Positions 1 to 64,000 of a stretch of DNA of 64,000 nt are shown piece by piece. The stretch comes from Silvimonas iriomotensis (GTDB lineage: Bacteria > Pseudomonadota > Gammaproteobacteria > Burkholderiales > Chitinibacteraceae). Under the pieces are notes generated by a model. The model had not been told where the DNA came from and made no database searches. It worked only from the letters and a program-made list of their open reading frames with translations. Within the stretch, counting starts at the first letter, position 1; each line of letters begins with the position of its first letter. The stretch covers positions 1,109,169 to 1,173,168 of the forward strand of contig NZ_BMLX01000001.1 in NCBI RefSeq assembly GCF_014645535.1, in the 5' to 3' direction. Position numbers and translations under genes: made by a program.

Positions 1-99
1 GATCAGCCTGTAAAGATCGAAAACAACTATAGCCGCTATTGTACTGAATTTCCGGCCCTTTTGTCAGCGCCAACCAAAAAACGCCTTGATACGCCCCGA

Positions 100-906
100 A
101 TGACTGAACTGACTGATCTTCCTGAAGCCGGCCTTGCCGCCAACCACACGCTCGCCGCGTTTCGCGTCGTGCTGTGCAATACCTCGCACCCCGGCAACAT
201 CGGGTCTACCGCCCGCGCCATGAAAACCATGGGTTTGTCGCACCTTTATCTGGTGAACCCGAAAGAATACCCGTCGGACGTGGCGCGCTCGCTCGCCAGC
301 AGCGCCGATGATGTACTCGACAACGCCACCGTCGTGAACACGCTGGAAGAAGCGCTGGCGGGCACCACGCTGCAAGTGGCCATGACCGCACGCCGGCGCG
401 AACTGGTCCAGCCCTTGCACACGCCGCGGCAACTGGTGCCGGAGCTTTTGCAAGAAGCCACCAGCGGCGGCACGATCGCCCTCGTCTTCGGCAACGAAAC
501 CAATGGCATGACCATTGATGAAGTGCGCCAGTGCAACCGGCTTGTCACCATTCCAACCAACCCCGTGTATTCCAGCCTGAACCTGGCGCAAGCCGTGCAG
601 GTGCTGTGCTACGAATTGCGCGCGGCGCTGCTGGATGACGTGAGCCACCTGGAAGAAAAACGCACCCTGCCCAGCCATGAATACATGGAGCTTTTTTATG
701 AGCACCTGGAACGCACGCTGATCACCATTGGTTTCTTGCGCACCAAAAACCCCAAGCGCCTGATGCCGCGCGTGCGCCGCATTGTGCAGCGCGCCCAGCT
801 GGATCAGGAAGAAGTGGATATGCTGCGCGGCGTCTTGCGTGCCGCTGTTGAGTTCGAGCGTGTGGTGCCGCCACCCGGCCAGAAAGACCAGCCCGCATCT
901 GAATAA
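100..906 (+). CDS. trmJ: tRNA (cytidine/uridine-2'-O-)-methyltransferase TrmJ
   Basis: SpoU/TrmH-superfamily (SPOUT) RNA methyltransferase of 268 residues. TrmJ 2'-O-methylates position 32 of tRNA anticodon loops in the cytosol. The family motifs are all present: an N-terminal 'NTSHPGNIGSTARAMKTMG', a central 'LVFGNETNGM' and a C-terminal 'YSSLNLAQAVQV', which together form the knotted SAM site. A C-terminal helical extension after about residue 165 is typical of TrmJ rather than TrmL. I chose ATG at 100; an upstream in-frame TTG at 61 is less likely. The gene is followed at once by a strong bidirectional terminator, so it appears monocistronic within the window. In many proteobacteria trmJ lies near suhB or cysE, which would be outside the left edge. 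Confidence 0.93.
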   Translation: MTELTDLPEAGLAANHTLAAFRVVLCNTSHPGNIGSTARAMKTMGLSHLYLVNPKEYPSDVARSLASSADDVLDNATVVNTLEEALAGTTLQVAMTARRRELVQPLHTPRQLVPELLQEATSGGTIALVFGNETNGMTIDEVRQCNRLVTIPTNPVYSSLNLAQAVQVLCYELRAALLDDVSHLEEKRTLPSHEYMELFYEHLERTLITIGFLRTKNPKRLMPRVRRIVQRAQLDQEEVDMLRGVLRAAVEFERVVPPPGQKDQPASE

Positions 907-924
907 ATATTGCTTGCGGTTTAC

Positions 925-962
925 CCAATCAAAAAGGCCGCAATTGCGGCCTTTTTGATTGG
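925..962. terminator. Bidirectional rho-independent terminator between trmJ and the His-rich protein gene
   Basis: A near-perfect palindrome has the stem AAAAAGGCCGCAATTGCGGC with its complement and is flanked by A and T tracts. It can end transcription of trmJ on the plus strand and of the convergent gene at 998-1453 on the minus strand. Confidence 0.85.
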
Positions 963-997
963 CGGTGTTTAATGCGCCATTTCCGGATTAATCCGGT

Positions 998-1453
998 TTA
1001 TTCCAGTGCGGCATTGATTGCGCGATCCACAGCGTGATGCGCTTCATGAATATGGTGTAATACGCGCGCCTGCAATTCGATCGCAGCCGGATCGCTTTCT
1101 TGATGCGATACGTCTTGCTCTGCGCGATTCAGCAATTCCAGCGCTTTGTGAAAACGGTCGGTATGCTTGAGATTGGCATCGACCGGCATATGGTCATGAA
1201 TATCCTTGCCGTCGTCGATCGCAGCATGTTTCATTTCACCAATGGCCGCGTCAATTTCTTCCAGCGCTTTCACTTCGTCTTTTTGCACCTGACTGGAATC
1301 AATGCGATCCAGATAACCACGCGCGTCGCGCAGATCGCTCAATGCGTGCAGGTAATACGGGTGCGGGCCCGGGGTATCAGCGTGGGCCGACAGCGGCGCA
1401 AAAATGGCACCGGCAGAGATAACAGCAGCAACAACTCGCATCATTTTGTTCAT
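998..1453 (-). CDS. Exported histidine-rich helical protein of unknown function
   Basis: Not assigned to a named family. The 151-residue product begins with a clear Sec signal peptide (MNKMMRV, a hydrophobic stretch, then SAHA|DT), so it should be periplasmic. The mature part is predicted to be all-helical and charged, and contains 13 histidines in roughly 127 residues, several in HDH, HH-IH and HH clusters near the C-terminus. This suggests, but does not prove, metal or haem binding. I chose ATG at 1453 because AGGAG lies just upstream; a longer in-frame reading to 1492 would spoil the signal peptide. It is a single gene transcribed towards the trmJ terminator. Confidence 0.72.
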   Translation of the reverse strand: MNKMMRVVAAVISAGAIFAPLSAHADTPGPHPYYLHALSDLRDARGYLDRIDSSQVQKDEVKALEEIDAAIGEMKHAAIDDGKDIHDHMPVDANLKHTDRFHKALELLNRAEQDVSHQESDPAAIELQARVLHHIHEAHHAVDRAINAALE

Positions 1454-1610
1454 GATCAGGACTCCTGATTGAATGTTTGTAGACCGCGCCAACGGGTAGC
1501 TATTGCGGTGACTTTGTTATGTGCGGTTGTCTTTTTTGGCGAAATCTACGCAGCGGCAATTACGGCGTCAATCACCCATAACCTTTCGATACAATTGGAG
1601 AAGCGCGCAT

Positions 1611-1632
1611 AAAAAATGGCCGACAAGCGGCC
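1611..1632 (-). terminator. Rho-independent terminator after clsB
   Basis: On the minus strand a short GGCCG/CGGCC stem with a five-base loop is followed by ATTTTTT. It lies about 50 bases beyond the clsB stop codon. Confidence 0.6.
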
Positions 1633-1681
1633 GATTTCAACGCATCAAAGTGAACTACGTCACCTGTTTTGTATTCATATT

Positions 1682-2848
1682 TTATTTCAGGTAACGCTCG
1701 CCCCCGTAACCGGATACCGCCATCAAAAACCGGACAATTCCGTAACTGAGCCAGGGCTTGATACGCCAGCCCGATGGCCCGCGCAATCTGGCCGGCAATT
1801 GCACCGGTCGTGCCGAGTTTTCAATTGTATTGCGCACGTCTTGTGCCAGCGTGCCGGCAAAATCCTTATCGCGCACAAACACATTTCCTTCACGCGCCAG
1901 CAACAGGCTGAACGGATCAATATTGGACGACCCCACCGTCGCCCAGGCGCCGTCAATGACCGCCACTTTGGCATGCATATAGCCGCTGACGTACTCGTGA
2001 ATCTCTATGCCTGCCTCGATAAACTGGCGAAAGAACGCCCGACTGGCATATTGCAGCAACGCGTGATCCAGCGTGCCCTGCAGCAGCAGCACCACTTTTA
2101 CGCCACGGGCTGCAGCATCGATCAGCGCATGGCGAAAACGGTAGCCCGGCAAGAAATACGCGCAGGCAATCAGGATTTCATCCGTGGCGGCCTCGATGGT
2201 CTCCAGATATTCGCGCTCGATGGTATGACGGTTGCGTAGATTGTCGCGGATATCAAACCGCGCCAGCGCCCCGCCCGCCTCTTCATACGGCGGTTTGTCG
2301 CGGCTGGTCCTGGCCCAGTCGGGCTCCACCTGCACCCAGGCGGTATGGCGCCAGAGCCGGTCGGCGGCCTCATGCATGGTGGTCACCACCGGGCCACGCA
2401 CTTCCACCATATAGTCGTAGCGCGGTTCCGGCCCGGGCTGGCCGGTGTAGTCAGACAGGATATTGATGCCGCCCGCAAACGCCAGCACGCCATCGACGAC
2501 GACCAGTTTGCGATGCAGCCGCCGCAAGCGCTGGCGATTGAACGACAAGGCTTTGACTTCTGGCCGGAAAAACAGCAACCACACGCCGGCCTCGGCCAGC
2601 CGCATTTTCCAGGCATCCGGAAACTTGCGGGCACCAAAGCCGTCCAGCTGCATTTTGACTTCTACGCCGCGCTGCACGGCTTTCATTAGCGCTTCGCACA
2701 CGGCTTCGCCAATGATGTCCAGCTCAAACAGATAGCTTTCCAGGAAGATTTCGCGCTCTGCGTGCGCGATGGCACCTAACAATTCCGGAAAATACTCTGC
2801 GCCATTTTTGAGAAGCTTGATGCGGTTACCAGACAGGTAGCCGTCCAT
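1682..2848 (-). CDS. clsB: Cardiolipin synthase B-like phospholipase D family protein
   Basis: About 388 residues carrying two HKD phospholipase D motifs. The first is HRKLVVVDG near residue 112, followed by GG-N. The second is HAKVAVIDG near residue 300, followed by GSSNID. Both histidine-lysine-aspartate sets look intact. Enzymes of this type condense phospholipids to cardiolipin at the inner membrane. ClsB lacks the N-terminal transmembrane helices of ClsA, as here. The start is the ATG at 2848, three bases after the stop of the upstream gene; a TTG at 2854 would overlap it. The pairing with an exonuclease-endonuclease-phosphatase fold gene matches the E. coli ybhP-clsB (ybhO) order, which strengthens the ClsB call over ClsA or ClsC. 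Confidence 0.88.
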   Translation of the reverse strand: MDGYLSGNRIKLLKNGAEYFPELLGAIAHAEREIFLESYLFELDIIGEAVCEALMKAVQRGVEVKMQLDGFGARKFPDAWKMRLAEAGVWLLFFRPEVKALSFNRQRLRRLHRKLVVVDGVLAFAGGINILSDYTGQPGPEPRYDYMVEVRGPVVTTMHEAADRLWRHTAWVQVEPDWARTSRDKPPYEEAGGALARFDIRDNLRNRHTIEREYLETIEAATDEILIACAYFLPGYRFRHALIDAAARGVKVVLLLQGTLDHALLQYASRAFFRQFIEAGIEIHEYVSGYMHAKVAVIDGAWATVGSSNIDPFSLLLAREGNVFVRDKDFAGTLAQDVRNTIENSARPVQLPARLRGPSGWRIKPWLSYGIVRFLMAVSGYGGERYLK

Positions 2849-2850
2849 AC

Positions 2851-3600
2851 TCAACCCCGCCGCAGCACAGTGTACAGCGGGGCGTGATCCGATAAATGCG
2901 ACCAGGGCTGGCCACCCAGCACATCAGCCACTTCAATGCCGAAGCCGCGCACGTAGATGCGATCAAGCGACAGCACCGGCAAGCGCACCGGAAAACTGCG
3001 GGCGGGCGAGCCATGCATGGTTTCAAACGCTTCAATCACATGCAGCTCGGAACCCAGAATCCGGGTCGCCTCGCGGCGCCAGTCATTGAAGTCGCCGGCA
3101 ATCACCAGCGGCGCGTTCCTCGGCACTTCGTCCTGAATCTGTTCCACCATCGCCGCCAGTTGCTTGCGTCGATCCCGCGCCAGCAGGTTCAAATGCACGC
3201 AGAACGCATGCAAAGGCACATTCCAGCTGGGAATCTCCAGCACACAATGCAGCAAACCACGTTTTTCAAAGCGGTTGAGCGTGATGTCGTGATTGCCCCA
3301 GCGGCTGATCGGAAAACGTGACAGCACCGCGTTGCCATGGTGACCAAGGCGATGGATCGCGTTGCGGCCGTAGGCAAACGAAAGATCGTCGCCCGCCAGA
3401 TATTCATGCTGTGGCGTGGTCGGCCAGTAGTTGAACTTGCGCGCGCGGGTACTGTGCTCGCCCTGCACTTCTTGCAGGAACACTACATCCGGCGCCAGGT
3501 TATGCAGCGCATGACGCACGTCATGCACCACCAGCCGGCGGTTCAGCGGCGAGAGGCCCTTGTGGATGTTGTAGGAGGCAACCTTGATTCTTCTTTCCAT
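2851..3600 (-). CDS. Endonuclease/exonuclease/phosphatase family protein (YbhP-like)
   Basis: 249 residues of the EEP (DNase I-like) fold. Motifs in order are 'ASYNIHKG' at the N-terminus, 'FLQEVQGE' (metal-binding Glu), 'GDFNDWR' near residue 165, and the C-terminal 'SLDRIYVRG' and 'LSDHAPLY' with the catalytic Asp-His. No signal peptide is seen. It is the first gene of a tight two-gene unit with clsB, as in E. coli ybhP-ybhO. The substrate is not known from sequence; given the partner, a phospholipid or phosphodiester substrate is more likely than DNA (inference). Confidence 0.85.
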   Translation of the reverse strand: MERRIKVASYNIHKGLSPLNRRLVVHDVRHALHNLAPDVVFLQEVQGEHSTRARKFNYWPTTPQHEYLAGDDLSFAYGRNAIHRLGHHGNAVLSRFPISRWGNHDITLNRFEKRGLLHCVLEIPSWNVPLHAFCVHLNLLARDRRKQLAAMVEQIQDEVPRNAPLVIAGDFNDWRREATRILGSELHVIEAFETMHGSPARSFPVRLPVLSLDRIYVRGFGIEVADVLGGQPWSHLSDHAPLYTVLRRG

Positions 3601-3810
3601 AACCAGATCAGCGCTTTATATCGTTATGACGATCAGGGCCGGCATGTTTTGCCTGAGGTGTACGAGATCATCGTAGCACTCAGCCCGGCCGGTTTTTAGC
3701 GGGTTATCACTGACAACGTCAGGTTTGACAGACGGGTCAGCGAAGGTTCTGCAGCGTGACTTATTACGAGAAAGATGGGGATGAAGCTGACGGGCAGCAA
3801 GCGCCTGGCG

Positions 3811-4254
3811 TTACCCCTGACGACGTTCGGCAAGCGTGCGGATCGCCTCGGCATTCGACGGCGAAAACACCATTTCTGCCGCCACCTGCCAGGTCACCCA
3901 GCGATAGCGGGTGTGTTCATCCGGCGCCAGCGTGATATCCAGTTCAAATGGCACTTCCAGACTGAACACGTGCTCCGTATTGGTGGTCACACCCGGCGCA
4001 TAACGGTGGCGCCAGACCGGGTAGATTTCATAGTCGGAGCTGTAATGCCAGTCCGCCAGGTCATAGCGATTGGTATCCAGCCCCGTTTCTTCAAACACCT
4101 CGCGGTGGGCCGTATCCGGCAACAGTTCTTCGCCCTCGCGACTGCCCGTGACGGATTGCCAGCCATCCTGGTAACCCTTGCGCTCCAGCAGCAGGATTTT
4201 CAGATCAGGCGTGTGGATAACGACAAGGACGGAGATCGGTTGTTTGTAAGCCAT
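3811..4254 (-). CDS. nudB: Dihydroneopterin triphosphate diphosphatase NudB (Nudix hydrolase)
   Basis: A 147-residue Nudix protein with a complete Nudix box, G-x5-E-x7-REVFEETGL, near residues 35-57, giving the Mg-binding glutamates. The N-terminus 'KQPISVLVVIHTP' and the 'GYQDGWQSVTGSREGEE' context are typical of NudB. NudB removes pyrophosphate from dihydroneopterin triphosphate in folate synthesis. The chosen ATG (4254) gives the family-typical start MAYKQP. The gene is divergent from csdA, with about 49 bases between the start codons. Confidence 0.85.
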   Translation of the reverse strand: MAYKQPISVLVVIHTPDLKILLLERKGYQDGWQSVTGSREGEELLPDTAHREVFEETGLDTNRYDLADWHYSSDYEIYPVWRHRYAPGVTTNTEHVFSLEVPFELDITLAPDEHTRYRWVTWQVAAEMVFSPSNAEAIRTLAERRQG

Positions 4255-4268
4255 CGGCGCATTATACA
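4240..4268 (+). promoter_or_regulatory. Candidate sigma-70 promoter for csdA-csdE
   Basis: TTGTTT at 4240-4245 and TATACA at 4263-4268 are 17 bases apart, on the plus strand in the nudB/csdA divergent gap. Predicted transcription would begin about 30 bases before the csdA ATG. No Shine-Dalgarno sequence is evident in that leader. Confidence 0.4.
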
Positions 4269-4303
4269 ATGCGCATCTATTGCTTCACTTTCTGTACGCA
4301 CCC

Positions 4304-5515
4304 ATGGATCACTCGTCGCTGCCCGACCGGGCCTCTTTTCCGCTGCTGGCCGCCAACCCGGACCTGGTCTGGCTGGACAACGCGGCCACCACGCAAAAGC
4401 CAGGCGTGGTGCTGGATGCTGAGCGACGCTTCTATGAAGAAAGCAATGCCAACGTGCATCGTGGCGGGCACCGCCTGGGTTATGCGGCAACAGAAGCTTA
4501 TGAAGCAGCACGCAACACCGTAGCGCGTTTTATCAATGCCAGTGCGCAGGAAATCGTATTTACCCGCGGCGCCACGGAGGCCATCAATCTGGTGGCTTAC
4601 AGCTGGGGCGGTAGTCAGCTCAAGGCTGGCGACGAGATTATTCTTTCTACCCTGGAACACCACGCCAATATCGTGCCGTGGCAGTTGATTGCGCAGCGCA
4701 CGGGCGCCGTCATCAGGCCGATTCCGCTGCAAGAAGACGGCCAGATCGACATGACCGCGTTTGCCAGCTTGCTCGGCCCGCGCACGCGCATGGTGGCCAT
4801 CAGCCAGATGTCCAACGCGCTGGGCGTATGCCCGCCGCTGGAACAGATCATTGAGGCGGCCCGCAGCGTCGGCGCGCGGGTACTGGTGGATGGCGCGCAG
4901 GGCATCGCACATCAAGCGGTGGATGTCGCGGCGCTGGGTGCGGATTTCTACGTGTTTTCAGGTCACAAGGTTTTTGGCCCGACCGGCATTGGTGTGCTCT
5001 GGGGCCGTGCCGAGCTGCTGGCCGACATGCCGCCGTGGCAAGGCGGCGGCGAGATGATCGAGCGCGTGTCGTTTGCCGGCACCACGTTCGCCCCTGCCCC
5101 GCGCCGGTTTGAGGCCGGCACGCCCGCATTTGCGCAGACCGTGGCGCTGGCCGCTGCGCTGGAATGGTTGTCTGCGCAAGATCGCCCGGCCATTGCCCGG
5201 CATGAAGCGGCGCTTTATCAGCAACTGGCCGAAGGCATCAGATACCTGGACGGCGTGCGGATTGTCGGGAACGCCCCGGACAAAGGGCCGATTGCCTCGC
5301 TGGTTTTTGGGCGGGCGCACCCGTACGACGTCGCCCAGTTTCTGGATGAACGCGACATTGCCGTGCGCGTGGGCAATCATTGCGCCGGGCCGCTGATGCA
5401 ATCGCTGGGTTTAAGCCAGGGCACCTTGCGGGTTTCGCTGGCGCTATACAACACCAGCGCCGATATCGAGCGCTTGCTGGCCGCACTGCAAGACACACTG
5501 GAGTTGCTGCAATGA
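4304..5515 (+). CDS. csdA: Cysteine desulfurase, CsdA/SufS type
   Basis: A class V aminotransferase fold enzyme of 403 residues that takes sulfur from cysteine as an enzyme persulfide. Diagnostic features are 'LDNAATTQKP' at the N-terminus, 'NVHRGGHRLG', 'EHHANIVPWQ', the PLP lysine in 'FSGHKVFGPTG' near residue 220, and the active cysteine in 'VRVGNHCAGP' near 355. This group II arrangement fits CsdA/SufS, not IscS. The ATG at 4304 gives the expected start. The stop overlaps the ATG of the SufE-like gene (ATGA), implying translational coupling, and no other suf genes are present. That isolated desulfurase plus acceptor pairing is why CsdA is preferred over SufS. Confidence 0.9.
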   Translation: MDHSSLPDRASFPLLAANPDLVWLDNAATTQKPGVVLDAERRFYEESNANVHRGGHRLGYAATEAYEAARNTVARFINASAQEIVFTRGATEAINLVAYSWGGSQLKAGDEIILSTLEHHANIVPWQLIAQRTGAVIRPIPLQEDGQIDMTAFASLLGPRTRMVAISQMSNALGVCPPLEQIIEAARSVGARVLVDGAQGIAHQAVDVAALGADFYVFSGHKVFGPTGIGVLWGRAELLADMPPWQGGGEMIERVSFAGTTFAPAPRRFEAGTPAFAQTVALAAALEWLSAQDRPAIARHEAALYQQLAEGIRYLDGVRIVGNAPDKGPIASLVFGRAHPYDVAQFLDERDIAVRVGNHCAGPLMQSLGLSQGTLRVSLALYNTSADIERLLAALQDTLELLQ

Positions 5516-5928
5516 GCGCCTGGCCCGCCTTGCCCGAATCGCTGGCCCTGCCCACCCTGAGCGCCAGACTGGAAGCCGCGCACGGCTGGGAGGCCAAGAA
5601 CCGCTTGCTGGTCCAGCTGGCCCGCGAACTCCCCGCCATGGCAGACGACCTTAAAACCGACGCCCACCGTGTCGCCGGCTGCGAGGCGCAAGTCTGGCTG
5701 GTGACACAGTGGCAAGATGGCCACCTGCAACTGCAGGCCGACAGCGACTCCCGTATTGTCAAAGGTTTGCTCACGCTGGTCTGCGCTGCCTACGCGGGCC
5801 GCAGCCAGGATGAAGTCGCCGGTTTTGACTTTGCGGCACTTTTGCAAACCCTTGGCCTGCAGCGCTTTCTTTCCAGCTCCCGCGCCAGCGGCCTTGCGGC
5901 CATGGTCAAGGTGATACGCGCCGCCTGA
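5512..5928 (+). CDS. csdE: Sulfur acceptor CsdE/SufE family protein
   Basis: 138 residues of the SufE/CsdE family. The acceptor cysteine is in 'VAGCEAQVWL', near residue 50, and the C-terminal helix 'SSSRASGLAAMV' matches the family. It accepts persulfide sulfur from the desulfurase encoded just upstream and passes it to Fe-S assembly or tRNA thiolation. The start codon overlaps the csdA stop, so the two proteins are probably made in a fixed ratio. The gene converges on a methyltransferase gene with only six bases between stop codons, and no terminator is visible between them. Confidence 0.9.
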   Translation: MSAWPALPESLALPTLSARLEAAHGWEAKNRLLVQLARELPAMADDLKTDAHRVAGCEAQVWLVTQWQDGHLQLQADSDSRIVKGLLTLVCAAYAGRSQDEVAGFDFAALLQTLGLQRFLSSSRASGLAAMVKVIRAA

Positions 5929-5934
5929 GCGCCC

Positions 5935-6672
5935 TCACCCCGACCGGCGTGCCCGCAGCAGCAGAAACGGCGGCCGCCGGTTTTCATCTGCCAGCGCTGG
6001 CCGCAGTGTCAAAGCATGCGGCACCGGGCCTGGCTCCAGCATGCGTTCCAGCGCAAACCCCCGTTCCAGCAAGGTATTGATCCAGGTTTGCGTGGTGCGG
6101 TGATACTTGATGACGCCATCAACAAACCAGCGCGTATCGCGCCGCCCTTCGGCCTGATAGTGATCCAGCGGCCAGTGCGCCTTGCCCTCGTGTTCATCCT
6201 TGACCCAGCCGACCGGGTTAGCCGTGCACACCGGGTGCTCTACAGAGAACACAAACAACCCACCAGGCCGGAGCGCGCGCCATACCGCCTGCACCGCAGC
6301 CGCGTAATCGGCCACGTAGTGCAGGGCCAGCGAAGAGACGACCAGATCAAACGTCTCGCCTTGATCAGGCTGAAAGTCTTCAATGGCGCCATGGTGATAA
6401 CGGATCGCCGCATCAACGGTCAGCCGGCGCGCTTCTTCAAGCATGTTCAGCGACACATCCACCCCGGTCACCGCCATCGCCCCCTGGCTGCGCACATACC
6501 GCGCAAAGTCACCGAAGCCGCACCCCAGATCAAGCACACGCAGGCCCGCCTGCGCAGGCAACAAACCCTGCAGGGCGGGGATTTCGACTGCACCGTTCAG
6601 GCCGGTATCGTTCTGCCGCAGCGCTTTGTAGCCCTCAAAGAAGACCGGGTTGTCGTAGATGTTTTGTGGCAT
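5935..6672 (-). CDS. Class I SAM-dependent methyltransferase
   Basis: A 245-residue Rossmann-fold methyltransferase. Motif I is 'RVLDLGCGFGDFARY' near residues 44-58, the acidic residue ending strand 2 is in 'VTGVDVS', and 'FDLVVSSLALHYV' is motif IV. The first residues 'YDNPVFFEGYKALR' and the later 'FSVEHPV' are common in the UbiE/BioC-like small-molecule methyltransferases, but the substrate cannot be told from sequence. It stands alone and converges with csdE. Confidence 0.85.
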   Translation of the reverse strand: MPQNIYDNPVFFEGYKALRQNDTGLNGAVEIPALQGLLPAQAGLRVLDLGCGFGDFARYVRSQGAMAVTGVDVSLNMLEEARRLTVDAAIRYHHGAIEDFQPDQGETFDLVVSSLALHYVADYAAAVQAVWRALRPGGLFVFSVEHPVCTANPVGWVKDEHEGKAHWPLDHYQAEGRRDTRWFVDGVIKYHRTTQTWINTLLERGFALERMLEPGPVPHALTLRPALADENRRPPFLLLRARRSG

Positions 6673-6695
6673 GGCAGGTCAAGGCCTGGAAAAAC

Positions 6696-7400
6696 TCAAC
6701 GATGACATTCGGGAAGTCCGTTGGCACGAAGAAATCCGGTCAGCGCTGCGCGGATCTGCTGCTTGAGCGCCTCAGGCCCGGCATCTTGCATATCGTTATG
6801 ATGCGCGCCCTGCAAAGTCACCAGCTGCAGACTCGTACCTTGTATTGCTTGCGCGCTCGGCAAAACGCCGGGGTCGGCCACGGTATCCGTAGCCCGAATC
6901 GACAACACCTTGAAGTGTTCTGTAACCGGCAGAGGCACGCGCCGGTTATCCAGCGTAATCAGGGCGCTGATTCGTTCTGGCAGCCAGCTTGCCAGCAACG
7001 CCGCCGCATCCCCGCCCAATGAGTGCCCGACCAACAACACCCGATGCCAGTCTCCTTGCGGATAAAGAGTCTGGCCTTGCTGCAAAACGTCACTCACTGC
7101 CCTTGCAGTCTGGTCTGCCAACCAGCGTAATTGCGGCGCGAGCGGACTACTTTGCAACAACAACGGTGTTGTTCTTCCGATCTGACCATCGTAGACGACA
7201 ACACCGTACCCAAACTGCGTCAAAAACGCCTGGAGAAATGTGTAGTCATCCCCGCTTAACCCGTAGCCCGGCACAATCACCGCAACAGGCGCCTGAGGCG
7301 CACGGCACTTTGCGGCAGGCCAGGTCACCTGGAAATGCGGCGCTGCAAACGCCACCGCGCTCACACAGGCCAGCAGCATGCATAAGGTGAAACGAAGCAT
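6696..7400 (-). CDS. Exported alpha/beta hydrolase (lipase/dienelactone-hydrolase-like)
   Basis: 234 residues with an N-terminal signal peptide ending near AFA|AP. The nucleophile elbow 'LLVGHSLGGDAAA' lies near residue 125, an oxyanion-type 'IVPGYGLSGDDY' lies earlier, and a late 'GAHHND' supplies the likely catalytic His. It should act in the periplasm or outside the cell on esters or acyl groups of unknown identity. It lies seven bases downstream of the sugar dehydrogenase gene and is almost certainly cotranscribed with it. Confidence 0.78.
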   Translation of the reverse strand: MLRFTLCMLLACVSAVAFAAPHFQVTWPAAKCRAPQAPVAVIVPGYGLSGDDYTFLQAFLTQFGYGVVVYDGQIGRTTPLLLQSSPLAPQLRWLADQTARAVSDVLQQGQTLYPQGDWHRVLLVGHSLGGDAAALLASWLPERISALITLDNRRVPLPVTEHFKVLSIRATDTVADPGVLPSAQAIQGTSLQLVTLQGAHHNDMQDAGPEALKQQIRAALTGFLRANGLPECHR

Positions 7401-7406
7401 GTTTAT

Positions 7407-8633
7407 TTAGCGCCCCCGCACCGGCGCCATGATCAGCAAATCCGCATTACGGTCTTCCGTAATCCAGATTGCGCCTGTTTTATCGACCTTGATGTCCGTG
7501 GGCGCGCCCATCGGGTGTTTGCCGGGGATGTCGCCCCAGTCGCTGATCAGCTCTTGCGGTTGGCCCTGCGGCATGCCGTTGCTGTCAAAACGGATGGCCA
7601 CAAGGCGGTGGCCGTTGTTGCGATAGCCGTGCCAACCCATGATCAGGCTGCCGCGCCATGCGGCAAGGCCGGCGGGTTCGTTGTAGAACGCCATGCCCAG
7701 CGGGGCGGCGTGGCCGGGCAGCAACATCGCCGGTTTGGCAAAGAGGCCACAATCGGCTTGCGGGAATTCAGGGGCCGGCACGTTGTTGTCGTAGCAATAG
7801 GGCCAGCCGTAGTTGCTGCCTTCGTGAATCAGGTTGAGCTCTTCGTGCGGCAGGTTTTCGTCGTCTTTCATGCCGGGAATTTTGCGATTGATATAGTCGC
7901 GGCTGTTTTCGGCCTGCCATAACGCACCAGTCACCGGGTGAATGGCCAGCGCCATCGAGTTACGCAGGCCGGCGGCAAACTGTTTGCCTTCCCATTGGCC
8001 GTCTTGCTGGGTGTAGCGCCAGATTGATGCCCGCTGCGGGTCAGTCTGCATGTCCTTGCATTGCTGCAGCGGTGGCTGGCTGGTGTCGATCCGCCCTTCA
8101 CAGTTATCGGTGGCCGAACCAAAGTTGATATACAAGGCACCGTCCAGGCCAAACAAAAAGGTCTTGATCGGATGGCGGCCGTCGGCGGGCAGTTTGTCGA
8201 TCACCATCGTCAATTTCGGCTGCGCGTCAGTCGGGTTGAAGCGACTGATGCGGCCATCTTCGCCCAGATAAACCTGACCATCCGGGCCCAGTTGCAAACC
8301 GTGGGGGCGATTGAGGCCACTGAACAAGGTGACGCTATCAAACCCGCCCTGCCTGCGCACCAACCGCAATACACGGCCCTTGCCCTCGCCCCAACCGCCC
8401 ATATCAGTCAGCAGCGCAGAACCATCTGCCAGCGGCAGCACCCCGCGCGGCATACCCAGACCGGTAGCGGCCAGACCAACGCAAAAACCCGGCGCGGTTT
8501 TCAGATTGACGCGCGGCAGCCCTTCACAAGTGCCTTTGATGGCGTAGGGTGTGCCTGCATCGGGCGCGGCAAAGGCCACGGGGGCGAGCAGCGTGGATAC
8601 CAGCATCAGACAGCGCAGAGAGCGAATGGTCAT
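7407..8633 (-). CDS. Exported PQQ-dependent sugar (glucose/sorbosone-type) dehydrogenase
   Basis: 408 residues beginning with a signal peptide (cleavage near FAAPDAG). It has a six-bladed propeller of the soluble glucose/sorbosone dehydrogenase type, recognisable by 'NRPHGLQLGPDGQVYLGEDG', 'LFGLDGALYINFGSATDNC', 'GLRNSMALAIHPVTGALWQAENSRD', the 'NLPHEELNLI-EGSNYGWPYCYD' segment and a C-terminal 'GAPTDIKVD...IWITEDRN'. Such periplasmic enzymes oxidise aldoses or related compounds using PQQ. No pqq biosynthesis genes are in the window. It is the first gene of a two-gene unit with the exported hydrolase. Confidence 0.82.
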   Translation of the reverse strand: MTIRSLRCLMLVSTLLAPVAFAAPDAGTPYAIKGTCEGLPRVNLKTAPGFCVGLAATGLGMPRGVLPLADGSALLTDMGGWGEGKGRVLRLVRRQGGFDSVTLFSGLNRPHGLQLGPDGQVYLGEDGRISRFNPTDAQPKLTMVIDKLPADGRHPIKTFLFGLDGALYINFGSATDNCEGRIDTSQPPLQQCKDMQTDPQRASIWRYTQQDGQWEGKQFAAGLRNSMALAIHPVTGALWQAENSRDYINRKIPGMKDDENLPHEELNLIHEGSNYGWPYCYDNNVPAPEFPQADCGLFAKPAMLLPGHAAPLGMAFYNEPAGLAAWRGSLIMGWHGYRNNGHRLVAIRFDSNGMPQGQPQELISDWGDIPGKHPMGAPTDIKVDKTGAIWITEDRNADLLIMAPVRGR

Positions 8634-8714
8634 AGGTCAGCATCAAGGTAAATGGGTCTTGCGCCTATCCTGACGCAATCGTGCCTGCTTTGGAACCCTG
8701 GAAATCAGCTGGCG

Positions 8715-8748
8715 GCCCAATACCCGGGCCAAACGCCGGGTATTGGGC
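8715..8748. terminator. Long inverted repeat downstream of the GH127 gene
   Basis: GCCCAATACCCGG and its exact complement form a 13-bp stem with an eight-base loop, 11 bases past the stop of the GH127 gene. No clear T tract follows on either strand, so it may be a processing or stability element rather than a classic intrinsic terminator. Confidence 0.5.
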
Positions 8749-8758
8749 GAAATGGTGC

Positions 8759-10693
8759 TCAGTGTTCACGGACCCATACACACATTTCGCCTTCACCCCG
8801 GTTGGCCCAGGCAAACCAGGGGATGAATATCAGCGACACCGGGGTGGTCTGCGGCGTAGTGTCATAGGCATAAAGCGCGGTGTGCGAAGGTCGGGCGTGC
8901 TTGAGCCCTTTTGCTTGCAAGAGCACCAGTCCCGCCAGGGCCCCTTCACCAGCAAGTTGCCCGAATACGCTATCCGGCGGCAAGCGCAGGTTGTGCAATG
9001 CCGGGCCGTTGTCCGCCTGCTCAAGGCAATACACCAACGGGCCACGCTGCACGGCCACCTTGCCCGCAACGTGCCGCAGTTGTGGGTGCCCGTACACGCG
9101 CCGGACGGCCATGGGTAAATGCAGGCTGATTTCATCGCCAGCCCGCCAGACCCGTCGCAGATGCACGTAACCCTTGATGTGTTCACCGGACAGCTCGTCG
9201 CCATTCACCGTCCAGGTGGCATTGCTGCACCAGTCCGGGATTCGCAGGGCAATGCCGCGCGGAGCATCTGGCGCGGCCTCGATCACGATGCGGATGTTTT
9301 CCTGCTGCGGATAATTGCCGTGCAGGTGCAGACGCAAATCACCCAGGGTAGTCACATTGCCAACGTACAGATTGACCAGGACCACATCGTCACGCCGGGT
9401 GTAGATGTAATGCCCCAACGAGGTTAGCAATCGTGCAATGTTAGGCGGGCAGCAGGCACACCCGAACCATCGCTGGCGCACTGGTTTGACGTGATCATGG
9501 ATGTGGTTGCTGGCGAGGGTCGCCGGATGAACCTCCAGCGGATTGACGTAAAAGTAATGCTTGCCGTCCAGTGCCATGCCGCCCAGAACGGTGTTGTAGA
9601 GCGCTTTCTCCATCACGTCGGCGTAGTGGCTTTCGCCTTCCAGTTCGATCATTCGCCGGGCAAACATCATCAGACCCACCGAGGCACAGCTTTCTGCGTA
9701 GGCCGTATCGTTGGGCAGATCGTAATCCGTGCTGAACGATTCACCGTGGCTTTGCGCGCCGATCCCGCCGGTTATATAAAGTTGCCGCTCCACCATGTTC
9801 TGCCACAGGCGCACGCAAGTCTGGCGTTTTTCTTCGTCACCGCACAGGCGGGCCAGATGCGCGACACCCGCCAGCAAATAAACAAACCGCACAGCATGGC
9901 CAGTGGCGGTGTTTTGCTGCGCCAGCGGCAGATGCGCCTGGCTGTACGCCTTATCCTTGATCATCCAGGCCGGGCCATGCACCGGCCAGAAATAACTGCC
10001 GCCGCGCCGGTCGGACTCGATGTCATAGTAGTGTGGCTGCGCGCCCCGCTGCTCTACAAAGAACCGCGCCAGTTGCAGATAGCGCTGCTCCTGGGTGACT
10101 TCGTACAAGCGCACCAGGGCCAGTTCAATTTCCGGGTGGCCGGGGTAGCCTTGAAGCTGGTCCGGTTCCGGCCCGAACATCTGGTCAATATGGTCGGCCA
10201 GTTTGCAGACGATCTCCAGCAACTGGCGCTTGCCGGTTGCGCCAAACCAGGCGACGCCGGCTTCGATCAGGTGCCCGGCACAATACAGTTCATGGCACTC
10301 CGCCAGATTGCTCCAGCGTTGCTCCGGGGCTTTGACGGTAAACCAGGTGTTCAGGTAACCGTCTGCCTGCTGGGCTGCTGCGATCAGGGCAATGACTTCA
10401 TCGGCTGTTTTTTCCAGCCCCGGGTCTGGCTGCTGCACCAGTGACCAGGCCACCGCCTCAAGCCATTTGGCGACGTCACTGTCCTGAAAAACCATACCGT
10501 AGAACGTGCCCTCTTTTTGCCCGGCAGCAATGCGGAAGTTATCAATGGCATGGCTGGGTTCCGCCTCCGGGATCTGGTCATTAAGGGCGGCCCATTGATA
10601 AGGGATGACCACATCGCGCACCAGTGCCTGGTATTGCCCCAGCAGTGGATCATCAATGACGCAGCCTTGCAGATTCACTTCATGTACTTGCAT
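8759..10693 (-). CDS. Glycoside hydrolase family 127 beta-L-arabinofuranosidase
   Basis: 644 residues of the GH127 (HypBA1/DUF1680) family, which removes beta-L-arabinofuranose from plant hydroxyproline-rich glycoproteins and oligosaccharides. The active-site features are visible: 'TAYAESCASVG' with Glu-x-Cys, and the Cys-Cys pair in 'RWFGCACCPPNIARLL' near residue 400. In characterised members these hold Zn and provide the nucleophilic cysteine. There is no signal peptide, so it should act in the cytoplasm on imported oligosaccharide. The ATG at 10693 has a good AAAGGAACC site; a longer start would run into the transporter gene. It follows the GPH transporter by 19 bases. Confidence 0.9.
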   Translation of the reverse strand: MQVHEVNLQGCVIDDPLLGQYQALVRDVVIPYQWAALNDQIPEAEPSHAIDNFRIAAGQKEGTFYGMVFQDSDVAKWLEAVAWSLVQQPDPGLEKTADEVIALIAAAQQADGYLNTWFTVKAPEQRWSNLAECHELYCAGHLIEAGVAWFGATGKRQLLEIVCKLADHIDQMFGPEPDQLQGYPGHPEIELALVRLYEVTQEQRYLQLARFFVEQRGAQPHYYDIESDRRGGSYFWPVHGPAWMIKDKAYSQAHLPLAQQNTATGHAVRFVYLLAGVAHLARLCGDEEKRQTCVRLWQNMVERQLYITGGIGAQSHGESFSTDYDLPNDTAYAESCASVGLMMFARRMIELEGESHYADVMEKALYNTVLGGMALDGKHYFYVNPLEVHPATLASNHIHDHVKPVRQRWFGCACCPPNIARLLTSLGHYIYTRRDDVVLVNLYVGNVTTLGDLRLHLHGNYPQQENIRIVIEAAPDAPRGIALRIPDWCSNATWTVNGDELSGEHIKGYVHLRRVWRAGDEISLHLPMAVRRVYGHPQLRHVAGKVAVQRGPLVYCLEQADNGPALHNLRLPPDSVFGQLAGEGALAGLVLLQAKGLKHARPSHTALYAYDTTPQTTPVSLIFIPWFAWANRGEGEMCVWVREH

Positions 10694-10712
10694 CGCGCGG
10701 TTCCTTTTCATA

Positions 10713-12113
10713 TCAATGTTTGGCATGCCGGAGCGCCAGATCGCCACTCACGCGCGCCATGGTGGTGTTGTCCAGACGGCACCAGCGCGCGGCAAAGGCC
10801 ACCAGCAAATGAAATGCCGCCGGCAACAGGCTTTCCAGCGCCGAGATGTCGTGCAAAGAGGTGGACGTCTGGTTTTCCAGACCGGGCTGGTAAGCCACCA
10901 GCACCAGAATCAGGCTGACAATACCGGCACTGGCGGCCCACGCCAGCTTGATGAAAAACAGATTGAAGGCAAAATTGAGCCCGGACGAACGCACGCCGTT
11001 TTTCCATTCGCCGTAATCATCCGCAAAGGCCATGATGGAAAAGTGCAATGGCAGGGTAAAACCCAGAATAACGCCATTACCAAAGATGGCGATCAGCCAG
11101 AGATTTTTGTATTGCGGCCCCGTTGGCAGAAACCACATGCCAATTGCCAGTGCTGCCAGCACGATATTGGTCCACGAATAAAGCTTCACCGTATCAATGC
11201 GCCTGGCTACAGGACCAACCACCAGCGAGCCGACAATGGAAGAGAACGTCAACATGGTAAAAAACAGGGATGCGAACCCTTCATCACCTTCCAGTGCATA
11301 GGTAATAAAGTACATATATCCGCCACCCCGCAGATTAAACACATTAATCAGCAGGAATGACAAAATCAGCATCAACAGCAACTGGTCATTTTTGCGTAAT
11401 CCGCGCAAATGGGTTTTCAGATCGAATACACCCATCTGACTCACGGATATACGTTCTTTCACACCCAGAAAACAGGCCAGCACCATCAACATGGCGACCA
11501 CAGCAAGAATGGCCACACCCGTCTGGTAACCCTTGGCCAGATTTCCCCCACCAGTCAATGAAACCAGCCAGGGCAGGCCCACAGAGACCATGAAACCCGC
11601 CAGGCCACACAAGATGAAACGCCAGGACTGGCAAGCAATGACATCCTCGCGCTGACGGGTCATGGTATTGATCAGCGCGCAATACGGCACATTGATGGCG
11701 GTATAGGCCAGCGACAGCAGAAAATACGTGCCAAACGCCCACATGATCTTCATGTTCATGCTGACGTCCGGCACGGTAAAGGTCAGGACCGCGCATAACG
11801 CAATCGGCACCGCTCCCCATAATTGCCAGGGTCTGAAGCGCCCCCAGCGACTCTGCGTGCGGTCTACCAGAATGCCCATCAATGGATCAGAAATGGCATC
11901 AAAAATCCGCAGTGCGACAAAAATGATCCCGACCAGTGCAGGGGTAATCCCGAAAATATCCGTATAGAAAAAGGTGAGAAAATTCATGATCAGGCAGGTA
12001 ATAATGGTGCCGCCGGCATCCCCCAGGCCATATCCCACTTTTTCGGACAACGAAAGCTTGTCTTTGCCTTGCTGCGCGATGAATTTCGAATTTCCTGCCA
12101 CCGGATTATTCAT
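10713..12113 (-). CDS. GPH-family (glycoside-pentoside-hexuronide) cation symporter
   Basis: 466 residues with about 12 hydrophobic segments. The N-terminus '[19 protein letters not shown]' and the cytoplasmic loop '[21 protein letters not shown]' are hallmarks of the GPH family (MelB, XynP, YicJ type). It should import a glycoside with H+ or Na+ across the inner membrane. Its downstream partner is the GH127 arabinofuranosidase, so the likely substrate is an L-arabinofuranose-containing disaccharide or small glycoside (inference). No regulator gene is adjacent. Confidence 0.9.
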
Positions 12114-12392
12114 GCTTTATATCCTGCAAAATCCGTCTGTTCGAAAAATCCGGATTGCATTTTTATCTTTTCATGAAAAAAACGAGTCCGGCCACCTTAT
12201 GCTAAGGCCCGGCACACCATGGATAAATTTAAATTCCAGCTTTTTCCATTCACAATATGGCTACGTATTGCCATGTATTTTTTATATGGAATATATCAAT
12301 AAGGAAAACCCTAAATATAAAAACAAATGCGCTGAAATCACGGAAAAAGACAATCACATTTAAAAGAGACCGGCGCCAGATTCAGTGCACAT
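12114..12392. other. AT-rich intergenic promoter region of the GPH-GH127 operon
   Basis: About 280 bases without a credible gene, markedly AT-richer than the surroundings. It must hold the promoter for the leftward transporter operon. I could not pick a convincing operator or -35/-10 pair, and the few reading frames in it are short and unlike known proteins. Confidence 0.5.
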
Positions 12393-12420
12393 TAAAAAAC
12401 CCGGTCAACAGACCGGGTTT
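12393..12420 (-). terminator. Rho-independent terminator of the spoVR transcript
   Basis: A stem of AACCCGGTC and GACCGGGTT is followed on the minus strand by a run of six T residues. It lies 24 bases past the spoVR stop and closes the prkA-yeaH-spoVR unit. Confidence 0.85.
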
Positions 12421-12443
12421 CAGACGGGATTGCGGCAAAGACT

Positions 12444-14012
12444 TCAGAACGGGCTACCGCGTTTTTCCAGTTTGCAGTCATACGCCAGGATCACCTGCCC
12501 GTCTTCATCCACGCTTTCGAGCTTGACGGAGAACCCCCATAGCCGCGCAATGTGTTTCAGGACTTCATGCACGCTGTTGGCCAGCGGGCGGCGCTGGTAC
12601 TGGTAGTGGCGCAGGGTGAGCGAGCGATCGCCCCGGGTGTTGACGTCGTACACCTGGATATTGGGCTCGCGGTAGGCCAGATTGTATTGCGATGCCAGTT
12701 GCGTGCGGATTTCGGCGTAGCCGGCATCGTCATGAATGGCCGCGACTTTGAGCGTGGCGTTTTCGTCGTCATCCAGAATGCTGAAAAAGCGGAAATCGCG
12801 GATCAGCTTGGGCGAGAGGTACTGCGCCACAAAGCTCTCGTCCTTGAAGTTGCGCATGGCAAAGTCCAGCGTTTTGCGCCAGTCACTGCCCGCCATGTCC
12901 GGGAACCAGCGCTTGTCTTCTTCCGTCGGGTTCTGGCAGATGCGCTGGATATCGCGGTACATGGCAAAGCCCAGCGCGTAGGGGTTGATGCCGTTGAAGT
13001 ACGGGCTGTCCACGCCCGGCTGCATCACCACATTGGTGTGGCTGTGCAGGAACTCGAACATGGCCGAATCGGTGATCAGCCCTTCTTCATACAGCTGGTT
13101 CATCAGTGTGTAGTGCCAGAACGTGGCCCAGCCTTCGTTCATGACCTGGGTCTGGCGTTGCGGGTAGAAATACTGCGCAATCTTGCGGATGATGCGCACA
13201 ATTTCGCGCTGCCATGGCTCCAGCAACGGGGCGAATTTCTCGATGAAATACAAGAGGTTCTCTTGCGGTTCCTCTGGAAACCGTCGTGGCGCGACCGTTT
13301 GTTCTTCCTCAAACCGGCGCGGCAAGGTGCGCCAGATTTCGTTGACTTGCGATTGCTGGTATTGCTCGCGTTCGGCCTGCCGCGCCAGTTCTTTTTCCAG
13401 CGAGAGCTTTTGCGGGCGCTTGTAGCGGTCCACACCGTAGTTCATCAGCGCGTGGCAAGAATCCAGCAACTCCTCGACCTTCTCTTCGCCATGTCGCGCT
13501 TCGCACTCGGCAATGTAGCGCTTGGCAAACACCAGGTAGTCGATGATGGCGTCGGCTTCGGTCCAGGTACGGAACAGATAGTTGCCTTTGAAGAACGAGT
13601 TATGACCAAAACTGGCATGCGCGATCACCAGCGCCTGCATGGTCATGGTGTTCTCTTCCATCAAGTAGGCAATGCAGGGATTGGAGTTGATGACGATTTC
13701 ATACGCCAGCCCCATCATGCCGCGCTGATAATGCTTGTGCGTGGAGAGAAACTGCTTGCCGAAGCTCCAGTGGTTGTACATTACCGGCATGCCGACCGAC
13801 GCATACGCGTCCATCATCTGCTCGGCAGAAATGATTTCCAGCTGGTTGGGGTAGGTATCAAGACCAAAGTCTTTGGCAATGCGCGATATCTCGCGGTAAT
13901 AGGTTTCGATCAGCTCGAATGTCCATTCCGAGCCAAGTGACAACGGCTTGCGGCGCGGCGGCTTGTGTTCTGGCTCATCGGCTTTGTTCTTGCGGGTGCG
14001 GGTGGTGGTCAT
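12444..14012 (-). CDS. ycgB: SpoVR family protein (YcgB-like)
   Basis: 522 residues of the SpoVR/YcgB family. Recognisable landmarks are 'WTFELIETYYREISRIAKDFGLD', 'NHWSFGKQF', 'NSNPCIAYLMEENTM', 'HASFGHNSFFKGNYLF', 'NEGWATFWHYTLMN' and 'NPYALGFAMYRDI'. Histidine and glutamate residues in the central motifs resemble a metal-dependent hydrolase arrangement, but the biochemical role is not established. In E. coli the orthologue belongs to the RpoS/stationary-phase group together with yeaGH. The ATG at 14012 has AGGA nine bases upstream; the TTG at 14021 has none. It is the last gene of the prkA-yeaH-spoVR operon. Confidence 0.93.
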   Translation of the reverse strand: MTTTRTRKNKADEPEHKPPRRKPLSLGSEWTFELIETYYREISRIAKDFGLDTYPNQLEIISAEQMMDAYASVGMPVMYNHWSFGKQFLSTHKHYQRGMMGLAYEIVINSNPCIAYLMEENTMTMQALVIAHASFGHNSFFKGNYLFRTWTEADAIIDYLVFAKRYIAECEARHGEEKVEELLDSCHALMNYGVDRYKRPQKLSLEKELARQAEREQYQQSQVNEIWRTLPRRFEEEQTVAPRRFPEEPQENLLYFIEKFAPLLEPWQREIVRIIRKIAQYFYPQRQTQVMNEGWATFWHYTLMNQLYEEGLITDSAMFEFLHSHTNVVMQPGVDSPYFNGINPYALGFAMYRDIQRICQNPTEEDKRWFPDMAGSDWRKTLDFAMRNFKDESFVAQYLSPKLIRDFRFFSILDDDENATLKVAAIHDDAGYAEIRTQLASQYNLAYREPNIQVYDVNTRGDRSLTLRHYQYQRRPLANSVHEVLKHIARLWGFSVKLESVDEDGQVILAYDCKLEKRGSPF

Positions 14013-14041
14013 GGCGCTCAATCCTGCGGCGCGGCGCCTTT

Positions 14042-15319
14042 TCAGGCGACCGCTTTTTCCGGATGCTTGCGAAAGAGATCTCTGAACACAGGCCAGATCT
14101 CCGACGCATCCCTGATGCGACGCATGGCAAATTCCTTGTGCGTCTGGGCTACCATTTCATATTCGTACCAGAGGTTTTGCGGTTCCCCTTCGGTGATTTC
14201 GACGTAGGCGTAGTACTGCAACAACGGCAACAGGTTGTTTTCCAGAATCTCGCGGCACTGCGGGGAGTCTGAATCCCAGTTGTCGCCGTCCGACGCCTGG
14301 GCGACGTAGATATTCCAGTCCGACGATGGATAGCGTGCCTCGATGATCTGGCGCGTCAGCTTGAGCGCGCTGGACACCACGGTGCCGCCGGTATCGCGGG
14401 CATGGAAGAACTCGTCCTCGTTCACTTCATACGCCTGCGTGTGATGGCGGATGAACACCACTTCGATCTTGTCGTAAATACGGGTCAGGAACAGATACAA
14501 GAGGATGAAAAACCGCTTGGCGATATCCTTTTTGTTCTCGTCCATCGAGCCCGAGACATCCATCACGCAAAACATCACCGCCTGGGTGGTCGGCAACGGA
14601 ATTTTGGTGCGGTTGGAATACTTCAGATCAAACGGATCAATAAAAGGGATATTGGCCACACGTGTTTTCAGCGCGTGAATCTGCGCCATCACCGCTTTGA
14701 CCAGCGGATCATGCTCGCTGCGGGTTTCCAGTAGTTTGTCCAGGTCTTCCTGGGCCTCGTTGAGTTCGCGCATGGGCTCGGCCGAGAGCGCAATGCGGCG
14801 GCCCAGCGCGCTGCGCAAACTGCGCACCACATGGATGTTGGTCGGCGTGCCGTCGCTGGTAAACCCGGCGCGGATGGATTTGAAAGTGATGGTTTGCTGC
14901 AGCTGCCGCTTGATGAGGTTGGGCAGTTCCAGATCGTCAAAAAAGAAGTTCAGGAATTCCTCGCGGGAGAGGTCAAAGACAAAGTCATCCTCACCGCCGC
15001 CGCCCTGACCCGAGCCGCCGCTACCACCGCCACCGCCACCTTGTTCCGGACGATCAATCTCGTCACCGCGCAGGTATTCCTTGTTGCCCGGAAACACGCG
15101 CTCCCACACGCCGCCGTGGGCATGACCCAGGGTCGGTTCGTTGATATCGCGCACCGGAATCGAAACCTTCTCTCCCCGTTCAATATCGGTAATCGAGCGA
15201 TCCTTGACCGAGCGCGCCACCGCCTCGCGAATCTGGCTCTTGAAACGCTTGAGAAAACGCTCTCTGTTGACTGCGGATTTGTTCTTGCCGTTCAAACGCC
15301 GGTCTATCAGATGGTGCAT
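14042..15319 (-). CDS. yeaH: YeaH/YhbH family protein (DUF444, VWA-like)
   Basis: 425 residues. The N-terminus 'IDRRLNGKNKSAVNRERFLKR' is the DUF444 signature. Near residue 110 there is a very glycine-rich segment (GGGGGGSGGSGQGGGG), probably a flexible linker. The C-terminal half has a von Willebrand A-like MIDAS motif, 'CVMDVSGSMDENKKD', suggesting divalent-metal-dependent protein contacts. YeaH is the conserved partner of the PrkA/YeaG kinase. The gene lies between prkA and spoVR with short gaps (76 and 29 bases), all on the minus strand. Confidence 0.93.
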   Translation of the reverse strand: MHHLIDRRLNGKNKSAVNRERFLKRFKSQIREAVARSVKDRSITDIERGEKVSIPVRDINEPTLGHAHGGVWERVFPGNKEYLRGDEIDRPEQGGGGGGSGGSGQGGGGEDDFVFDLSREEFLNFFFDDLELPNLIKRQLQQTITFKSIRAGFTSDGTPTNIHVVRSLRSALGRRIALSAEPMRELNEAQEDLDKLLETRSEHDPLVKAVMAQIHALKTRVANIPFIDPFDLKYSNRTKIPLPTTQAVMFCVMDVSGSMDENKKDIAKRFFILLYLFLTRIYDKIEVVFIRHHTQAYEVNEDEFFHARDTGGTVVSSALKLTRQIIEARYPSSDWNIYVAQASDGDNWDSDSPQCREILENNLLPLLQYYAYVEITEGEPQNLWYEYEMVAQTHKEFAMRRIRDASEIWPVFRDLFRKHPEKAVA

Positions 15320-15395
15320 ATAAGTCCCCCGAGCGGGTTGTACGACCGGGCCGCCGTGGCGTCTGCACTACGCCACGGCGGCCCACCCACCACGT

Positions 15396-17318
15396 CTAAG
15401 ATGACTTTCTGACGCGCAGGTACCACTCGCACAAGAGCCGAACCTGCTTGGGCGTATAGCCCTTGGTCACCATGCGGTTCACAAAGTCCTCGTGCTTTTT
15501 CTGATCCTCTGCGCTGGCCTTGGCATTGAAAGAGATCACCGGCAACAACTCTTCGGTGTTGGAGAACATCTTCTTCTCGATCACCGTGCGCAGCTTCTCG
15601 TAACTGGTCCAGGCCGGGTTCTTGCCGTTGTTGCTGGCGCGCGCCCGCAGCACAAAGTTGACGATCTCGTTGCGGAAGTCCTTCGGGTTGGATATCCCCG
15701 CCGGTTTCTCGATCTTCTCCAGTTCGTTGTTGAGCGAATTGCGGTCAAAGCTCTCGCCGGTATCCGGGTCGCGGTATTCCTGATCCTGAATCCAGTAGTC
15801 GGCAAAGGTCACGTAGCGATCAAAAATGTTCTGGCCGTATTCCGAATAGCTTTCCAGGTATGCGGTCTGGATTTCCTTGCCGATGAACTCGACATACTTG
15901 GGCGCCAGATATTCTTTGATGTACGCGATGTAATGTTGTTCCTGCTCCTGCGGGAACTGCTCGCGTTCAACCTGCTGCTCCAGCACATACAACAGGTGCA
16001 CCGGATTGGCCGCCACTTCCTGGTGATCAAAGTTGAACACGCGCGAGAGAATCTTGAAGGCAAAGCGCGTCGAGAGCCCGTTCATGCCCTCGTCCACCCC
16101 GGCGAAGTCACGGTACTCCTGCATGGATTTGGCTTTGGGGTCGACGTCCTTGAGGTTCTCGCCGTCGTACACCAGCATCTTGGAGAACAAACTGGAGTTT
16201 TCCGGCTCTTTCAGACGCGAGAGCACGGCAAACTGCGCCATCATCTTGAGCGTGCCCGGTGCGCATGGCGCGGCCGAGAGCGAAGAGTTGCGCAACAGCT
16301 TGTCGTAGATGCGTGTTTCCTCAGACACGCGCAGGCAGTACGGCACCTTGACGATGTAAATCCGGTCAAGGAAGGCCTCGTTGTTCTTGTTGTTGCGGAA
16401 CTGTTTCCATTCGCTCTCGTTGGAGTGCGCCAGGATAATCCCTTCAAACGGGATCGCGCCAAAACCTTCCGTCCCCTTGAAATTGCCTTCCTGGGTGGCC
16501 GTCAGCAACGGGTGCAGCACCTTGATCGGCGCCTTGAACATTTCCACAAACTCAAGCAGGCCCTGGTTCGCCAGGCACAAGCCGCCAGAGTAGCTATATG
16601 CGTCCGGGTCATCCTGCGCGTATTTTTCCAGCTTGCGGATATCCACCTTGCCCACCAGCGACGAGATATCCTGGTTGTTCTCGTCACCCGGCTCAGTCTT
16701 GGCGATACCGATCTGCCGCAGCACCGATGGATAGCGTTTGACCACGCGAAACTGGTTGATGTCGCCGTTGTACTCATGCAGCCGCTTGACCGCCCACGGG
16801 CTGGGAATCGTCTTCAGATAGCGTTCCGGAATCCCGTACTGCTCTCTGAGAATTTCGCCATCCTCTTCGGCGTTGAACAAGCCCAGCGGGGACTCGTTCA
16901 CCGGCGAGCCCTTGATGCAATAGAACGGTACGCGCTCCATCAGTTCTTTGAGTTTTTCAGCAATGGACGACTTGCCGCCACCCACCGGCCCCAGCAGATA
17001 AAGAATCTGTTTCTTCTCTTCCAGCCCTTGCGCCGCATGCCGGAAATAAGCCACCACCTGTTCGATGACTTCTTCCATGCCGTAAAACTCGCGGAACGCC
17101 GGGTAAAGCCGCATGACCTTGTTCTGGAAAATGCGTGACATGCGCGAGTCCAGACGGGTATCCACCATCTCGGGCTCGCCAATCGCCATCAGCATGCGCT
17201 CAGGCGCGGTGGCGTATACCGACGGGTCTTGCCGGCACAGCTCCAGGTATTCCTTCAGGGTGAGTTCTTCTTCGCGGGTGCGCTCGTATCGCGAGGCATA
17301 GTGATTGAACACGTCCAT
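15396..17318 (-). CDS. yeaG: PrkA-type serine protein kinase (YeaG)
   Basis: 640 residues, matching the roughly 640-residue YeaG/PrkA family. It carries an N-terminal AAA-like domain with Walker A 'LLGPVGGGKSSIAEKL' near residue 105 and a C-terminal PrkA kinase-like region. The first residues 'MDVFNHYASRYERTREEELTLKEYL' fit the family, which fixes the start at 17318, where GGAG stands eight bases upstream. In E. coli YeaG/YeaH respond to starvation stress (nitrogen limitation, RpoS). It heads the prkA-yeaH-spoVR operon. Whether the kinase acts mainly as a kinase or as an AAA protease, as debated for Bacillus PrkA, cannot be decided here. Confidence 0.94.
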   Translation of the reverse strand: MDVFNHYASRYERTREEELTLKEYLELCRQDPSVYATAPERMLMAIGEPEMVDTRLDSRMSRIFQNKVMRLYPAFREFYGMEEVIEQVVAYFRHAAQGLEEKKQILYLLGPVGGGKSSIAEKLKELMERVPFYCIKGSPVNESPLGLFNAEEDGEILREQYGIPERYLKTIPSPWAVKRLHEYNGDINQFRVVKRYPSVLRQIGIAKTEPGDENNQDISSLVGKVDIRKLEKYAQDDPDAYSYSGGLCLANQGLLEFVEMFKAPIKVLHPLLTATQEGNFKGTEGFGAIPFEGIILAHSNESEWKQFRNNKNNEAFLDRIYIVKVPYCLRVSEETRIYDKLLRNSSLSAAPCAPGTLKMMAQFAVLSRLKEPENSSLFSKMLVYDGENLKDVDPKAKSMQEYRDFAGVDEGMNGLSTRFAFKILSRVFNFDHQEVAANPVHLLYVLEQQVEREQFPQEQEQHYIAYIKEYLAPKYVEFIGKEIQTAYLESYSEYGQNIFDRYVTFADYWIQDQEYRDPDTGESFDRNSLNNELEKIEKPAGISNPKDFRNEIVNFVLRARASNNGKNPAWTSYEKLRTVIEKKMFSNTEELLPVISFNAKASAEDQKKHEDFVNRMVTKGYTPKQVRLLCEWYLRVRKSS

Positions 17319-17774
17319 GACGCATCTCCAGCTTTGTTGGATGGGATACGGCTGCCACGCGTCGCCAGGTGGGGTTTGAGTGAGGAAATTCAAAACAGCA
17401 AGGGGCGGCGCTGGACAACGGGAAGGCATCGCGCCCTCTCGCTTACTGTTATAGACGAGCCCGTTCCGGCGTGACGGCGGTTTCTTGATATGAACGTTAT
17501 CTGAATTACCAAACTGATGATCCAGTTTGGTGACCAATGGCGGAACTGCTTGATCTGACAGGAAAATACCAACGCGTGCCCTGTTACATGCGCTTGCAAA
17601 AAATTTTTTGCGGTCCGCAGTGGGCCAAATGCAACAGTCGCACCGACGCCCGGGTGCAGCCCTGCTGCAGTGCCGCAGCCCAGGCTCACCCGCCGCAGAT
17701 GAGGGACAAAACGATCAGATAGATCAGATAGATCAGATACAAAGGAGAGGAAAACCAGAAACCCGGCGCGCGCA
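17319..17774. other. 456-base intergenic region upstream of prkA
   Basis: This gap contains the promoter for the leftward prkA operon and the 3' flank of the diguanylate cyclase gene. I found no convincing sigma-54 -24/-12 pair. A 9-bp tandem repeat lies at 17713-17739. No gene is supported here. Confidence 0.5.
17713..17739. repeat. Three perfect tandem copies of a 9-bp unit
   Basis: The unit GATCAGATA occurs three times without interruption in the prkA-to-cyclase gap. Its position, just past the 3' end of the cyclase gene and far upstream of prkA, gives no clear function. It could vary in copy number by slippage. Confidence 0.75.
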
Positions 17775-18743
17775 TTAGCCCGCGCCCAGTTCCTTGTCGA
17801 CCATTTGCGCGCTGTAGAACGTCACCCGATTGCGGCCGGCGCGCTTGGAGGCATACAGCGCCAGATCGGCCTGCGTCTTCACCCGCTCGACCTTGGGTGC
17901 GCCCACTTCGTAAGTCGCCACGCCCAGGCTGCCGGTCACGTTGATCGGTACTTCGTTGTACAGAATCGGCGTGGCCGCAATGGCTTTGCGGATACGTTCG
18001 GCGGCGGCCACCGCACCTTCGCGACCGGTTTGCGGCAGCATCAGCAAAAACTCTTCGCCCCCATAGCGCCCGAACACGTCGGTATCACGCAGCACGTCGC
18101 GCACCCGCGCGACCACCTCGCACAACACCTCGTCACCACCCAGGTGACCATGGGTATCGTTGATCTGTTTGAAGTGGTCCAGATCAAGCAGGATGACGCT
18201 GAAGGTCTCGGCCTGGTAACGTTCGACCCTGCCGATTTCTTCGAGCAGGCGCGCTTCGGTAAAGCGGCGGTTGTACACGCCGGTGAGACCATCGCGGCTG
18301 GAGCTTTCTTCCAGCTTGGCCATGGCCTGTTTGAGCATGCTCTGGTAGACCGCCACATCGGTCACGTCATTGACGGTCACCGCAACTGCGCTGATTTCGC
18401 CATCGGCCTCACGCACGGGCATGAAGGTGCAGTTTTGCTGCATGAAATCAATGCCACCCGTGATTGGACGGTTGTGGCGGAACGGGAACAGCCAGGGGCG
18501 CTGCTCCCAGGAAGTAAACGCAAAATTGTGCAGCATGAACACGCTGTCGACTTTTTTGCTCAGCCACTTTTGCGGCAAATCGGGGAACAACTCGAACAGA
18601 TTGCGGCCGATGGCCTGATCCGCGCTGATGCCGCTGTGGTCCGCCATAAAGCGGTTCCACAGCAACAGGTTGTATTCCCGATCGAGTGCAAAGATACCTA
18701 CGCCGATCTCACTGACGATGAAATTGCGCAATGTCTCCAGCAT
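17775..18743 (-). CDS. Diguanylate cyclase with PAS sensor domain
   Basis: 322 residues. A PAS domain spans roughly 8-130 ('FALDREYNLLLWNRFMADHSG'), followed by a short coiled segment and a GGDEF domain from about 140. The active site is GGEEF at 228-232, and an inhibitory I-site RDTD lies at 219-222, exactly five residues upstream. The protein should therefore make cyclic di-GMP and be product-inhibited. There are no transmembrane segments, so it is a cytoplasmic sensor. Its ATG overlaps the stop of the CheC-like gene (ATGA), making it the last gene of a receiver-CheC-cyclase operon. Confidence 0.92.
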   Translation of the reverse strand: MLETLRNFIVSEIGVGIFALDREYNLLLWNRFMADHSGISADQAIGRNLFELFPDLPQKWLSKKVDSVFMLHNFAFTSWEQRPWLFPFRHNRPITGGIDFMQQNCTFMPVREADGEISAVAVTVNDVTDVAVYQSMLKQAMAKLEESSSRDGLTGVYNRRFTEARLLEEIGRVERYQAETFSVILLDLDHFKQINDTHGHLGGDEVLCEVVARVRDVLRDTDVFGRYGGEEFLLMLPQTGREGAVAAAERIRKAIAATPILYNEVPINVTGSLGVATYEVGAPKVERVKTQADLALYASKRAGRNRVTFYSAQMVDKELGAG

Positions 18744-19357
18744 CAGATGCTTTCCATGAACGCATCCAGCGCCTTTTTCAGTTGCGAGATCGATTCTTCC
18801 GGCATCAAGGTCAAAAGGTGGCAGGTGAAATCGCGGATTTCCAGCGTGAAGCGCACCTGGATCAGCAAGGCGTAATCCCAGGTCAGCTGATCAGGATTGA
18901 TCAAGCGGTCCACCTCGGCGTTCTCTGCAATGATGGTCGGCGGCGAATACGACAGCGGCGACACCAGCAGATCAGCAATCCCGTTCAGACAGGCACCGAC
19001 CAGCACGTTGCCGACATCCAGCAAGAGTTCGCGCTCGGTCGCCTGGCCAACTTCGTCCTCGTAACCCATCAGGTCGGCAAGGTTGCGGCAGCCACGTTCG
19101 TCATAGATCACCATGGCTTCGCCACGCAGCGTGCCAGAGAACGACTGGCGCACGGCGGTGACAGCCAGTTCGCGCCCGACCGTCTGCGCGATGGTGCCCG
19201 AGATATTGCCGGCATCGGCCAGCGAAATACCCGGCACCGACAAATGGACAAAGCTGCCCATCAACTGGGCCAGCAGCGCGCCGGCGCGGCCCATGGCAAT
19301 GTTGGTGATTTCCTGCAGCGCGTCGCGCTGATCTTCCGTCAAGGCAATAACAGTCAT
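18743..19357 (-). CDS. CheC-like CheY-phosphatase
   Basis: 204 residues of the CheC/CheX/FliY family. The first active-site signature D-x3-E-x2-N-x22-P is exact: D12, E16, N19, P42. The second copy, around 'LLLDVGNVLVGACLNG', keeps Asn and the downstream Pro but has Asp where Glu is expected. It may thus have one standard and one altered phosphatase site. CheC proteins dephosphorylate CheY-type receivers. Here the obvious partner is the receiver protein encoded immediately upstream, whose stop overlaps this start. No cheD or flagellar genes are adjacent. Confidence 0.88.
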   Translation of the reverse strand: MTVIALTEDQRDALQEITNIAMGRAGALLAQLMGSFVHLSVPGISLADAGNISGTIAQTVGRELAVTAVRQSFSGTLRGEAMVIYDERGCRNLADLMGYEDEVGQATERELLLDVGNVLVGACLNGIADLLVSPLSYSPPTIIAENAEVDRLINPDQLTWDYALLIQVRFTLEIRDFTCHLLTLMPEESISQLKKALDAFMESI

Positions 19358-19722
19358 AGCTTGATTCCGTACTCGCGCAACACCGCCTCAATACTGGCCG
19401 GATCAACCGGCTTTTTGACGAAGGCTGCAGCGCCCAGGGCGCGTACGCGCTCGCGCGCCAACGTTTGCACATCTGCGGTTACAACAACCACAAAGGAATT
19501 CAAACCTTCTTTTTGCAGGGTTTCCAGCACGGCATAGCCGTCCATGTCCGGCATGGTCAGATCCAGAAACATCACGTCGGCCTTGCCCGCGCGATAGGCC
19601 GCGACCGCCTCGTTGCCATTACTGGCCTGCGTGATTTCCACGTCCCACGTGGGGGGCAAAGCTTTGATCAGCATCTTGCGTGCTATGGATGAATCGTCGA
19701 CGACAAGTATCGGCGTTGGCAT
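19354..19722 (-). CDS. Single-domain CheY-like response regulator
   Basis: 122 residues forming one receiver domain. The acidic pair is D9-D10, the phosphorylation site is D54 in 'MFLDLTMPDMDG', a T/S switch position lies in 'VVVTAD', and the conserved lysine is in 'AFVKKPVD'. There is no output domain. The ATG at 19722 begins MPTPILVVDDSS; upstream in-frame codons are not part of the fold. It is the first gene of the three-gene signalling operon, overlapping the CheC-like gene by four bases. Its cognate histidine kinase is not in the window. Confidence 0.9.
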   Translation of the reverse strand: MPTPILVVDDSSIARKMLIKALPPTWDVEITQASNGNEAVAAYRAGKADVMFLDLTMPDMDGYAVLETLQKEGLNSFVVVVTADVQTLARERVRALGAAAFVKKPVDPASIEAVLREYGIKL

Positions 19723-19802
19723 GCGGCATTCCGGGCTATTCAACGAGGCAAAAGGCCTAAGCTGACAGATTTTAGTGAAGTTATCTCGCCCTGAATAGTC
19801 TC

Positions 19803-20480
19803 TCAAAGCACCATATGACTAAATAGCAGCACTGAAAGCAGCCGATATATGCCAAATGCAATAAAGAGCAACCCTGCCAACACCCTGACAAATCGCTTTC
19901 TTATCCACTGCAAAATCCGGCCTGCGGCCTGCCCCATCAACAACAGGTTTGGCAGCGTACCCAGCCCGAATGCCAGCATTATCAAGGCGCCCTGCCCGAC
20001 CCCGCCAGAGGACAAAGCTGACAAGCTGGCCGTATAAACCAGACCACAGGGCAACCATCCCCAGAGCGCCCCCACGATCAGCGTGTCAGGCCAGCGCCTG
20101 ACTGGTAAGCGACGACGCAAAACCGGTTGCAAAAATCGCCACACGGGCCGACCAACGGTTTCGATATGCACAATCCAGGAAAACCAGCCGGCCAGATACA
20201 GCCCGACGCCAATCAGCAACAGGTTGGCCAGCACATAGAGCACCAGCTTGATGGACTGCAGGGAAACAAGAAACGGCAGCGCGCCAAGCGCCCCGGCCAG
20301 CGCGCCGATGAGCGTATAGCCGGCAAGGCGGCCAAGATTGAAACCCAGGTGATAACGCAGGCGCGGGCCGGGTGGCAATTGCAAGCTGAACGCGGCAACG
20401 ACGCCGCCGCACATGCCAAAGCAATGTCCGCCGCCCAGAAAGCCTGCCAGCAAGAACGCAAAAACGTCGAAGTCGTGCAA
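19803..20480 (-). CDS. TauE/SafE-like (CcoI-linked type) inner membrane protein
   Basis: 225 residues from the TTG at 20480, with about six hydrophobic segments. The first helix carries 'LLAGFLGGGHCFGMCGG', and a second cysteine motif 'GWLPCGLVY' lies near the middle. This His/Cys-containing subfamily, annotated as sulfite exporter TauE/SafE, is commonly found beside hemN, fnr and cbb3-oxidase maturation genes and has been linked to copper or cytochrome handling (established neighbourhood, unproven mechanism). The chosen start gives the family-like MHDFD N-terminus; a longer TTG start at 20537 is possible. It sits 37 to 94 bases downstream of hemN, same strand. Confidence 0.8.
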   Translation of the reverse strand: MHDFDVFAFLLAGFLGGGHCFGMCGGVVAAFSLQLPPGPRLRYHLGFNLGRLAGYTLIGALAGALGALPFLVSLQSIKLVLYVLANLLLIGVGLYLAGWFSWIVHIETVGRPVWRFLQPVLRRRLPVRRWPDTLIVGALWGWLPCGLVYTASLSALSSGGVGQGALIMLAFGLGTLPNLLLMGQAAGRILQWIRKRFVRVLAGLLFIAFGIYRLLSVLLFSHMVL

Positions 20481-20574
20481 GGATGATCCCGCTAGGAAAA
20501 GCACGCCAGACCCAGCCACCAGAACGGCGACAGACAAGCGGCAAGCTTACCGCAAAACCTGGCAGATCAATGCA

Positions 20575-21972
20575 TCAGACAAGGCGGGAGTAGCGCGCGG
20601 CGGTAGTTTTCTCACGCAAGTGGCGATCAAACACCATAGCAATGGAGCGGATCAGCATGCGTCCCTTGGGCGTAACCTCGATGCCTTCGGGCGAAATGAT
20701 CAGCAAGTCATCGCGCATCATGGCGTCCAGCACCGCCAGTTCAGGCGCAAAGTAGGTTTTGAAATCCACCAGCCAGGCGGTTTCGACCTGCCCGAAGTCC
20801 AGATTGAAGCGACACATCAGCCCCTGAATGACCGATCGCCGCAACAGATCATCGCGGTTCAGCTCGTACCCCCGCACGATGGGCAGGATGTCTTCATCCA
20901 GCATGGCGTAGTACTGTTCGATCTCTTTGGCGTTCTGGAAATAACCGGCGCCCACTTTGCCAATACCGGAAACGCCAAATGCCAATAAATCAGATTCCGC
21001 CCAGGTTGAATAACCCTGGAAATTGCGCTGCAAAGTGCCACGCCTTTGCGCTACGGCCAGATCATCATCCGGCAATGCAAAATGATCCATACCGATATAG
21101 ACATATCCGGCCTCGGTAAGCCGCTCAATTGCAGATTGCAGGATATCGAGTTTTTCTGATGCCCCCGGCAATGCACTGGCATCCATTTGCCGTTGTGTTT
21201 TGAATCTTTCAGGCAAATGCGCATAATTATAAAGCGCAAGTCGGTCTGGCCTGATTGCCAGAACCCGGTCGATTGTGCGCAACACACTTTGCACCGACTG
21301 GAACGGCAAGCCGTAGATCAGATCAATGCTGACCGAGCGGAAACCCATGCTGCGCGCGGCGTCGATCACCATACGGGTTTGCGCTTCGCTCTGCACGCGG
21401 TTCACGGCGCGCTGCACGCGCTCGTCAAAATCCTGCACGCCAACACTCATGCGGTTAAAACCGGCCTGGGCCAGGAGGCTGATTTTGGCGGGCTGCAATT
21501 TGCGCGGATCAATTTCGATCGAATATTCGCCATTTGGCAAAATATGGAAATTCTTATTGATTTCTGAAATCAAATCGGCAAGTTGTGCTTCCGGCAAAAA
21601 AGTAGGTGTACCACCGCCAAAATGAATCTGGCCAACCTTCATGGTATATGGCAATATATTTGCCAGCAGCCGAATTTCTTTTTTAAGATATTCGACATAT
21701 TCAACTGCCCTGCTTTCATTTTTGGTGATGATCTTGTTACAGGCGCAGTAGTAGCAGACGGTATTGCAAAAAGGCAGATGAAAATACAGCGATGCCGGGC
21801 GGTCTGCCTCCCCCACGCGGGACTGCTGCAGCGACGCGGCATAGGCGTCGACACTCAGCGGACCAAAGCGGTCAGCAGTGGGATATGAGGTGTAGCGAGG
21901 CCCCTGGCCATCGTAGCGTTCGACAAGGGGGCGATCGAACTCGACTTGCTGGATGTAGGCGGCTGTATGCAT
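20575..21972 (-). CDS. hemN: Oxygen-independent coproporphyrinogen III oxidase
   Basis: 465 residues of the radical-SAM HemN family. The iron-sulfur cluster ligands are C69, C73 and C76 in 'FCNTVCYYCACN', with the typical extra C78. 'HFGGGTPTFL' and 'EIDPRKL' are the SAM-binding features. HemN oxidatively decarboxylates coproporphyrinogen III when oxygen is scarce. The N-terminal 'RYDGQGPRYTSYPTADRF' marks true HemN rather than the HemW-like paralogues. ATG at 21972 has a GGCAGGA site. A perfect FNR box lies 58 bases upstream of the start, predicting anaerobic induction. Confidence 0.95.
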   Translation of the reverse strand: MHTAAYIQQVEFDRPLVERYDGQGPRYTSYPTADRFGPLSVDAYAASLQQSRVGEADRPASLYFHLPFCNTVCYYCACNKIITKNESRAVEYVEYLKKEIRLLANILPYTMKVGQIHFGGGTPTFLPEAQLADLISEINKNFHILPNGEYSIEIDPRKLQPAKISLLAQAGFNRMSVGVQDFDERVQRAVNRVQSEAQTRMVIDAARSMGFRSVSIDLIYGLPFQSVQSVLRTIDRVLAIRPDRLALYNYAHLPERFKTQRQMDASALPGASEKLDILQSAIERLTEAGYVYIGMDHFALPDDDLAVAQRRGTLQRNFQGYSTWAESDLLAFGVSGIGKVGAGYFQNAKEIEQYYAMLDEDILPIVRGYELNRDDLLRRSVIQGLMCRFNLDFGQVETAWLVDFKTYFAPELAVLDAMMRDDLLIISPEGIEVTPKGRMLIRSIAMVFDRHLREKTTAARYSRLV

Positions 21973-21980
21973 TTGTCCTG

Positions 21981-21996
21981 CCCTGAAAATTCAGGG
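21981..21996. repeat. Palindrome in the hemN leader
   Basis: CCCTGAA-AA-TTCAGGG is a perfect 7+7 inverted repeat lying between the FNR box and the hemN start codon. It could be a second regulator site or a 5' RNA hairpin close to the predicted transcription start. Confidence 0.6.
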
Positions 21997-22029
21997 TAAA
22001 CAGTTTGCCTCCACCCTGGAGATATTTAC

Positions 22030-22043
22030 TTGATACAGATCAA
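22030..22043. promoter_or_regulatory. FNR box (TTGAT-N4-ATCAA)
   Basis: TTGATACAGATCAA matches the FNR/ANR consensus perfectly in both half-sites. Its centre is 64 bases from the hemN ATG and 153 bases from the fnr ATG. Taken as a -41.5 activator site for hemN, it predicts a transcript starting near 21995. It may also control fnr on the other strand. Confidence 0.9.
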
Positions 22044-22189
22044 AGCAAATCGCATGATGCTCGCATCTACTTCGCACATGTAATTAATAGATGCCCTCAG
22101 CGACCGACCGTTTCTGACAGACCAGCCCCAACCGTGACTTTGGCTCTGGCCTGCAGGCAATTATCTGAAGTCCAAGTGGAAAAACAACC

Positions 22190-22936
22190 ATGCTCTCACC
22201 TATCCAGTTACGTGAAACCGGTCTCAAGCAATTGCGCCATGCCTGCTCCAGTTGCAGCCTGCGCGAACTGTGCCTGCCTGTCGGGCTCTCTCCCGATGAA
22301 ATGCGTCAGGTCGACCAGCTTGTCAGCCAGGGCCGCCCGATCAAGCGGGGCGAAGCGCTCTATCGGGCCGGCGAACCGTTTCACTCGCTTTACGCTGTGC
22401 GCCTGGGTTTTTTCAAGACCAGTGTTGTCTCTGAAGATGGCCGGGAGCAGGTCACGGGCTTTCACATGAACGGTGAACTGATCGGCATGGATGCCATCAG
22501 CACCGAGCACCACACCTGCGATGCGGTGGCACTGGAAGACAGCGAAGTGTGCGAGTTGCCATTCAATGAAATGGAAAACATGTCGCGCCGCATTCCCTCG
22601 CTGCAGCGCCACCTGTACCGCCTGATGAGCCGCGAGATCGTCCGCGATCATGGCGTCATGCTGTTGCTGGGCAACATGAAGGCTGAGGAGCGCATTGCGG
22701 CATTCCTGCTGAACCTGTCACAACGTTTTGCCTTGCGCGGTTACTCGCAGCACAGTTTTCATTTGCGCATGACGCGTGAAGAAATCGGCAGCTATCTGGG
22801 CCTGAAACTGGAAACCGTCAGCCGCACCTTGTCACGCTTCCAGGACCAGGGTTTACTGCGGGTACAGAACCGTTTGATTGAACTCAAAGACATCGAAGGC
22901 CTGAAGCAGTTGATGAATAGCTGCCAGGGCAACTGA
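22190..22936 (+). CDS. fnr: FNR-type oxygen-sensing transcriptional regulator
   Basis: 248 residues of the CRP/FNR superfamily. The four cysteines expected to bind the oxygen-labile [4Fe-4S] cluster are present: C19, C22 and C28 at the N-terminus and C110 in 'HHTCDAVALED'. A cyclic-nucleotide-type beta-roll follows, then a C-terminal winged helix-turn-helix 'TREEIGSYLGLKLETVSRTLSRF', with the Glu/Ser/Arg contact residues for TTGAT half-sites. It is divergent from hemN and shares a regulatory gap containing one perfect FNR box, so autoregulation is plausible. Confidence 0.95.
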   Translation: MLSPIQLRETGLKQLRHACSSCSLRELCLPVGLSPDEMRQVDQLVSQGRPIKRGEALYRAGEPFHSLYAVRLGFFKTSVVSEDGREQVTGFHMNGELIGMDAISTEHHTCDAVALEDSEVCELPFNEMENMSRRIPSLQRHLYRLMSREIVRDHGVMLLLGNMKAEERIAAFLLNLSQRFALRGYSQHSFHLRMTREEIGSYLGLKLETVSRTLSRFQDQGLLRVQNRLIELKDIEGLKQLMNSCQGN

Positions 22937-22948
22937 CCCCGCGCCCCC

Positions 22949-23644
22949 ATGATCGCCCAGCTCTGCCTGATTGCCCCTGCCGCACAAGCCTCTGCCGTAC
23001 TTGAACGCCTGGGACAGGCCGGGCTGGGGCTGCCTGTATTCCCGGCGGAGGCGGCGGCAGCGCTTCCGCCCGCCCCCACGGCAGACAGCACGCTGGTGCT
23101 GATCAATCCGGGCAATATGGCTGCTTACCAGCAACACTTGGCCGTTGCCCGGCAAGGTGGCTGGCGCCTTCTGGACCTGGCGGTCAATCTGCACAATCCG
23201 TTTGGTAAAACCATGGGCTGGATGGTTGCCGCGGGTGGCAACCATGATGATTTCGCCCTGGCCACGCCGGTACTGGATGCGCTGGCGCCGCCGTTTCCCA
23301 AAGCCTGGCTTCACGCCGGCGGCCCTGGGGCCGGTGCTTTTCTGAACAGCATTGCCAGCGGCTGGCTGGCGCAGTCTGAATCTGTCTGGCAATGGTTGCT
23401 GCATGCCTTGCAGCAACCGGGTGCCAGTTCGTTTGATCTGCAATCCTGGCAAACGCTGATCGACCACAGCCTGACGCACCTGCAAGACGATGCCCGCAGC
23501 TATCTGGCCATTGATACCGGGCCGTTCCAGCCCTGGTTTGCCGATCAATGCGCCCTGCTACTCAACCCGCTGACCCGTGAATCCCCGGCCCGCCAACTGG
23601 CCAACTGGTTCCTGGCCGCGCAGGCGGTCAACCCCAAACCCTGA
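22949..23644 (+). CDS. Degenerate 6-phosphogluconate-dehydrogenase-like protein (probable pseudoenzyme)
   Basis: 231 residues, starting 12 bases after fnr with no Shine-Dalgarno site of its own, so probably coupled to fnr. The middle of the protein lines up by eye with decarboxylating 6PGDH/HIBADH proteins. 'WRLLDLAVN' matches the 'FLDVGTSGG' strand, 'GWMVAAGGNHDDFALATPVLDAL' matches the 'LMIGG..EAF...PLF.AL' region, and 'GGPGAGAFLNSI' matches 'GPSGAGHFVKMVHN'. The catalytic Lys is replaced (Asn or Leu depending on alignment), and the N-terminal glycine-rich NAD-binding motif is absent (LIAPAAQAS). It is therefore unlikely to be an active dehydrogenase. Its role is unknown; a regulatory or binding role is only inference. 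Confidence 0.55.
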   Translation: MIAQLCLIAPAAQASAVLERLGQAGLGLPVFPAEAAAALPPAPTADSTLVLINPGNMAAYQQHLAVARQGGWRLLDLAVNLHNPFGKTMGWMVAAGGNHDDFALATPVLDALAPPFPKAWLHAGGPGAGAFLNSIASGWLAQSESVWQWLLHALQQPGASSFDLQSWQTLIDHSLTHLQDDARSYLAIDTGPFQPWFADQCALLLNPLTRESPARQLANWFLAAQAVNPKP

Positions 23645-23670
23645 CTCACACAGTGTCGGCCCAAATAAAA

Positions 23671-23695
23671 AACGGCCCCTTATGAAGGGGCCGTT
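23671..23695 (-). terminator. Rho-independent terminator of the phasin gene
   Basis: A stem of AACGGCCCC and GGGGCCGTT is followed on the minus strand by TTTTTTA. It lies 34 bases beyond the phasin stop and between the two convergent genes. Confidence 0.85.
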
Positions 23696-23728
23696 AACGC
23701 AATCGGCAGATATGCGCTAGTAAACAGG

Positions 23729-24292
23729 TCAGGCAGCAGCGGCCTTGCGGCGATTGGCTGCAGCGGTAGAGCTGGCCTTGTTGATGTTCTGCACGGTCGC
23801 AGCCAGCCACTCTTCGCTTTGCTTGCGGGTTGCGGCGATCGCGGAATCGTACACATCAAACGTGGTGGCCACGCCTTGACGCAGGCTCTTCACACCTGCG
23901 GCACCGGCCGGATATTGTTCAGCCAGCTTGTCCAGACCAGCCAGTACTTCTTCGCTGGTTTGCTTCAGATGTTTTTCCACCAGTTCACCCAGTTCTTTCT
24001 GGGTGGCATGGGCAATGCCCACGGCTTCGCGCCAGGCGGCGGTGGTTTTTTCGGTCACGGGTTCGACCAGTTCGCGCTGAACGGCCAGCGCTTCATTCGC
24101 GTCCTTGGCACCAGCAAGGGACTTGGCAGCGTGCTCGTTGTCAGACAACAGTGCACGGGCAAAACCCAGTTGCACCGCCCAGAGGCGCTCTGTACCGGTC
24201 AGGACGGTACGGGCAAAACCCAGAGACTGTTCGATCCCGACTTGTTGAGCGCGGGAAAACTCTTCGGCGAAACGGTTGGTACCAAGCGTCAT
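23729..24292 (-). CDS. Phasin family protein (PHB granule-associated)
   Basis: 187 residues, mostly amphipathic helix. The segment 'EEFSRAQQVGIEQSLGFARTVLTGTERLWAVQLGFAR' and the following Ala/Lys/Glu-rich helices are typical of PhaP-type phasins, and the C-terminus is Ala/Arg/Lys-rich (ANRRKAAAA). Phasins coat polyhydroxyalkanoate granules in the cytoplasm and affect their number and size. The ATG at 24292 has TAGGA five to nine bases upstream; longer in-frame starts lack one. A PhaM-like gene about 6.7 kb away supports PHB metabolism in this organism. Confidence 0.85.
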   Translation of the reverse strand: MTLGTNRFAEEFSRAQQVGIEQSLGFARTVLTGTERLWAVQLGFARALLSDNEHAAKSLAGAKDANEALAVQRELVEPVTEKTTAAWREAVGIAHATQKELGELVEKHLKQTSEEVLAGLDKLAEQYPAGAAGVKSLRQGVATTFDVYDSAIAATRKQSEEWLAATVQNINKASSTAAANRRKAAAA

Positions 24293-24397
24293 GATTTTTC
24301 CTAAGTGGTTGTGCAATGCAACATTTGAGGGCATTCTGGCAGAATGCATTCATATGTCAACCTTATTTTGTGCAATGCATCAGAAAAATCCAGCACG

Positions 24398-24427
24398 AAA
24401 AAAAACGACCTGACGGTCGTTTTTTTA
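24398..24427. terminator. Bidirectional terminator between the phasin and yjfB-like genes
   Basis: A stem ACGACC/GGTCGT with a TGAC loop is flanked by seven or more A residues on one side and seven T residues on the other. It can terminate the minus-strand motility gene at 24463-24696. Confidence 0.8.
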
Positions 24428-24462
24428 TAAACAGGATCAAACAGTTGTTTGATTTGCAGGCT

Positions 24463-24696
24463 TTACGCTTTGACGTCCACGCTGTTACCCAGGTTGGACG
24501 GATTGTTGTACTGCGGCACTGGCGGCAGCGCCTGCAACAGGCTAAGGGCCGCAGAAGCTTGCGCGTCATTGGCTTTTTTCATGACGGCCACGTTGATCGA
24601 ATTGGCGTTGGCGGCGGGTTGCAGCACCGTGGCGTTGAGCTGGTTCATGCTCTGATTCACCGCGTTGCTTTGACTGCTGACTGCACTTGCATCCAT
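24463..24696 (-). CDS. Putative motility protein, YjfB family
   Basis: A 77-residue small helical protein. The pattern 'NAVNQSMNQLNATVLQ...AANANSINVAVMKKANDAQASAALSLLQALP' is that of the YjfB_motility family, small proteins found near flagellar or chemotaxis genes in many bacteria, whose function is not established. It is a single gene between dnaE (divergent) and a terminator, so there is no local flagellar context here. Confidence 0.75.
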   Translation of the reverse strand: MDASAVSSQSNAVNQSMNQLNATVLQPAANANSINVAVMKKANDAQASAALSLLQALPPVPQYNNPSNLGNSVDVKA

Positions 24697-24808
24697 AAGG
24701 CTGAAGACTCCTCTATAGGAATCAACACCTTAACCTGGAATTTATTACAAATGCAAGTTAGTCCGCCCACACTGTTCAACGCGCGCCTGCCTCTGTCTTG
24801 ATTAGCAG

Positions 24809-24817
24809 TGATAGAAT
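24809..24817 (+). promoter_or_regulatory. Extended -10 promoter directly before dnaE
   Basis: TGATAGAAT is an extended -10 element (TGn-TAGAAT). The base seven positions past the hexamer is the A of the dnaE ATG, so transcripts from it would be leaderless. No Shine-Dalgarno sequence precedes the ATG, and no good -35 element is present at 17 bp. Confidence 0.5.
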
Positions 24818-24823
24818 TTGCGG

Positions 24824-27800
24824 ATGAATACCCCTGCCTTTATCCATCTCCGCCTTCACTCCGAATTCTCTGTGACCGACGGCATTGTCCGTATTGACGA
24901 TGCGGTCAGCCAGGCCAAAAAGCTGGGCATGCCAGCCCTGGCTGTTTCGGATCTGATGAACCTGTTTGGCATGGTCAAGCTGTACAAAGCCTGCCGCAAC
25001 ACCGGCCTGAAGCCCATCGTCGCGCTGGATTGCTGGATAGAGAACCATGATGATCGCGACAAACCCACGCGCGTGTTGTTTGTTGCCCGCAACCGTGACG
25101 GTTACGGCCGTCTGTGCGAACTCCTCACCCGCGCCTACCTGGAAAACCAGTATCGTGGCCGCGCTGAACTGAAAAAAGAATGGCTGGACAGCGGCGACAA
25201 CACGGGCTTGATGTGCCTGTCTGGCGCGCACCAGGGCGAAATCGGCCAGGCCATCCTGAATGGCAACATGGCCGGCGCCATTGAACTGGCCCGCTGGTGG
25301 CACGATCACTTTCCTGGTGCGTTCTATCTGGAACTGCAACGCAGCGGCCGCCCGGAGTGCGAAGCGTCGGTGCAGGGTCATCTGGATATCGCGTCCGAAC
25401 TGGATTTGCCAGTTGTTGCGACACACCCCATCCAGTTCATGGACCCGGACGACTTCAAGGCGCACGAAGCCCGTACATGTATTTCTGAAGGCTACGTGAT
25501 GGCCGACAAGCGCCGGCCGCGCAACTTCACCGAAGAACAGTATTTCAAGACGCCTGACGAAATGCAGGCGCTGTTTGCCGACCTCCCCGAGGCGCTGGCC
25601 AACACGGTCACGCTGGCGCAGCGCTGCAACGTGAATATCGTGCTGGGCAAGAACTTCCTGCCGCTGTTCCCGACGCCCGATGGCATGACGCTGGATGACT
25701 TCCTGGTGCATCAGGCCAAGGACGGCCTGGAAATGCGTCTGGCGCAGTTGTACCCGGACGAAGCCAGACGCGACGCCGAACGCCCGCGCTACCAGGAACG
25801 CCTCAAGTTCGAGACCGATACCATCATCCAGATGGGCTTCCCGGGCTACTTTCTGATCGTGGCGGACTTTATCGTCTGGGCCAAGCACAACGGCTGCCCG
25901 GTCGGGCCGGGCCGGGGGTCGGGCGCGGGTTCGCTGGTGGCCTATTCGCTGGGCATTACCGACATTGACCCCACCGAATACGCCCTGCTGTTCGAGCGCT
26001 TCCTGAACCCGGAACGGGTCTCGATGCCTGACTTCGATATCGACTTTTGTCAGGACAACCGCTGGCGCGTGATTGAGTATGTGCGCGGCAAATACGGCGC
26101 CGAGGCCGTCAGCCAGATCGCCACCTTCGGGACCATGGCCGCCAAGGCGGTGGTGCGCGACGTTGGCCGCGTGCTGGATCTGTCTTATATGTTTGTCGAT
26201 GGCCTGTCCAAGCTCATCCCGGCCGCACCGGGCAAGCAATACAGCCTGGATGACGCTACCGAGATGGTTCCGGAACTGGCCGAACGCGTCAAAAACGAAG
26301 AAGAAGTGATCGAGTTGTGGGAGCTGGCCAAGAAGCTGGAAGGCCTGACCCGCAATATCGGCATGCACGCTGGCGGCGTGTTGATTGCGCCAGGCCAGAT
26401 CACCGACTTCTGCCCGGTGTACCAGGCCAGCGGCGTGGATTCGTCGCCGGTTTCCATGCTCGACAAAGACGACGTGGAACAAGTCGGCCTGGTGAAGTTC
26501 GACTTTCTGGGTCTGCGCAACCTGACGATTATTGAACTCGCCCTGCAATACATCAAAGAGCAGACCGGCGAATACATTGACCTGATGAGTCTGGGCTTTG
26601 GCGATCAGGCGGCGTATCAGGTTTTCCGCGACGCCAACACCACCGCCGTGTTCCAGGTTGAATCGGACGGGATGAAGCGGCTGCTGGAAAAGCTGGCACC
26701 CGACCGTTTTGAAGACATTATCGCTGTGCTGGCGCTCTACCGGCCGGGCCCGCTGGGCTCTGGCATGGTGGATACGTTTATCAACCGGAAAAAGGGTCTG
26801 GAAACCCCGGATTACTTCCACCCTGATCTGGAAAAGTGTCTGGAGCCGACTTACGGCGTGATCGTGTATCAAGAGCAGGTGATGCAGATCTCGCAGATTA
26901 TCGGCGGCTACACGCTGGGCGGCGCGGACATGCTGCGCCGGGCCATGGGTAAAAAGAAACCTGAAGAAATGGCCAAGCACCGGGTGACCATTGCCGAGGG
27001 CGCGGCCCAGAAAGGCTACGATCCGGCACTGGCCGAGCACTTGTTTGACTTGATGACCAAGTTTGCCGAGTACGGCTTTAACAAGTCGCACACGGCCGCC
27101 TACGCGGTGGTGTCGTACCACACCGCCTGGCTCAAGGCGCATCACACCGCGGCGTTCATGGCCGCCACCATGAGTTCTGAACTGGATAACACCGATCAGC
27201 TCAAGGTGTTCTACGACGATTGCGTCGAGAAGAACAGGCTGGAAATCCTGCCACCCGACGTCAACGCCAGCATGTACCGCTTCGTGCCGGTCGGCAAAAA
27301 ACAGATCCGCTACGCCCTGGGCGCCATCAAGGGCGTGGGTGAAGGCGCGGTCAACATGATCGTGAATGAACGTACCGCCAACGGCCCGTACATCGATCTG
27401 TATGACTTCTGCATGCGGACCGACAAGAAGGAAGTCAACAAGCGCGTAATTGAAGCGCTGATCCGCGGCGGCGCGTTTGATGCGCTGGATAGCAACCGCG
27501 CCCAGTTGCTGGCCAACGTTGAACAGGCCATGAGCATTGCCGAGCATGCCGCTGCCAACGCCAACCAGGGCAGTCTGTTTGATGTGTTCGAGCCGGCCGC
27601 CGCCCCCACCGTGGAGCGGATCGTGGTGCCGGCATGGGATGACAAAACCCGCCTTGCCGAAGAAAAACCGGCGATCGGGTTTTATCTCTCCGGGCACCCG
27701 TTTGATGCGTATGCCAAAGACGTCAAAGCGTTTATCAAAACCCGGCTGGACCGCTTGCAACCGCGCAAGGATATTCAGTACGTCGCCGGGATTGTGATCG

Positions 27801-28273
27801 GTGTGCGGGTAAAGAATGGCGAGCGTGGCCGCATGGCGTTTGTGACGCTGGATGACGGCTGGGCCAAGCAGGACATCACCGTGTATTCCGAGGTGTTTGA
27901 GGCCAACCGCACCAAGCTGACGGAAGATGCGTTGCTGGTCATTCCGGGCAAGATCAGCGAAGACCGCTTCTCGGGCGGCCTGCGTGTGATTGCCGATGGC
28001 GTGATGGACATCGCAGAAGCCCGCAGCCAGTTTGCCCAGGCGCTGACGCTCAAGTTCAACGGCAATGCCGACGCGGCCAGACTGAAGCAGACCCTGGATA
28101 ACTGGTCAGGTGGCGCATGCCAGGTGGAGATCGAATATCACAACGACAACGCCCGTTGCAAACTGGCGCTGGGCTACGCCTGGCGCGTGACTTTGCATGA
28201 CGATCTGGTGGGCAATCTGAAAACATGGCTGGGCGACGATGCAGTGACGATCCGCTTTGCCGCGCAGCATTAA
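24824..28273 (+). CDS. dnaE: DNA polymerase III alpha subunit
   Basis: 1149 residues, the expected length for a proteobacterial DnaE1, the catalytic subunit of the replicative polymerase. A PHP domain starts at 'FIHLRLHSEFSVTDG' (about 1-280). The polymerase core holds 'GPGRGSGAGSLVAYSLGITD' and the catalytic Asp pair in 'MPDFDIDFCQDNRW' near residue 400. 'FNKSHTAAYAVVSYHTAWLKAH' marks the later palm/fingers region. A C-terminal OB domain includes 'VAGIVIGVRVKNGERGRMAFVTLDD' near 990. The ATG at 24824 is preceded by an extended -10 rather than a ribosome site. The gene is free-standing, with its own terminator. Confidence 0.97.
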   Translation: MNTPAFIHLRLHSEFSVTDGIVRIDDAVSQAKKLGMPALAVSDLMNLFGMVKLYKACRNTGLKPIVALDCWIENHDDRDKPTRVLFVARNRDGYGRLCELLTRAYLENQYRGRAELKKEWLDSGDNTGLMCLSGAHQGEIGQAILNGNMAGAIELARWWHDHFPGAFYLELQRSGRPECEASVQGHLDIASELDLPVVATHPIQFMDPDDFKAHEARTCISEGYVMADKRRPRNFTEEQYFKTPDEMQALFADLPEALANTVTLAQRCNVNIVLGKNFLPLFPTPDGMTLDDFLVHQAKDGLEMRLAQLYPDEARRDAERPRYQERLKFETDTIIQMGFPGYFLIVADFIVWAKHNGCPVGPGRGSGAGSLVAYSLGITDIDPTEYALLFERFLNPERVSMPDFDIDFCQDNRWRVIEYVRGKYGAEAVSQIATFGTMAAKAVVRDVGRVLDLSYMFVDGLSKLIPAAPGKQYSLDDATEMVPELAERVKNEEEVIELWELAKKLEGLTRNIGMHAGGVLIAPGQITDFCPVYQASGVDSSPVSMLDKDDVEQVGLVKFDFLGLRNLTIIELALQYIKEQTGEYIDLMSLGFGDQAAYQVFRDANTTAVFQVESDGMKRLLEKLAPDRFEDIIAVLALYRPGPLGSGMVDTFINRKKGLETPDYFHPDLEKCLEPTYGVIVYQEQVMQISQIIGGYTLGGADMLRRAMGKKKPEEMAKHRVTIAEGAAQKGYDPALAEHLFDLMTKFAEYGFNKSHTAAYAVVSYHTAWLKAHHTAAFMAATMSSELDNTDQLKVFYDDCVEKNRLEILPPDVNASMYRFVPVGKKQIRYALGAIKGVGEGAVNMIVNERTANGPYIDLYDFCMRTDKKEVNKRVIEALIRGGAFDALDSNRAQLLANVEQAMSIAEHAAANANQGSLFDVFEPAAAPTVERIVVPAWDDKTRLAEEKPAIGFYLSGHPFDAYAKDVKAFIKTRLDRLQPRKDIQYVAGIVIGVRVKNGERGRMAFVTLDDGWAKQDITVYSEVFEANRTKLTEDALLVIPGKISEDRFSGGLRVIADGVMDIAEARSQFAQALTLKFNGNADAARLKQTLDNWSGGACQVEIEYHNDNARCKLALGYAWRVTLHDDLVGNLKTWLGDDAVTIRFAAQH

Positions 28274-28281
28274 GTGTGTTT

Positions 28282-28310
28282 CAAACAAGGGGCCAGTGGC
28301 CCCTTGTTTG
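28282..28310 (+). terminator. dnaE terminator
   Basis: CAAACAAGGGGCC and GGCCCCTTGTTTG form a perfect long stem with a short AGT loop nine bases after the dnaE stop, ending in TTGTTTG. Confidence 0.8.
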
Positions 28311-28503
28311 TTTCCGGCGCCCGTCAAAAAGGCGTGGAACAGGTTCCGTGATGCCGCACCAGCGCGCTTTCCCTATTCGGCAAAACCCTGACTTGTTTTC
28401 AGGAGAAGAGGCGCGGAGCATCACAATAACCCGGTAAATATATTGCGCTTGCACAAACCAACAAAACCCAATCACTACAAAATCAAAGGTATCGGAGTTC
28501 TAC

Positions 28504-30801
28504 ATGGATGATGAACTGAAGAATAAGGCGCTGGATTATCATCGTTTTCCCCGCCCCGGCAAGATTCAGGTGGTTCCGACCAAGGCACTGGCCAGCCAGC
28601 GTGATCTGGCGCTGGCCTATTCGCCCGGCGTGGCTTCTGCATGTATGGCGATCGTGGAAGACCCGGCTGAAGCCCGCAACATGACCGCGCGCGGTAACCT
28701 GGTGGCCGTGATTTCCAACGGCACAGCCGTGCTGGGCCTGGGCAATATCGGCCCGCTGGCCGGCAAGCCGGTGATGGAAGGCAAAGGCGTGCTGTTCAAG
28801 AAGTTCGCCGGCATTGATGTATTCGATATCGAAGTGGCAGAAAACGACCCGGACAAACTGGTCGACATTATTGCTTCGCTGGAACCCACTTTCGGTGGCA
28901 TCAACCTGGAAGACATCAAGGCGCCGGAGTGTTTCATTGTTGAGCGCAAGCTGCGTGAACGCATGAATATCCCGGTGTTCCATGATGACCAGCACGGCAC
29001 GGCCATCATCACCGGCGCCGCCGTCAAGAACGGCCTGCGTTATGTTGGCAAGAAAATTGAAGAGGTCAAGCTGGTGTGTTCCGGCGCGGGCGCTGCCGCC
29101 ATTGCGTGTCTGGACTTGCTGGTCGGCATGGGCCTCAAGCGTGAAAACGTGGTGGTCTGTGACTCCAAAGGCGTGATCTACAGCGGCCGCGATGAGCGTC
29201 TGGACGAAACCAAAGCGCGTTACGTCCGCGATACCGACGCCCGCACGGTCAGCGACGCCATCACCGGCGCCGACATTTTCCTGGGCTTGTCCGGCCCTGG
29301 CGTAGTGACGCAAGAGATGGTCAAGCGCATGGCCGACAAGCCGCTGATCCTGGCGCTGGCCAACCCGGACCCGGAAATCTCTCCGCCGGCCGCCAAGGCC
29401 GTGCGCCCGGATGCCATTGTGTGCACTGGCCGCTCTGATTACCCCAACCAGGTCAACAACGTCCTGTGCTTCCCCTTCATCTTCCGTGGCGCACTGGATG
29501 TCGGCGCGACCACCATCAACGAAGAAATGAAGCGCGCGGCCGTGACCGCGATTGCCGATCTGGCCCACGCCGAGCAGTCTGACGTGGTGGCCGATGCATA
29601 CAGCGGCCAGAGCCTGAAGTTCGGCCCGGAATATCTGATCCCGAAACCGTTTGATCCGCGCCTGATCATCAAGATCGCCCCGGCCGTGGCCCAGGCCGCC
29701 ATGGATACCGGCGTGGCCGAGCGCCCGATCACCGACATGCATGCGTATGTCGAAGATCTGACCCAGTTTGTCTACAAGTCCAACCTGTTCATGCGCCCGG
29801 TGTTCTCTGCCGCGCGCAAGAAGCAAGAGCGCGTGGTGTATTGCGAGGGTGAAGACCAGCGCGTGCTGCACGCCGTGCAGGAAGCGGTAGACATGAAACT
29901 GTGCGTGCCGATCCTGATCGGCCGCCCCAAGATCATTCTCAAGCGCATCGAACAACTGGGGCTGCGTCTGCAGCAAGGCGTCGATTTTGAAGTCTGCAAT
30001 CCGGAACACGATCCGCGCTATCGCGAATACTGGACGCTGTACCACAGCCTGATGATGCGCAAGGGCGTATCGGAAGAGCAAGCGCAGCTGGAAGTGCGCG
30101 GCAAGCCGACCCTGATCGGCGCGCTGATGGTCAAGCGGGGCGAGGCCGATGCAATGATCTGTGGCCTGACCGGCCGCTATCATCAGCATCACTACTATGT
30201 CACCAACGTGCTCTGCCCCCAGCAAGGCGGCGCAACGACGGGTGCCATGAACGCCCTGCTGCTGCCCACCGGCAATATTTTCATCGCCGATACCTACGTC
30301 AACCAGGATCCGACCGCAGAGCAGCTGGCCGACATCACGCTGATGGCCGCCGAAGCCGTGCGCAATTTCGGTATTGCACCAAAGGTCGCGCTGTTGTCGC
30401 ATTCAAGCTTTGGCACGTCTGACAGCCCGTCTGCCCGCAAGATGCAGGAAACCCTGCGTCTGGTGCGTGAACGTGCGCCTGATCTGGAAATCGACGGTGA
30501 AATGCATGGCGATGCGGCGATCTCGGCGGAAATCCGCCAGCGCGTGTTCCCGCATTCCACACTTAAGGGCGATGCCAACCTGTTGATCATGCCTAACCTG
30601 GATGCCGCCAATATCTCTTTCAACCTGTTGAAGATGACGGCGGGTGATGGTCTGACCGTGGGCCCGATCCTGCTGGGTATTCCGGCCACCGCACACATCC
30701 TGACGCCGACAGCATCGGTACGCCGCGTGGTGAACATGACCGCGCTGGCCTCGGTGGAAGCGGCCACGCATGAAAACGAGCTGAACCTGCTGGCGCAGTA
30801 A
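28504..30801 (+). CDS. maeB: NADP-dependent malic enzyme (MaeB type, phosphotransacetylase fusion)
   Basis: 765 residues. The N-terminal malic enzyme part (about 1-425) has '[14 protein letters not shown]', '[16 protein letters not shown]' and the NADP-binding '[20 protein letters not shown]'. The C-terminal part (about 430-760) is a phosphotransacetylase-like domain, which in MaeB binds acetyl-CoA allosterically and is normally not catalytic. The enzyme decarboxylates malate to pyruvate, producing NADPH, which fits PHB synthesis and gluconeogenesis. GGAG upstream supports the ATG at 28504. It is a single gene with a terminator after it. Confidence 0.96.
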
Positions 30802-30856
30802 ACCGACCGCAACATGACGCCTGTGCTGGCGTCATGACGCCAGGCTTGCCACAATG

Positions 30857-30893
30857 AACCGGAATCCGTTGCAAGACGGGTTCCGGTTTTGTT
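30857..30893 (+). terminator. maeB terminator
   Basis: The stem AACCGGAATCCG with CGGGTTCCGGTT (one mismatch) is followed by TTTGTTTT, about 60 bases after the maeB stop. A second small palindrome (CATGACGCC/GGCGTCATG) lies just before it. Confidence 0.75.
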
Positions 30894-30947
30894 TTGCACT
30901 ATCCAATAAACGCGGCGAGCCCGCCGCCACACAGGAGGAAAGGCAAA

Positions 30948-31226
30948 ATGAGTGAACACGGATTCAATCCGGGCGATCCATTCGGTTTTTTTGCGCAAAT
31001 GTGGAAGAACACGGCAACCGGTGCCAGCAACCCGTTCATGCCACCGCTGACCGAAGAAGAGATCGACCGCAAGCTGGCGGAACTGAAAACCGTCGAACAA
31101 TGGCTGACCATGCAGGTCAACCTGCTACAGATGACTGAAAAGACCCTGGAGTTGCAAAAAGCCGGCCTGGCCGCGCTGCGCCAGGGGCTGGACCCCCACA
31201 TGCCCGAAGGAGGCCACGGCGGATGA
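30948..31226 (+). CDS. phaM: PhaM-like PHB granule regulatory protein (short form)
   Basis: 92 residues. The pattern 'DPFGFFAQMWKN', a short linker, then 'PPLTEEEIDRKLAELKTVEQWLTMQVNLLQMTEKTLELQKAGLAALRQGL' matches the N-terminal portion of PhaM. In Ralstonia, PhaM activates PHB synthase and binds DNA through a long basic tail. The basic tail is absent here, so only the synthase- or granule-interacting part is present. A strong AGGAGG site supports ATG at 30948. The stop overlaps the mltA start by four bases, which is odd because the two functions have no obvious connection. Confidence 0.8.
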   Translation: MSEHGFNPGDPFGFFAQMWKNTATGASNPFMPPLTEEEIDRKLAELKTVEQWLTMQVNLLQMTEKTLELQKAGLAALRQGLDPHMPEGGHGG

Positions 31227-32434
31227 CGCAACCGTGTATCGCCGGCGCAACCCGCGCCACCCGTTCCCCCGCCCGCAATCTGCTCCTGCTGGCCACCGTG
31301 GCCCTTGGCACGCTGTTGGCCGCTTGTACCACGCCGCCCGTCCAGCCACCCCAGCCCGGCCCGACACCAACCGCCTCAGCGCCGGCGGTCAAATACCAGA
31401 CCGCACAATGGGGCGATCTACCCATCACCAGCGATGCTGATATCCTGGGCGGCTTTACCGCCTGGCGCGCAGGTTGCGCCAGACTCAGCCGCAACACCAT
31501 CTGGGCACCCGTGTGCGCAGAAGCGGCGCAAGTGCCGCAAGATGCCAGCGCCATCCGCAGCTTTCTGCAAAGCCGACTGCAACCCTGGGCGCTGCAAAAC
31601 CCGGATGGCAGCCAGAACGGGCTGATCACCGGCTATTACGAGCCCATTTACAACGGCAGCCAGAACAAGACCGCCAAGGCCACCGTGCCGGTTTATGGCG
31701 TGCCGGACGATCTCATCATCGTCGCGCTGGATGACCTTTACCCCGAACTCAAAGGCAAGCGCGTGCGCGGCAAGCTGGTCGGGCGCAAGCTGGTGCCCTA
31801 TCCCGATGCCGCAGCCATTGGCGACAAAGGCGTTACCGCCCCCGTTCTGGCGTGGCTGCAAGACCCGATGGATTTGCAGTTCATGCAGATTCAGGGCTCT
31901 GGCCGGGTGCGTCTGCCCGATGGCAGCCAGTTGCGCATTGCCTATGCCGACCAGAACGGCCGCCCATACAAACCCATTGGCCGCTGGCTGATTGAACAAG
32001 GGCAATTGAAGTCTGGCGAGGTGAGCATGCAGGCCATCCGCGCCTGGGCTACCGCCAACCCGCAGCGTATTCCCGAGTTGCTGGCCAGCAACCCGAGCTA
32101 TGTGTTTTTCCGCACGCTACCCCCATCCAGCGAGGGCCCGCAAGGCGCGCTGGGCGTACCACTCACCGCCGAATACAGCGCCGCAATCGATCCGCGTGCC
32201 GTGCCGCTGGGCAGCATGGTCTGGTTGTCATCCACCCGGCCGGACAACCAGCAGCCGCTGAATCGTCCGCTGGCTGCGCAGGATACCGGCGGCGCCATTG
32301 CCGGCGCCGTCCGCGCTGACCTTTATTGGGGCACGGGCGATGCGGCGGGCGAGCTGGCCGGCCACACAAAACAACAAGGGCGCATCTGGCTACTCTGGCC
32401 CAAAGGCGCGCCGCTGCCTGGCAGCGCGCCCTGA
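31223..32434 (+). CDS. mltA: Membrane-bound lytic murein transglycosylase A
   Basis: 403 residues. The lipoprotein signal peptide ends in LLAAC, with C35 as the lipidated cysteine, followed by a Pro/Thr-rich stretch. The MltA domain has 'GLITGYYEPIYNGS', 'DLQFMQIQGSGRVRLPDG' and the 3D domain 'RPLAAQDTGGAIAGAVRADLYWG', containing the catalytic Asp. It cleaves peptidoglycan glycan strands to 1,6-anhydromuropeptides at the outer membrane. It is translationally coupled to the PhaM-like gene upstream and ends before a strong terminator. Confidence 0.95.
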   Translation: MTQPCIAGATRATRSPARNLLLLATVALGTLLAACTTPPVQPPQPGPTPTASAPAVKYQTAQWGDLPITSDADILGGFTAWRAGCARLSRNTIWAPVCAEAAQVPQDASAIRSFLQSRLQPWALQNPDGSQNGLITGYYEPIYNGSQNKTAKATVPVYGVPDDLIIVALDDLYPELKGKRVRGKLVGRKLVPYPDAAAIGDKGVTAPVLAWLQDPMDLQFMQIQGSGRVRLPDGSQLRIAYADQNGRPYKPIGRWLIEQGQLKSGEVSMQAIRAWATANPQRIPELLASNPSYVFFRTLPPSSEGPQGALGVPLTAEYSAAIDPRAVPLGSMVWLSSTRPDNQQPLNRPLAAQDTGGAIAGAVRADLYWGTGDAAGELAGHTKQQGRIWLLWPKGAPLPGSAP

Positions 32435-32454
32435 ACAAGCCTTTGTCCCCATTG

Positions 32455-32486
32455 AAAAATCCGGCCGCATCTGGCCGGATTTTTTT
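32455..32486 (+). terminator. mltA terminator
   Basis: The stem AATCCGGCC and GGCCGGATT is followed by TTTTTC, 23 bases after the mltA stop, with an A tract on its 5' side. It separates mltA from the trp cluster. Confidence 0.85.
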
Positions 32487-32733
32487 CTGGCGCTCGCACC
32501 GGAAAACAGCGACAGCACTGGCTGAACGGCCCCTGTCACAAAACTGCCGGTTGACCAATGCAGGCGAGTCCGGCAAGATGAAACCCGAATTTTCACCCCT
32601 TTGTTGACGCAGACCTCAATCTCAAATGGCATTCCACTCCAACGAAATCTGGCTTGAATGGCGATGGCGTAGCTGCTGATTACGGCCGCAAGCCCCTCGC
32701 ATTGTCTCAACCCATCCTTCGTTCGGAGTAATC

Positions 32734-34203
32734 ATGCTGACGCGTGAACAATTCGCAGCGCTCGCTGCGCAAGGCTACAACCGCATCCCCGTTGTCCTGG
32801 AACTGTTTGCTGACCTGGACACCCCGCTTTCCGTTTACCTCAAGCTGGCCAACCGCCCGTATTCTTATCTGCTGGAATCCGTTGTCGGTGGCGAGCGCTT
32901 TGGCCGCTACTCTTTCATTGGCCTGCCGGCCCGCACGCGCCTTGTGGTCAACGGCGAACACACCGAAGTCATTCACGATGATCGCGTGGTGGAAACCCAT
33001 GACGGCAATCCGCTGGATTTCATCCACGATTACCAAAGCCGCTACAAGGCCGCCATCCCGCCCAATATGCCGCGCTTTATCGGTGGTCTGGTCGGGTATT
33101 TTGGCTACGAAACCATCCGTTTTATCGAGCGCAAACTGGCCGCGGTGAAAAAGCCGGACGTGATCGGCGCGCCGGACATCCAGTTGCTGCTGTCTGAAGA
33201 ACTGGCCGTGGTCGACAACCTTTCCGGCAAGCTGTATCTGGTGGTTTACGCCGACCCGGCCCAGCCTGAAGCCTACGACAAAGCCGAAGCGCGTCTGTGG
33301 TCCTTGCGCATGAAGCTGCGCGAGCCAGCGCCAATGCCGCTGCAAGGCCCGTCCGAGCTGGTGACCACGCCGAACTCCGAGTTTGGTGAAAACGGCTTCA
33401 AGGATGCGATCGGCAAGGCCAAGGAATACATCCTCGATGGCGATATCATGCAGGTGGTGCTGTCCCAGCGCATGCAATTGCCGTTCTCCGAATCCCCGCT
33501 CAGCCTGTACCGCGCGCTGCGTTCGCTGAACCCGTCGCCGTACATGTTCTTCTACCACTTTGGCGACATGCACGTGGTCGGCGCCTCGCCAGAGATCCTG
33601 GTGCGGCTGGAAGGCGAAACCATTACGGTACGCCCGATTGCCGGCACCCGTCCGCGCGGCAAAACGCGTGAAGAAGATCAGGCACTGGCCGATGAACTGC
33701 TGGCCGATCCGAAAGAAATTGCCGAACACGTCATGCTGATGGACCTGGGCCGCAATGACACCGGCCGCGTGGCGCAAACCGGCAGCGTCAAGGTGATGGA
33801 TCGCATGGTGGTCGAGAAGTACTCTCACGTCATGCACATCGTGTCCAGCGTGGAAGGCAAGCTCAAGCCGGGGCTGTCGAATATCGACGTGCTCAAGGCC
33901 ACCTTCCCGGCCGGCACGGTATCGGGCGCCCCCAAGGTGCGCGCGATGGAAATCATTGATGAGCTGGAGCCTTCCAAGCGCGGCGTTTATGCCGGTGCGG
34001 TCGGCTACCTGGGTTTTAACGGCGATATGGACGTGGCCATTGCGCTGCGCACCGCAGTCGTCAAGAACGAAACGTTGTACATGCAGGCTGGTGCGGGCAT
34101 CGTTGCCGATTCCGTCCCGCAGAGTGAGTGGCAAGAAACGCTGAACAAGGCTCGCGCGGTGTTGCGCGCTGCAGAGCTGGTTCAACGTGGTCTTGATGCT
34201 TGA
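32734..34203 (+). CDS. trpE: Anthranilate synthase component I
   Basis: 489 residues of the chorismate-binding family. N-terminal features are '[20 protein letters not shown]' (the LLES Trp-feedback site) and 'RYSFIGLPA'. The catalytic core has '[21 protein letters not shown]', '[15 protein letters not shown]', 'LGRNDTGRV', '[10 protein letters not shown]' and '[20 protein letters not shown]'. TrpE makes anthranilate from chorismate using ammonia supplied by TrpG. The leader between the mltA terminator and the start shows no run of Trp codons, so classical attenuation is not evident. It is first in trpE-trpG-trpD-trpC. Confidence 0.97.
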
Positions 34204-34231
34204 TCTGCCCTGAATAACGGAGGAATTCACC

Positions 34232-34801
34232 ATGCTGCTGATGATCGACAACTACGATTCGTTTACCTACAACCTCGTCCAGTATTTTGGCGAACTCAAA
34301 CAGGATGTCGTTGTTTACCGCAACGATGAAATCACCCTGGCAGAGATCGAGGCCCTCAAGCCCAAATACCTGGTGGTATCGCCAGGCCCGTGTTCGCCGC
34401 TGGAAGCCGGCATTTCGGTCGCGGCCATTGAGCACTTTGCCGGCAAGCTGCCGATCCTGGGCGTGTGCCTGGGCCACCAGTCCATCGGCCAGGCTTATGG
34501 CGGCAACATCATTCACGCCCAGACGCTGATGCACGGCAAGACCTCGCTGGTCACGCATACCGGCAAGGGCGTGTTCAAGGATCTGCCCTCGCCCTTCACC
34601 GCCACCCGTTATCACTCGCTGGTTATCGAACGCGCCACGCTGCCCGATTGCCTGGAAATCACGGCCTGGACCGACGACGGCGAGATCATGGGCGTGCGTC
34701 ACAAGACGCTGCCGATTGAAGGGGTGCAGTTCCACCCGGAATCCATCCTGACCGAGCATGGTCATCAGATGCTGGATAACTTCCTCAAGGAATGGGCCTG
34801 A
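34232..34801 (+). CDS. trpG: Anthranilate synthase component II (glutamine amidotransferase)
   Basis: 189 residues of a class I glutamine amidotransferase. The triad is visible: the cysteine in '[15 protein letters not shown]' near residue 79, and the His-x-Glu in '[10 protein letters not shown]' near the C-terminus. '[16 protein letters not shown]' is the standard N-terminus. It supplies ammonia to TrpE and, in some relatives, also to PabB. AGGAGG-like bases precede the ATG. It is not fused to trpD here, unlike in enteric bacteria. Confidence 0.97.
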
Positions 34802-34869
34802 TCTGTTTCGCCAGTCAGCCCGACTCCGCACATCTATATAACGCCGTAGTTGCTTGAGGAAAGCCAGCC

Positions 34870-35901
34870 ATGACCATCTCTGTCCAGGAAGCGCTGAACC
34901 GCCTGATCGACCAGAACGAACTGTTTTACGACGAAATGCTGTACCTGATGCGGCAGATCATGACCGGCCAGATGCCGGCCGTGCAGATTGCGGCCCTGTT
35001 GATGGGTCTGCGCACCAAGGTTGAGTCTGTGTCTGAAATTGCCGCCGCCGCGACCGTGATGCGTGAGTTTGCCGTACCGGTACACGTGGCTGATCGCACG
35101 CACCTTGTCGATATCGTCGGCACCGGCGGCGACAAGGCGCACACCTTCAATATTTCCACGACAGCCATGTTTGTGGTCGCGGCCGCCGGTGGCCGCGTTG
35201 CCAAGCATGGCAACCGCGCGGTGTCCTCCAGCAGCGGCAGCGCCGACGTGCTCGAAGCGCTGGGCCTGCGGCTGGATCTGAACCCGGAACAAGTGGCGGC
35301 CTGTATTGACCATGTCGGCGCCGGTTTCATGTTCGCGCCCAGCCACCATAGCTCGATGAAGCATGTCGCCGCCGTACGCAAGGAAATGGGCGTACGCACC
35401 ATTTTCAATATTCTGGGCCCGCTGACCAACCCGGCCAGCGCCGAGAACCAGTTGATGGGCGTGTTCCACCCTGACCTTGTGGGCATTCAGGTGCGCGTAC
35501 TCAAGGAACTGGGCTCCAGACATGTGCTGGTGGTGCATGGCAAAGACGGTCTGGATGAAATCACCCTGTGCGACAAAACGCGCATTGCTGAACTCAAAGA
35601 CGGCAACATCACCGAATACGACTTTGACCCGCGCGATTACGGTTTTGCCTTCTGTGAACTGAAAGACCTGCACGCCGGTGATGCGGCCGAATCCCGCGCC
35701 AAAGTAGAAGGCGTGCTGGATAACCAGCCAGGCCCGTGTCGCGATATCGTGGTATTGAATGCCGGTGCCGCCATTTACGCTGCCAATGTGGCCGATAGCC
35801 TTGAAGCCGGCTTTAAACTGGCCAGTGAAATCATTGCCAGCGGCAAGGCGCGTGCCAAACTTGATGAGCTGATCCGCTTTTCAAAGCAATTTCCAGGTTG
35901 A
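34870..35901 (+). CDS. trpD: Anthranilate phosphoribosyltransferase
   Basis: 343 residues, the usual length for a stand-alone TrpD. The PRPP-binding signature is '[22 protein letters not shown]', followed by '[23 protein letters not shown]', '[21 protein letters not shown]' and '[13 protein letters not shown]'. It joins phosphoribose to anthranilate, the second step of tryptophan synthesis. It follows trpG by 68 bases and precedes trpC by six. Confidence 0.97.
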
Positions 35902-35907
35902 TCTGAT

Positions 35908-36696
35908 ATGTCCGATATTCTGAAGAAAATCATTGCCACCAAAACCGAAGAAGTCGCGGCGGCAAAAAAAGCCATTCCCTTTGCGGCCATTCGTGAAGAA
36001 GCCGAATCACGCAAAGACGTGCGCGATTTTGTCGGCGCATTGCGGGCAAAGCATGCGGCCGGTCTGGCCGGCGTGATTGCCGAAGTCAAAAAAGCCAGCC
36101 CGTCCAAAGGCGTGATCCGGGCCGACTTTCAGCCTGCCGCCATTGCACAAAGCTACGCCGAACACGGCGCTGCCTGCCTGTCGGTACTGACGGACGTACA
36201 GTATTTTCAGGGCCACGCGGATTACCTCAAGGCTGCGCGCGCCGCATGCGCCCTGCCCGCGCTGCGCAAAGATTTCATGATCGATGAATACCAGGTCTTC
36301 GAAGCCCGGGCCTGGGGTGCCGACTGCATTTTGCTGATCGCCGCTGAGCTTGAACTGGCGCAGATGAAAAACCTGGAAGCCACCGCCCATGCGTTGGGCA
36401 TGGCCGTGCTGGTGGAAGTGCACAACGGCGAAGAACTGGATCTGGCGCTGGAACTCTCCACCCCCTTGCTGGGCGTGAACAACCGCAATCTGCGCACGTT
36501 TGAAGTCAGCCTGCAAACCACGCTTGATCTGCTGCCACGCATCGGGGCTGATCGCATTGCCGTCACGGAAAGCGGGATTTTGCAGGCCGCGGACGTCAAA
36601 CTCATGCGTGATCACCACGTCCACACCTTCCTTGTGGGCGAAGCGTTCATGCGCGCGGAACAACCCGGCGTGGCTTTGGCACAACTTTTTGCCTGA
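35908..36696 (+). CDS. trpC: Indole-3-glycerol phosphate synthase
   Basis: 262 residues, a stand-alone TIM barrel without a fused TrpF. Landmarks are '[20 protein letters not shown]' with the catalytic lysines, '[21 protein letters not shown]', '[13 protein letters not shown]' and 'ITESGI'-like '[15 protein letters not shown]'. It closes the indole ring in the fourth step. trpF, trpB and trpA are not in the window, which fits the split trp arrangement of many beta- and gammaproteobacteria. A terminator follows about 140 bases later. Confidence 0.97.
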
Positions 36697-36834
36697 AATG
36701 CACCATTAAACGGCACAGTGTTTGTGCGGATTTTTCCGTAACAAGAATTGAGCCGGAAAGTTCAAACAGAAAAAACCTACCGCTGGCAAGCTTTTTTTCA
36801 ACGTTCGTCTGCCAGGCGGCGCAATCCAGAAAAT

Positions 36835-36865
36835 GACCCGGTTTAACCAAATCGGGTCTTTTTTT
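36835..36865 (+). terminator. Terminator after trpC
   Basis: The stem GACCCG and CGGGTC, with an extended GATTT/AAATC-like inner pairing, is followed by seven T residues. It ends the trpEGDC transcript. Confidence 0.8.
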
Positions 36866-37360
36866 GCGTACAACGTTGTATTTATCTGGCTGAAAAGGAT
36901 TTAGCTGCAGAGAAGGCCCGGTGGCAATAACCGGAAAAGTGGTTTTTTAGGCACAGTTGATCTGTGGCCTGATGTCATCATTACTTTTTGTAGTTGTTTT
37001 TCTACAACAACAAACACAAAAAAAAGGGCCTTTTCTTAGTGGTTATCCCCAATATTCGACCGTTTTCAGGGGCTAACCAGCAATTTTTGGAATATCACTG
37101 GCCTTTTAAAGCGTTTGCGGACCTATAAATGTCATATTTCTGTCATCATACGGTCCTAGACTGGCGCCGGTTTCAGAAGAAGACGATTCGATTTGAGTGA
37201 TCGAACAACCCAGTCAAAACGAAACCACGGGTCTCACGAAGCATTCGTCGTAATCCGGCAAAGGCAAATCGGTTTATCTGAATTGATTGAGCCAGCCTCG
37301 GTTTCAAAGTTGTAGAAGTGCAAACTTCTGCATTGTTATCCGCAAACGGAGATAGTCCAA
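36866..37360. other. AT-rich regulatory region and long leader of the porin gene
   Basis: Roughly 500 bases without a gene. The first half is AT-rich with T and A runs. The Pho box and -10 lie at 37129-37162. The predicted leader from about 37168 to 37360 is nearly 190 bases long. It contains a small hairpin AGAAGT-GCAA-ACTTCT at about 37312-37327, some 30 bases before the start codon. Confidence 0.6.
37129..37162 (+). promoter_or_regulatory. Pho box with -10 element upstream of the porin gene
   Basis: ATGTCATATTTCTGTCAT at 37129-37146 matches the E. coli Pho box consensus at 16 of 18 positions, with both TGTCA direct repeats intact and 11 bases apart. TAGACT at 37157-37162 is ten bases past the box, the spacing of PhoB-activated promoters in which the box replaces the -35 element. 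Confidence 0.75.
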
Positions 37361-38563
37361 ATGAAAAAAATCATGGTTGCAGCTCTGGCTGCTGCTTTCG
37401 TTACCCCGTTGGCTCTGGCTGACGTGACCATCTACGGTTCTATCCGTGCTGATCTGGAATACGATCACTTCGGCGACCACAACGGCGTTTCCCCGACCAA
37501 CGCTGGCGCTACCCGCATCGTTGATTCCTCCTCCCGCATCGGCTTCAAGGGCGTGGACAAGTGGGACAACGCTGGCTGGGCGACTATTTGGCAAGTTGAA
37601 ACCGGTATCGGCGCTGCACCGGCTTCTGCTGACCAGAACGGCACCAAGCCGAAGGCTTTCGGTGGCGGTTCCTGGGGCGGCCGTAACACCTTCATCGGTT
37701 TCACCGGCACTGACTTCGGTACCTTCCGCGCTGGTAACTACGACAGCACCTACAAGAACACCTTCACTTCTTCCAAGATGTCCCCGCTGTTCGATGACTT
37801 CCTCGACAGCACCGACTTCAAGGGCAACAAGGGTACTTGGGGTCAACTGCAAACCCGCCTGAACGACAACCTGGCCTACGAATCGCCGGTTTGGGGTGGT
37901 TTCCAGGTTCGCGCCAACATCGCTCTGGACGGTTCCCCGAGCGCTGCTGGTTCGGCTCCGATCTACGGCATCGGCGCTCTGTATAACTACGGTGGCTTCA
38001 ACGCTGCTGCTGTTTACCAGTACGCCAAGAACCGTTCGTTCGCTCAACTGGGTGGCATCTCTACCGCTGACACCACTGGCACCACCAATACCGCTACTCC
38101 GCCTGTCACCACCTACAACGTGACCGACGGCGCGAAGACTGACGGTATCGAACTGGCCGCCGGCTACAACTTCGACTTCGGTCTGGGTCTGGGTCTGGGT
38201 TGGGAACACATCTCTACCGACAACAACGCTACCGTTGCCGGTCTGGGCAGTGGCACTCTGAGCTGGAACAACTACCTGGTTACCGGTAACTACTGGTTCA
38301 ACCCGAAGTTCGAACTGCAAGCTCTGTACAGCCGCGCCAACAAGGTTTACTCGGTTGACGACCTGACTGGTCAACAGTACTCCCTGTCCAGCGTTTACTA
38401 CCTGTCCAAGCAAACTCGTTGGTACACCTCCGCTGTTGGTCTGAAGAACAGCGGCAAGGCTACTGGCTACCAATTCGCCTTCCAGAACAACTCTGGTTCG
38501 CTGGTTGCCAAGAATGGCCAGACCAACTTCACCGTGTTGACCGGCTTCCGTTCGGATTTCTAA
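37361..38563 (+). CDS. Gram-negative general porin, probably phosphate-regulated
   Basis: 400 residues. The signal peptide MKKIMVAALAAAFVTPLALA is cut before DVTIYGSIRADLEY, the typical first strand of betaproteobacterial trimeric porins. Further motifs are 'SSSRIGFKGVDKWDNAGWATIWQVETG', 'GRNTFIGFTGTDFGTFRAGNYD' and a C-terminal strand ending in Phe (FRSDF) for BAM recognition. Codon use is unusually uniform (GCT, GGT, CGT, AAC, CTG), the mark of a very highly expressed gene. The Pho box upstream suggests induction when phosphate is low, so an anion-selective PhoE-like function is possible (inference). A strong terminator follows. Confidence 0.92.
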   Translation: MKKIMVAALAAAFVTPLALADVTIYGSIRADLEYDHFGDHNGVSPTNAGATRIVDSSSRIGFKGVDKWDNAGWATIWQVETGIGAAPASADQNGTKPKAFGGGSWGGRNTFIGFTGTDFGTFRAGNYDSTYKNTFTSSKMSPLFDDFLDSTDFKGNKGTWGQLQTRLNDNLAYESPVWGGFQVRANIALDGSPSAAGSAPIYGIGALYNYGGFNAAAVYQYAKNRSFAQLGGISTADTTGTTNTATPPVTTYNVTDGAKTDGIELAAGYNFDFGLGLGLGWEHISTDNNATVAGLGSGTLSWNNYLVTGNYWFNPKFELQALYSRANKVYSVDDLTGQQYSLSSVYYLSKQTRWYTSAVGLKNSGKATGYQFAFQNNSGSLVAKNGQTNFTVLTGFRSDF

Positions 38564-38593
38564 TCCGAACTTAATGGTTGGTTGATTGCAAGG

Positions 38594-38624
38594 AAAACCG
38601 GGCTTCTGCCCGGTTTTCTTTTTG
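38594..38624 (+). terminator. Porin terminator
   Basis: AAAACCGGGC and GCCCGGTTTT form a stem with a TTCT loop followed by CTTTTTG, 31 bases after the porin stop. Confidence 0.88.
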
Positions 38625-38696
38625 TTACTATGGCCTCATGTAGGCACCATGTAGGCATTTTGCAATCGTTACACCAATCTCTGCCTTAACAGGCCC

Positions 38697-38738
38697 AAAA
38701 GCATAAAGCCCGATCCAGTGATCGGGCTTTATGCTTTT
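38697..38738. terminator. Bidirectional terminator in the porin to poxB gap
   Basis: A perfect 19-bp palindrome reads AAAAGCATAAAGCCCGATC then its complement around a four-base CAGT loop, with A and T tracts at the ends. It lies 73 bases past the porin terminator. No minus-strand gene is visible that would need it; it may be a relic or insulate the downstream gene. Confidence 0.75.
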
Positions 38739-38883
38739 TAAACACCGTCTGGCTGGTAAGTGCACCCACGTCCAGTGCATAGTCCGGACTACGACTTCAG
38801 ATGGGTTCCGACGCTTGGGCTCGGGCCAGATAATGAGGCATCCACTTTGCGATGAAGCGCCCCTATCATCTACGGAGTCCCTC

Positions 38884-39120
38884 ATGTCATCTGATCTGAT
38901 TCCCAGCAATTCGTTGATCGTCCCCACACCCGAAGAAGGTCGTGCTCTGGCCATGAAGATGGCACGGTTAATCGTCAAGGCAACCCAGCCGGATGCGGCC
39001 ATCCGCGAAGATCTGCGTGAAATCTACAGCCAGAACGCGGGGATGCTGTTGCAGACCTGTCAGATCGTGGCCACCGAGTTTGCGACGATCGCCGCGGCCA
39101 ACAACTACTGGCGCAACTGA
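38884..39120 (+). CDS. Small uncharacterised protein
   Basis: 78 residues, not recognised. The sequence starts MSSDLIPSNSLIVPTPEEG and continues as two likely helices, ending NYWRN. No signal peptide, cysteine or transmembrane segment is seen. The ATG at 38884 has CGGAG seven bases upstream, and a promoter region of about 145 bases separates it from the terminator before it. It lies 209 bases upstream of poxB on the same strand. The start, the spacing and the clean stop suggest a real gene. Confidence 0.6.
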   Translation: MSSDLIPSNSLIVPTPEEGRALAMKMARLIVKATQPDAAIREDLREIYSQNAGMLLQTCQIVATEFATIAAANNYWRN

Positions 39121-39329
39121 CGCCATTCACCTAAAACAAGCAAGTCTAGGGCGAAGGCTGCAGACCCGGGTCAGCAGCATGATTGATCCCGCCTGATGCG
39201 GTCGATGGTTCCGGCCTGTTTCAGGGGCATCGGCCAGCACTCGGGATGGGCAGGTATGCCCGCCGCCAGATGAAACGGCCCTTTGAACGACGCAGATCGA
39301 GTACTTCCCCATCACAAGGACGCTCTTAC

Positions 39330-41054
39330 ATGGCCAGACTGGTTGCAGACGTACTCATCGACACGCTCGAAGCGCTGGGTGTCTCACAGATTTTTGGCGT
39401 CGCCGGGGATTCGCTCAACGGCATTACCGATGCGATGCGCCGTAAATCGGACATGCGCTGGGTGCACACCCGGCATGAAGAGGTTGCCGCGTTTGCAGCG
39501 GGTGCAGCGGCGGTGATCACAGAAGGTCTGGCGGTATGCGCCGGCAGTTGCGGGCCGGGCAATCTGCACCTGATCAATGGTTTGTTTGATTGCCAGCGCA
39601 ACCACGTGCCGGTCTTGGCGATTGCGGCACATATCCCCAGCGGCGAAGTGGGTAGCGATTACTTCCAGGAAACCCACCCGCAGATTTTGTTCAAGGAATG
39701 CAGCGTGTATTGCGAGCTGGTCGCCACGCCAGAGCAATTGCCGCGCATGCTGGGCACGGCCATTCAGGCGGCGCTGACGCATAAAGGCGTCGCCGTACTG
39801 GTGCTATCGGGCGATGTGGCGCTGAGTGCAGCCACCGATGTGCCTGACCCGGTCTGGCCGCGCCAGGCCAAACCGCGCGTGTTACCCGCACAGGCCGAAC
39901 TGGAACACATGGCGGCGTTACTCAATGCTGGCAAGAACATCACCCTCTTGTGTGGCGCGGGCTGCGCTGGTGCGCATGATGAAGTCGTGAAACTGGCTGA
40001 GGCACTGCAAGCGCCGGTGGTACATGCGTTGCGGGGCAAGGAATATATCGAATACGACAACCCCTACGATGTGGGCATGACGGGTTTGATTGGCTTTGCC
40101 AGTGGCTATTACGCCATGGAAAGCTGCGACACCTTGCTGGTACTGGGCAGCAGCTTTCCTTACCGGCAGTTCTATCCGCAAGACGCCAAAGTCATCCAGG
40201 TCGATCTGGCCGGCGAACGCCTCGGCTTGCGGCATCCACTGGCATTAGGTGTGGTGGGAGACGTGGGCCAGACCATTCGCGCGTTACTGCCCGCCTTGGC
40301 AGCGCGGAGCGATCGCACACATCTGGATCGTGCGCTGGCGCATTACAGCAAAACCCGCAAAGAGCTCGATGAACTGGCCGTGGGTCATGCCGGGCGCAAA
40401 CCGATTCACCCCCAGTATCTGGCGCAGCGGGTTAGCGAACTGGCCGCGCCGGATGCCATCTTTACTGCCGATGTCGGCACGCCCACGCTCTGGGCGGCAC
40501 GCTATCTCAAAATGAATGGCCAGCGCCGGCTGATTGGTTCGTTCAACCACGGCTCAATGGCCAACGCGCTGGCGCAAGCGCTGGGTGCCAAAGCGGCTGC
40601 GCCACAACGCCAGGTAGTGGCGCTATGCGGAGATGGCGGCCTGACGATGTTGATGGGAGATCTGATCACCGCCGTGCAGGAAAAGCTGCCAGTGAAGATT
40701 GTAGTGTTCAACAACGGCGCGCTGGGCTTTGTGGAGCTGGAAATGAAAGCCGCAGGCTTCCTTGAAACGGCCACCGAACTGGTTAACCCGGATTTTGGGG
40801 CCGTGGTCACCGCCATGGGCTTGTATGGGCAACGGGTCGAAGACCCAACTGATCTTGATGCCGCACTGGAGCGCGCTTTCACCCACGATGGCCCGGCACT
40901 GATCGACGTGGTCACCAATCGGCAAGAGCTGGCCATGCCGCCTAAAGTGACCTTCTCCCAAGCGCGCGGCTTCAGTCTGTATGTCGCCCGCGCCATTCTG
41001 GACGGCCGGGCTGGGCAAGTGCTGGAGCTGAGCCGTACCAACTTATGGCGCTAG
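39330..41054 (+). CDS. poxB: Pyruvate:ubiquinone oxidoreductase (pyruvate oxidase) PoxB
   Basis: 574 residues, close to E. coli PoxB in length. It is a thiamine-diphosphate enzyme with an N-terminal PYR domain whose Glu is in 'HTRHEEVAAFAAGAAA', a central FAD domain, and a C-terminal PP domain with the ThDP motif 'CGDGGLTMLMGD...FNNGALGFVE'. The C-terminus 'GFSLYVARAIL...LELSRTNLWR' resembles the membrane-binding tail of PoxB. It oxidises pyruvate to acetate and CO2 at the inner membrane, passing electrons to ubiquinone. The ATG at 39330 has AAGGA upstream; in-frame codons back to 39183 are outside the fold. Confidence 0.92.
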   Translation: MARLVADVLIDTLEALGVSQIFGVAGDSLNGITDAMRRKSDMRWVHTRHEEVAAFAAGAAAVITEGLAVCAGSCGPGNLHLINGLFDCQRNHVPVLAIAAHIPSGEVGSDYFQETHPQILFKECSVYCELVATPEQLPRMLGTAIQAALTHKGVAVLVLSGDVALSAATDVPDPVWPRQAKPRVLPAQAELEHMAALLNAGKNITLLCGAGCAGAHDEVVKLAEALQAPVVHALRGKEYIEYDNPYDVGMTGLIGFASGYYAMESCDTLLVLGSSFPYRQFYPQDAKVIQVDLAGERLGLRHPLALGVVGDVGQTIRALLPALAARSDRTHLDRALAHYSKTRKELDELAVGHAGRKPIHPQYLAQRVSELAAPDAIFTADVGTPTLWAARYLKMNGQRRLIGSFNHGSMANALAQALGAKAAAPQRQVVALCGDGGLTMLMGDLITAVQEKLPVKIVVFNNGALGFVELEMKAAGFLETATELVNPDFGAVVTAMGLYGQRVEDPTDLDAALERAFTHDGPALIDVVTNRQELAMPPKVTFSQARGFSLYVARAILDGRAGQVLELSRTNLWR

Positions 41055-41157
41055 GCAGACTGCTAGTGAGCGACTGAAGAGGTGCGCCGCGCCAAGCGGG
41101 GCTGGATATTGGCATGAACGCGCGATCCAGCCCCTCCTCGCCACTTGTGCACAGGGT

Positions 41158-41895
41158 TTAGTTGCGGCCGCCGTTCGCCTTGATCACCTGCCCATTGATC
41201 CATTCACTTTCCGGGCCAGCCAAAAAAGACACAATGTTCGCAATATCCTCAGGCTCCCCAAGCCTGCCCAGCGGAATGGCATTGATTGCGCTCTTCGCCG
41301 CTTCAGCCGTCCGGCTGTTAAAAAACATGTCGGTTGCGACCGGGCCGGGTGCAACGGCATTCACCGTTACCCGGCGGGAACCCAGTTCTTTTGCGAGGGT
41401 ATGAGTCATCGCTTCGACCGCAGCCTTGGTCGCGGCATAAACACCACCGCCCGGCGCGTAATTCCCGATCAGGCTGGTTGAGAAATTGATAATCCGGCCG
41501 CCATCGCGCACACGTCGAGCCCCCTCGCGCATACCGTTGAAAGTGCCCGTCACATTGACTGCCATCAATTGCTGGAAGTCCTCATCGCTCACTTCAGCCA
41601 ATGGCGCCATTTTGGCAACGCCAGCATTGTTCACCAGCACATCAACCGGCCCAAACTCGGCTTCTGCAAAATCAAAGAGGCTGATGACCGCGGCGGAGTT
41701 TGCCACGTTTGCTTGAATGGCTTTTGCAACACCGCCTGCAGCCTCGATGGCCGCGACCACCTTTTCGGCACCTTCGCGGCTATTCGCGTAGTTGACCACC
41801 ACCTGAAAACCGTCAGTGGCAAGGCGGATGGCCAGCGCAGCGCCAATCCCTTGCGAGGCTCCGGTCACGATGGCGGTTCTGGTTTCTTTGGGCAT
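41158..41895 (-). CDS. SDR family oxidoreductase (FabG-like)
   Basis: A 245-residue classical short-chain dehydrogenase. The NAD(P) motif is 'TAIVTGASQGIGAALA', 'NNAGVAKMAPL' is the NAG motif, Ser is in 'INFSTSLIGNYAPG', and the YxxxK catalytic pair is in 'VYAATKAAVEAM'. 'GPVATDMFFN' follows. The start at 41895 gives the standard short N-terminus. The substrate is unknown; sequences of this type are often annotated 3-oxoacyl-ACP reductase without proof. It lies 37 bases downstream of an exported hydrolase gene on the same strand. Confidence 0.85.
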   Translation of the reverse strand: MPKETRTAIVTGASQGIGAALAIRLATDGFQVVVNYANSREGAEKVVAAIEAAGGVAKAIQANVANSAAVISLFDFAEAEFGPVDVLVNNAGVAKMAPLAEVSDEDFQQLMAVNVTGTFNGMREGARRVRDGGRIINFSTSLIGNYAPGGGVYAATKAAVEAMTHTLAKELGSRRVTVNAVAPGPVATDMFFNSRTAEAAKSAINAIPLGRLGEPEDIANIVSFLAGPESEWINGQVIKANGGRN

Positions 41896-41932
41896 TTGAA
41901 GCACTCCAATGGTTGGGATAAGACCCCTGATG

Positions 41933-42871
41933 TTATCGGTTTTCAATACCTTGAACCGAGGCTGGGTCATTGATAAATGAGGTCAGTATGGCCATGGTTT
42001 GTTGTGGCGCCTCTTCCATCAGCCAATGGCCCACACCGGGGATGACAATGCCTTGGGCGTTGGGGTCGATCAATTTGCCCTGTCCGATCAGAAACACCCC
42101 AGCGGATTTTTCACCGGCTACAGTCAGGAGTGGCATGGTCAGCGGCGTTTTTGAGAGCTCGCCAAAGTCTTTCGCATCCAGTTCAAATGCGTGAAACCAC
42201 TCAAAACCCGCATGCATCCGGCCTGGTTTTGCGTAAACGGCCGTCCATTGCTCGCGCGTATGTTCTGGCACAGCGTGTTGTGGATCCGCAGCAAAATCAT
42301 TCCAGAAATGATCAAGATAGATGCGCTCGCGGCCTGCAGTGAGTTTTTCTGCGGTATCACCGTAAAAGTGGAAATGCCATTTGTCCTGCCGCTGCCAGGT
42401 TTTGTACCAATCTCCTACTCCCGGCAAGAAAGACTCCATCAGCACTACGCTGTCGGTTTCATCCGGGTACTGGGCGGCATAGGCATAGGCCACCATCAGG
42501 CCGATGTCATGCCCAACGATTTTGACTTTTTTGTAGCCCAGTTGCTGAACCAGCGCGTGGATGGACTGGGCCATGGCCACCTTGGTGTAGGCCGGCAAAA
42601 ATCCACTTTGCCCCGCTCCCGGTAAATCCGGGGCGATGACGACTCGTTGGGGCGCGAGTTGCTGCATCAGTGGAATCCACATATCACTTTCTTCGGCATA
42701 GCCGTGCAGCAGTACAACCGGCGTGCCGTTGCCCGAACCTGTTTGCAGATAATGGATGGGCACACCCTCGACGCTACGGGTATGTTGTTCGACCTGTTCG
42801 GCTGCCTGCGTGCCCGCCAGAACCAAAGCAAACGCAACGAGTGCCAGCAAGCGTTGAATAGATTGAGCCAT
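41933..42871 (-). CDS. Exported alpha/beta hydrolase, epoxide-hydrolase-like
   Basis: 312 residues with a signal peptide (MAQSIQRLLALVAFALVLAG, cut near TQAAEQ). The nucleophile position is Asp in 'KIVGHDIGLMVAYAYAAQ', the fold's epoxide hydrolase/haloalkane dehalogenase type rather than a serine esterase. 'VVLLHGYAEESDMW' is the oxyanion loop and 'GVGHWLMEE' supplies the late His. It is clearly related to the hydrolase at 53116-54099, sharing the GHDxG elbow, the exported form and similar length. It is probably cotranscribed with the SDR gene downstream. Confidence 0.83.
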   Translation of the reverse strand: MAQSIQRLLALVAFALVLAGTQAAEQVEQHTRSVEGVPIHYLQTGSGNGTPVVLLHGYAEESDMWIPLMQQLAPQRVVIAPDLPGAGQSGFLPAYTKVAMAQSIHALVQQLGYKKVKIVGHDIGLMVAYAYAAQYPDETDSVVLMESFLPGVGDWYKTWQRQDKWHFHFYGDTAEKLTAGRERIYLDHFWNDFAADPQHAVPEHTREQWTAVYAKPGRMHAGFEWFHAFELDAKDFGELSKTPLTMPLLTVAGEKSAGVFLIGQGKLIDPNAQGIVIPGVGHWLMEEAPQQTMAILTSFINDPASVQGIENR

Positions 42872-42994
42872 GATTTATCTTCCGTGGAGTCTTGACGGTT
42901 TGATATTGCCCCCGTCAGATCGCCGTGCCGTTTCACGGGATGAGCCAGCATGTGCGAAAAAATTGCACATGCTGGTCTGGCACGGCGCAAGCAC

Positions 42995-43222
42995 TCACTT
43001 CTTTGCGGCAGCCTTAGCCAATCGGCGACCTGCCATGGCACACATGGGACAAAAACCAACCAGGCCGGTGGCCACGATTCCCAGTGCAGAAATGGCGACA
43101 ATCCAGCCAATCATTCCCGGCCAGTAGTAAACAGCCAGCGCTGCAACAACGAGGCCGGCAATCACGCGCAGAATGCGCTCCCAGTTCGGGAGATTTTTTG
43201 CGTAAAACATGGTGCTTAACAT
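42995..43222 (-). CDS. DUF2892 family small membrane protein
   Basis: 75 residues. 'NLPNWERILRVIAGLVVAALA' followed by a second hydrophobic segment and 'GFCPMCAMAG' with two cysteines is the DUF2892 pattern (YgaP C-terminal-like membrane domain). Two transmembrane helices are likely. It may bind or pass sulfur or metal via the CPxC-like motif, but this is inference. AAGGAG precedes the ATG at 43222. Confidence 0.8.
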   Translation of the reverse strand: MLSTMFYAKNLPNWERILRVIAGLVVAALAVYYWPGMIGWIVAISALGIVATGLVGFCPMCAMAGRRLAKAAAKK

Positions 43223-43430
43223 GGCGTTTCTCCTTGTGGTTTAGGCAGGAACTGTTTGCCAAAACAGGCTGGCATCAACGCTCCACCACAGGAAAACTAC
43301 GCCGCCATGGGCAACCCCGGATCAACAGTCAGTCTGCGTTGCAGCTATCACCATCGAGATAGACCGGATGCCGGGGGGGCACCAATAAAAACCCGTCTCC
43401 GGCAGCCCCAGTTAGCATGGACTCCGGAGA

Positions 43431-44411
43431 TTATTGCCGGGAACGGGGCCCGCGCATTTGGGCCGGAGTACGCCCGTTACAGCGCAAGCAGGCGCGCTCA
43501 AAATGCGCCATATCCACAAAACCCGCTTGCCGGCCGATCTCGGTTTCAGTCAGCCGCGCCCAAACAGGCGAAGTCAGTAACTGGGTGGCCAGGTCTATCC
43601 TCGCCGCCAGCAGGCTGGTTGCAAAGGTCTCAGAAAACGCGGATAAGGCCGCATGCAGATCGCTCTCGGAGACGCTCAGGAACGCCGCAATGTCGCTGGC
43701 GGTCAGCATGGGCTCGCCACACCGCTGCACAATACAGTCATGCACCGCGTCGCGCAGTGCCCGATCGGCCGCCTTGGGCGGATTTACATCACCTGAGTTC
43801 ATGGCCAGCAATGCACCAATCTGATCGGCCAGCACCGCGTGCGGCACCGGGGCGGAGGCCACAAACTCCGGAGACAGGCAGCTCAACACACTCGACAAGG
43901 TCTGCCCCCAACCCTCGCCCCTGGAAATGGGCCGTCCCACCAGCAGGCTGGGATCTGGTAGCCAGGCATTGACCCAATCCACCGGCAATTTCAGATTGAC
44001 GATGTCAAAGCGGGTATTAATCTCGATGTCGTGAGCAACTTGCGAGTCGGTCAATACCACGTCTCCGGGCATCAGCAGATGATGCCCGCGATGCACCAGT
44101 CCCCAATTGTTTTGCACGCTGACCAGCAAGTGATAGCTGTGTTCCTGGCTATAGCTCAACTCCCGGCGCGCCCGGTGACTATTGTGAGATGTGCCTTTGC
44201 AGCGGGTTACAGAAATCGACCCGAGTGACGTCGCAGTCAGCTGCGCAGAAAAGTCGCGCTCGTTGGTGCTATCGACACTCATGGGCGTCAGCGCAAGACT
44301 CAGGGCATTCGCCCAATAGTCAAAGCGCTGCGGGCGAGGAACTTCATTCGTAGACCAGACCTGGATGACGGGGTGTTTTTCGTGATTGTCCGTTGCCATG
44401 TGATGCACCAT
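43431..44411 (-). CDS. AraC family transcriptional regulator (array member 1)
   Basis: 326 residues. An AraC_binding_2-type (FeaR-like) N-terminal domain covers about 20-200, with 'PQRFDYWANALSLALTPM' and 'DSQVAHDIEINTRFDIVNLKLP'. The C-terminal double HTH (about 225-320) has 'ASDIAAFLSVSESDLHAAL' and 'EIGRQAGFVDMAHFERA'. It is the most downstream of three related regulators on the minus strand, and the second helix (MAHFERACLRCNG) has diverged most from the other two. A start at 44399 is an alternative; neither has a good ribosome site. The effector is unknown. Confidence 0.85.
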   Translation of the reverse strand: MVHHMATDNHEKHPVIQVWSTNEVPRPQRFDYWANALSLALTPMSVDSTNERDFSAQLTATSLGSISVTRCKGTSHNSHRARRELSYSQEHSYHLLVSVQNNWGLVHRGHHLLMPGDVVLTDSQVAHDIEINTRFDIVNLKLPVDWVNAWLPDPSLLVGRPISRGEGWGQTLSSVLSCLSPEFVASAPVPHAVLADQIGALLAMNSGDVNPPKAADRALRDAVHDCIVQRCGEPMLTASDIAAFLSVSESDLHAALSAFSETFATSLLAARIDLATQLLTSPVWARLTETEIGRQAGFVDMAHFERACLRCNGRTPAQMRGPRSRQ

Positions 44412-44544
44412 TGCCGTTTTTGTGAAGTTACCTGAGGTGGCCAGTCAGAGCAGGCCAGTCCCCCACGCTTATGCTATCTCCCGGCGCGGGCGCTAGATGG
44501 CCGTTGCCTGCCAACCTGTCAAAAGACATGGCTTGTATGTGCCA

Positions 44545-45525
44545 TCAGGCATCGGATCGTGTGCCTTGCACCTGCCGGACCTGGGCCGGTGTCGTCCCCA
44601 CGTGCTTGCGGAACACCCTGCCGAAATGGGAGGCGTCCGTGAAACCAGCGCGTCTGCCGATTTCTGCAGTGGTCAGTCGTTTGAACGAGGGGGATGTCAG
44701 CATGCGCAGGGCAACGTCCACCCGCGACGACATCAATAAATTGCCGAAAGTCTCTCCCCGGCCGGCTAGCGCCCGATGCAGCGTTCGGGGCGAAATATTC
44801 AAAGCCTGAGCTATTTCGGCGGCAACCAGCGCCGGATTGACGCAGTGCTGGGCGACACAATCGCGGATTTTGTCGCACAAGCTGATTTCAGGTCGGGATG
44901 GGGGTTCGGTCGTGGTGTCCAGCTCGCCCGCGGTCAACGCCAGCAACGCCCCCAACTGATCAGAAATGACGTCTCGCGGCACGGGGGAGCGCTGGATGGC
45001 CTGAGGCGTCAATTGCGCGGCAAACGCGCACAAGGCCTTGCCCCAGCCAAAGCGTGAATCGATACGACGCCCCAGCAGCACAGACGGTCGGGCCACCCAT
45101 TGTTTGACGAATATTTCAGATAACTTGAGGTTCACGACATCCGACACCTCGGGCAATTCAAGCCGCATGTCAATCCTAGAGTCGTAGAAAAGAGCATCGC
45201 CTGGCGTCGCGGTCAGTTTGTTCAGGTGCGTGAAATGGATACGGGAGTTCAGGTTCACAAACAGATGGAACACCCGCTCTTCGCTTTGCGCGATTTCACG
45301 CTTTCCCCTGGCCGAGACATGTTCGCAAGCGGCCAGGCGAAATGCGGAGTTAGTTCCGAAATCGGTCCAGGTCACGGTGATGTCAAATTCATTCCGCATG
45401 CAGCTGTCCACTTTCAGCGGCGTGAATGATTTCGCCATGACCTCGGCAAAACAACCAAAGCGCTCTTGGGCGGGAATCTGGGAAGAGGCCCACTTCTGAA
45501 TCTGGCGAATAGGGGTATCCATCAT
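44545..45525 (-). CDS. AraC family transcriptional regulator (array member 2)
   Basis: 326 residues with the same architecture as its neighbours. The N-terminal effector domain has 'QERFGCFAEVMAKSFTPLKVDS', 'DALFYDSRIDMRLELPEVSDVVNLKLS' and 'DSRFGWGKALCAFAAQLTP'. The C-terminal HTH has 'AAEIAQALNISPRTLHRAL' and 'EIGRRAGFTDASHFGRVFRKH'. It starts 31 bases after the stop of array member 3 with a CGGAAG site, so the two are probably cotranscribed. The array very likely arose by tandem duplication (inference from shared phrases). Confidence 0.87.
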   Translation of the reverse strand: MMDTPIRQIQKWASSQIPAQERFGCFAEVMAKSFTPLKVDSCMRNEFDITVTWTDFGTNSAFRLAACEHVSARGKREIAQSEERVFHLFVNLNSRIHFTHLNKLTATPGDALFYDSRIDMRLELPEVSDVVNLKLSEIFVKQWVARPSVLLGRRIDSRFGWGKALCAFAAQLTPQAIQRSPVPRDVISDQLGALLALTAGELDTTTEPPSRPEISLCDKIRDCVAQHCVNPALVAAEIAQALNISPRTLHRALAGRGETFGNLLMSSRVDVALRMLTSPSFKRLTTAEIGRRAGFTDASHFGRVFRKHVGTTPAQVRQVQGTRSDA

Positions 45526-45556
45526 TTTCTTCCGTCAAAAACTGGACTGTTTTGGC

Positions 45557-46516
45557 TTATTTGCGCGAAGCAGCGCGCAATTCCGTAGGGCTCAGGCCAA
45601 TGTGCTTTTTGAAGACGCGCGCAAAATGGGAGGCGTCGGCAAAGCCCGAACGTTTACCAATCTCGCCGGCGTTGAGCTTGTCGTAGAGTCTAGAAATCAG
45701 CATCCGTCTTGCGACCGCAATACGCGCCGCCATCAACACCGCCGCGAAGGTCTCGCCATGCGCCGCCAGCGCACGGTGCAGACTGCGCGGAGAAATATTG
45801 AGTGCTGTAGCCACATCGCTCGCGACCAGACGCACTTCTGAGCAACGCATCCTGATGCAGTCGTGAATTCGCGGGCGCAGCCCCGGCGCTGCTGCGTAAT
45901 GGGCGGCCCCATCAAAATGAGATGCTGCCAGGGCCAGTAATGCGCCAAGCTGGTCAACGATCAACTCTTGCGAGAACGGCGGACGCACCACAAATTCTGG
46001 CGTGAGCTGACCGGCAAACGCACACAGGGCAGCACCCCAGCCTGCTTTTGAATCGATACGGCTGCCCAGCAACACGTCAGGATCGGATACCCATTTGCCG
46101 ACGAAGTCTTCGGTCAGGCGCAGATTGACGATCTCGAAGGTCGCGGGTGTATCCAGCGTCATTCTGGTTCGGGAGTCGTAAAAGAGCGCGTCATCGGCAC
46201 GGGTCACAAACCGGTTCACGTTGTCGAAATGCATTTCGCCAACGCGGTTCACCAAGAGATGAAAAACCCTCTCTTCACTGCGTTCTATGTCGAGGACTGA
46301 CCGGACCGAGGCATGCGGGCAACCGTGCACATTAAAGACGGTATTTCCCGCCAGGTCGGCCCAGCGCATATCCAGTTCAAACGCTTCCGTAGGGCAATGC
46401 ACCACCCGCAAAGGGGTCATTGCCTTGGCCATGGTCTCGGCATATTGATCAAAGCGATCAGCCAAAGGCAGGTCAACGGCGGACCATGAGCTCACTGATT
46501 GGCCGGTATTTTCCAT
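45557..46516 (-). CDS. AraC family transcriptional regulator (array member 3)
   Basis: 319 residues. Effector-domain phrases shared with member 2 include 'FDQYAETMAKAMTPLRV', 'DALFYDSRTRMTLDTP', 'GSRIDSKAGWGAALCAFAGQLTPEFV' and 'VDQLGALLALA'. The HTH has 'ASDVATALNISPRSLHRAL' and 'EIGKRSGFADASHFARVFKKH'. It is the first gene of the array and carries the only obvious upstream operator, a 9+9 inverted repeat 44 bases before the ATG. I chose ATG at 46516 (MENTGQS); a longer frame to 46561 would place the operator inside the gene. Confidence 0.87.
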   Translation of the reverse strand: MENTGQSVSSWSAVDLPLADRFDQYAETMAKAMTPLRVVHCPTEAFELDMRWADLAGNTVFNVHGCPHASVRSVLDIERSEERVFHLLVNRVGEMHFDNVNRFVTRADDALFYDSRTRMTLDTPATFEIVNLRLTEDFVGKWVSDPDVLLGSRIDSKAGWGAALCAFAGQLTPEFVVRPPFSQELIVDQLGALLALAASHFDGAAHYAAAPGLRPRIHDCIRMRCSEVRLVASDVATALNISPRSLHRALAAHGETFAAVLMAARIAVARRMLISRLYDKLNAGEIGKRSGFADASHFARVFKKHIGLSPTELRAASRK

Positions 46517-46559
46517 GTGGACCCATCTCTCTCGAAATTTTCTGCCCAAGGCCGATGGC

Positions 46560-46582
46560 AATTTATGCCATTCGCATAAATT
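46560..46582. promoter_or_regulatory. Perfect inverted repeat, candidate operator of the AraC array
   Basis: AATTTATGC-CATTC-GCATAAATT is a 9+9 palindrome with a five-base spacer just upstream of the first AraC gene and within the divergent gap shared with the LuxR-type gene. The symmetry suggests a dimeric regulator; AraC proteins more often use direct repeats. Confidence 0.6.
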
Positions 46583-46936
46583 TGAACGACAACTGAAGTC
46601 ATTAAAACCCTAGCCTTCCATGTTAGCCGCAGCCCTATCACCCAGTGGCATCAACCCGGACTTTAGATAGAGAAATCCGTGCACCAATCGCAGTATTTCG
46701 GTGCGTCATGCCATGGGTTGCGCGCCTCTGATCATGACTTTGACATAAAAAGGGCCGCTTGGAACGTCATTAAAGCGACATGGCACGATCAGCCCAACTT
46801 ACCGCAGCCGAATGGCATTTACGATCCAGATGACAGGGATGCCGGTGCTTAGACTTTAATCACCTGCACTGCAGGCGGCTGGTCCTCAGCCCCTGGGTGG
46901 TTAGTCCGTTTCTTCAAATGCCGGAGGGTTAGTTCC
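46583..46936. other. Divergent intergenic region between the AraC array and the LuxR-type regulator
   Basis: About 350 bases without a gene. A consensus -35 TTGACA at 46740 lacks a good -10 at normal spacing on the plus strand. A small palindrome CCTGCA-C-TGCAGG is at 46863-46875, about 60 bases before the LuxR-type start. Confidence 0.45.
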
Positions 46937-47638
46937 ATGGATACACGATCAAACATCAATATTGATATTGTTCACGCCGATCAATTGATCAGCCTTGGAC
47001 TGGGTGAAGTCATGACCCGGTTTGCCGAATTCAAATACCGCATCCGTCCGCGTTTGCCGATTAACCAGTTCGAGCCTGGCGTCAGTGACGTCATCGTTGC
47101 GGACTACGACTTCGCACTGGAATTCGTCGAGCGGCAAAAGGGGGTTTCGCACTACCCAGCTTATGCACCGCGCGTCATGGTGTTGACCTCACGAGATCTG
47201 GAGTGGGATGTCCGTCGGGCCATGAACGTGGGCGTTCACGGTTACATGCTGTATGGCGCCACGGCGGACGAACTCCGGGTCGCGATCCACCGTTTGGTGG
47301 ACCAGGGCATTTATGTCTGCAATGCCGTTTCACAAAATCTGGTGAACACCTTGGGGCATGAGGCGCTCACCCCCCGCGAAATGTCTGTCCTTGAGCAAAT
47401 TTCACGTGGTGCCGGAAACCAGGACATTGCTGAAACGCTAGGCATTTCCGTGGGCACCGTCAAAACCCATGTTGGCGCCATCCTTGGCAAATTGCGAGCC
47501 AACTCTCGTACCGAGGCGGCGTCGATTGCGCTCGCACGTGGTCTCGTTTCGACCGCACGCAACTACTCAGACAAACACGCCCGTCTCCTGCCCCCCTTTG
47601 GCAGTGCAACTCTCGCCTCTGCAGGCGCTGCAGGCTGA
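46937..47638 (+). CDS. LuxR/FixJ-type regulator with atypical receiver domain
   Basis: 233 residues. A receiver-like domain (about 8-125) is followed by a LuxR HTH, 'ALTPREMSVLEQISRGAGNQDIAETLGISVGTVKTHVGAILGKL' in outline. The receiver is degenerate: the likely phospho-acceptor is D56 in 'IVADYDFAL', the N-terminal acidic pair is reduced to one Asp, and the conserved Lys before the last strand is replaced (GYMLYGA instead of GYLLK). It may work without phosphorylation. No histidine kinase is adjacent. GGAGGG precedes the ATG. Confidence 0.85.
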   Translation: MDTRSNINIDIVHADQLISLGLGEVMTRFAEFKYRIRPRLPINQFEPGVSDVIVADYDFALEFVERQKGVSHYPAYAPRVMVLTSRDLEWDVRRAMNVGVHGYMLYGATADELRVAIHRLVDQGIYVCNAVSQNLVNTLGHEALTPREMSVLEQISRGAGNQDIAETLGISVGTVKTHVGAILGKLRANSRTEAASIALARGLVSTARNYSDKHARLLPPFGSATLASAGAAG

Positions 47639-47785
47639 ACAACCCATCCTAAATCATTCGAAATTTTCGCACGACCTGATTTGATTCATGGCACGGCACC
47701 GAACAGGCCGGGTTGCACAATAGCTTCAAGGTCAAAACGAGACCTGGCTGTTTTTTCTACCTACATTTATATCTGGAGACGCATC

Positions 47786-48535
47786 ATGCAACGTTTTGAA
47801 GGCAAAACTGTTCTGGTTACCGGTGGCAGCAGCGGCATCGGTCTCGCAACCGCTCAAGCCTACGCCAAGGAAGGCGCGCAAGTTGTCATTACCGGGCGCG
47901 ACGACGCCACATTGGCTACAGCTGTGGCCGCAATCGGCAGCAAAGCCATTGCCATCCGTGCGGACTCGCAAAGTCTGGCTGATGCCAAAGCTCTGGGCCA
48001 AAGCCTTGCGAGCCGCAACCTCCGTCTTGATGCCGTATTCATCAACGCGGGCATCGCCAAATTTGCCGGTCTGGCAGATGTAACTGAAGACTTCTTTGAT
48101 GCGGCTTTTGGCATCAACGTCAAAGGCCCCTTCTTCCAGATCCAGGCCGTTGCGCCGTTGCTTAACCGTGGCGCAGCCATCGTGTTGAATGGTTCGATCA
48201 ACGCGCATATTGGCATGCCCAACACTGCCATCTATGCCGCAAGCAAAGCCGCGCTGGTGTCGCTGGCCAAAACCTTAAGTGCTGAATTGCTCCCACAAGG
48301 TGTGCGCGTCAACGTGGTAAGCCCGGGCCCGGTTGCCACCCCGCTGTACGGCAAACTGGGCATGGACTCCGATACGCTCACAGCCGTAGCCGAAAGCATC
48401 CGCGGGCAGATTCCGCTGGGGCGTTTTGGTACGCCGGAAGAACTGGCCTCCACCGTTCTGCACTTGAGTGCCCCGGAATCGGCATTCATTGTTGGCACTG
48501 AAATCATCGTTGATGGTGGGATGAGCCAACTGTAA
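47786..48535 (+). CDS. SDR family oxidoreductase
   Basis: A 249-residue classical SDR. The cofactor motif is 'VLVTGGSSGIGLATAQAYA', with 'VITGRDD' at the second strand (Arg favours NADP), 'INAGIAKFAGL', the catalytic Ser in 'LNGSINAHIG' and YAASK. The C-terminus 'VGTEIIVDGGMSQL' is typical. GGAG precedes the ATG at 47786. It lies 147 bases downstream of the LuxR-type gene on the same strand and could be its target. The substrate is unknown. Confidence 0.86.
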   Translation: MQRFEGKTVLVTGGSSGIGLATAQAYAKEGAQVVITGRDDATLATAVAAIGSKAIAIRADSQSLADAKALGQSLASRNLRLDAVFINAGIAKFAGLADVTEDFFDAAFGINVKGPFFQIQAVAPLLNRGAAIVLNGSINAHIGMPNTAIYAASKAALVSLAKTLSAELLPQGVRVNVVSPGPVATPLYGKLGMDSDTLTAVAESIRGQIPLGRFGTPEELASTVLHLSAPESAFIVGTEIIVDGGMSQL

Positions 48536-48548
48536 CAGTACGGGAATG

Positions 48549-48578
48549 CCCCGCCGGGCCAATCGTGCCCGGGCGGGG
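48549..48578. terminator. GC-rich hairpin between the SDR and oxidase operons
   Basis: CCCCGCCGGG pairs with CCCGGGCGGGG (one bulged base) just past the SDR stop codon. No T tract follows, so termination by this element alone is uncertain. Confidence 0.4.
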
Positions 48579-48659
48579 TATCTGAGCCGAAATTTGGGTC
48601 GAGGTGAGAAAACATCGGACTGCTGTCAGGTCATTCCCCAGCGGCTCTTTGCGGTGCTT

Positions 48660-49274
48660 TTATTTGCCGATCACCTGATCAAGCCCGCGGTCTTTAGCGC
48701 GGGCTGTATCTGCAACCACCTGCCAAAACCAGATGGCAACGATCATCGCCCCCACAAAAACGAGGCCATATCCCGCTATCTGTTGGTCATCAAGCCGATA
48801 GTAATTACACAGCCGCGCAGCGGGGTCCTGAAAGATCAGTCCAATGGTCACCGTCATCATGCTCCAGGTGATCAGAAAGTACGCCTGCAAAGCACGTCCG
48901 CTGACATGCCAAGACTGCTGTAGTGCAAGCCCGGCGGCCACCAGCACCAGCATTTTCAGGGCATCGACGTCTATTTGAGCTACGGCCTGATCCAGCGCCG
49001 CCGGGATCATCCAGAACGCTGTCACGAGCGATGCAAAAACGAGTCCGCTTAAGCCAAATCGGTTAACAAGAGCCGCCTTGCGCTGCCAGGGAAGTGGCAA
49101 CCTGGCGCCCAGCCAAACTCCACCCAATACCAGCACTGGGAACTGCCCAAGCATATGTAGCCACATTCGGGATTCAACCGTGTGCCGGCTACCCCAAACC
49201 GCACCAATCAGTGCACCAATCAACAGTGCCACGCGATAACGCCGGATTGCACGCCGCAGATCATAGACCTTCAT
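48660..49274 (-). CDS. Polytopic membrane protein of the oxidase operon
   Basis: 204 residues with about five or six transmembrane segments. 'SRMWLHMLGQFPVLVLGGVWLGARL' near residue 35 has a His-Met-x-x-x-Phe pattern slightly reminiscent of CtaG/Caa3-type assembly factors, but the match is weak and I do not name it. It overlaps the SCO gene by four bases (ATGA), so it is the last gene of the cbb3-like oxidase operon and is probably an assembly or accessory subunit (inference from context). Confidence 0.65.
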   Translation of the reverse strand: MKVYDLRRAIRRYRVALLIGALIGAVWGSRHTVESRMWLHMLGQFPVLVLGGVWLGARLPLPWQRKAALVNRFGLSGLVFASLVTAFWMIPAALDQAVAQIDVDALKMLVLVAAGLALQQSWHVSGRALQAYFLITWSMMTVTIGLIFQDPAARLCNYYRLDDQQIAGYGLVFVGAMIVAIWFWQVVADTARAKDRGLDQVIGK

Positions 49275-49936
49275 GTGTGCAGGTCCAGAGCATGGGCCAG
49301 CGCCATATCAAAATCATCGAGGTTGTAGATATGTTCAAGCCGGGCGTTGCGGTCCACTACATGAATGGCTGCATTGTGGATAAACCCACCGTAGCCATCG
49401 GGGATGACCACAATCCCAAACTGACGGAGCAGCAGATCCAGACTGGCGCGGTCCGTCACAGTCGCAAAGTGCCACACGGCGGGATCGGCATGCATGCGGC
49501 TGGCGTAGCTGGCCAACACGGCAGGAGTGTCGTGCTGCGCGTCAAAGCTGATGCTTAGCAGCCTGACTTTTTGCTGCAGTCCATGTTGCTCGATGTGGGT
49601 TTGTGCCTGCTGAAATTGCTCCCCAAGCACGGTACAAACGCTATTGCAGCGGGTGTAGATAAAGTCGATCAGTACCACACGTCCATCCAGACGCACATAC
49701 TGATCAAGCCGCTGCCGCTTGCCTGTTTCATCCATGATCTGCAGTGAAGGTAGTGGCAAGGGATGATCCATGATGGCGTGCCGGCGCAACATCTCCGTCG
49801 TCCAGCCTTCAAAGCCGCGCGTCAGTAGAGCGGTTGTGACCAATGCAAATAACAGCAGGCAGCAGGTCAACGTGATCGTGGGCCCAAGGCTGCCATTGAT
49901 CCCGTCAGCGATATTTTTCAAGATCTTGCCCACCAT
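49271..49936 (-). CDS. SCO family copper chaperone/thioredoxin-like protein
   Basis: 221 residues. One N-terminal transmembrane anchor (TLTCCLLLFALVTTALL) is followed by a periplasmic thioredoxin fold with the copper motif CxxxC in 'FIYTRCNSVCTVLGEQ' near residue 97, and the downstream His in 'GFIHNAAIHVVD'. SCO proteins deliver copper to oxidase centres (CuA, and in some bacteria the CuB of cbb3 enzymes). Because this operon has no CuA subunit, delivery to CuB is the more likely role here. It overlaps the upstream cytochrome gene by 32 bases. Confidence 0.88.
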   Translation of the reverse strand: MVGKILKNIADGINGSLGPTITLTCCLLLFALVTTALLTRGFEGWTTEMLRRHAIMDHPLPLPSLQIMDETGKRQRLDQYVRLDGRVVLIDFIYTRCNSVCTVLGEQFQQAQTHIEQHGLQQKVRLLSISFDAQHDTPAVLASYASRMHADPAVWHFATVTDRASLDLLLRQFGIVVIPDGYGGFIHNAAIHVVDRNARLEHIYNLDDFDMALAHALDLHT

Positions 49937-50495
49937 TCCACGGCGTGGTTTGAGCCTTGGTTAGATCACGGCCTTTCGCGACTGCAGCCGTGTCTATCGC
50001 CACGCCTTTATTGCCCCACTGGCTTCTCACGTGTGTGGCCACAGCGGCAATTTCAGCATCAGAAAACTTGGTGCCGAAGTTGGGCATCTCGCCGTTGAAT
50101 GTGTTGCCCTTGACCGTAATGCTGCCCTTAATGCCATGCAGCAGAATTTGAACGGTGACATCCGGCTTGCCGTTGAGATATTCGGACCCTGCCAACGGCG
50201 GAAATGCACCGGGCACACCCAAACCCGTGGCCTGGTGACATGCAACGCAATTAGCCGCAAACAACGCAGCCCCGTCCGCTGTCGCGCTTTTTGCCGGCGC
50301 GGCCATATCCGCCAGCACCCGCTGATCTCCCCATGTACCTGGCAGATTCAGCGGTGTTTCGGCGATATAAACGACGCCAAAGGTAAACAGGGCCGCAATC
50401 ACCAGCATGATGGCAAACGGCAATGGCTTGACCTGCTCGTTGGGATCGGGGTTTTCGCGCCGCTGCTGCACGGCATCGCTTTCTTGCTGGCTCAT
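49905..50495 (-). CDS. Membrane-anchored mono-haem cytochrome c
   Basis: 196 residues. A hydrophilic N-terminus is followed by one transmembrane helix ('LPFAIMLVIAALFTFGVVYIAE'), then a class I cytochrome c domain with the haem motif 'CVACHQATGLG' near residue 87 and the distal Met probably in 'GEMPNFGTKFSD'. There is only one haem site. In standard cbb3 oxidases the equivalent CcoP subunit has two, so this looks like a half-size substitute. It sits between the CcoO-like and SCO genes, same strand. Confidence 0.87.
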   Translation of the reverse strand: MSQQESDAVQQRRENPDPNEQVKPLPFAIMLVIAALFTFGVVYIAETPLNLPGTWGDQRVLADMAAPAKSATADGAALFAANCVACHQATGLGVPGAFPPLAGSEYLNGKPDVTVQILLHGIKGSITVKGNTFNGEMPNFGTKFSDAEIAAVATHVRSQWGNKGVAIDTAAVAKGRDLTKAQTTPWNGGQDLEKYR

Positions 50496-50511
50496 CGAAA
50501 CACTCCCTGAT

Positions 50512-51144
50512 TCATGACTGCCCTGCAGTTGCCGGCGCAGAGGCTACTGGCGGCAACACGGGCGCGTTATCGATGGGATAGGTGTGATCCAGCGACAACA
50601 AGTAGGCCACCAGATCAAGCGCTTTGGGTGTCGCCACCACCACCCCCGAAGCCGGCCGCCACGCTGGCGGCAGTTGCACGACCTTGTCGCCCGGTTCAGC
50701 TTTAGACTTGATCACAAACAGGAAGCGATAGCTGGGCATGATGCTGTCTTTGACATAAGCCCGAGGCTGATACAGGTGCCCAAGATGCCAGTCCACGCTG
50801 GGTTGCCGCGCAGCAATATTGAAGAGGTCCGGCCCGGTGCGCATCGTGCCCAGTAACACCGGGCGATCGTAGTAATAGTCCGCGGCAATCGGCGCCCTGC
50901 CCCAGCCACGCTTGAGGTCAGGCGCCTGACTAAGGCTGCGCGGCTGTTGAGAATGGCAAGCCATGCACTCGTTTTGCAGATAAATTTCACGCCCACGTTG
51001 GGCTTGTTCCGAGTACGGTTTGAGTTTGTCTGGCGGGCGCAGGTCACTAACTTCCGTATACGGAATCACGATCAGTACCGTGATGGTCAGCCCCATCATG
51101 AAAGAGGCCCCGACCAGCAAATCTTCACTGTTCATCAAGTTCAT
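50512..51144 (-). CDS. CcoO-like mono-haem cytochrome c subunit of a cbb3-type oxidase
   Basis: 210 residues. An N-terminal transmembrane helix ('ASFMMGLTITVLIVIPY') is followed by the haem motif 'CMACHSQQPRSLSQ' near residue 60. The CcoO/FixO phrases 'YYYDRPVLLGTMRTGPDL', 'WHLGHLYQPRAYVKDSIMPSY' are clear. It passes electrons to the CcoN-like subunit. The ATG overlaps the stop of the CcoN-like gene (ATGA), so the two subunits are translationally coupled. Confidence 0.9.
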   Translation of the reverse strand: MNLMNSEDLLVGASFMMGLTITVLIVIPYTEVSDLRPPDKLKPYSEQAQRGREIYLQNECMACHSQQPRSLSQAPDLKRGWGRAPIAADYYYDRPVLLGTMRTGPDLFNIAARQPSVDWHLGHLYQPRAYVKDSIMPSYRFLFVIKSKAEPGDKVVQLPPAWRPASGVVVATPKALDLVAYLLSLDHTYPIDNAPVLPPVASAPATAGQS

Positions 51145-52832
51145 AATGCGGCCCCTTCTTGTTGGAGCGGCTGTACAGCCAGATTCGGTGCCAGACCCGG
51201 CGGCATCGCGTCGCGCCAGAATAGAGCTTGGGTATGCCGCTTGGGGCCTAGCTTGAACACCATGGCCAGCACATGCACCGCAAACACCACGTGCCCTAAC
51301 GTCATCATGCCGCCGCCGATGGAGCGGCCGATCAGCCAGGGGCGGGTCACGATCACAGAATCAATAAATGGCTTGCTGGCATCCAGCATGGCTAAGCCCT
51401 GCAACACACCTCCGATGGTGAGCGCCGTGAAATACAGCCCAAAGCCAAGTACCACCAACCAGAAATGCAGCTGGATCGCCCACGGGTACGGCCATTCCCA
51501 CCCGCGCACCCGGGGCAGGATGAAGTAAAACGCGCCAAACATGACCATGGTCACGAAGCCGTACAGCCCGAGGTGGGCGTGTGCCACGGTAAAATGCGTG
51601 AAATGTGTAACGGTATTGATGGATCGCAGCGCCTCAAATGAGCCCTGCAAGGAACTCAGTGTGTACATCATTCCGCCGATCAGAATGAAGCGCAGCGTAG
51701 GTGAATGCACCCACATGCGGAAATGACCGCGCATGGTCATGTGCTGGTTGATGGTGAACGCAGCGACCGGGATGATCATCATCATGCTCTGCACGATGGA
51801 TAGCGTGATCAACCACGCTGGCGCAGGACTGCCCTCCAGGTGGTGCCCGCCTACCTGGCCATAGAAAAAAGCCAGCGTCCAGAAGCCCAGCAAAGACAGG
51901 TTGTAGTTCTCAATGGGACGACCAATGATCTTGGGGAGCAGGTAGTAAATGGTTGCCAGTGACAGCGGCGTATAGAACAGTCCCAGTACGTTGTGACCAA
52001 ACCACCAGTTTGCGGTAGCTTGTTCGATCCCGACGTGCACCGGCATCTTGGCCACGATCAACAGCACCGGAAACCAGAACAAAGCTGCCGACATATACCA
52101 GACCGAAACATACAGATGCCGGGTACGCCGGTGCCCGAGAGTATCGAGCAGCGGGATGCCAACCATCGCACCGCCCACCACCATGCCTGCGGCAATAGGC
52201 AGTGGAATTTCCAGCCACTCCAGACCGCTGTTGTAACCCGTAGCAATGGCAACAAGGCCGGCAATCAGGGACAAGTTCCAGATCACCCCACCCAGAATGG
52301 CCCACTGTCCGCTGCGCAAAGGGGTCTTCAAAAGTCGCGGGAGTATCCAGATGCAACTGGAAAGACAGGCCATCGGAGCCCAGCCATAGGCAACTGCATT
52401 GAGGTGAATGGTCCGGGTGACGCCAAAGCCGAGCCACATGGCACCTGTCAGCCAGTCAGGCTGGTGCAGTTTGATGGAACTGATTAGTCCGAAAGTCGAA
52501 GCAACGAGCAGCCATAGCACTGCCGCCGTCATCATGATCAGCACAATCAACGAGGTGGATTTATCTGATTCGATGCGCGCCAGAATGTCCGCCTCATCGA
52601 CATGCAAACCAATCTGGGCATGGCCTGTGCTGGTGGACTGCAGCCTTGCCCTGCTAGTCGCTGTGCCGGCCGGGTCTTCAACGAGGCCGACTTCGCCTTC
52701 GCTAAAAATCTCGCTGGCCGCTTCTTCTCCCCCGGTCAAGAGACTGCGGCCATTAGACCAGATGAAAAACATCAGCCCCAAAATGGCAATCACGAAGGCT
52801 GATAACAACATCCCCAAGGCATTCATGTTCAT
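51141..52832 (-). CDS. CcoN-like catalytic subunit of an atypical cbb3-type oxidase
   Basis: 563 residues with about 13 transmembrane segments. The haem-copper ligands are all visible: His in 'RTIHLNAVAYGW' (low-spin haem), 'WWFGHNVLGLF' and the His pair in 'GGHHLEGSPAPAW' (CuB), and the two His of 'VAHAHLG' (haems). A Tyr lies 44 residues after the first CuB His ('FFYGQVGGHH'), the position of the cross-linked Tyr in C-type oxidases, which supports oxygen reduction rather than NO reduction. Oddities are an extra N-terminal CcoS-like helix plus about 60 soluble residues, and Gln in place of a conserved Glu ('SSLQGSFEAL'). GAGGGA precedes the ATG. Confidence 0.9.
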   Translation of the reverse strand: MNMNALGMLLSAFVIAILGLMFFIWSNGRSLLTGGEEAASEIFSEGEVGLVEDPAGTATSRARLQSTSTGHAQIGLHVDEADILARIESDKSTSLIVLIMMTAAVLWLLVASTFGLISSIKLHQPDWLTGAMWLGFGVTRTIHLNAVAYGWAPMACLSSCIWILPRLLKTPLRSGQWAILGGVIWNLSLIAGLVAIATGYNSGLEWLEIPLPIAAGMVVGGAMVGIPLLDTLGHRRTRHLYVSVWYMSAALFWFPVLLIVAKMPVHVGIEQATANWWFGHNVLGLFYTPLSLATIYYLLPKIIGRPIENYNLSLLGFWTLAFFYGQVGGHHLEGSPAPAWLITLSIVQSMMMIIPVAAFTINQHMTMRGHFRMWVHSPTLRFILIGGMMYTLSSLQGSFEALRSINTVTHFTHFTVAHAHLGLYGFVTMVMFGAFYFILPRVRGWEWPYPWAIQLHFWLVVLGFGLYFTALTIGGVLQGLAMLDASKPFIDSVIVTRPWLIGRSIGGGMMTLGHVVFAVHVLAMVFKLGPKRHTQALFWRDAMPPGLAPNLAVQPLQQEGAAL

Positions 52833-53115
52833 CGTCCCTCAACTTGGTGTGAGGGAACCTTAAGCGGGGCTCGGGCGGGCCACATCCACCCTTGGTAATA
52901 CCCGGCACCCCACAGGCCGCTGAGGCTTATTTGCCGTGAAAAAATTTACTGGTAGTTATGGCTTTGGGCATAGATCAAAGGTCTTAGGTCGATCGCATAA
53001 CACATGTGCGACACCATCGAACGATTCCGGCGCGTTTCCGGTGTGTCACGCTGAGCAACAAACCTCAGACTTTTACTGGTGACTCCCACCCATCTGGCAT
53101 CAAGGAATCAAGGCC

Positions 53116-54099
53116 ATGAATCGATACCCTCTTCTTTCCCACGGTCTGACCACTGTCATTGCAGTACTCATGCTGGTTTTTCCTGGCAACACAATCGCAG
53201 CGCCTTCCGGAAGTCCTATCCCTGCAGCTGTAGCCGCTGCCACCGCCCGCATTACTGATGGAAAAGTCGAAGTAAATGGCGTGCGCTACCACTACCTGGT
53301 CGCCCAAGGTCACGGTACGCCGGTGGTTTTGCTGCATGGCTGGGGTTCAACCTCATACATGTGGCGGTTTGTAATGCCGCAACTGGCGGCACGCGGCTAT
53401 ACCGTGATCGCGCCAGATTTGCGCGGGCTGGGTGACACCAGCAAACCGGCCACTGGCTATGAAAAGGCCAATATCGCGGACGATATTCACGAACTGGTCG
53501 CCAAATTGGGCTATGGCCCTGAAATCAATATTGCCGGGCATGATATGGGCGGGATGGTGGCTTATGCCTACGCGGCCCAGCACCCTGCCGAGGTGAAAAC
53601 ACTAACGATTCTGGATGTGCCGTTGCCAGGCATCCCGCCCTGGAATGAGATCGTCCAGACCCCGCGTGTATGGCATTTCGCCTTCTTCGGGCAACGTGAT
53701 GTCGGTGAGATGCTGATGGCCGGACACGAGAAAGAATTCATGGCTTGGTTCCACAACAACGAAGCGGTGAACTCACGCGCATTTACCAATGAAGTGGAGG
53801 CCGTCTATGCCCGCCAGTACAGCATGCCCGGTGCCATGCGCGCCGGTTTCGAGTACTACCGCGCCTTCCCGCAAGACGTGATTGCCAACCAGAAATTTGC
53901 CGAACACAAATTGACCATGCCGGTATTGGGTATTGGCGGTGACGGCAGCTTCGGCCCGATTATTGGCGCGCACCTGCAGAACGTGGCCACCGATGTTCAT
54001 GTGGCGCAGATCAAGGGATCAGGTCATTGGGTGGCCGAAGAGCAACCAGAGCAAGTGACGGCAGCACTAGTCGCATTCTTGCCGCCTGCTGGCAATTGA
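53116..54099 (+). CDS. Exported alpha/beta hydrolase, epoxide-hydrolase-like
   Basis: 327 residues with a signal peptide ending around NTIAAPSG. 'VVLLHGWGSTSYMWRFVMPQL' is the oxyanion region, Asp is the predicted nucleophile in 'NIAGHDMGGMVAYAYAAQHP', and the late His is in 'GSGHWVAEEQPEQ'. This is the epoxide hydrolase/haloalkane dehalogenase class. It is a paralogue of the protein at 41933-42871. It is transcribed away from the oxidase operon, with a 283-base gap between them, and converges on the LysR gene. Confidence 0.85.
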   Translation: MNRYPLLSHGLTTVIAVLMLVFPGNTIAAPSGSPIPAAVAAATARITDGKVEVNGVRYHYLVAQGHGTPVVLLHGWGSTSYMWRFVMPQLAARGYTVIAPDLRGLGDTSKPATGYEKANIADDIHELVAKLGYGPEINIAGHDMGGMVAYAYAAQHPAEVKTLTILDVPLPGIPPWNEIVQTPRVWHFAFFGQRDVGEMLMAGHEKEFMAWFHNNEAVNSRAFTNEVEAVYARQYSMPGAMRAGFEYYRAFPQDVIANQKFAEHKLTMPVLGIGGDGSFGPIIGAHLQNVATDVHVAQIKGSGHWVAEEQPEQVTAALVAFLPPAGN

Positions 54100-54123
54100 A
54101 ACCTGGTTGTGCAAGGCGGCTGG

Positions 54124-55035
54124 CTAACGCGTCAATCCATCGACCAGACGCTGTGCCAGCCGCGGCTGCTGCAGTTTTTCGAGCCACCACTTCAAGGCTC
54201 GACCGGCCAGTTCTTCGCGCCAGGCAACGTACAGGATATTAGGCTCGCGTGGTTGGGCGGTGCGCTTTTCGACTAGCTTTCCCTCCTGTAACAGGTGTTC
54301 TACCCGATGACGCGGCAACCACCCCACACCTAGCGCTTCGCACTGGGCCAGCATCTTGGCCCGCATGCTGGGTACTGCTAGCGCGGGTTGCCCACCCAGT
54401 ACGCCATACACGCGACCCTCCGTTTGCCTGGAGCTATCTGCCACCACCACGGCGCGGTGCGCAGAGATCGCCTCACGGCTCAACGGCTCTGGCATGGCCG
54501 CCAACGCATGTTTGGAAGAAACAGCGAAGACCCATTCCAGTCGACCCAACTCTCGCCAACTCACGCCGGGCATCTTTTGCGGTTCGTTGGTGGCACCAAT
54601 GACCAGATTGGCGCGGCCGTCCCGCAGCGCCTCCCAGGTGCCACCCAATACTTCATTGGTAATACGTAAAGGAACGCCGGACTGGAGTTCATCAAAATCC
54701 CTGATGACCGGCAACAAGGTTTCGAACTCCATCAGCTCGTCAGTGACGATCCACAGGCGCTCTTCCCACCCATTGGCTACCTGGCGTACCCGCTGCATGG
54801 TTCGGGCCGACTCCTGCTGCAACCGCGCGGACTCATCCATCAGCAGGTTACCAGCCGGCGTGAGTTGCAATCGGTAATTGCGCCGATCAAACAGTAAGGC
54901 ATCGACGCGAGATTCTAGCTGGCGGGCGGCATGCGACACCGTAGACGGCGCTTTGCCCAGCTTTGCCGCCGCCCGTGAAAGGCTGCCGGTATCTCGAATG
55001 GCCTGGAGCAATGCCAGCTCTTCTGCCTGCAACAT
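54124..55035 (-). CDS. LysR family transcriptional regulator
   Basis: 303 residues. The N-terminal winged HTH is 'LALLQAIRDTGSLSRAAAKLGKAPSTVSHAARQLE', and the rest is a periplasmic-binding-like effector domain. The ATG at 55035 gives the normal N-terminus MLQAEEL. It is divergent from the glutathione S-transferase gene with a 112-base gap containing an inverted repeat, the usual layout for a LysR regulator and its target. The effector is unknown; GST and VOC neighbours point to an electrophile or xenobiotic (inference). Confidence 0.9.
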   Translation of the reverse strand: MLQAEELALLQAIRDTGSLSRAAAKLGKAPSTVSHAARQLESRVDALLFDRRNYRLQLTPAGNLLMDESARLQQESARTMQRVRQVANGWEERLWIVTDELMEFETLLPVIRDFDELQSGVPLRITNEVLGGTWEALRDGRANLVIGATNEPQKMPGVSWRELGRLEWVFAVSSKHALAAMPEPLSREAISAHRAVVVADSSRQTEGRVYGVLGGQPALAVPSMRAKMLAQCEALGVGWLPRHRVEHLLQEGKLVEKRTAQPREPNILYVAWREELAGRALKWWLEKLQQPRLAQRLVDGLTR

Positions 55036-55037
55036 GT

Positions 55038-55068
55038 TCGAAAGTCTCGCACGAAATCGGTCTTTCGA
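55038..55068. promoter_or_regulatory. Inverted repeat in the LysR/GST divergent gap
   Basis: TCGAAAG and CTTTCGA, 7+7 bases separated by 17, begin two bases upstream of the LysR start codon. The site could serve autorepression and control of the GST gene, whose start is 80 bases away. Confidence 0.5.
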
Positions 55069-55147
55069 TAGTACGGCAACGGGCACGTTCTGGTCGAGTA
55101 TATGGGCAAGCACTCACTGGCCTTGCCAGAGCAACCGGAGACTTCCC

Positions 55148-55828
55148 ATGACACTGAAATTCTATTTCCACCCATCCCCCAACCCGATGAAGGTGGCTTT
55201 ATTGCTCGAAGAACTGCTGGTCTATTACGAACTGATCGCCGTTGATACCTTCAAGGGCGAGCAACACGAAGCCGGCTATTTGCAGATAAATCCTAACGGC
55301 AAAGTACCCGCGCTGGTGGATGGCGACACTACCGTGTTTGATTCACACGCCATCTTGCTATACCTCGCAGAAAAACATGGCCAGTTCATGCCGACTGATC
55401 CCAACGAACGTGCCATTACCCTGTCTTGGTTGATGTTCGTCGCTACCGGACTGTCTCCGTTTTCTGGCCAGGCGGTGCATTTCCTGCATCACTCCCCTGA
55501 AAAATTGGCTTATGCCCAGAACCGGTACCTCAAAGAGGTTCAGCGCCATTACACGGTGCTGGACCGTCGCTTGGCCGTCTCTCACTACCTGGGTGGTGAT
55601 AGCTATACCGTTGCCGACATGGCATTCTGGGGCTGGGTGAATGTGGCCGGTTACATCCTTGGTGAAAACGGGCTGGATGCTTACCCCAACGTGAAACGAC
55701 TTTACGAAGAGGTGTCTGAGCGCCCTGCAGCAAGGCGGGCTCGCACCCTCAAAGATCGCCTGACGCTGAAACAGGATTTCGACGAGGAAACCCGTCGCGC
55801 CCTGTTTCCGCAGAACGAGCCAGCTTGA
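55148..55828 (+). CDS. Glutathione S-transferase
   Basis: 226 residues. The N-terminal thioredoxin-like domain has 'FYFHPSPNPMKVALLLEE', the cis-Pro motif 'NPNGKVPALVDGD' and 'VFDSHAILLYLAEKHG'. The all-helical C-terminal domain has 'YTVADMAFWGWVNV'. The N-terminal Ser/Asn (SPNPMK) rather than Cys suggests a Theta/Nu-type or YfcG-like transferase. It conjugates or reduces with glutathione in the cytoplasm. It is followed at 36 bases by a VOC-family gene, likely the same operon, and is divergent from the LysR gene. Confidence 0.9.
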   Translation: MTLKFYFHPSPNPMKVALLLEELLVYYELIAVDTFKGEQHEAGYLQINPNGKVPALVDGDTTVFDSHAILLYLAEKHGQFMPTDPNERAITLSWLMFVATGLSPFSGQAVHFLHHSPEKLAYAQNRYLKEVQRHYTVLDRRLAVSHYLGGDSYTVADMAFWGWVNVAGYILGENGLDAYPNVKRLYEEVSERPAARRARTLKDRLTLKQDFDEETRRALFPQNEPA

Positions 55829-55864
55829 TTCGCCCGATAGACCAATCCCCAAGGAGAAGCAGCC

Positions 55865-56305
55865 ATGCAAATCTCACCCCCATCACTTGATGGCCAATTG
55901 CGCTTGAGCAATCTCGCGCTCGCCGTCGCCGACTTGCCGAAAATGGTGAATTGGTACCAGTCCGTTCTAGGGTTCAAGGTCGACACGGAAGGCGAGTTTC
56001 CGATCGTCGGTGCCCGCTATGCCGTACTGGAAGGCGCAGGCCTGCGGATTGAACTGATTACACGTACGGGCGCAAACTTCCGGCCGGTTGACCGCAGTCC
56101 GCCACCGTTTCATCTCTCGCAACTGGGTTGGAAGGCTTTGGTACTGCATAGCGAAGACCTGAAAACTACCACTGCTGTTTTGCGCGCCCATGATGTCGAG
56201 ATTTGCTGGGCTGAAGAGAAAACCACGGAGCATCTCAAATCCACGCTGATTCGGGATCCTGAGGGCAATTTCATCAATATTTTTGGCCCCTTGCAGGACG
56301 ACTGA
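55865..56305 (+). CDS. VOC superfamily (glyoxalase/bleomycin resistance/dioxygenase) protein
   Basis: 146 residues forming one VOC domain with two beta-alpha-beta modules: 'LSNLALAVADLPKMVNWYQSVLGFKVD' at the start and 'LRDPEGNFINIFGPLQ'-like 'IRDPEGNFINIFGP' at the end, with Glu/Asn near the metal position. The metal ligands cannot be assigned with certainty. The position after a GST gene suggests glutathione-related detoxification. AGGAGAAG precedes the ATG. Confidence 0.83.
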   Translation: MQISPPSLDGQLRLSNLALAVADLPKMVNWYQSVLGFKVDTEGEFPIVGARYAVLEGAGLRIELITRTGANFRPVDRSPPPFHLSQLGWKALVLHSEDLKTTTAVLRAHDVEICWAEEKTTEHLKSTLIRDPEGNFINIFGPLQDD

Positions 56306-56376
56306 CGCGGGATAAACGTGACATCTCCTCTTTTGGGTCTGGACCCGCACCCGGCGTTTGCGGAAAGATTCAGGGC

Positions 56377-57804
56377 ATGGACATTCACATCACCCTGCAG
56401 GGTAAAACCGATCTGGCCGGGCAGATTTACCGTCAACTTCGCGCTAGCATTGTTGATGGTCGTCTGGCGGCGGGCGAGCGTTTGCCCTCTACTCGCGATC
56501 TGGCCAGTCAGCTCAGTGTGTCGCGCAAGACCACGCTGGATGTGTTTGAACGGCTGTTGTCAGAAGGCTTTTTGCAAAGCCGGCCAGGTGATGGCACTTT
56601 TGTGGCGGATGGTCTTCAACGCATTCCAGTCAGCTCACCGATCGTTCATCGTGCTCGCCCGACTGCCTTGTGGGAGTCTTTGCCCGCCGCTCTATCCATG
56701 CCTGAATTTGGCAGCACTCCGCCGCTCGATTTTCTGGGGGGTGTGACTGATAAATCGCGCTTTCCGTTTGAGCCTTGGCGGCGCTGCCTGAACCACGCCC
56801 AAAGACAACAGGCCCGTGGTCGGGCTGCATATCACGACCCTGCGGGCGAGCAAGAACTGAGGCTGGGGATTTCCCGCTATCTGGCTTTCAACCGCGCAGT
56901 CACCAGCAATTGGCAAGACGTGATCGTGACGCATGGCGCGCAGCAGGCACTGGACTTGTTGGCGCGCGTCACGCTGAATCCGGGTGATGTCGTTGCCATG
57001 GAAGAGCCTGGCTACCCACCCGCACGTGCCTGCTTTACTGCGGCCGGTGCAAAAGTCATCAGCGTGCCTGTCGATGCGGAGGGTCTGCGAGTCGATCTAT
57101 TACCCAAGGAAGCCCGGCTGGTTTACGTGACTCCCTCACACCAGTTCCCCTTGGGGATGCCGTTAAGCCTGGATCGGCGCCTTGCCTTGCTGGAATGGGC
57201 GCAGAACACCGGGGCCGCCATTATTGAAGACGACTACGATGGCGAATTCCGCTTTGATGGACGCCCACTGGAATCGCTCAAGTGCCTGGATCGATTTGGT
57301 CTCGTGGCCTATGTCGGCACGTTCTCCAAGACCATGTTTCCGGAGTTGCGGGTGGGTTATATCGTTCCACCGCTGTCCCTTTCTGCTGCGCTATTGAAAG
57401 CCAAACAGATTGTCGACTGGCACAGCTCTACCTTTACGCAGGCGGCCATTGCCCGCTTCATACTGGACGGCGATTTTGCCAAGCATTTGCGGCGTATCTA
57501 CAAGCAATACGAAGCGCGACGTGACTTATTGCTGAAACATCTGAATGGGCCGCTCGGCGCTTGGCTGGAACCAGTCATCCCTGCTGCCGGCATCCACCTT
57601 ACCGCCTTGCTAAAACAAGGCCTGACTGAAAGCAGCGTCATCGCGGCCGCGAGCGAACAAGGTGTGGGCCTGTATGGCATTTCGAGCTTCTACGCTGACA
57701 CAGAACCCCGCCAAGGCCTGTTGTTCGGCTACGGCGGCATCAGTGAAGAAGAGATCGAAATCGCATTGAACAAGTTGGCCGACGTCTTCCGTTCTCTTGA
57801 ATGA
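56377..57804 (+). CDS. MocR-type regulator (GntR HTH fused to class I aminotransferase fold)
   Basis: 475 residues. An N-terminal GntR winged HTH (about 10-75: 'QIYRQLRASIVDGRLAAGERLPSTRDLASQLSVSRKTTLDVFERLLSEG' in outline) is followed by a PLP-binding aminotransferase-like domain with 'HGAQQALDLLARV', 'EDDYDGEFRF' and the PLP Lys in 'GTFSKTMFPELRVGY'. MocR regulators such as PdxR and GabR sense PLP or amines. It is downstream of the VOC gene by 71 bases. Its target is not obvious, since no pdx or gab genes are adjacent. Confidence 0.9.
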   Translation: MDIHITLQGKTDLAGQIYRQLRASIVDGRLAAGERLPSTRDLASQLSVSRKTTLDVFERLLSEGFLQSRPGDGTFVADGLQRIPVSSPIVHRARPTALWESLPAALSMPEFGSTPPLDFLGGVTDKSRFPFEPWRRCLNHAQRQQARGRAAYHDPAGEQELRLGISRYLAFNRAVTSNWQDVIVTHGAQQALDLLARVTLNPGDVVAMEEPGYPPARACFTAAGAKVISVPVDAEGLRVDLLPKEARLVYVTPSHQFPLGMPLSLDRRLALLEWAQNTGAAIIEDDYDGEFRFDGRPLESLKCLDRFGLVAYVGTFSKTMFPELRVGYIVPPLSLSAALLKAKQIVDWHSSTFTQAAIARFILDGDFAKHLRRIYKQYEARRDLLLKHLNGPLGAWLEPVIPAAGIHLTALLKQGLTESSVIAAASEQGVGLYGISSFYADTEPRQGLLFGYGGISEEEIEIALNKLADVFRSLE

Positions 57805-57904
57805 ACTGCAGATGCAGATCTGTTACTTAGAGAGAATCCAATTAAAGCTGCCAGCGGTTCCCGTGAAGATGCAAAACCCTCCATTGGCTGACGGCTAATC
57901 GGCC

Positions 57905-57944
57905 GAAGCGGACAAAAGTATTGCCATGCCCGAGTGTCCGCTTC
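57905..57944. repeat. Intergenic inverted repeat
   Basis: GAAGCGGAC and GTCCGCTTC form a 9+9 inverted repeat with a 22-base spacer in the 262-base gap between the MocR gene and the next minus-strand gene. The sequence resembles decayed dispersed repeats seen in proteobacterial gaps. There is no T tract. Confidence 0.5.
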
Positions 57945-58066
57945 AATCCAGTAGCCGCCACCAGGTGCCTTTGTGCCAAGTACAAAGGACTGGATGCTCA
58001 ATCGTGCAGCTACTCAAACCCGGGGTGACATCGGCCTGTCGCTATCATGCTTCAAGGTGGCAGAAA

Positions 58067-58483
58067 TCATGCTTGAGGAGGATCGTCGCAGCCCAAGATG
58101 GGGTTTTGCGGAGAACGCCAGGAAATAGTTTTGATGCTGCCGAAAACCAACCCTTCATCGCGAAGATGTTGGAAGACAGCGGTCGGGTGCCAACCTGCGA
58201 GTTCGTCAATGAAAGGAAAACCAAGCTTCTGCAGCTCAGTGAGTACTGCGGCCAAATCTTGCTTTGAGTGGTATGGCACGGCAAATGACCCGGCTTCGCA
58301 AGTGGCACCGAGAGTCGTTAGTTCTGATTGAAGCCTGGCGGATGAACACTGAACATGCACTGTGTCCCCAAAAACTGCTGAAACGTAATCCATAAATCCC
58401 CAAGTGCACATGTCGGCTTCAGTGCCTCCCAGCCGCACACCTTTGTTGCCGAGCGAATCTATTTTGCACAAACTAGCCATCAT
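58067..58483 (-). CDS. Uncharacterised protein
   Basis: 138 residues, not recognised. The sequence has no signal peptide or transmembrane segment, includes several Cys, Trp and Gly residues (MCTWGFMDYVSAVFGD near the N-terminus), and ends near 'PILGCDDPPQA'. Two adjacent ATG codons (58483 and 58480) follow a weak GAG; I chose the first. It is isolated, with gaps of over 190 bases on both sides, and may be a recently acquired orphan or an immunity-like protein, but nothing in the sequence proves this. Confidence 0.5.
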   Translation of the reverse strand: MMASLCKIDSLGNKGVRLGGTEADMCTWGFMDYVSAVFGDTVHVQCSSARLQSELTTLGATCEAGSFAVPYHSKQDLAAVLTELQKLGFPFIDELAGWHPTAVFQHLRDEGLVFGSIKTISWRSPQNPILGCDDPPQA

Positions 58484-58717
58484 CAATATCTCAGAACCGG
58501 CATTCTGACGCGCACTTCTGTACAAAGTGTCCCTGAATCAATAGCACTGCATGCATACAGACGGGCGGAGTAGATGGTAACGACACCTCCATACTATTTT
58601 GAGGCATAAAGCGTGACCGATTTCAGCGCCGATAAAATGATCCCCAAAGCTCGGTTGGCCCTAATCCTCCAGGCAGCCTTTGTTGCTATTCATTTATAGA
58701 TCACCGAACCACAAGCC

Positions 58718-59647
58718 ATGAGCTACGACCTTTACCTGAAGCCACGTAACGGCACGATCGATCGCACGGCACTGACCCAATACTTCACCAATCGCCCAGG
58801 ATATAAAACTGAGGGAGGAGAAGTCTGGTACCTCAATGAGGAAACCGGCGTCTATTTCTATTTCAACTTCGCCGAAAAAACAGCCGTCGACAGTAAGCAA
58901 GCTACAGCAGAGGAAGAGGCAGAGGAGGAGGATGAATTCCAGAGTTACCCCATTGCCTTCAACCTGAACTATTTCCGGCCTTCATTCTTTGTTCTGGAAG
59001 CCGAGCCGGAAGTGACTGCATTGGTCCGTCATTTCGATCTCGTGGCAATGGACCCGCAGATGGATGGAATGGGCGTTGGTGACTACAGTGCAGAAAAGCT
59101 GAAAACCGGCTGGCTTTACGGCAATGACACAGGCTATCGAGCCTATATCGGCTTGCAAAAGTCCACGGAGCCGGTATTTCACCTACCTGGCGAACAGCTT
59201 GAGCGAAGCTGGCACTGGAACCGTCATCGGGACAACTTCTATCAATCGCTCGGCGTGGATCAGTTTGTGCCAATGATCATGTTTATGGCTCGGGATAATC
59301 AGGCCGTAACGATGTCTGTCTGGCCCGACGGCATTCCAGTGGCAATGACACCTGTTGATTACGTCTGCATTGTGCGCAAGGAACACACGCCAACCCGTTT
59401 CTTTCGCAAGCAGCCGCAAGATATGGTGATCGTACCTTGGGCAGAGGTAGAACCAGTCTTGCTCGCCCACGGCAAATCCATTGCCAACGGTAAGGCCATC
59501 AGTGTGAATTACACGACACCACCAAAAGAAGTGATCAAGTTTGTGACATCACGGGTAAAGCAGGATTGGACACCCGTACGCTTGCGCGCCGATCAGGTGC
59601 TCAACAGTGAGATCTATTTACGCTTTGCAGAAGAAGGCAAGGAATAA
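58718..59647 (+). CDS. Uncharacterised cytosolic protein with acidic linker
   Basis: 309 residues of a family I recognise only as hypothetical (N-terminus 'MSYDLYLKPRNG', followed by 'EETGVYFYFNFAE' and 'FNLNYFRPSFFVLEAEPEV'). A run of Glu with Asp (EEEAEEEDEF) near residue 70 looks like a flexible linker between two beta-rich halves. The second half has 'RAYIGLQKSTEPVFHLPG' and 'KEHTPTRFFRKQPQDMV'. There is no signal peptide. It is followed by an exported DUF695-like gene at 63 bases and may be cotranscribed with it. Confidence 0.65.
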   Translation: MSYDLYLKPRNGTIDRTALTQYFTNRPGYKTEGGEVWYLNEETGVYFYFNFAEKTAVDSKQATAEEEAEEEDEFQSYPIAFNLNYFRPSFFVLEAEPEVTALVRHFDLVAMDPQMDGMGVGDYSAEKLKTGWLYGNDTGYRAYIGLQKSTEPVFHLPGEQLERSWHWNRHRDNFYQSLGVDQFVPMIMFMARDNQAVTMSVWPDGIPVAMTPVDYVCIVRKEHTPTRFFRKQPQDMVIVPWAEVEPVLLAHGKSIANGKAISVNYTTPPKEVIKFVTSRVKQDWTPVRLRADQVLNSEIYLRFAEEGKE

Positions 59648-59710
59648 CCGGATTGGATGGGTCAATATGCAGCAGGCTTGCATGAAAAACCACGAATAAC
59701 GAAAGCGATC

Positions 59711-60217
59711 ATGACTAAATTCCGACGTTGGTGGCTGCCGATCGTTTGCTGTCTGGGCCTGTTTGGCGTGCCATATGTTCACGCAGATAGCAAAGAAGCT
59801 TGGGCTGTCGCAACAGCAACGCGGCCCTCAGATGGGCACAAGATCATTTACCGGTACCGGGCCACCTTCGGCCCCGGTTTCAGTAAATCGCAATATCCGG
59901 AACGGATCACTGTTTCATGGCTGTACCCGACCACCAGTGGTATGCCAAGCCATGACGATTCTATAGCTATGGGGCAGATGGAAGATTTGTTAGCCCCGGT
60001 AACAGACACGGGTTCACTTTCTTATCTGGCGCTAGTCACGACCGGCGAGGGCGTACGCGAGTGGGTGTTCTACGCCAAATCCCGGACACAGTTCATGCAG
60101 CAACTCAACGCAGCCCTGCAGGGACATCCCCGCTTTCCAGTAGAGATTGATCTTCAGTCCGATCCCAAGTGGACACGATACGAAGAAATAGTGGGGCGAA
60201 TGGCGAAAGGATCTTAA
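59711..60217 (+). CDS. Exported DUF695-like protein
   Basis: 168 residues. The signal peptide MTKFRRWWLPIVCCLGLFG is cut near VHADSK. The mature part has 'KIIYRYRATFGPGFSKSQYPERITVSWLY', 'MGQMEDLLAP', 'YLALVTTGEGVREWVFYAKS' and 'FMQQLNAALQGHPRFPVEI', which fits the DUF695 pattern (a beta-rich domain of unknown function). Location in the periplasm is predicted. It follows the 309-residue unknown and precedes a 368-base gap. Confidence 0.7.
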   Translation: MTKFRRWWLPIVCCLGLFGVPYVHADSKEAWAVATATRPSDGHKIIYRYRATFGPGFSKSQYPERITVSWLYPTTSGMPSHDDSIAMGQMEDLLAPVTDTGSLSYLALVTTGEGVREWVFYAKSRTQFMQQLNAALQGHPRFPVEIDLQSDPKWTRYEEIVGRMAKGS

Positions 60218-60585
60218 AGATGAAAAGCGCATGCTGGTCCAGCCCCGCGTCGATAGACGCGAGTTAAGCACCATGGGTGGTTCTGGTCATTTTTGCCAAC
60301 CAGAGTCTGCTTCTCTCCGTATACCAGCCGTCCGCGTGGGTGGGGCCGAATGACTGCTTCGGCCGACAAGCAGTCGAGTCCTCTCCGATCAATCTGCAAC
60401 AAGCTCCTGTGATCTGGCGTCGACTATCCATCAATCCCAGGTCGCAGATCGACGCCCCACTTTTGAAGCAGACCCAACTGGCTACCTCAAAATACGCAAA
60501 AGTGGACATTTTTCCAGACCACTGCCAAGTCTAATCTTGCTCCTGTCAGCGCACCTTTACGCGCTCAATCCCACAGGAGCAAAAC
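60218..60585. other. 368-base gap before the AhpD-like gene, possible decayed element
   Basis: No credible gene is present. The middle (about 60340-60440) holds GC-rich sequence with TCGGCCGA and short frames unlike known proteins. It shares the core CGGCCGAAGC, in opposite orientation, with the gap at 57.9 kb, suggesting decayed dispersed repeats. The last 60 bases carry the promoter and the AGGAGC ribosome site of the next gene. Confidence 0.45.
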
Positions 60586-61023
60586 ATGGAACAACGTCTC
60601 GATTTCTACAAAGCCAACAGCAATGCCATCAAGGCAATGGTTGGACTTGAAGAGCGCATCGGCAAATCCGCCCTGGAAAAATCCCTGATCGAACTGGTCC
60701 GCCTGCGCGCTTCGCAGATCAATGGCTGCGCATATTGCGTTGACCTGCACTCCAGTGACGCCCGTAAGAGTGGCGAAACCGAACGCCGTCTGGCGACGCT
60801 GGTGGTCTGGCGCGAAACCCCCTTCTTTACCGATCGCGAGCGCGCTGCGCTGGAGTGGACTGAAGCACTGACCCTGGTTTCCGCTTCCCACGTGCCAGAT
60901 GCCGTCTGGGCCGCTGTCCAGCCGTATTTCAGCGAAGAAGAGATCGTCGATCTCTCCCTGCTGGTCATTGCCATCAACGGCTGGAATCGTTTGGCAATCG
61001 GCTTCCGTAAAACACCGGCCTGA
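60586..61023 (+). CDS. Carboxymuconolactone decarboxylase/AhpD-like alkylhydroperoxidase
   Basis: 145 residues, all-helical. The redox site is C48-x-x-C51 with His55 (INGCAYCVDLHSSDAR), the AhpD/CMD pattern of peroxidatic and resolving cysteines. Such proteins reduce organic peroxides or act in thiol redox steps. AGGAGC precedes the ATG. It is followed after 11 bases by an exported cupin gene, and the two probably share a transcript and an oxidative-stress theme. Confidence 0.9.
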   Translation: MEQRLDFYKANSNAIKAMVGLEERIGKSALEKSLIELVRLRASQINGCAYCVDLHSSDARKSGETERRLATLVVWRETPFFTDRERAALEWTEALTLVSASHVPDAVWAAVQPYFSEEEIVDLSLLVIAINGWNRLAIGFRKTPA

Positions 61024-61034
61024 GGACAAACATC

Positions 61035-61472
61035 ATGCGTGCCTTTGAAAAAAACCTGAGCGTCCGGTTCATGTTTGCTGCAGCCATTTTGGCCGCTGCA
61101 GCCTGGGTCCCGGTCCGGGCTTATGCCCATGACGCTGGCGAAGAAACCGTGACGCCAGTCATGAAGCAGGATATTCCGCCGCAATCGGGCGACCACGTCT
61201 TGATCATCACGGTGAATTACGCGCCGGGCCAGATTTCAAAGGCGCACATGCATGCAGGGCCCATCTTCGCCTACGTGCTGGAAGGCCACATCACCTCCCA
61301 ACTGGGTGATGAACCGGCAAAGACCTATGGACCAGGTGAAAGCTGGTACGAAGCGCCGGGCACGCATCACCTGGTGTCGCGTAACGCGAGTGACTCTGAG
61401 CCGGCCAAGCTGCTGGTGTTCTCGATCCTGGATGGCAATCACCCCGTGAAGCAGCCCATCCCTGCGCAATAA
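61035..61472 (+). CDS. Exported cupin domain protein
   Basis: 145 residues with a signal peptide (cut near VRAYA|HD). The single cupin barrel has '[23 protein letters not shown]' with metal-type His residues, and '[22 protein letters not shown]' as motif 2. The mature protein is small and likely periplasmic; the ligand is unknown. It is tightly linked to the AhpD-like gene upstream. Confidence 0.86.
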
Positions 61473-61581
61473 ATCCACACTGCCGGGCGCACTGGCAATA
61501 CGTCGGTTTGAGGTGTGCGGCAGGCTGAAAGGCTTGCTGCCTCCCCTCCACTCTTGCGCCCGCCGGATTGAGGAAACGAAC

Positions 61582-62838
61582 ATGTTGACCACTACCCGTC
61601 GTTATCACGAAGCGCTGGCGCAAACCGAAGCGCGCGACTCAGAAATCCTGGGACTACGCGCTCAACTTGCACACAAAGATGCGCAATTTGCCGCCCAACT
61701 GGAAAAGCTGACCGGTCTGGAACTGCAACTGGCACGGCTCCCGCGGCTGTTCAGCGGACTGGCCCGTTTTGGCGATTCGCTGACCACCACGGGTAGCTCG
61801 CAACGGCGTCTGGCCAATATCCTGACTGATGAGCGCCAGGCTGCGCAGCAACTCAGCACGCTCTCGCTGGATTATCGCGGGCACTTCCTGCAGATGACGC
61901 AGACCTTGCATGAAGTGAGTGCCAAGCGAGCCGAAACCGGCGCGGCCATCCAGCGACTGAATGACCATAGCGACCAGATCGGCCAGATGGTGGAGTTGAT
62001 CGGTGCCATCGCCAAACAAACCAATCTGCTTGCCCTGAACGCCGCCATAGAAGCCGCCCGTGCAGGCGAAGCCGGCCGCGGTTTTGCCGTGGTCGCCGAC
62101 GAAGTGCGCAAGCTAGCAGAACGCACCTCCACCGCTACAGCACAGATCAACGAAGTAATGGCGGAAGTACGTAAAGACACCAGCGACGCCTGGCAAAACG
62201 TGTCGACCAATGCCCAACTGATGGATCTGATGCTGGAGCAATCCGCTGAAGCCACCGGCGGCATGGACTCAGTGCTGGCATCGGTCCAGCAAATGAATGC
62301 AGGGCTGATCGAGTCCGCCGGACTGGGGCGCGTTGAGATGGCCAACATGGAAGAAATCACCTTGAAGCTTGAGGTTTACAAGGTGTTGATGGGCATTTCA
62401 AAACTAACGTCGGCCGAATTGCCCGATCATCATGCTTGCGCCTTAGGGCAGTGGTACGCCACTGACGAAATCCGCCAGCGCTTTGCCAGGGTGCCGGGCT
62501 ACGCCGAACTGGATGTGCCCCACAGCCAGGTTCACCAAAATGCCGCACAGGCAGTAGATCTCTATCATCAGGGCCGGCTAGATGAGGCTTTTGCCGCAGC
62601 GGCTCGAATGGAAGAAGCGAACATGCAGGTCATGGCTGGCTTGCAACGATTACTCGCTTCTGCCAGTGCAGTTGCCATTGACGAACATGCGCATCCCGCC
62701 CACTCGGGCAACACATCGCGACCGTCAGACTCGGCTTTTGGTAAGGCTGGCACCCCAGACCTCCCTCTGATTTCCGCAGGCCAGCCGGCGCGTATTGTTG
62801 GTGGCATATTCAAGACAACGGGCGGTATTGCATCATGA
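61582..62838 (+). CDS. Soluble methyl-accepting chemotaxis protein with CZB domain
   Basis: 418 residues without any transmembrane segment. An N-terminal coiled coil ('[26 protein letters not shown]') leads into the conserved MCP signalling hairpin '[41 protein letters not shown]' in outline (about 160-205). The C-terminal part (about 270-350) is a chemoreceptor zinc-binding domain with '[14 protein letters not shown]' and two further His in '[10 protein letters not shown]', typical of cytoplasmic receptors that sense zinc-linked redox or hypochlorite. The ATG at 61582 has TTGAGGAAA upstream. Its TGA overlaps the ATG of an efflux gene, an unusual partner. Confidence 0.92.
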
Positions 62839-64000
62839 AGTCCAGCCTGAACACTACCCTCACGGCGAGCCTGCTGACGCTGTGCCTGTCATTAAGCGCC
62901 TGCGTTAGCCCGAGCGGCATACATGGTTCCGGCTCAATGATGTCGCCAGCCAGTTTGCAATCAGCGCAAAGCCTGCCTATGGGAGGAGGCCGCTGGCCGG
63001 ATACCAACTGGACTGATGCGTTCGGCGATGCGCAACTCAAGCAACTGATTGCCGAAGCGCTGGCGGCCAACCCCAGTCTTGCCGAAGCACGCGCCCGCCT
63101 TGCGGCGGCACAAGCTTTCAATGAGAGCACGCAGGCTGACCGCCTGCCAGATGTGCGAGCCGACTATGCCTGGACCAGAACTCGCTACACCGAAAATGGA
63201 TTGATTCCACCGCCCTACTCGGGTAGCTGGCAATCGGACAACCGGGTGGTGATCGGCGCGAGCTATACGCTGGATTTCTGGGGCAAGCTCAAGCAGGCTG
63301 ATCTGGCCGCGTTATCACAGGTGCAGGCCCAAACGGCAGAGACCGAGCAGGTGAAACTGACACTGGTGACGGCCCTTACCCGCACGTACAACCAGTTAGC
63401 CGGTTTGTATGCGCTGCGGGACCTCGCGCAGGAAGAAAGGCAGCGCCGTGAAGAGATCGAAAAGCTGACCCATCAGCGCTTCAGTTCCGGCCTGGATAAC
63501 GCCATTGAGCGCGAAACCAGTACCAGTCTGAGTGCCGATAGCCGCGCAGACATCGTGGCACTGAATGCACGCATCACGGCCACCCAGTACAAACTGGCCG
63601 CACTGGCTGGTGCCGGGCCAGACCGGGGTTTGCAATTGGCGCGTCCGCAGCAAAGCGCGTTTTCCACGCCCGCCATCCCCGATAACCTGCCGGCAGACTT
63701 GGTCAGCCGCAGGCCAGATCTGGTCGCCGCTCGCTGGCGTATCGATAGCTTCGGCCATGAGGTGGAATCGGCACGGGCTGACTTTTATCCCGACATCAAT
63801 CTCAACGCCGCGTTGGGTTTGAACGCCTTCGGCTTTAGCCGCTTTCTAGAGTCCTCAAGCCGGACCGTCGCGGCTGGCCCGGCCATTCACCTGCCCATTT
63901 TTGATGCGGGCCGTTTGCGCGCCCAACTCAAACTGCGCTATGCCGAGATGGATCAGGCGATTGCGTTTTACAACCAGACCCTGGTGTCTGCGCTCGACGA
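62835..64000 (+). CDS. NodT-family outer membrane efflux lipoprotein (partial, runs off the window)
   Basis: 388 complete codons to the edge of the window. A lipoprotein signal with lipobox LSAC (cysteine near residue 23) is followed by the typical OMF/TolC-like repeats: '[37 protein letters not shown]', 'YTLDFWGKL', '[19 protein letters not shown]', '[16 protein letters not shown]' and '[12 protein letters not shown]'. This is the outer membrane channel of a tripartite (RND or MFS-type) pump. The ATG overlaps the stop of the chemoreceptor gene (ATGA). Partner pump genes would be expected beyond the right edge. Confidence 0.93.

Follow-up and report, generated by a model that had tools for sequence, protein, structure and literature searches.

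A variant C-type haem-copper oxidase operon with a putative copper-loading pair in Silvimonas iriomotensis

The C-type oxidases are commonly regarded as a single, uniform cbb3 type. A five-gene operon of Silvimonas iriomotensis, located in a stretch of 64,000 nucleotides (the window, by which we mean the whole stretch analysed), raises the question of whether it encodes such an enzyme, a separate form of it or a different catalyst, and under which circumstances the product would be deployed.

Gene content and phylogenetic position

The operon consists of five minus-strand genes; at three junctions the neighbours overlap, by 4, 32 and 4 bp, and the remaining junction is a gap of 16 bp. The gene ccoN* (51141..52832) encodes the 563-residue catalytic subunit I of a variant C-type haem-copper oxidase (Pfam COX1, 248.9 bits, over the cut-off), and ccoO* (50512..51144) encodes a mono-haem cytochrome c subunit II with its CxxCH at residues 60-64 (FixO, 105.1 bits, over the cut-off). 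These are accompanied by a mono-haem CcoP-like cytochrome c (49905..50495; CxxCH at residues 83-87; Cytochrom_C, 53.0 bits, over the cut-off), a putative copper chaperone of the SCO/SenC type (49271..49936; Cys97, Cys101 and His187) and Orf1 (48660..49274), a helical, DUF1404-like membrane protein and putative assembly factor. Open reading frames and Pfam searches confirm the coordinates and content of the five overlapping or closely spaced genes reported by the initial annotation. Gene names in unannotated loci were mostly assigned by eye, including fnr (22190-22936) and hemN (20575-21972), which lie in the window about 26 kb from the operon.

The same five-gene order is found in Silvimonas terrae, Leeia oryzae, a Methylophilaceae MAG, Azoarcus KH32C, Cupriavidus metallidurans CH34 and three further genomes, so that it occurs in nine rows of our trees, two of which are Silvimonas; since it recurs in relatives, the order is not due to chance. 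Three of four Silvimonas genomes carry the operon, as does one of 24 order mates, and the nearest named relative is Silvimonas amylolytica, whose CcoN* is 99.8% identical. The E. coli genomes searched gave no match, and a phage search returned one record at 28% identity. No description of the operon was noticed in the literature searched, whose coverage leaves out most subscription journals; in the accessible part of the C. metallidurans genome paper it is not obviously described.

Two maximum-likelihood trees, in which canonical CcoN is represented by Pseudomonadota only, place CcoN* in a supported branch outside these proteins and outside the NO reductases, and no placement inside canonical CcoN was found. 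The nine five-gene rows group at 100/98 in both trees. Together with clade B they receive a support of 98/96 in one tree, and 20 of the 21 variant rows group at 100/99 in the other (the labels of clades A and B were assigned by operon content before tree building). One long branch, L056, changes its position between the trees, and rhizobial D1 rows occupy a branch neighbouring the variant CcoN. In the trees, CcoN* groups with CcoN and not with NorB or the A- and B-type oxidases, and its nearest solved folds are CcoN; its predicted structure (pTM 0.86) best matches the CcoN of 3mk7 (Z 41.2 over 443 residues). The NCBIfam equivalog cut-offs are unreached by CcoN* (TIGR00780, 233 bits, cut-off 583.15) and by CcoO* (99.1 bits, cut-off 200.65). 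Trees and cut-offs together reject a canonical cbb3 isoform: judged by sequence, CcoN* is a C-type haem-copper oxidase subunit that is not canonical cbb3, and the separate branch proposed in the initial annotation is borne out.

The residues of the catalytic subunit point at its likely reaction. The ligand histidines of CcoN* are His143, 280, 330, 331, 418 and 420, and a residue map equates Tyr324 with Tyr251 of Pseudomonas stutzeri, Gln396 with Glu323 and Gly316 with His243. In the numbering of the latter protein, H60, H207, Y251, H257, H258, H345, H347, T215, Y223, Y237, N289 and Y317 are kept in all 21 variant CcoN rows of the alignment, S240 in 20 of them and H243 in none. At position 323 the variant rows carry Gln. 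CcoN* accordingly displays the broad features of C-type haem-copper oxidases, namely six His ligands, a Tyr on the helix before His257-His258 and a K-pathway, with exceptions at S240/H243. Since the variant CcoN rows retain the ligands of haem and CuB, the tyrosine at 251 and the majority of the K-pathway residues, O2 reduction is their likely reaction. Y251 and Y223 are absent, and Glu stands at 215, in 5/5 cNOR and 2/2 further NOR rows of the same alignment; as CcoN* lacks the cNOR Glu at 215, keeps the active-site Tyr and falls outside the NorB branch, an NO reductase is rejected by sequence. As side observations, Gln at 323 is shared by three rows (L079, L083 and L085) that belong to a different deep branch, and His243 is missing from one of 18 canonical CcoN rows (L061).

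Cytochromes, maturation and copper loading

The third subunit scores 56.7 bits against the ccoP model over model positions 95-212, under the cut-off of 179.95, and its single CxxCH sets it apart from canonical dihaem CcoP. It has one predicted membrane helix near its start, preceded by E-x-x-x-P-x-P as in the canonical CcoP of the same genome. Haem counts of the third subunit cover 16 rows; the cytochromes of L039 and L044 entered the subunit alignment in wrong reading frames.

CcoS is required for cbb3 activity, according to the accessible part of PMC8267372. The first 55 or so residues of the CcoN-like protein (52668..52832, end approximate) are CcoS-like: when 2547 ORFs were searched with a profile built from 17 fused N-termini, nine matched at E < 0.01, seven of CcoS type and two CcoQ (named by eye). 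Pfam FixS matches 6/20 relatives and gives no match with the CcoN* of the window. The profile hits speak against a simple loss of CcoS. Where the initial annotation reported CcoQ, CcoG, CcoH, CcoI and CcoS genes as absent, indeed no separate ccoQ, G, H or I is seen in the operon. Its label of a reduced operon is only half right because the CcoS-like segment is fused rather than lost. A canonical cco set, for which the initial annotation had proposed a search, occupies another part of the genome (L098; ccoI, S, N, O, Q, dihaem P, G and two H-like genes, named by eye), and its products might help to assemble the CcoN* enzyme.

The SCO protein belongs to its family with 49.9 bits against the SCO1-SenC cut-off of 22.8, and the CxxxC and His are conserved in 10/10 aligned SCO proteins. 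Orf1 matches DUF1404 (PF07185) at 23.1 bits (E 6.8e-5), below the gathering cut-off of 29.4; such a match is found at E<=0.1 in 8/10 Orf1 relatives (best 3.7e-8), and the norSY-linked Orf1 of genome G768 has none at E 0.001. A fold search for Orf1 gave no Foldseek match under E 0.001 and a best hit, VIA, whose Z of 5.2 is not meaningful; a PDB profile search gave weak small-protein matches only, and the literature searched held no paper under the name DUF1404. A profile search for Orf1, which scored at most 8 or 10 first-look candidates per genome and may have missed some, found nine genes in 7/398 genomes, all beside SCO in oxidase clusters; four accompany a CcoN* oxidase and five stand in norS-norY-SCO-orf1 clusters. 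The search was repeated with a profile free of the norSY-linked row. The Silvimonas-type lineage pairs its oxidase with SCO and Orf1; in other lineages a heavy-metal P-type ATPase, or an adjoining CopC/CopD, is found. At the level of sequence, linkage supports the dedicated copper delivery suggested earlier, in that the nine tree rows whose operons include SCO and Orf1 constitute a single clade.

The accessible part of PMC8475189 describes a copper route to cbb3 from CcoI via SenC. A bolder reading, which we consider rather unlikely, sees SCO and Orf1 as a transferable copper-loading cassette that has become associated with CcoN* and NorSY, two unrelated haem-copper enzymes, several times in NO-responsive settings; the cassette may replace the CcoI/CcoG route so that CuB loading and respiration continue under NO. 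The cupric reductase step of the CcoI/CcoG route uses Fe-S centres that NO could damage.

Neighbourhoods and probable role

In Leeia, an NsrR-like gene accompanies the operon, and 66 bp ahead of the start of ccoN* there is an NsrR-like box, which scores 16/16 with a widened pattern and 12/14 with the published consensus. In G768, the operon is accompanied by NnrS, boxes and an NsrR-like gene and adjoins a norS-norY-SCO-orf1 cluster; the gene run leading to ccoN* begins with nnrS, which is itself preceded by a box. NnrS, which is common (88/185 class genomes), is also found just upstream of the operon in G743; a second norS-norY-SCO-orf1 cluster in that genome has no such regulator or box in the 8 kb analysed. 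The clade B row L037 has a 14/16 box. The 13/16 box of Azoarcus is inconspicuous when scored with the published consensus, and 13/16 NsrR-like sites also occur in unrelated places. Among the sequences preceding the operons of S. terrae, the Methylophilaceae MAG, C. metallidurans and G663, no NsrR-like box stands out, and a scan of all 64 kb of the window found none (best score 12/16). The Rrf2 regulators score below the NCBIfam NsrR cut-off, with the RirA model slightly higher in 2/6, and a search for FNR-type boxes upstream of the operons gave little result (lowest shuffle fraction 0.085).

On balance we favour, with some confidence, a stress-deployed alternative C-type oxidase with dedicated copper loading. 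CcoN* would reduce O2 at a haem b3-CuB site, with electrons entering via CcoO* and a shortened, one-haem CcoP, both of them mono-haem cytochromes anchored in the membrane, and with a single K-pathway supplying the protons. The enzyme would bring part of its own maturation in the form of the fused CcoS-like segment, SCO and Orf1; by analogy with SenC, which serves cbb3 in Rhodobacter capsulatus, SCO would pass copper to CuB with Orf1 as its partner. The most likely role is that stress turns the alternative oxidase on. In several relatives this stress appears to be NO, because NsrR-like boxes, NsrR/RirA-type regulators or NnrS adjoin the operon; the same role is presumed for Silvimonas.

The patchy distribution, the plasmid or megaplasmid carriage of the relatives found in a plasmid collection and the missing NsrR box of the window would suit an ordinary spare high-affinity cbb3 isoform, horizontally acquired and devoid of a special stress role, in which SCO and Orf1 only aid copper insertion at low copper. 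We consider this doubtful, given that the enzyme belongs to a branch apart, with a residue signature and a gene set of its own, and given the NO-type neighbourhoods at three other clade A loci. An NO reductase built on a C-type oxidase frame, which removes NO in vivo and takes O2 as a side substrate, would account for the NsrR-like boxes and NnrS or norSY neighbours of some relatives; C-type oxidases are able to reduce NO (PMC8780969, accessible part), and none of the four COX1 genes of the genome (aa3, bo3, canonical cbb3 and CcoN*, by eye) is NorB-like. It is nevertheless unlikely in view of the tree position and the residues set out above, the sulfite-oxidase or other sulfur genes that adjoin the clade B operons, and the Hmp with which the Silvimonas genome already meets NO. 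A dedicated terminal oxidase of a substrate-oxidation chain, linked here to neighbouring hydrolase, SDR, AraC and MocR genes, is most improbable: Paraburkholderia plasmid operons do run on into a molybdopterin sulfite-oxidase-type protein and a cytochrome c (that stretch also encodes a SLAC1/TDT transporter), and a MocR regulator (62% identity), AraC-type regulators, SDR and hydrolase around the C. metallidurans operon do resemble window proteins, but in the window both flanking genes have the opposite orientation to the operon, the neighbours do not recur in Leeia (one LuxR-type match aside), Azoarcus or the Methylophilaceae MAG, and a MocR relative at 70-72% identity is also present in G006 and in G003, which has no operon.

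Relation to known systems

The stress-deployed oxidase that we favour shares with cbb3 (ccoNOQP with ccoGHIS) a COX1 fold nearest to CcoN, the haem and CuB ligands, the Tyr position and most K-pathway residues, as well as a FixO-type CcoO and a CcoP-like third subunit. Its branch departs from the standard cbb3 parts in the fused CcoS-like segment, the one-haem CcoP-like subunit, the changed residues near haem b3 (Gln at 323, no His at 243) and lineage-specific copper modules; in this operon no ccoQ, G, H or I is seen, and SCO and Orf1 are present instead. Its members can be regarded as natural experiments on the essential parts of cbb3 assembly, and Orf1 can be put forward as a specific candidate for a factor in copper-site assembly.

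The pair of SCO (SenC) and Orf1 recalls the sNOR cluster norSY-senC-orf1 of ammonia oxidisers (PMC6967387; see also PMC4940428), a likeness by description, and a norSY-type cluster adjoins the CcoN* operon in G768. Unlike CcoN*, the NorY row lies on a distant haem-copper branch, is without Tyr at the aligned position and is paired with a COX2-like subunit; Pfam finds no COX2 match among the five operon proteins, which sets the operon apart from sNOR (NorSY). Through the norSY and NsrR-type links it becomes testable whether some bacteria maintain an NO-tolerant branch of respiration that has a separate assembly line.

The unusual cbb3 enzymes of Nitrospina and Sinorhizobium (PMC3578206) are likewise non-canonical C-type oxidases. 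The three subunits of the Nitrospina enzyme are fused in one 954-aa protein with a two-haem part, whereas the CcoN* operon encodes subunits I and II and the CcoP-like subunit separately.

Variant operon and its phylogenetic position

The five minus-strand genes at 48660-52832 encode, as the initial annotation had described, a CcoN-like and a CcoO-like subunit (CcoN* and CcoO*), a one-haem cytochrome c, an SCO copper protein and a membrane protein (Orf1). Four of the five proteins pass Pfam cut-offs, and the membrane protein is a DUF1404 match under threshold. An identical gene order is found in nine tree rows, two of them from Silvimonas. CcoN* of S. amylolytica (L005) is 99.8% identical to that of the window. 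Four COX1 genes were returned by a COX1 search of the organism's own genome; judged by eye, these are aa3, bo3, canonical cbb3 and the variant, with no NorB-like gene among them. The canonical cco locus (by eye ccoI, ccoS, ccoN, ccoO, ccoQ, dihaem ccoP, ccoG and two ccoH-like genes) lies elsewhere in the genome, and the variant oxidase is therefore an extra enzyme. CcoI and CcoG of the canonical locus could in principle aid it from there.

Rows were labelled from operon content before tree building, as clade A (operons with both SCO and Orf1) or clade B (with neither). In a maximum-likelihood tree of 59 haem-copper subunit rows, support is 100/98 for the cluster of nine A rows and 98/96 for the 21 A and B rows together, separate from 18 canonical CcoN, all sampled from Pseudomonadota (100/100), and from NorB, qNOR, A-type and B-type rows. 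The proposal of a separate branch of C-type oxidases is upheld: both this tree and the next place CcoN* outside the canonical CcoN sampled and outside NorB. In a second tree, of 54 rows and with other plasmid-borne C-type variants, 20 of the 21 variant rows stayed grouped (100/99), and L056 shifted to an adjacent branch with rhizobial and Acetobacter-type variants. Plasmids of P. fungorum (L105) and Acetobacter (L107) carry another C-type variant operon, distinct from the CcoN* branch in this tree, near DsrE-family and substrate-binding genes; on rhizobial plasmids (L104, L108) a C-type variant shares its stretch with SCO, hemA, TauE/SafE and P-type ATPase genes.

Active site and putative assembly functions

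The predicted model of CcoN* (pLDDT 80.6, pTM 0.86) has CcoN 3mk7 as its best solved match (Z 41.2, rmsd 2.3, 443 residues), above NOR (Z 36.2) and A-type structures (Z about 31). In P. stutzeri numbering, H60, H207, Y251 (which we take to be the cross-linked Tyr), H257, H258, H345, H347, T215, Y223, Y237, N289 and Y317 are kept in 21/21 variant rows and S240 in 20. Glu323, presumably the neighbour of the proximal His, is Gln in all 21, and His243 is Gly in 20 and Ala in one; in the same alignment, which left out L091 and the qNOR rows, Glu323 is present in 18/18 canonical rows and His243 in 17/18. The NOR rows there, five cNOR and two others, have Glu at 215 and neither Y251 nor Y223. Gln323 also occurs in three rows (L079, L083, L085) of another deep, C-type-like branch of 468 aa; in these, Tyr251 is present as well, whereas position 317 is Ala and position 237 is His.

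CcoS had been listed as absent, which holds for a separate operon gene, but a CcoS-like segment is fused to CcoN*. An N-terminal helix with a short tail is present in 17 of the 21 variant CcoN rows, and canonical CcoN lacks both. Pfam FixS matches the segment in 6/20 variant proteins, the window's own not among them; in L043 the match is a separate gene. When 2547 ORFs of 23 loci were searched with a profile built from the 17 fused ends, nine matches fell below E 0.01 (next at 0.66), by eye seven CcoS-type and two CcoQ proteins. Three of the seven lie upstream of the L043, L044 and L046 genes, which lack the fusion. R. capsulatus and C. jejuni are described as needing CcoS for an active cbb3 enzyme (PMC8267372).

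A single CxxCH is found in the third-subunit cytochrome of 15/16 rows examined (L039 has three, its ORF start being uncertain), and E-x-x-x-P-x-P precedes the helix in 9/9 A rows as in the genome's own canonical CcoP. The subunit reads as a CcoP cut to one haem. On the Paracoccus plasmid L039 (about 10712-12400; start uncertain) the frame continues through two further CxxCH, which may reflect fusion with a dihaem cytochrome.

That the operon encodes a variant C-type cytochrome c oxidase which brings along some of its own assembly kit is well supported. We lean, with some reserve, towards the broader reading of an alternative C-type oxidase deployed under stress and provided with dedicated copper loading.

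Copper modules and the SCO-Orf1 pair

Copper loading by SCO and Orf1 is likely. CxxxC and His are retained in 10/10 aligned SCO proteins, and the copper route described for R. capsulatus leads from CcoI through SenC to cbb3 (PMC8475189). No P-type ATPase ORF was seen in the eight A loci scanned. All eight B loci with fused CcoS have one; the sole one scanned, of L041, passes the heavy-metal model and scores 372.6 bits with the copper model (cut-off 397). None was seen in the fetched stretches of L043, L044 and L046, whose operons are adjoined by CopC or CopD genes, on the opposite strand where checked (Pfam for L046 CopC and CopD and L043 CopD; by eye for L044). Since clade A is nested beside B in the 54-row tree, with weakly supported branch order, a swap of copper module between lineages is plausible.

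A search of 398 Pseudomonadota genomes with a profile made from nine Orf1 proteins, each encoded in an A operon, found nine genes across seven genomes, and SCO and a haem-copper oxidase gene adjoin all nine. Four lie in variant oxidase operons (Silvimonas itself, G663, G743, G768) and five, by eye, in norS-norY-SCO-orf1 clusters. Another Orf1 profile, including one norSY-linked row, matched in 5/299 genomes. The cluster order equals that of norSY-senC-orf1 in ammonia oxidisers (PMC6967387), a source that presents the function of the sNOR there as undecided between NO reductase and high-affinity oxidase. An NsrR/RirA-type Rrf2 gene stands beside the clusters of G431, G524 and G526; the second G768 Orf1 gene belongs to a norSY cluster immediately after the variant operon, and the second G743 cluster has no such regulator within the 8 kb fetched.

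Nitric oxide signals, surroundings and distribution

NsrR-like boxes were scored out of 16 on an extended and widened form of the published consensus gATGyAT-N5-ATrCATc (PMC1274295), and out of 14 on the consensus itself. Across 797,704 bases of fetched loci there are 11 sites of at least 14/16 and 13 at 13/16, several in unrelated places. Clear NO signs occur in three of eight A genera/genomes (Silvimonas counted once). In Leeia, where an NsrR-like gene is also present, a box scoring 16/16 (12/14; 0/200 shuffles) lies 66 bp ahead of the start of ccoN*. In G768 one box (14/16; 12/14) precedes nnrS, after which come, in the same orientation, a small cysteine-tailed ORF, a ferredoxin-like one and then ccoN*, and a second box (16/16; 14/14) precedes norS; in G743, NnrS lies just upstream of ccoN*. 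Azoarcus gives a weak sign (13/16, 1/200 shuffles; not outstanding on the published consensus), and none was found in Silvimonas, a Methylophilaceae MAG, C. metallidurans or G663. Within clade B, a box of 14/16 (0/200 shuffles) occurs at the L037 copy. An NsrR-like gene is present in the Silvimonas genome too, where two 13/16 sites precede hmp-nnrS but no such site was found at the oxidase operon. NnrS is present in 12/14 operon-bearing genomes searched versus 88/185 of a class sample (overlapping sets), and within the genus in the three operon-bearing genomes and not in the operon-free G003; neither pair of samples is independent. Use of the oxidase under NO stress is plausible in some relatives and conjectural for Silvimonas. 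The weaker Azoarcus box and the regulator-less second G743 cluster slightly lowered our confidence in the overall reading.

The operon of C. metallidurans CH34 (L035, 4230-14445) is surrounded, as in the window (41158-57804), by a MocR-type regulator (62% identical) and by similar AraC-type regulators, SDR and alpha/beta hydrolase, all members of large families; a MocR relative (70% identity) occurs in G003 without the operon, and the C. metallidurans oxidase clusters with G663, not Silvimonas, in the 54-row tree. On Paraburkholderia plasmids (L036/L037) the operon continues with genes for a P-type ATPase, for a molybdopterin protein of the sulfite-oxidase type and for a cytochrome c, possibly a plasmid-borne sulfite-to-oxygen chain. 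These differing surroundings indicate that the setting in which the oxidase core works is not always the same. A SLAC1/TDT transporter lies in the same L036/L037 stretch.

A CcoO* query found strong matches (E below 1e-50) in 4/61 close relatives, three from the same genus, and at E 1e-30 in 6/369 class and 7/398 phylum genomes, own genome counted. Several copies are located on plasmids or megaplasmids in a plasmid collection, and this together with the patchy distribution fits horizontal transfer. In G486 (L055, G486:C15 about 314734-315571) the sole trace of ccoN* found beside ccoO* is a fragment, and the operon looks decayed. A cbb3 subunit I gene is also annotated in the record of Pseudomonas phage Ostro (46252-47583, hit H91).
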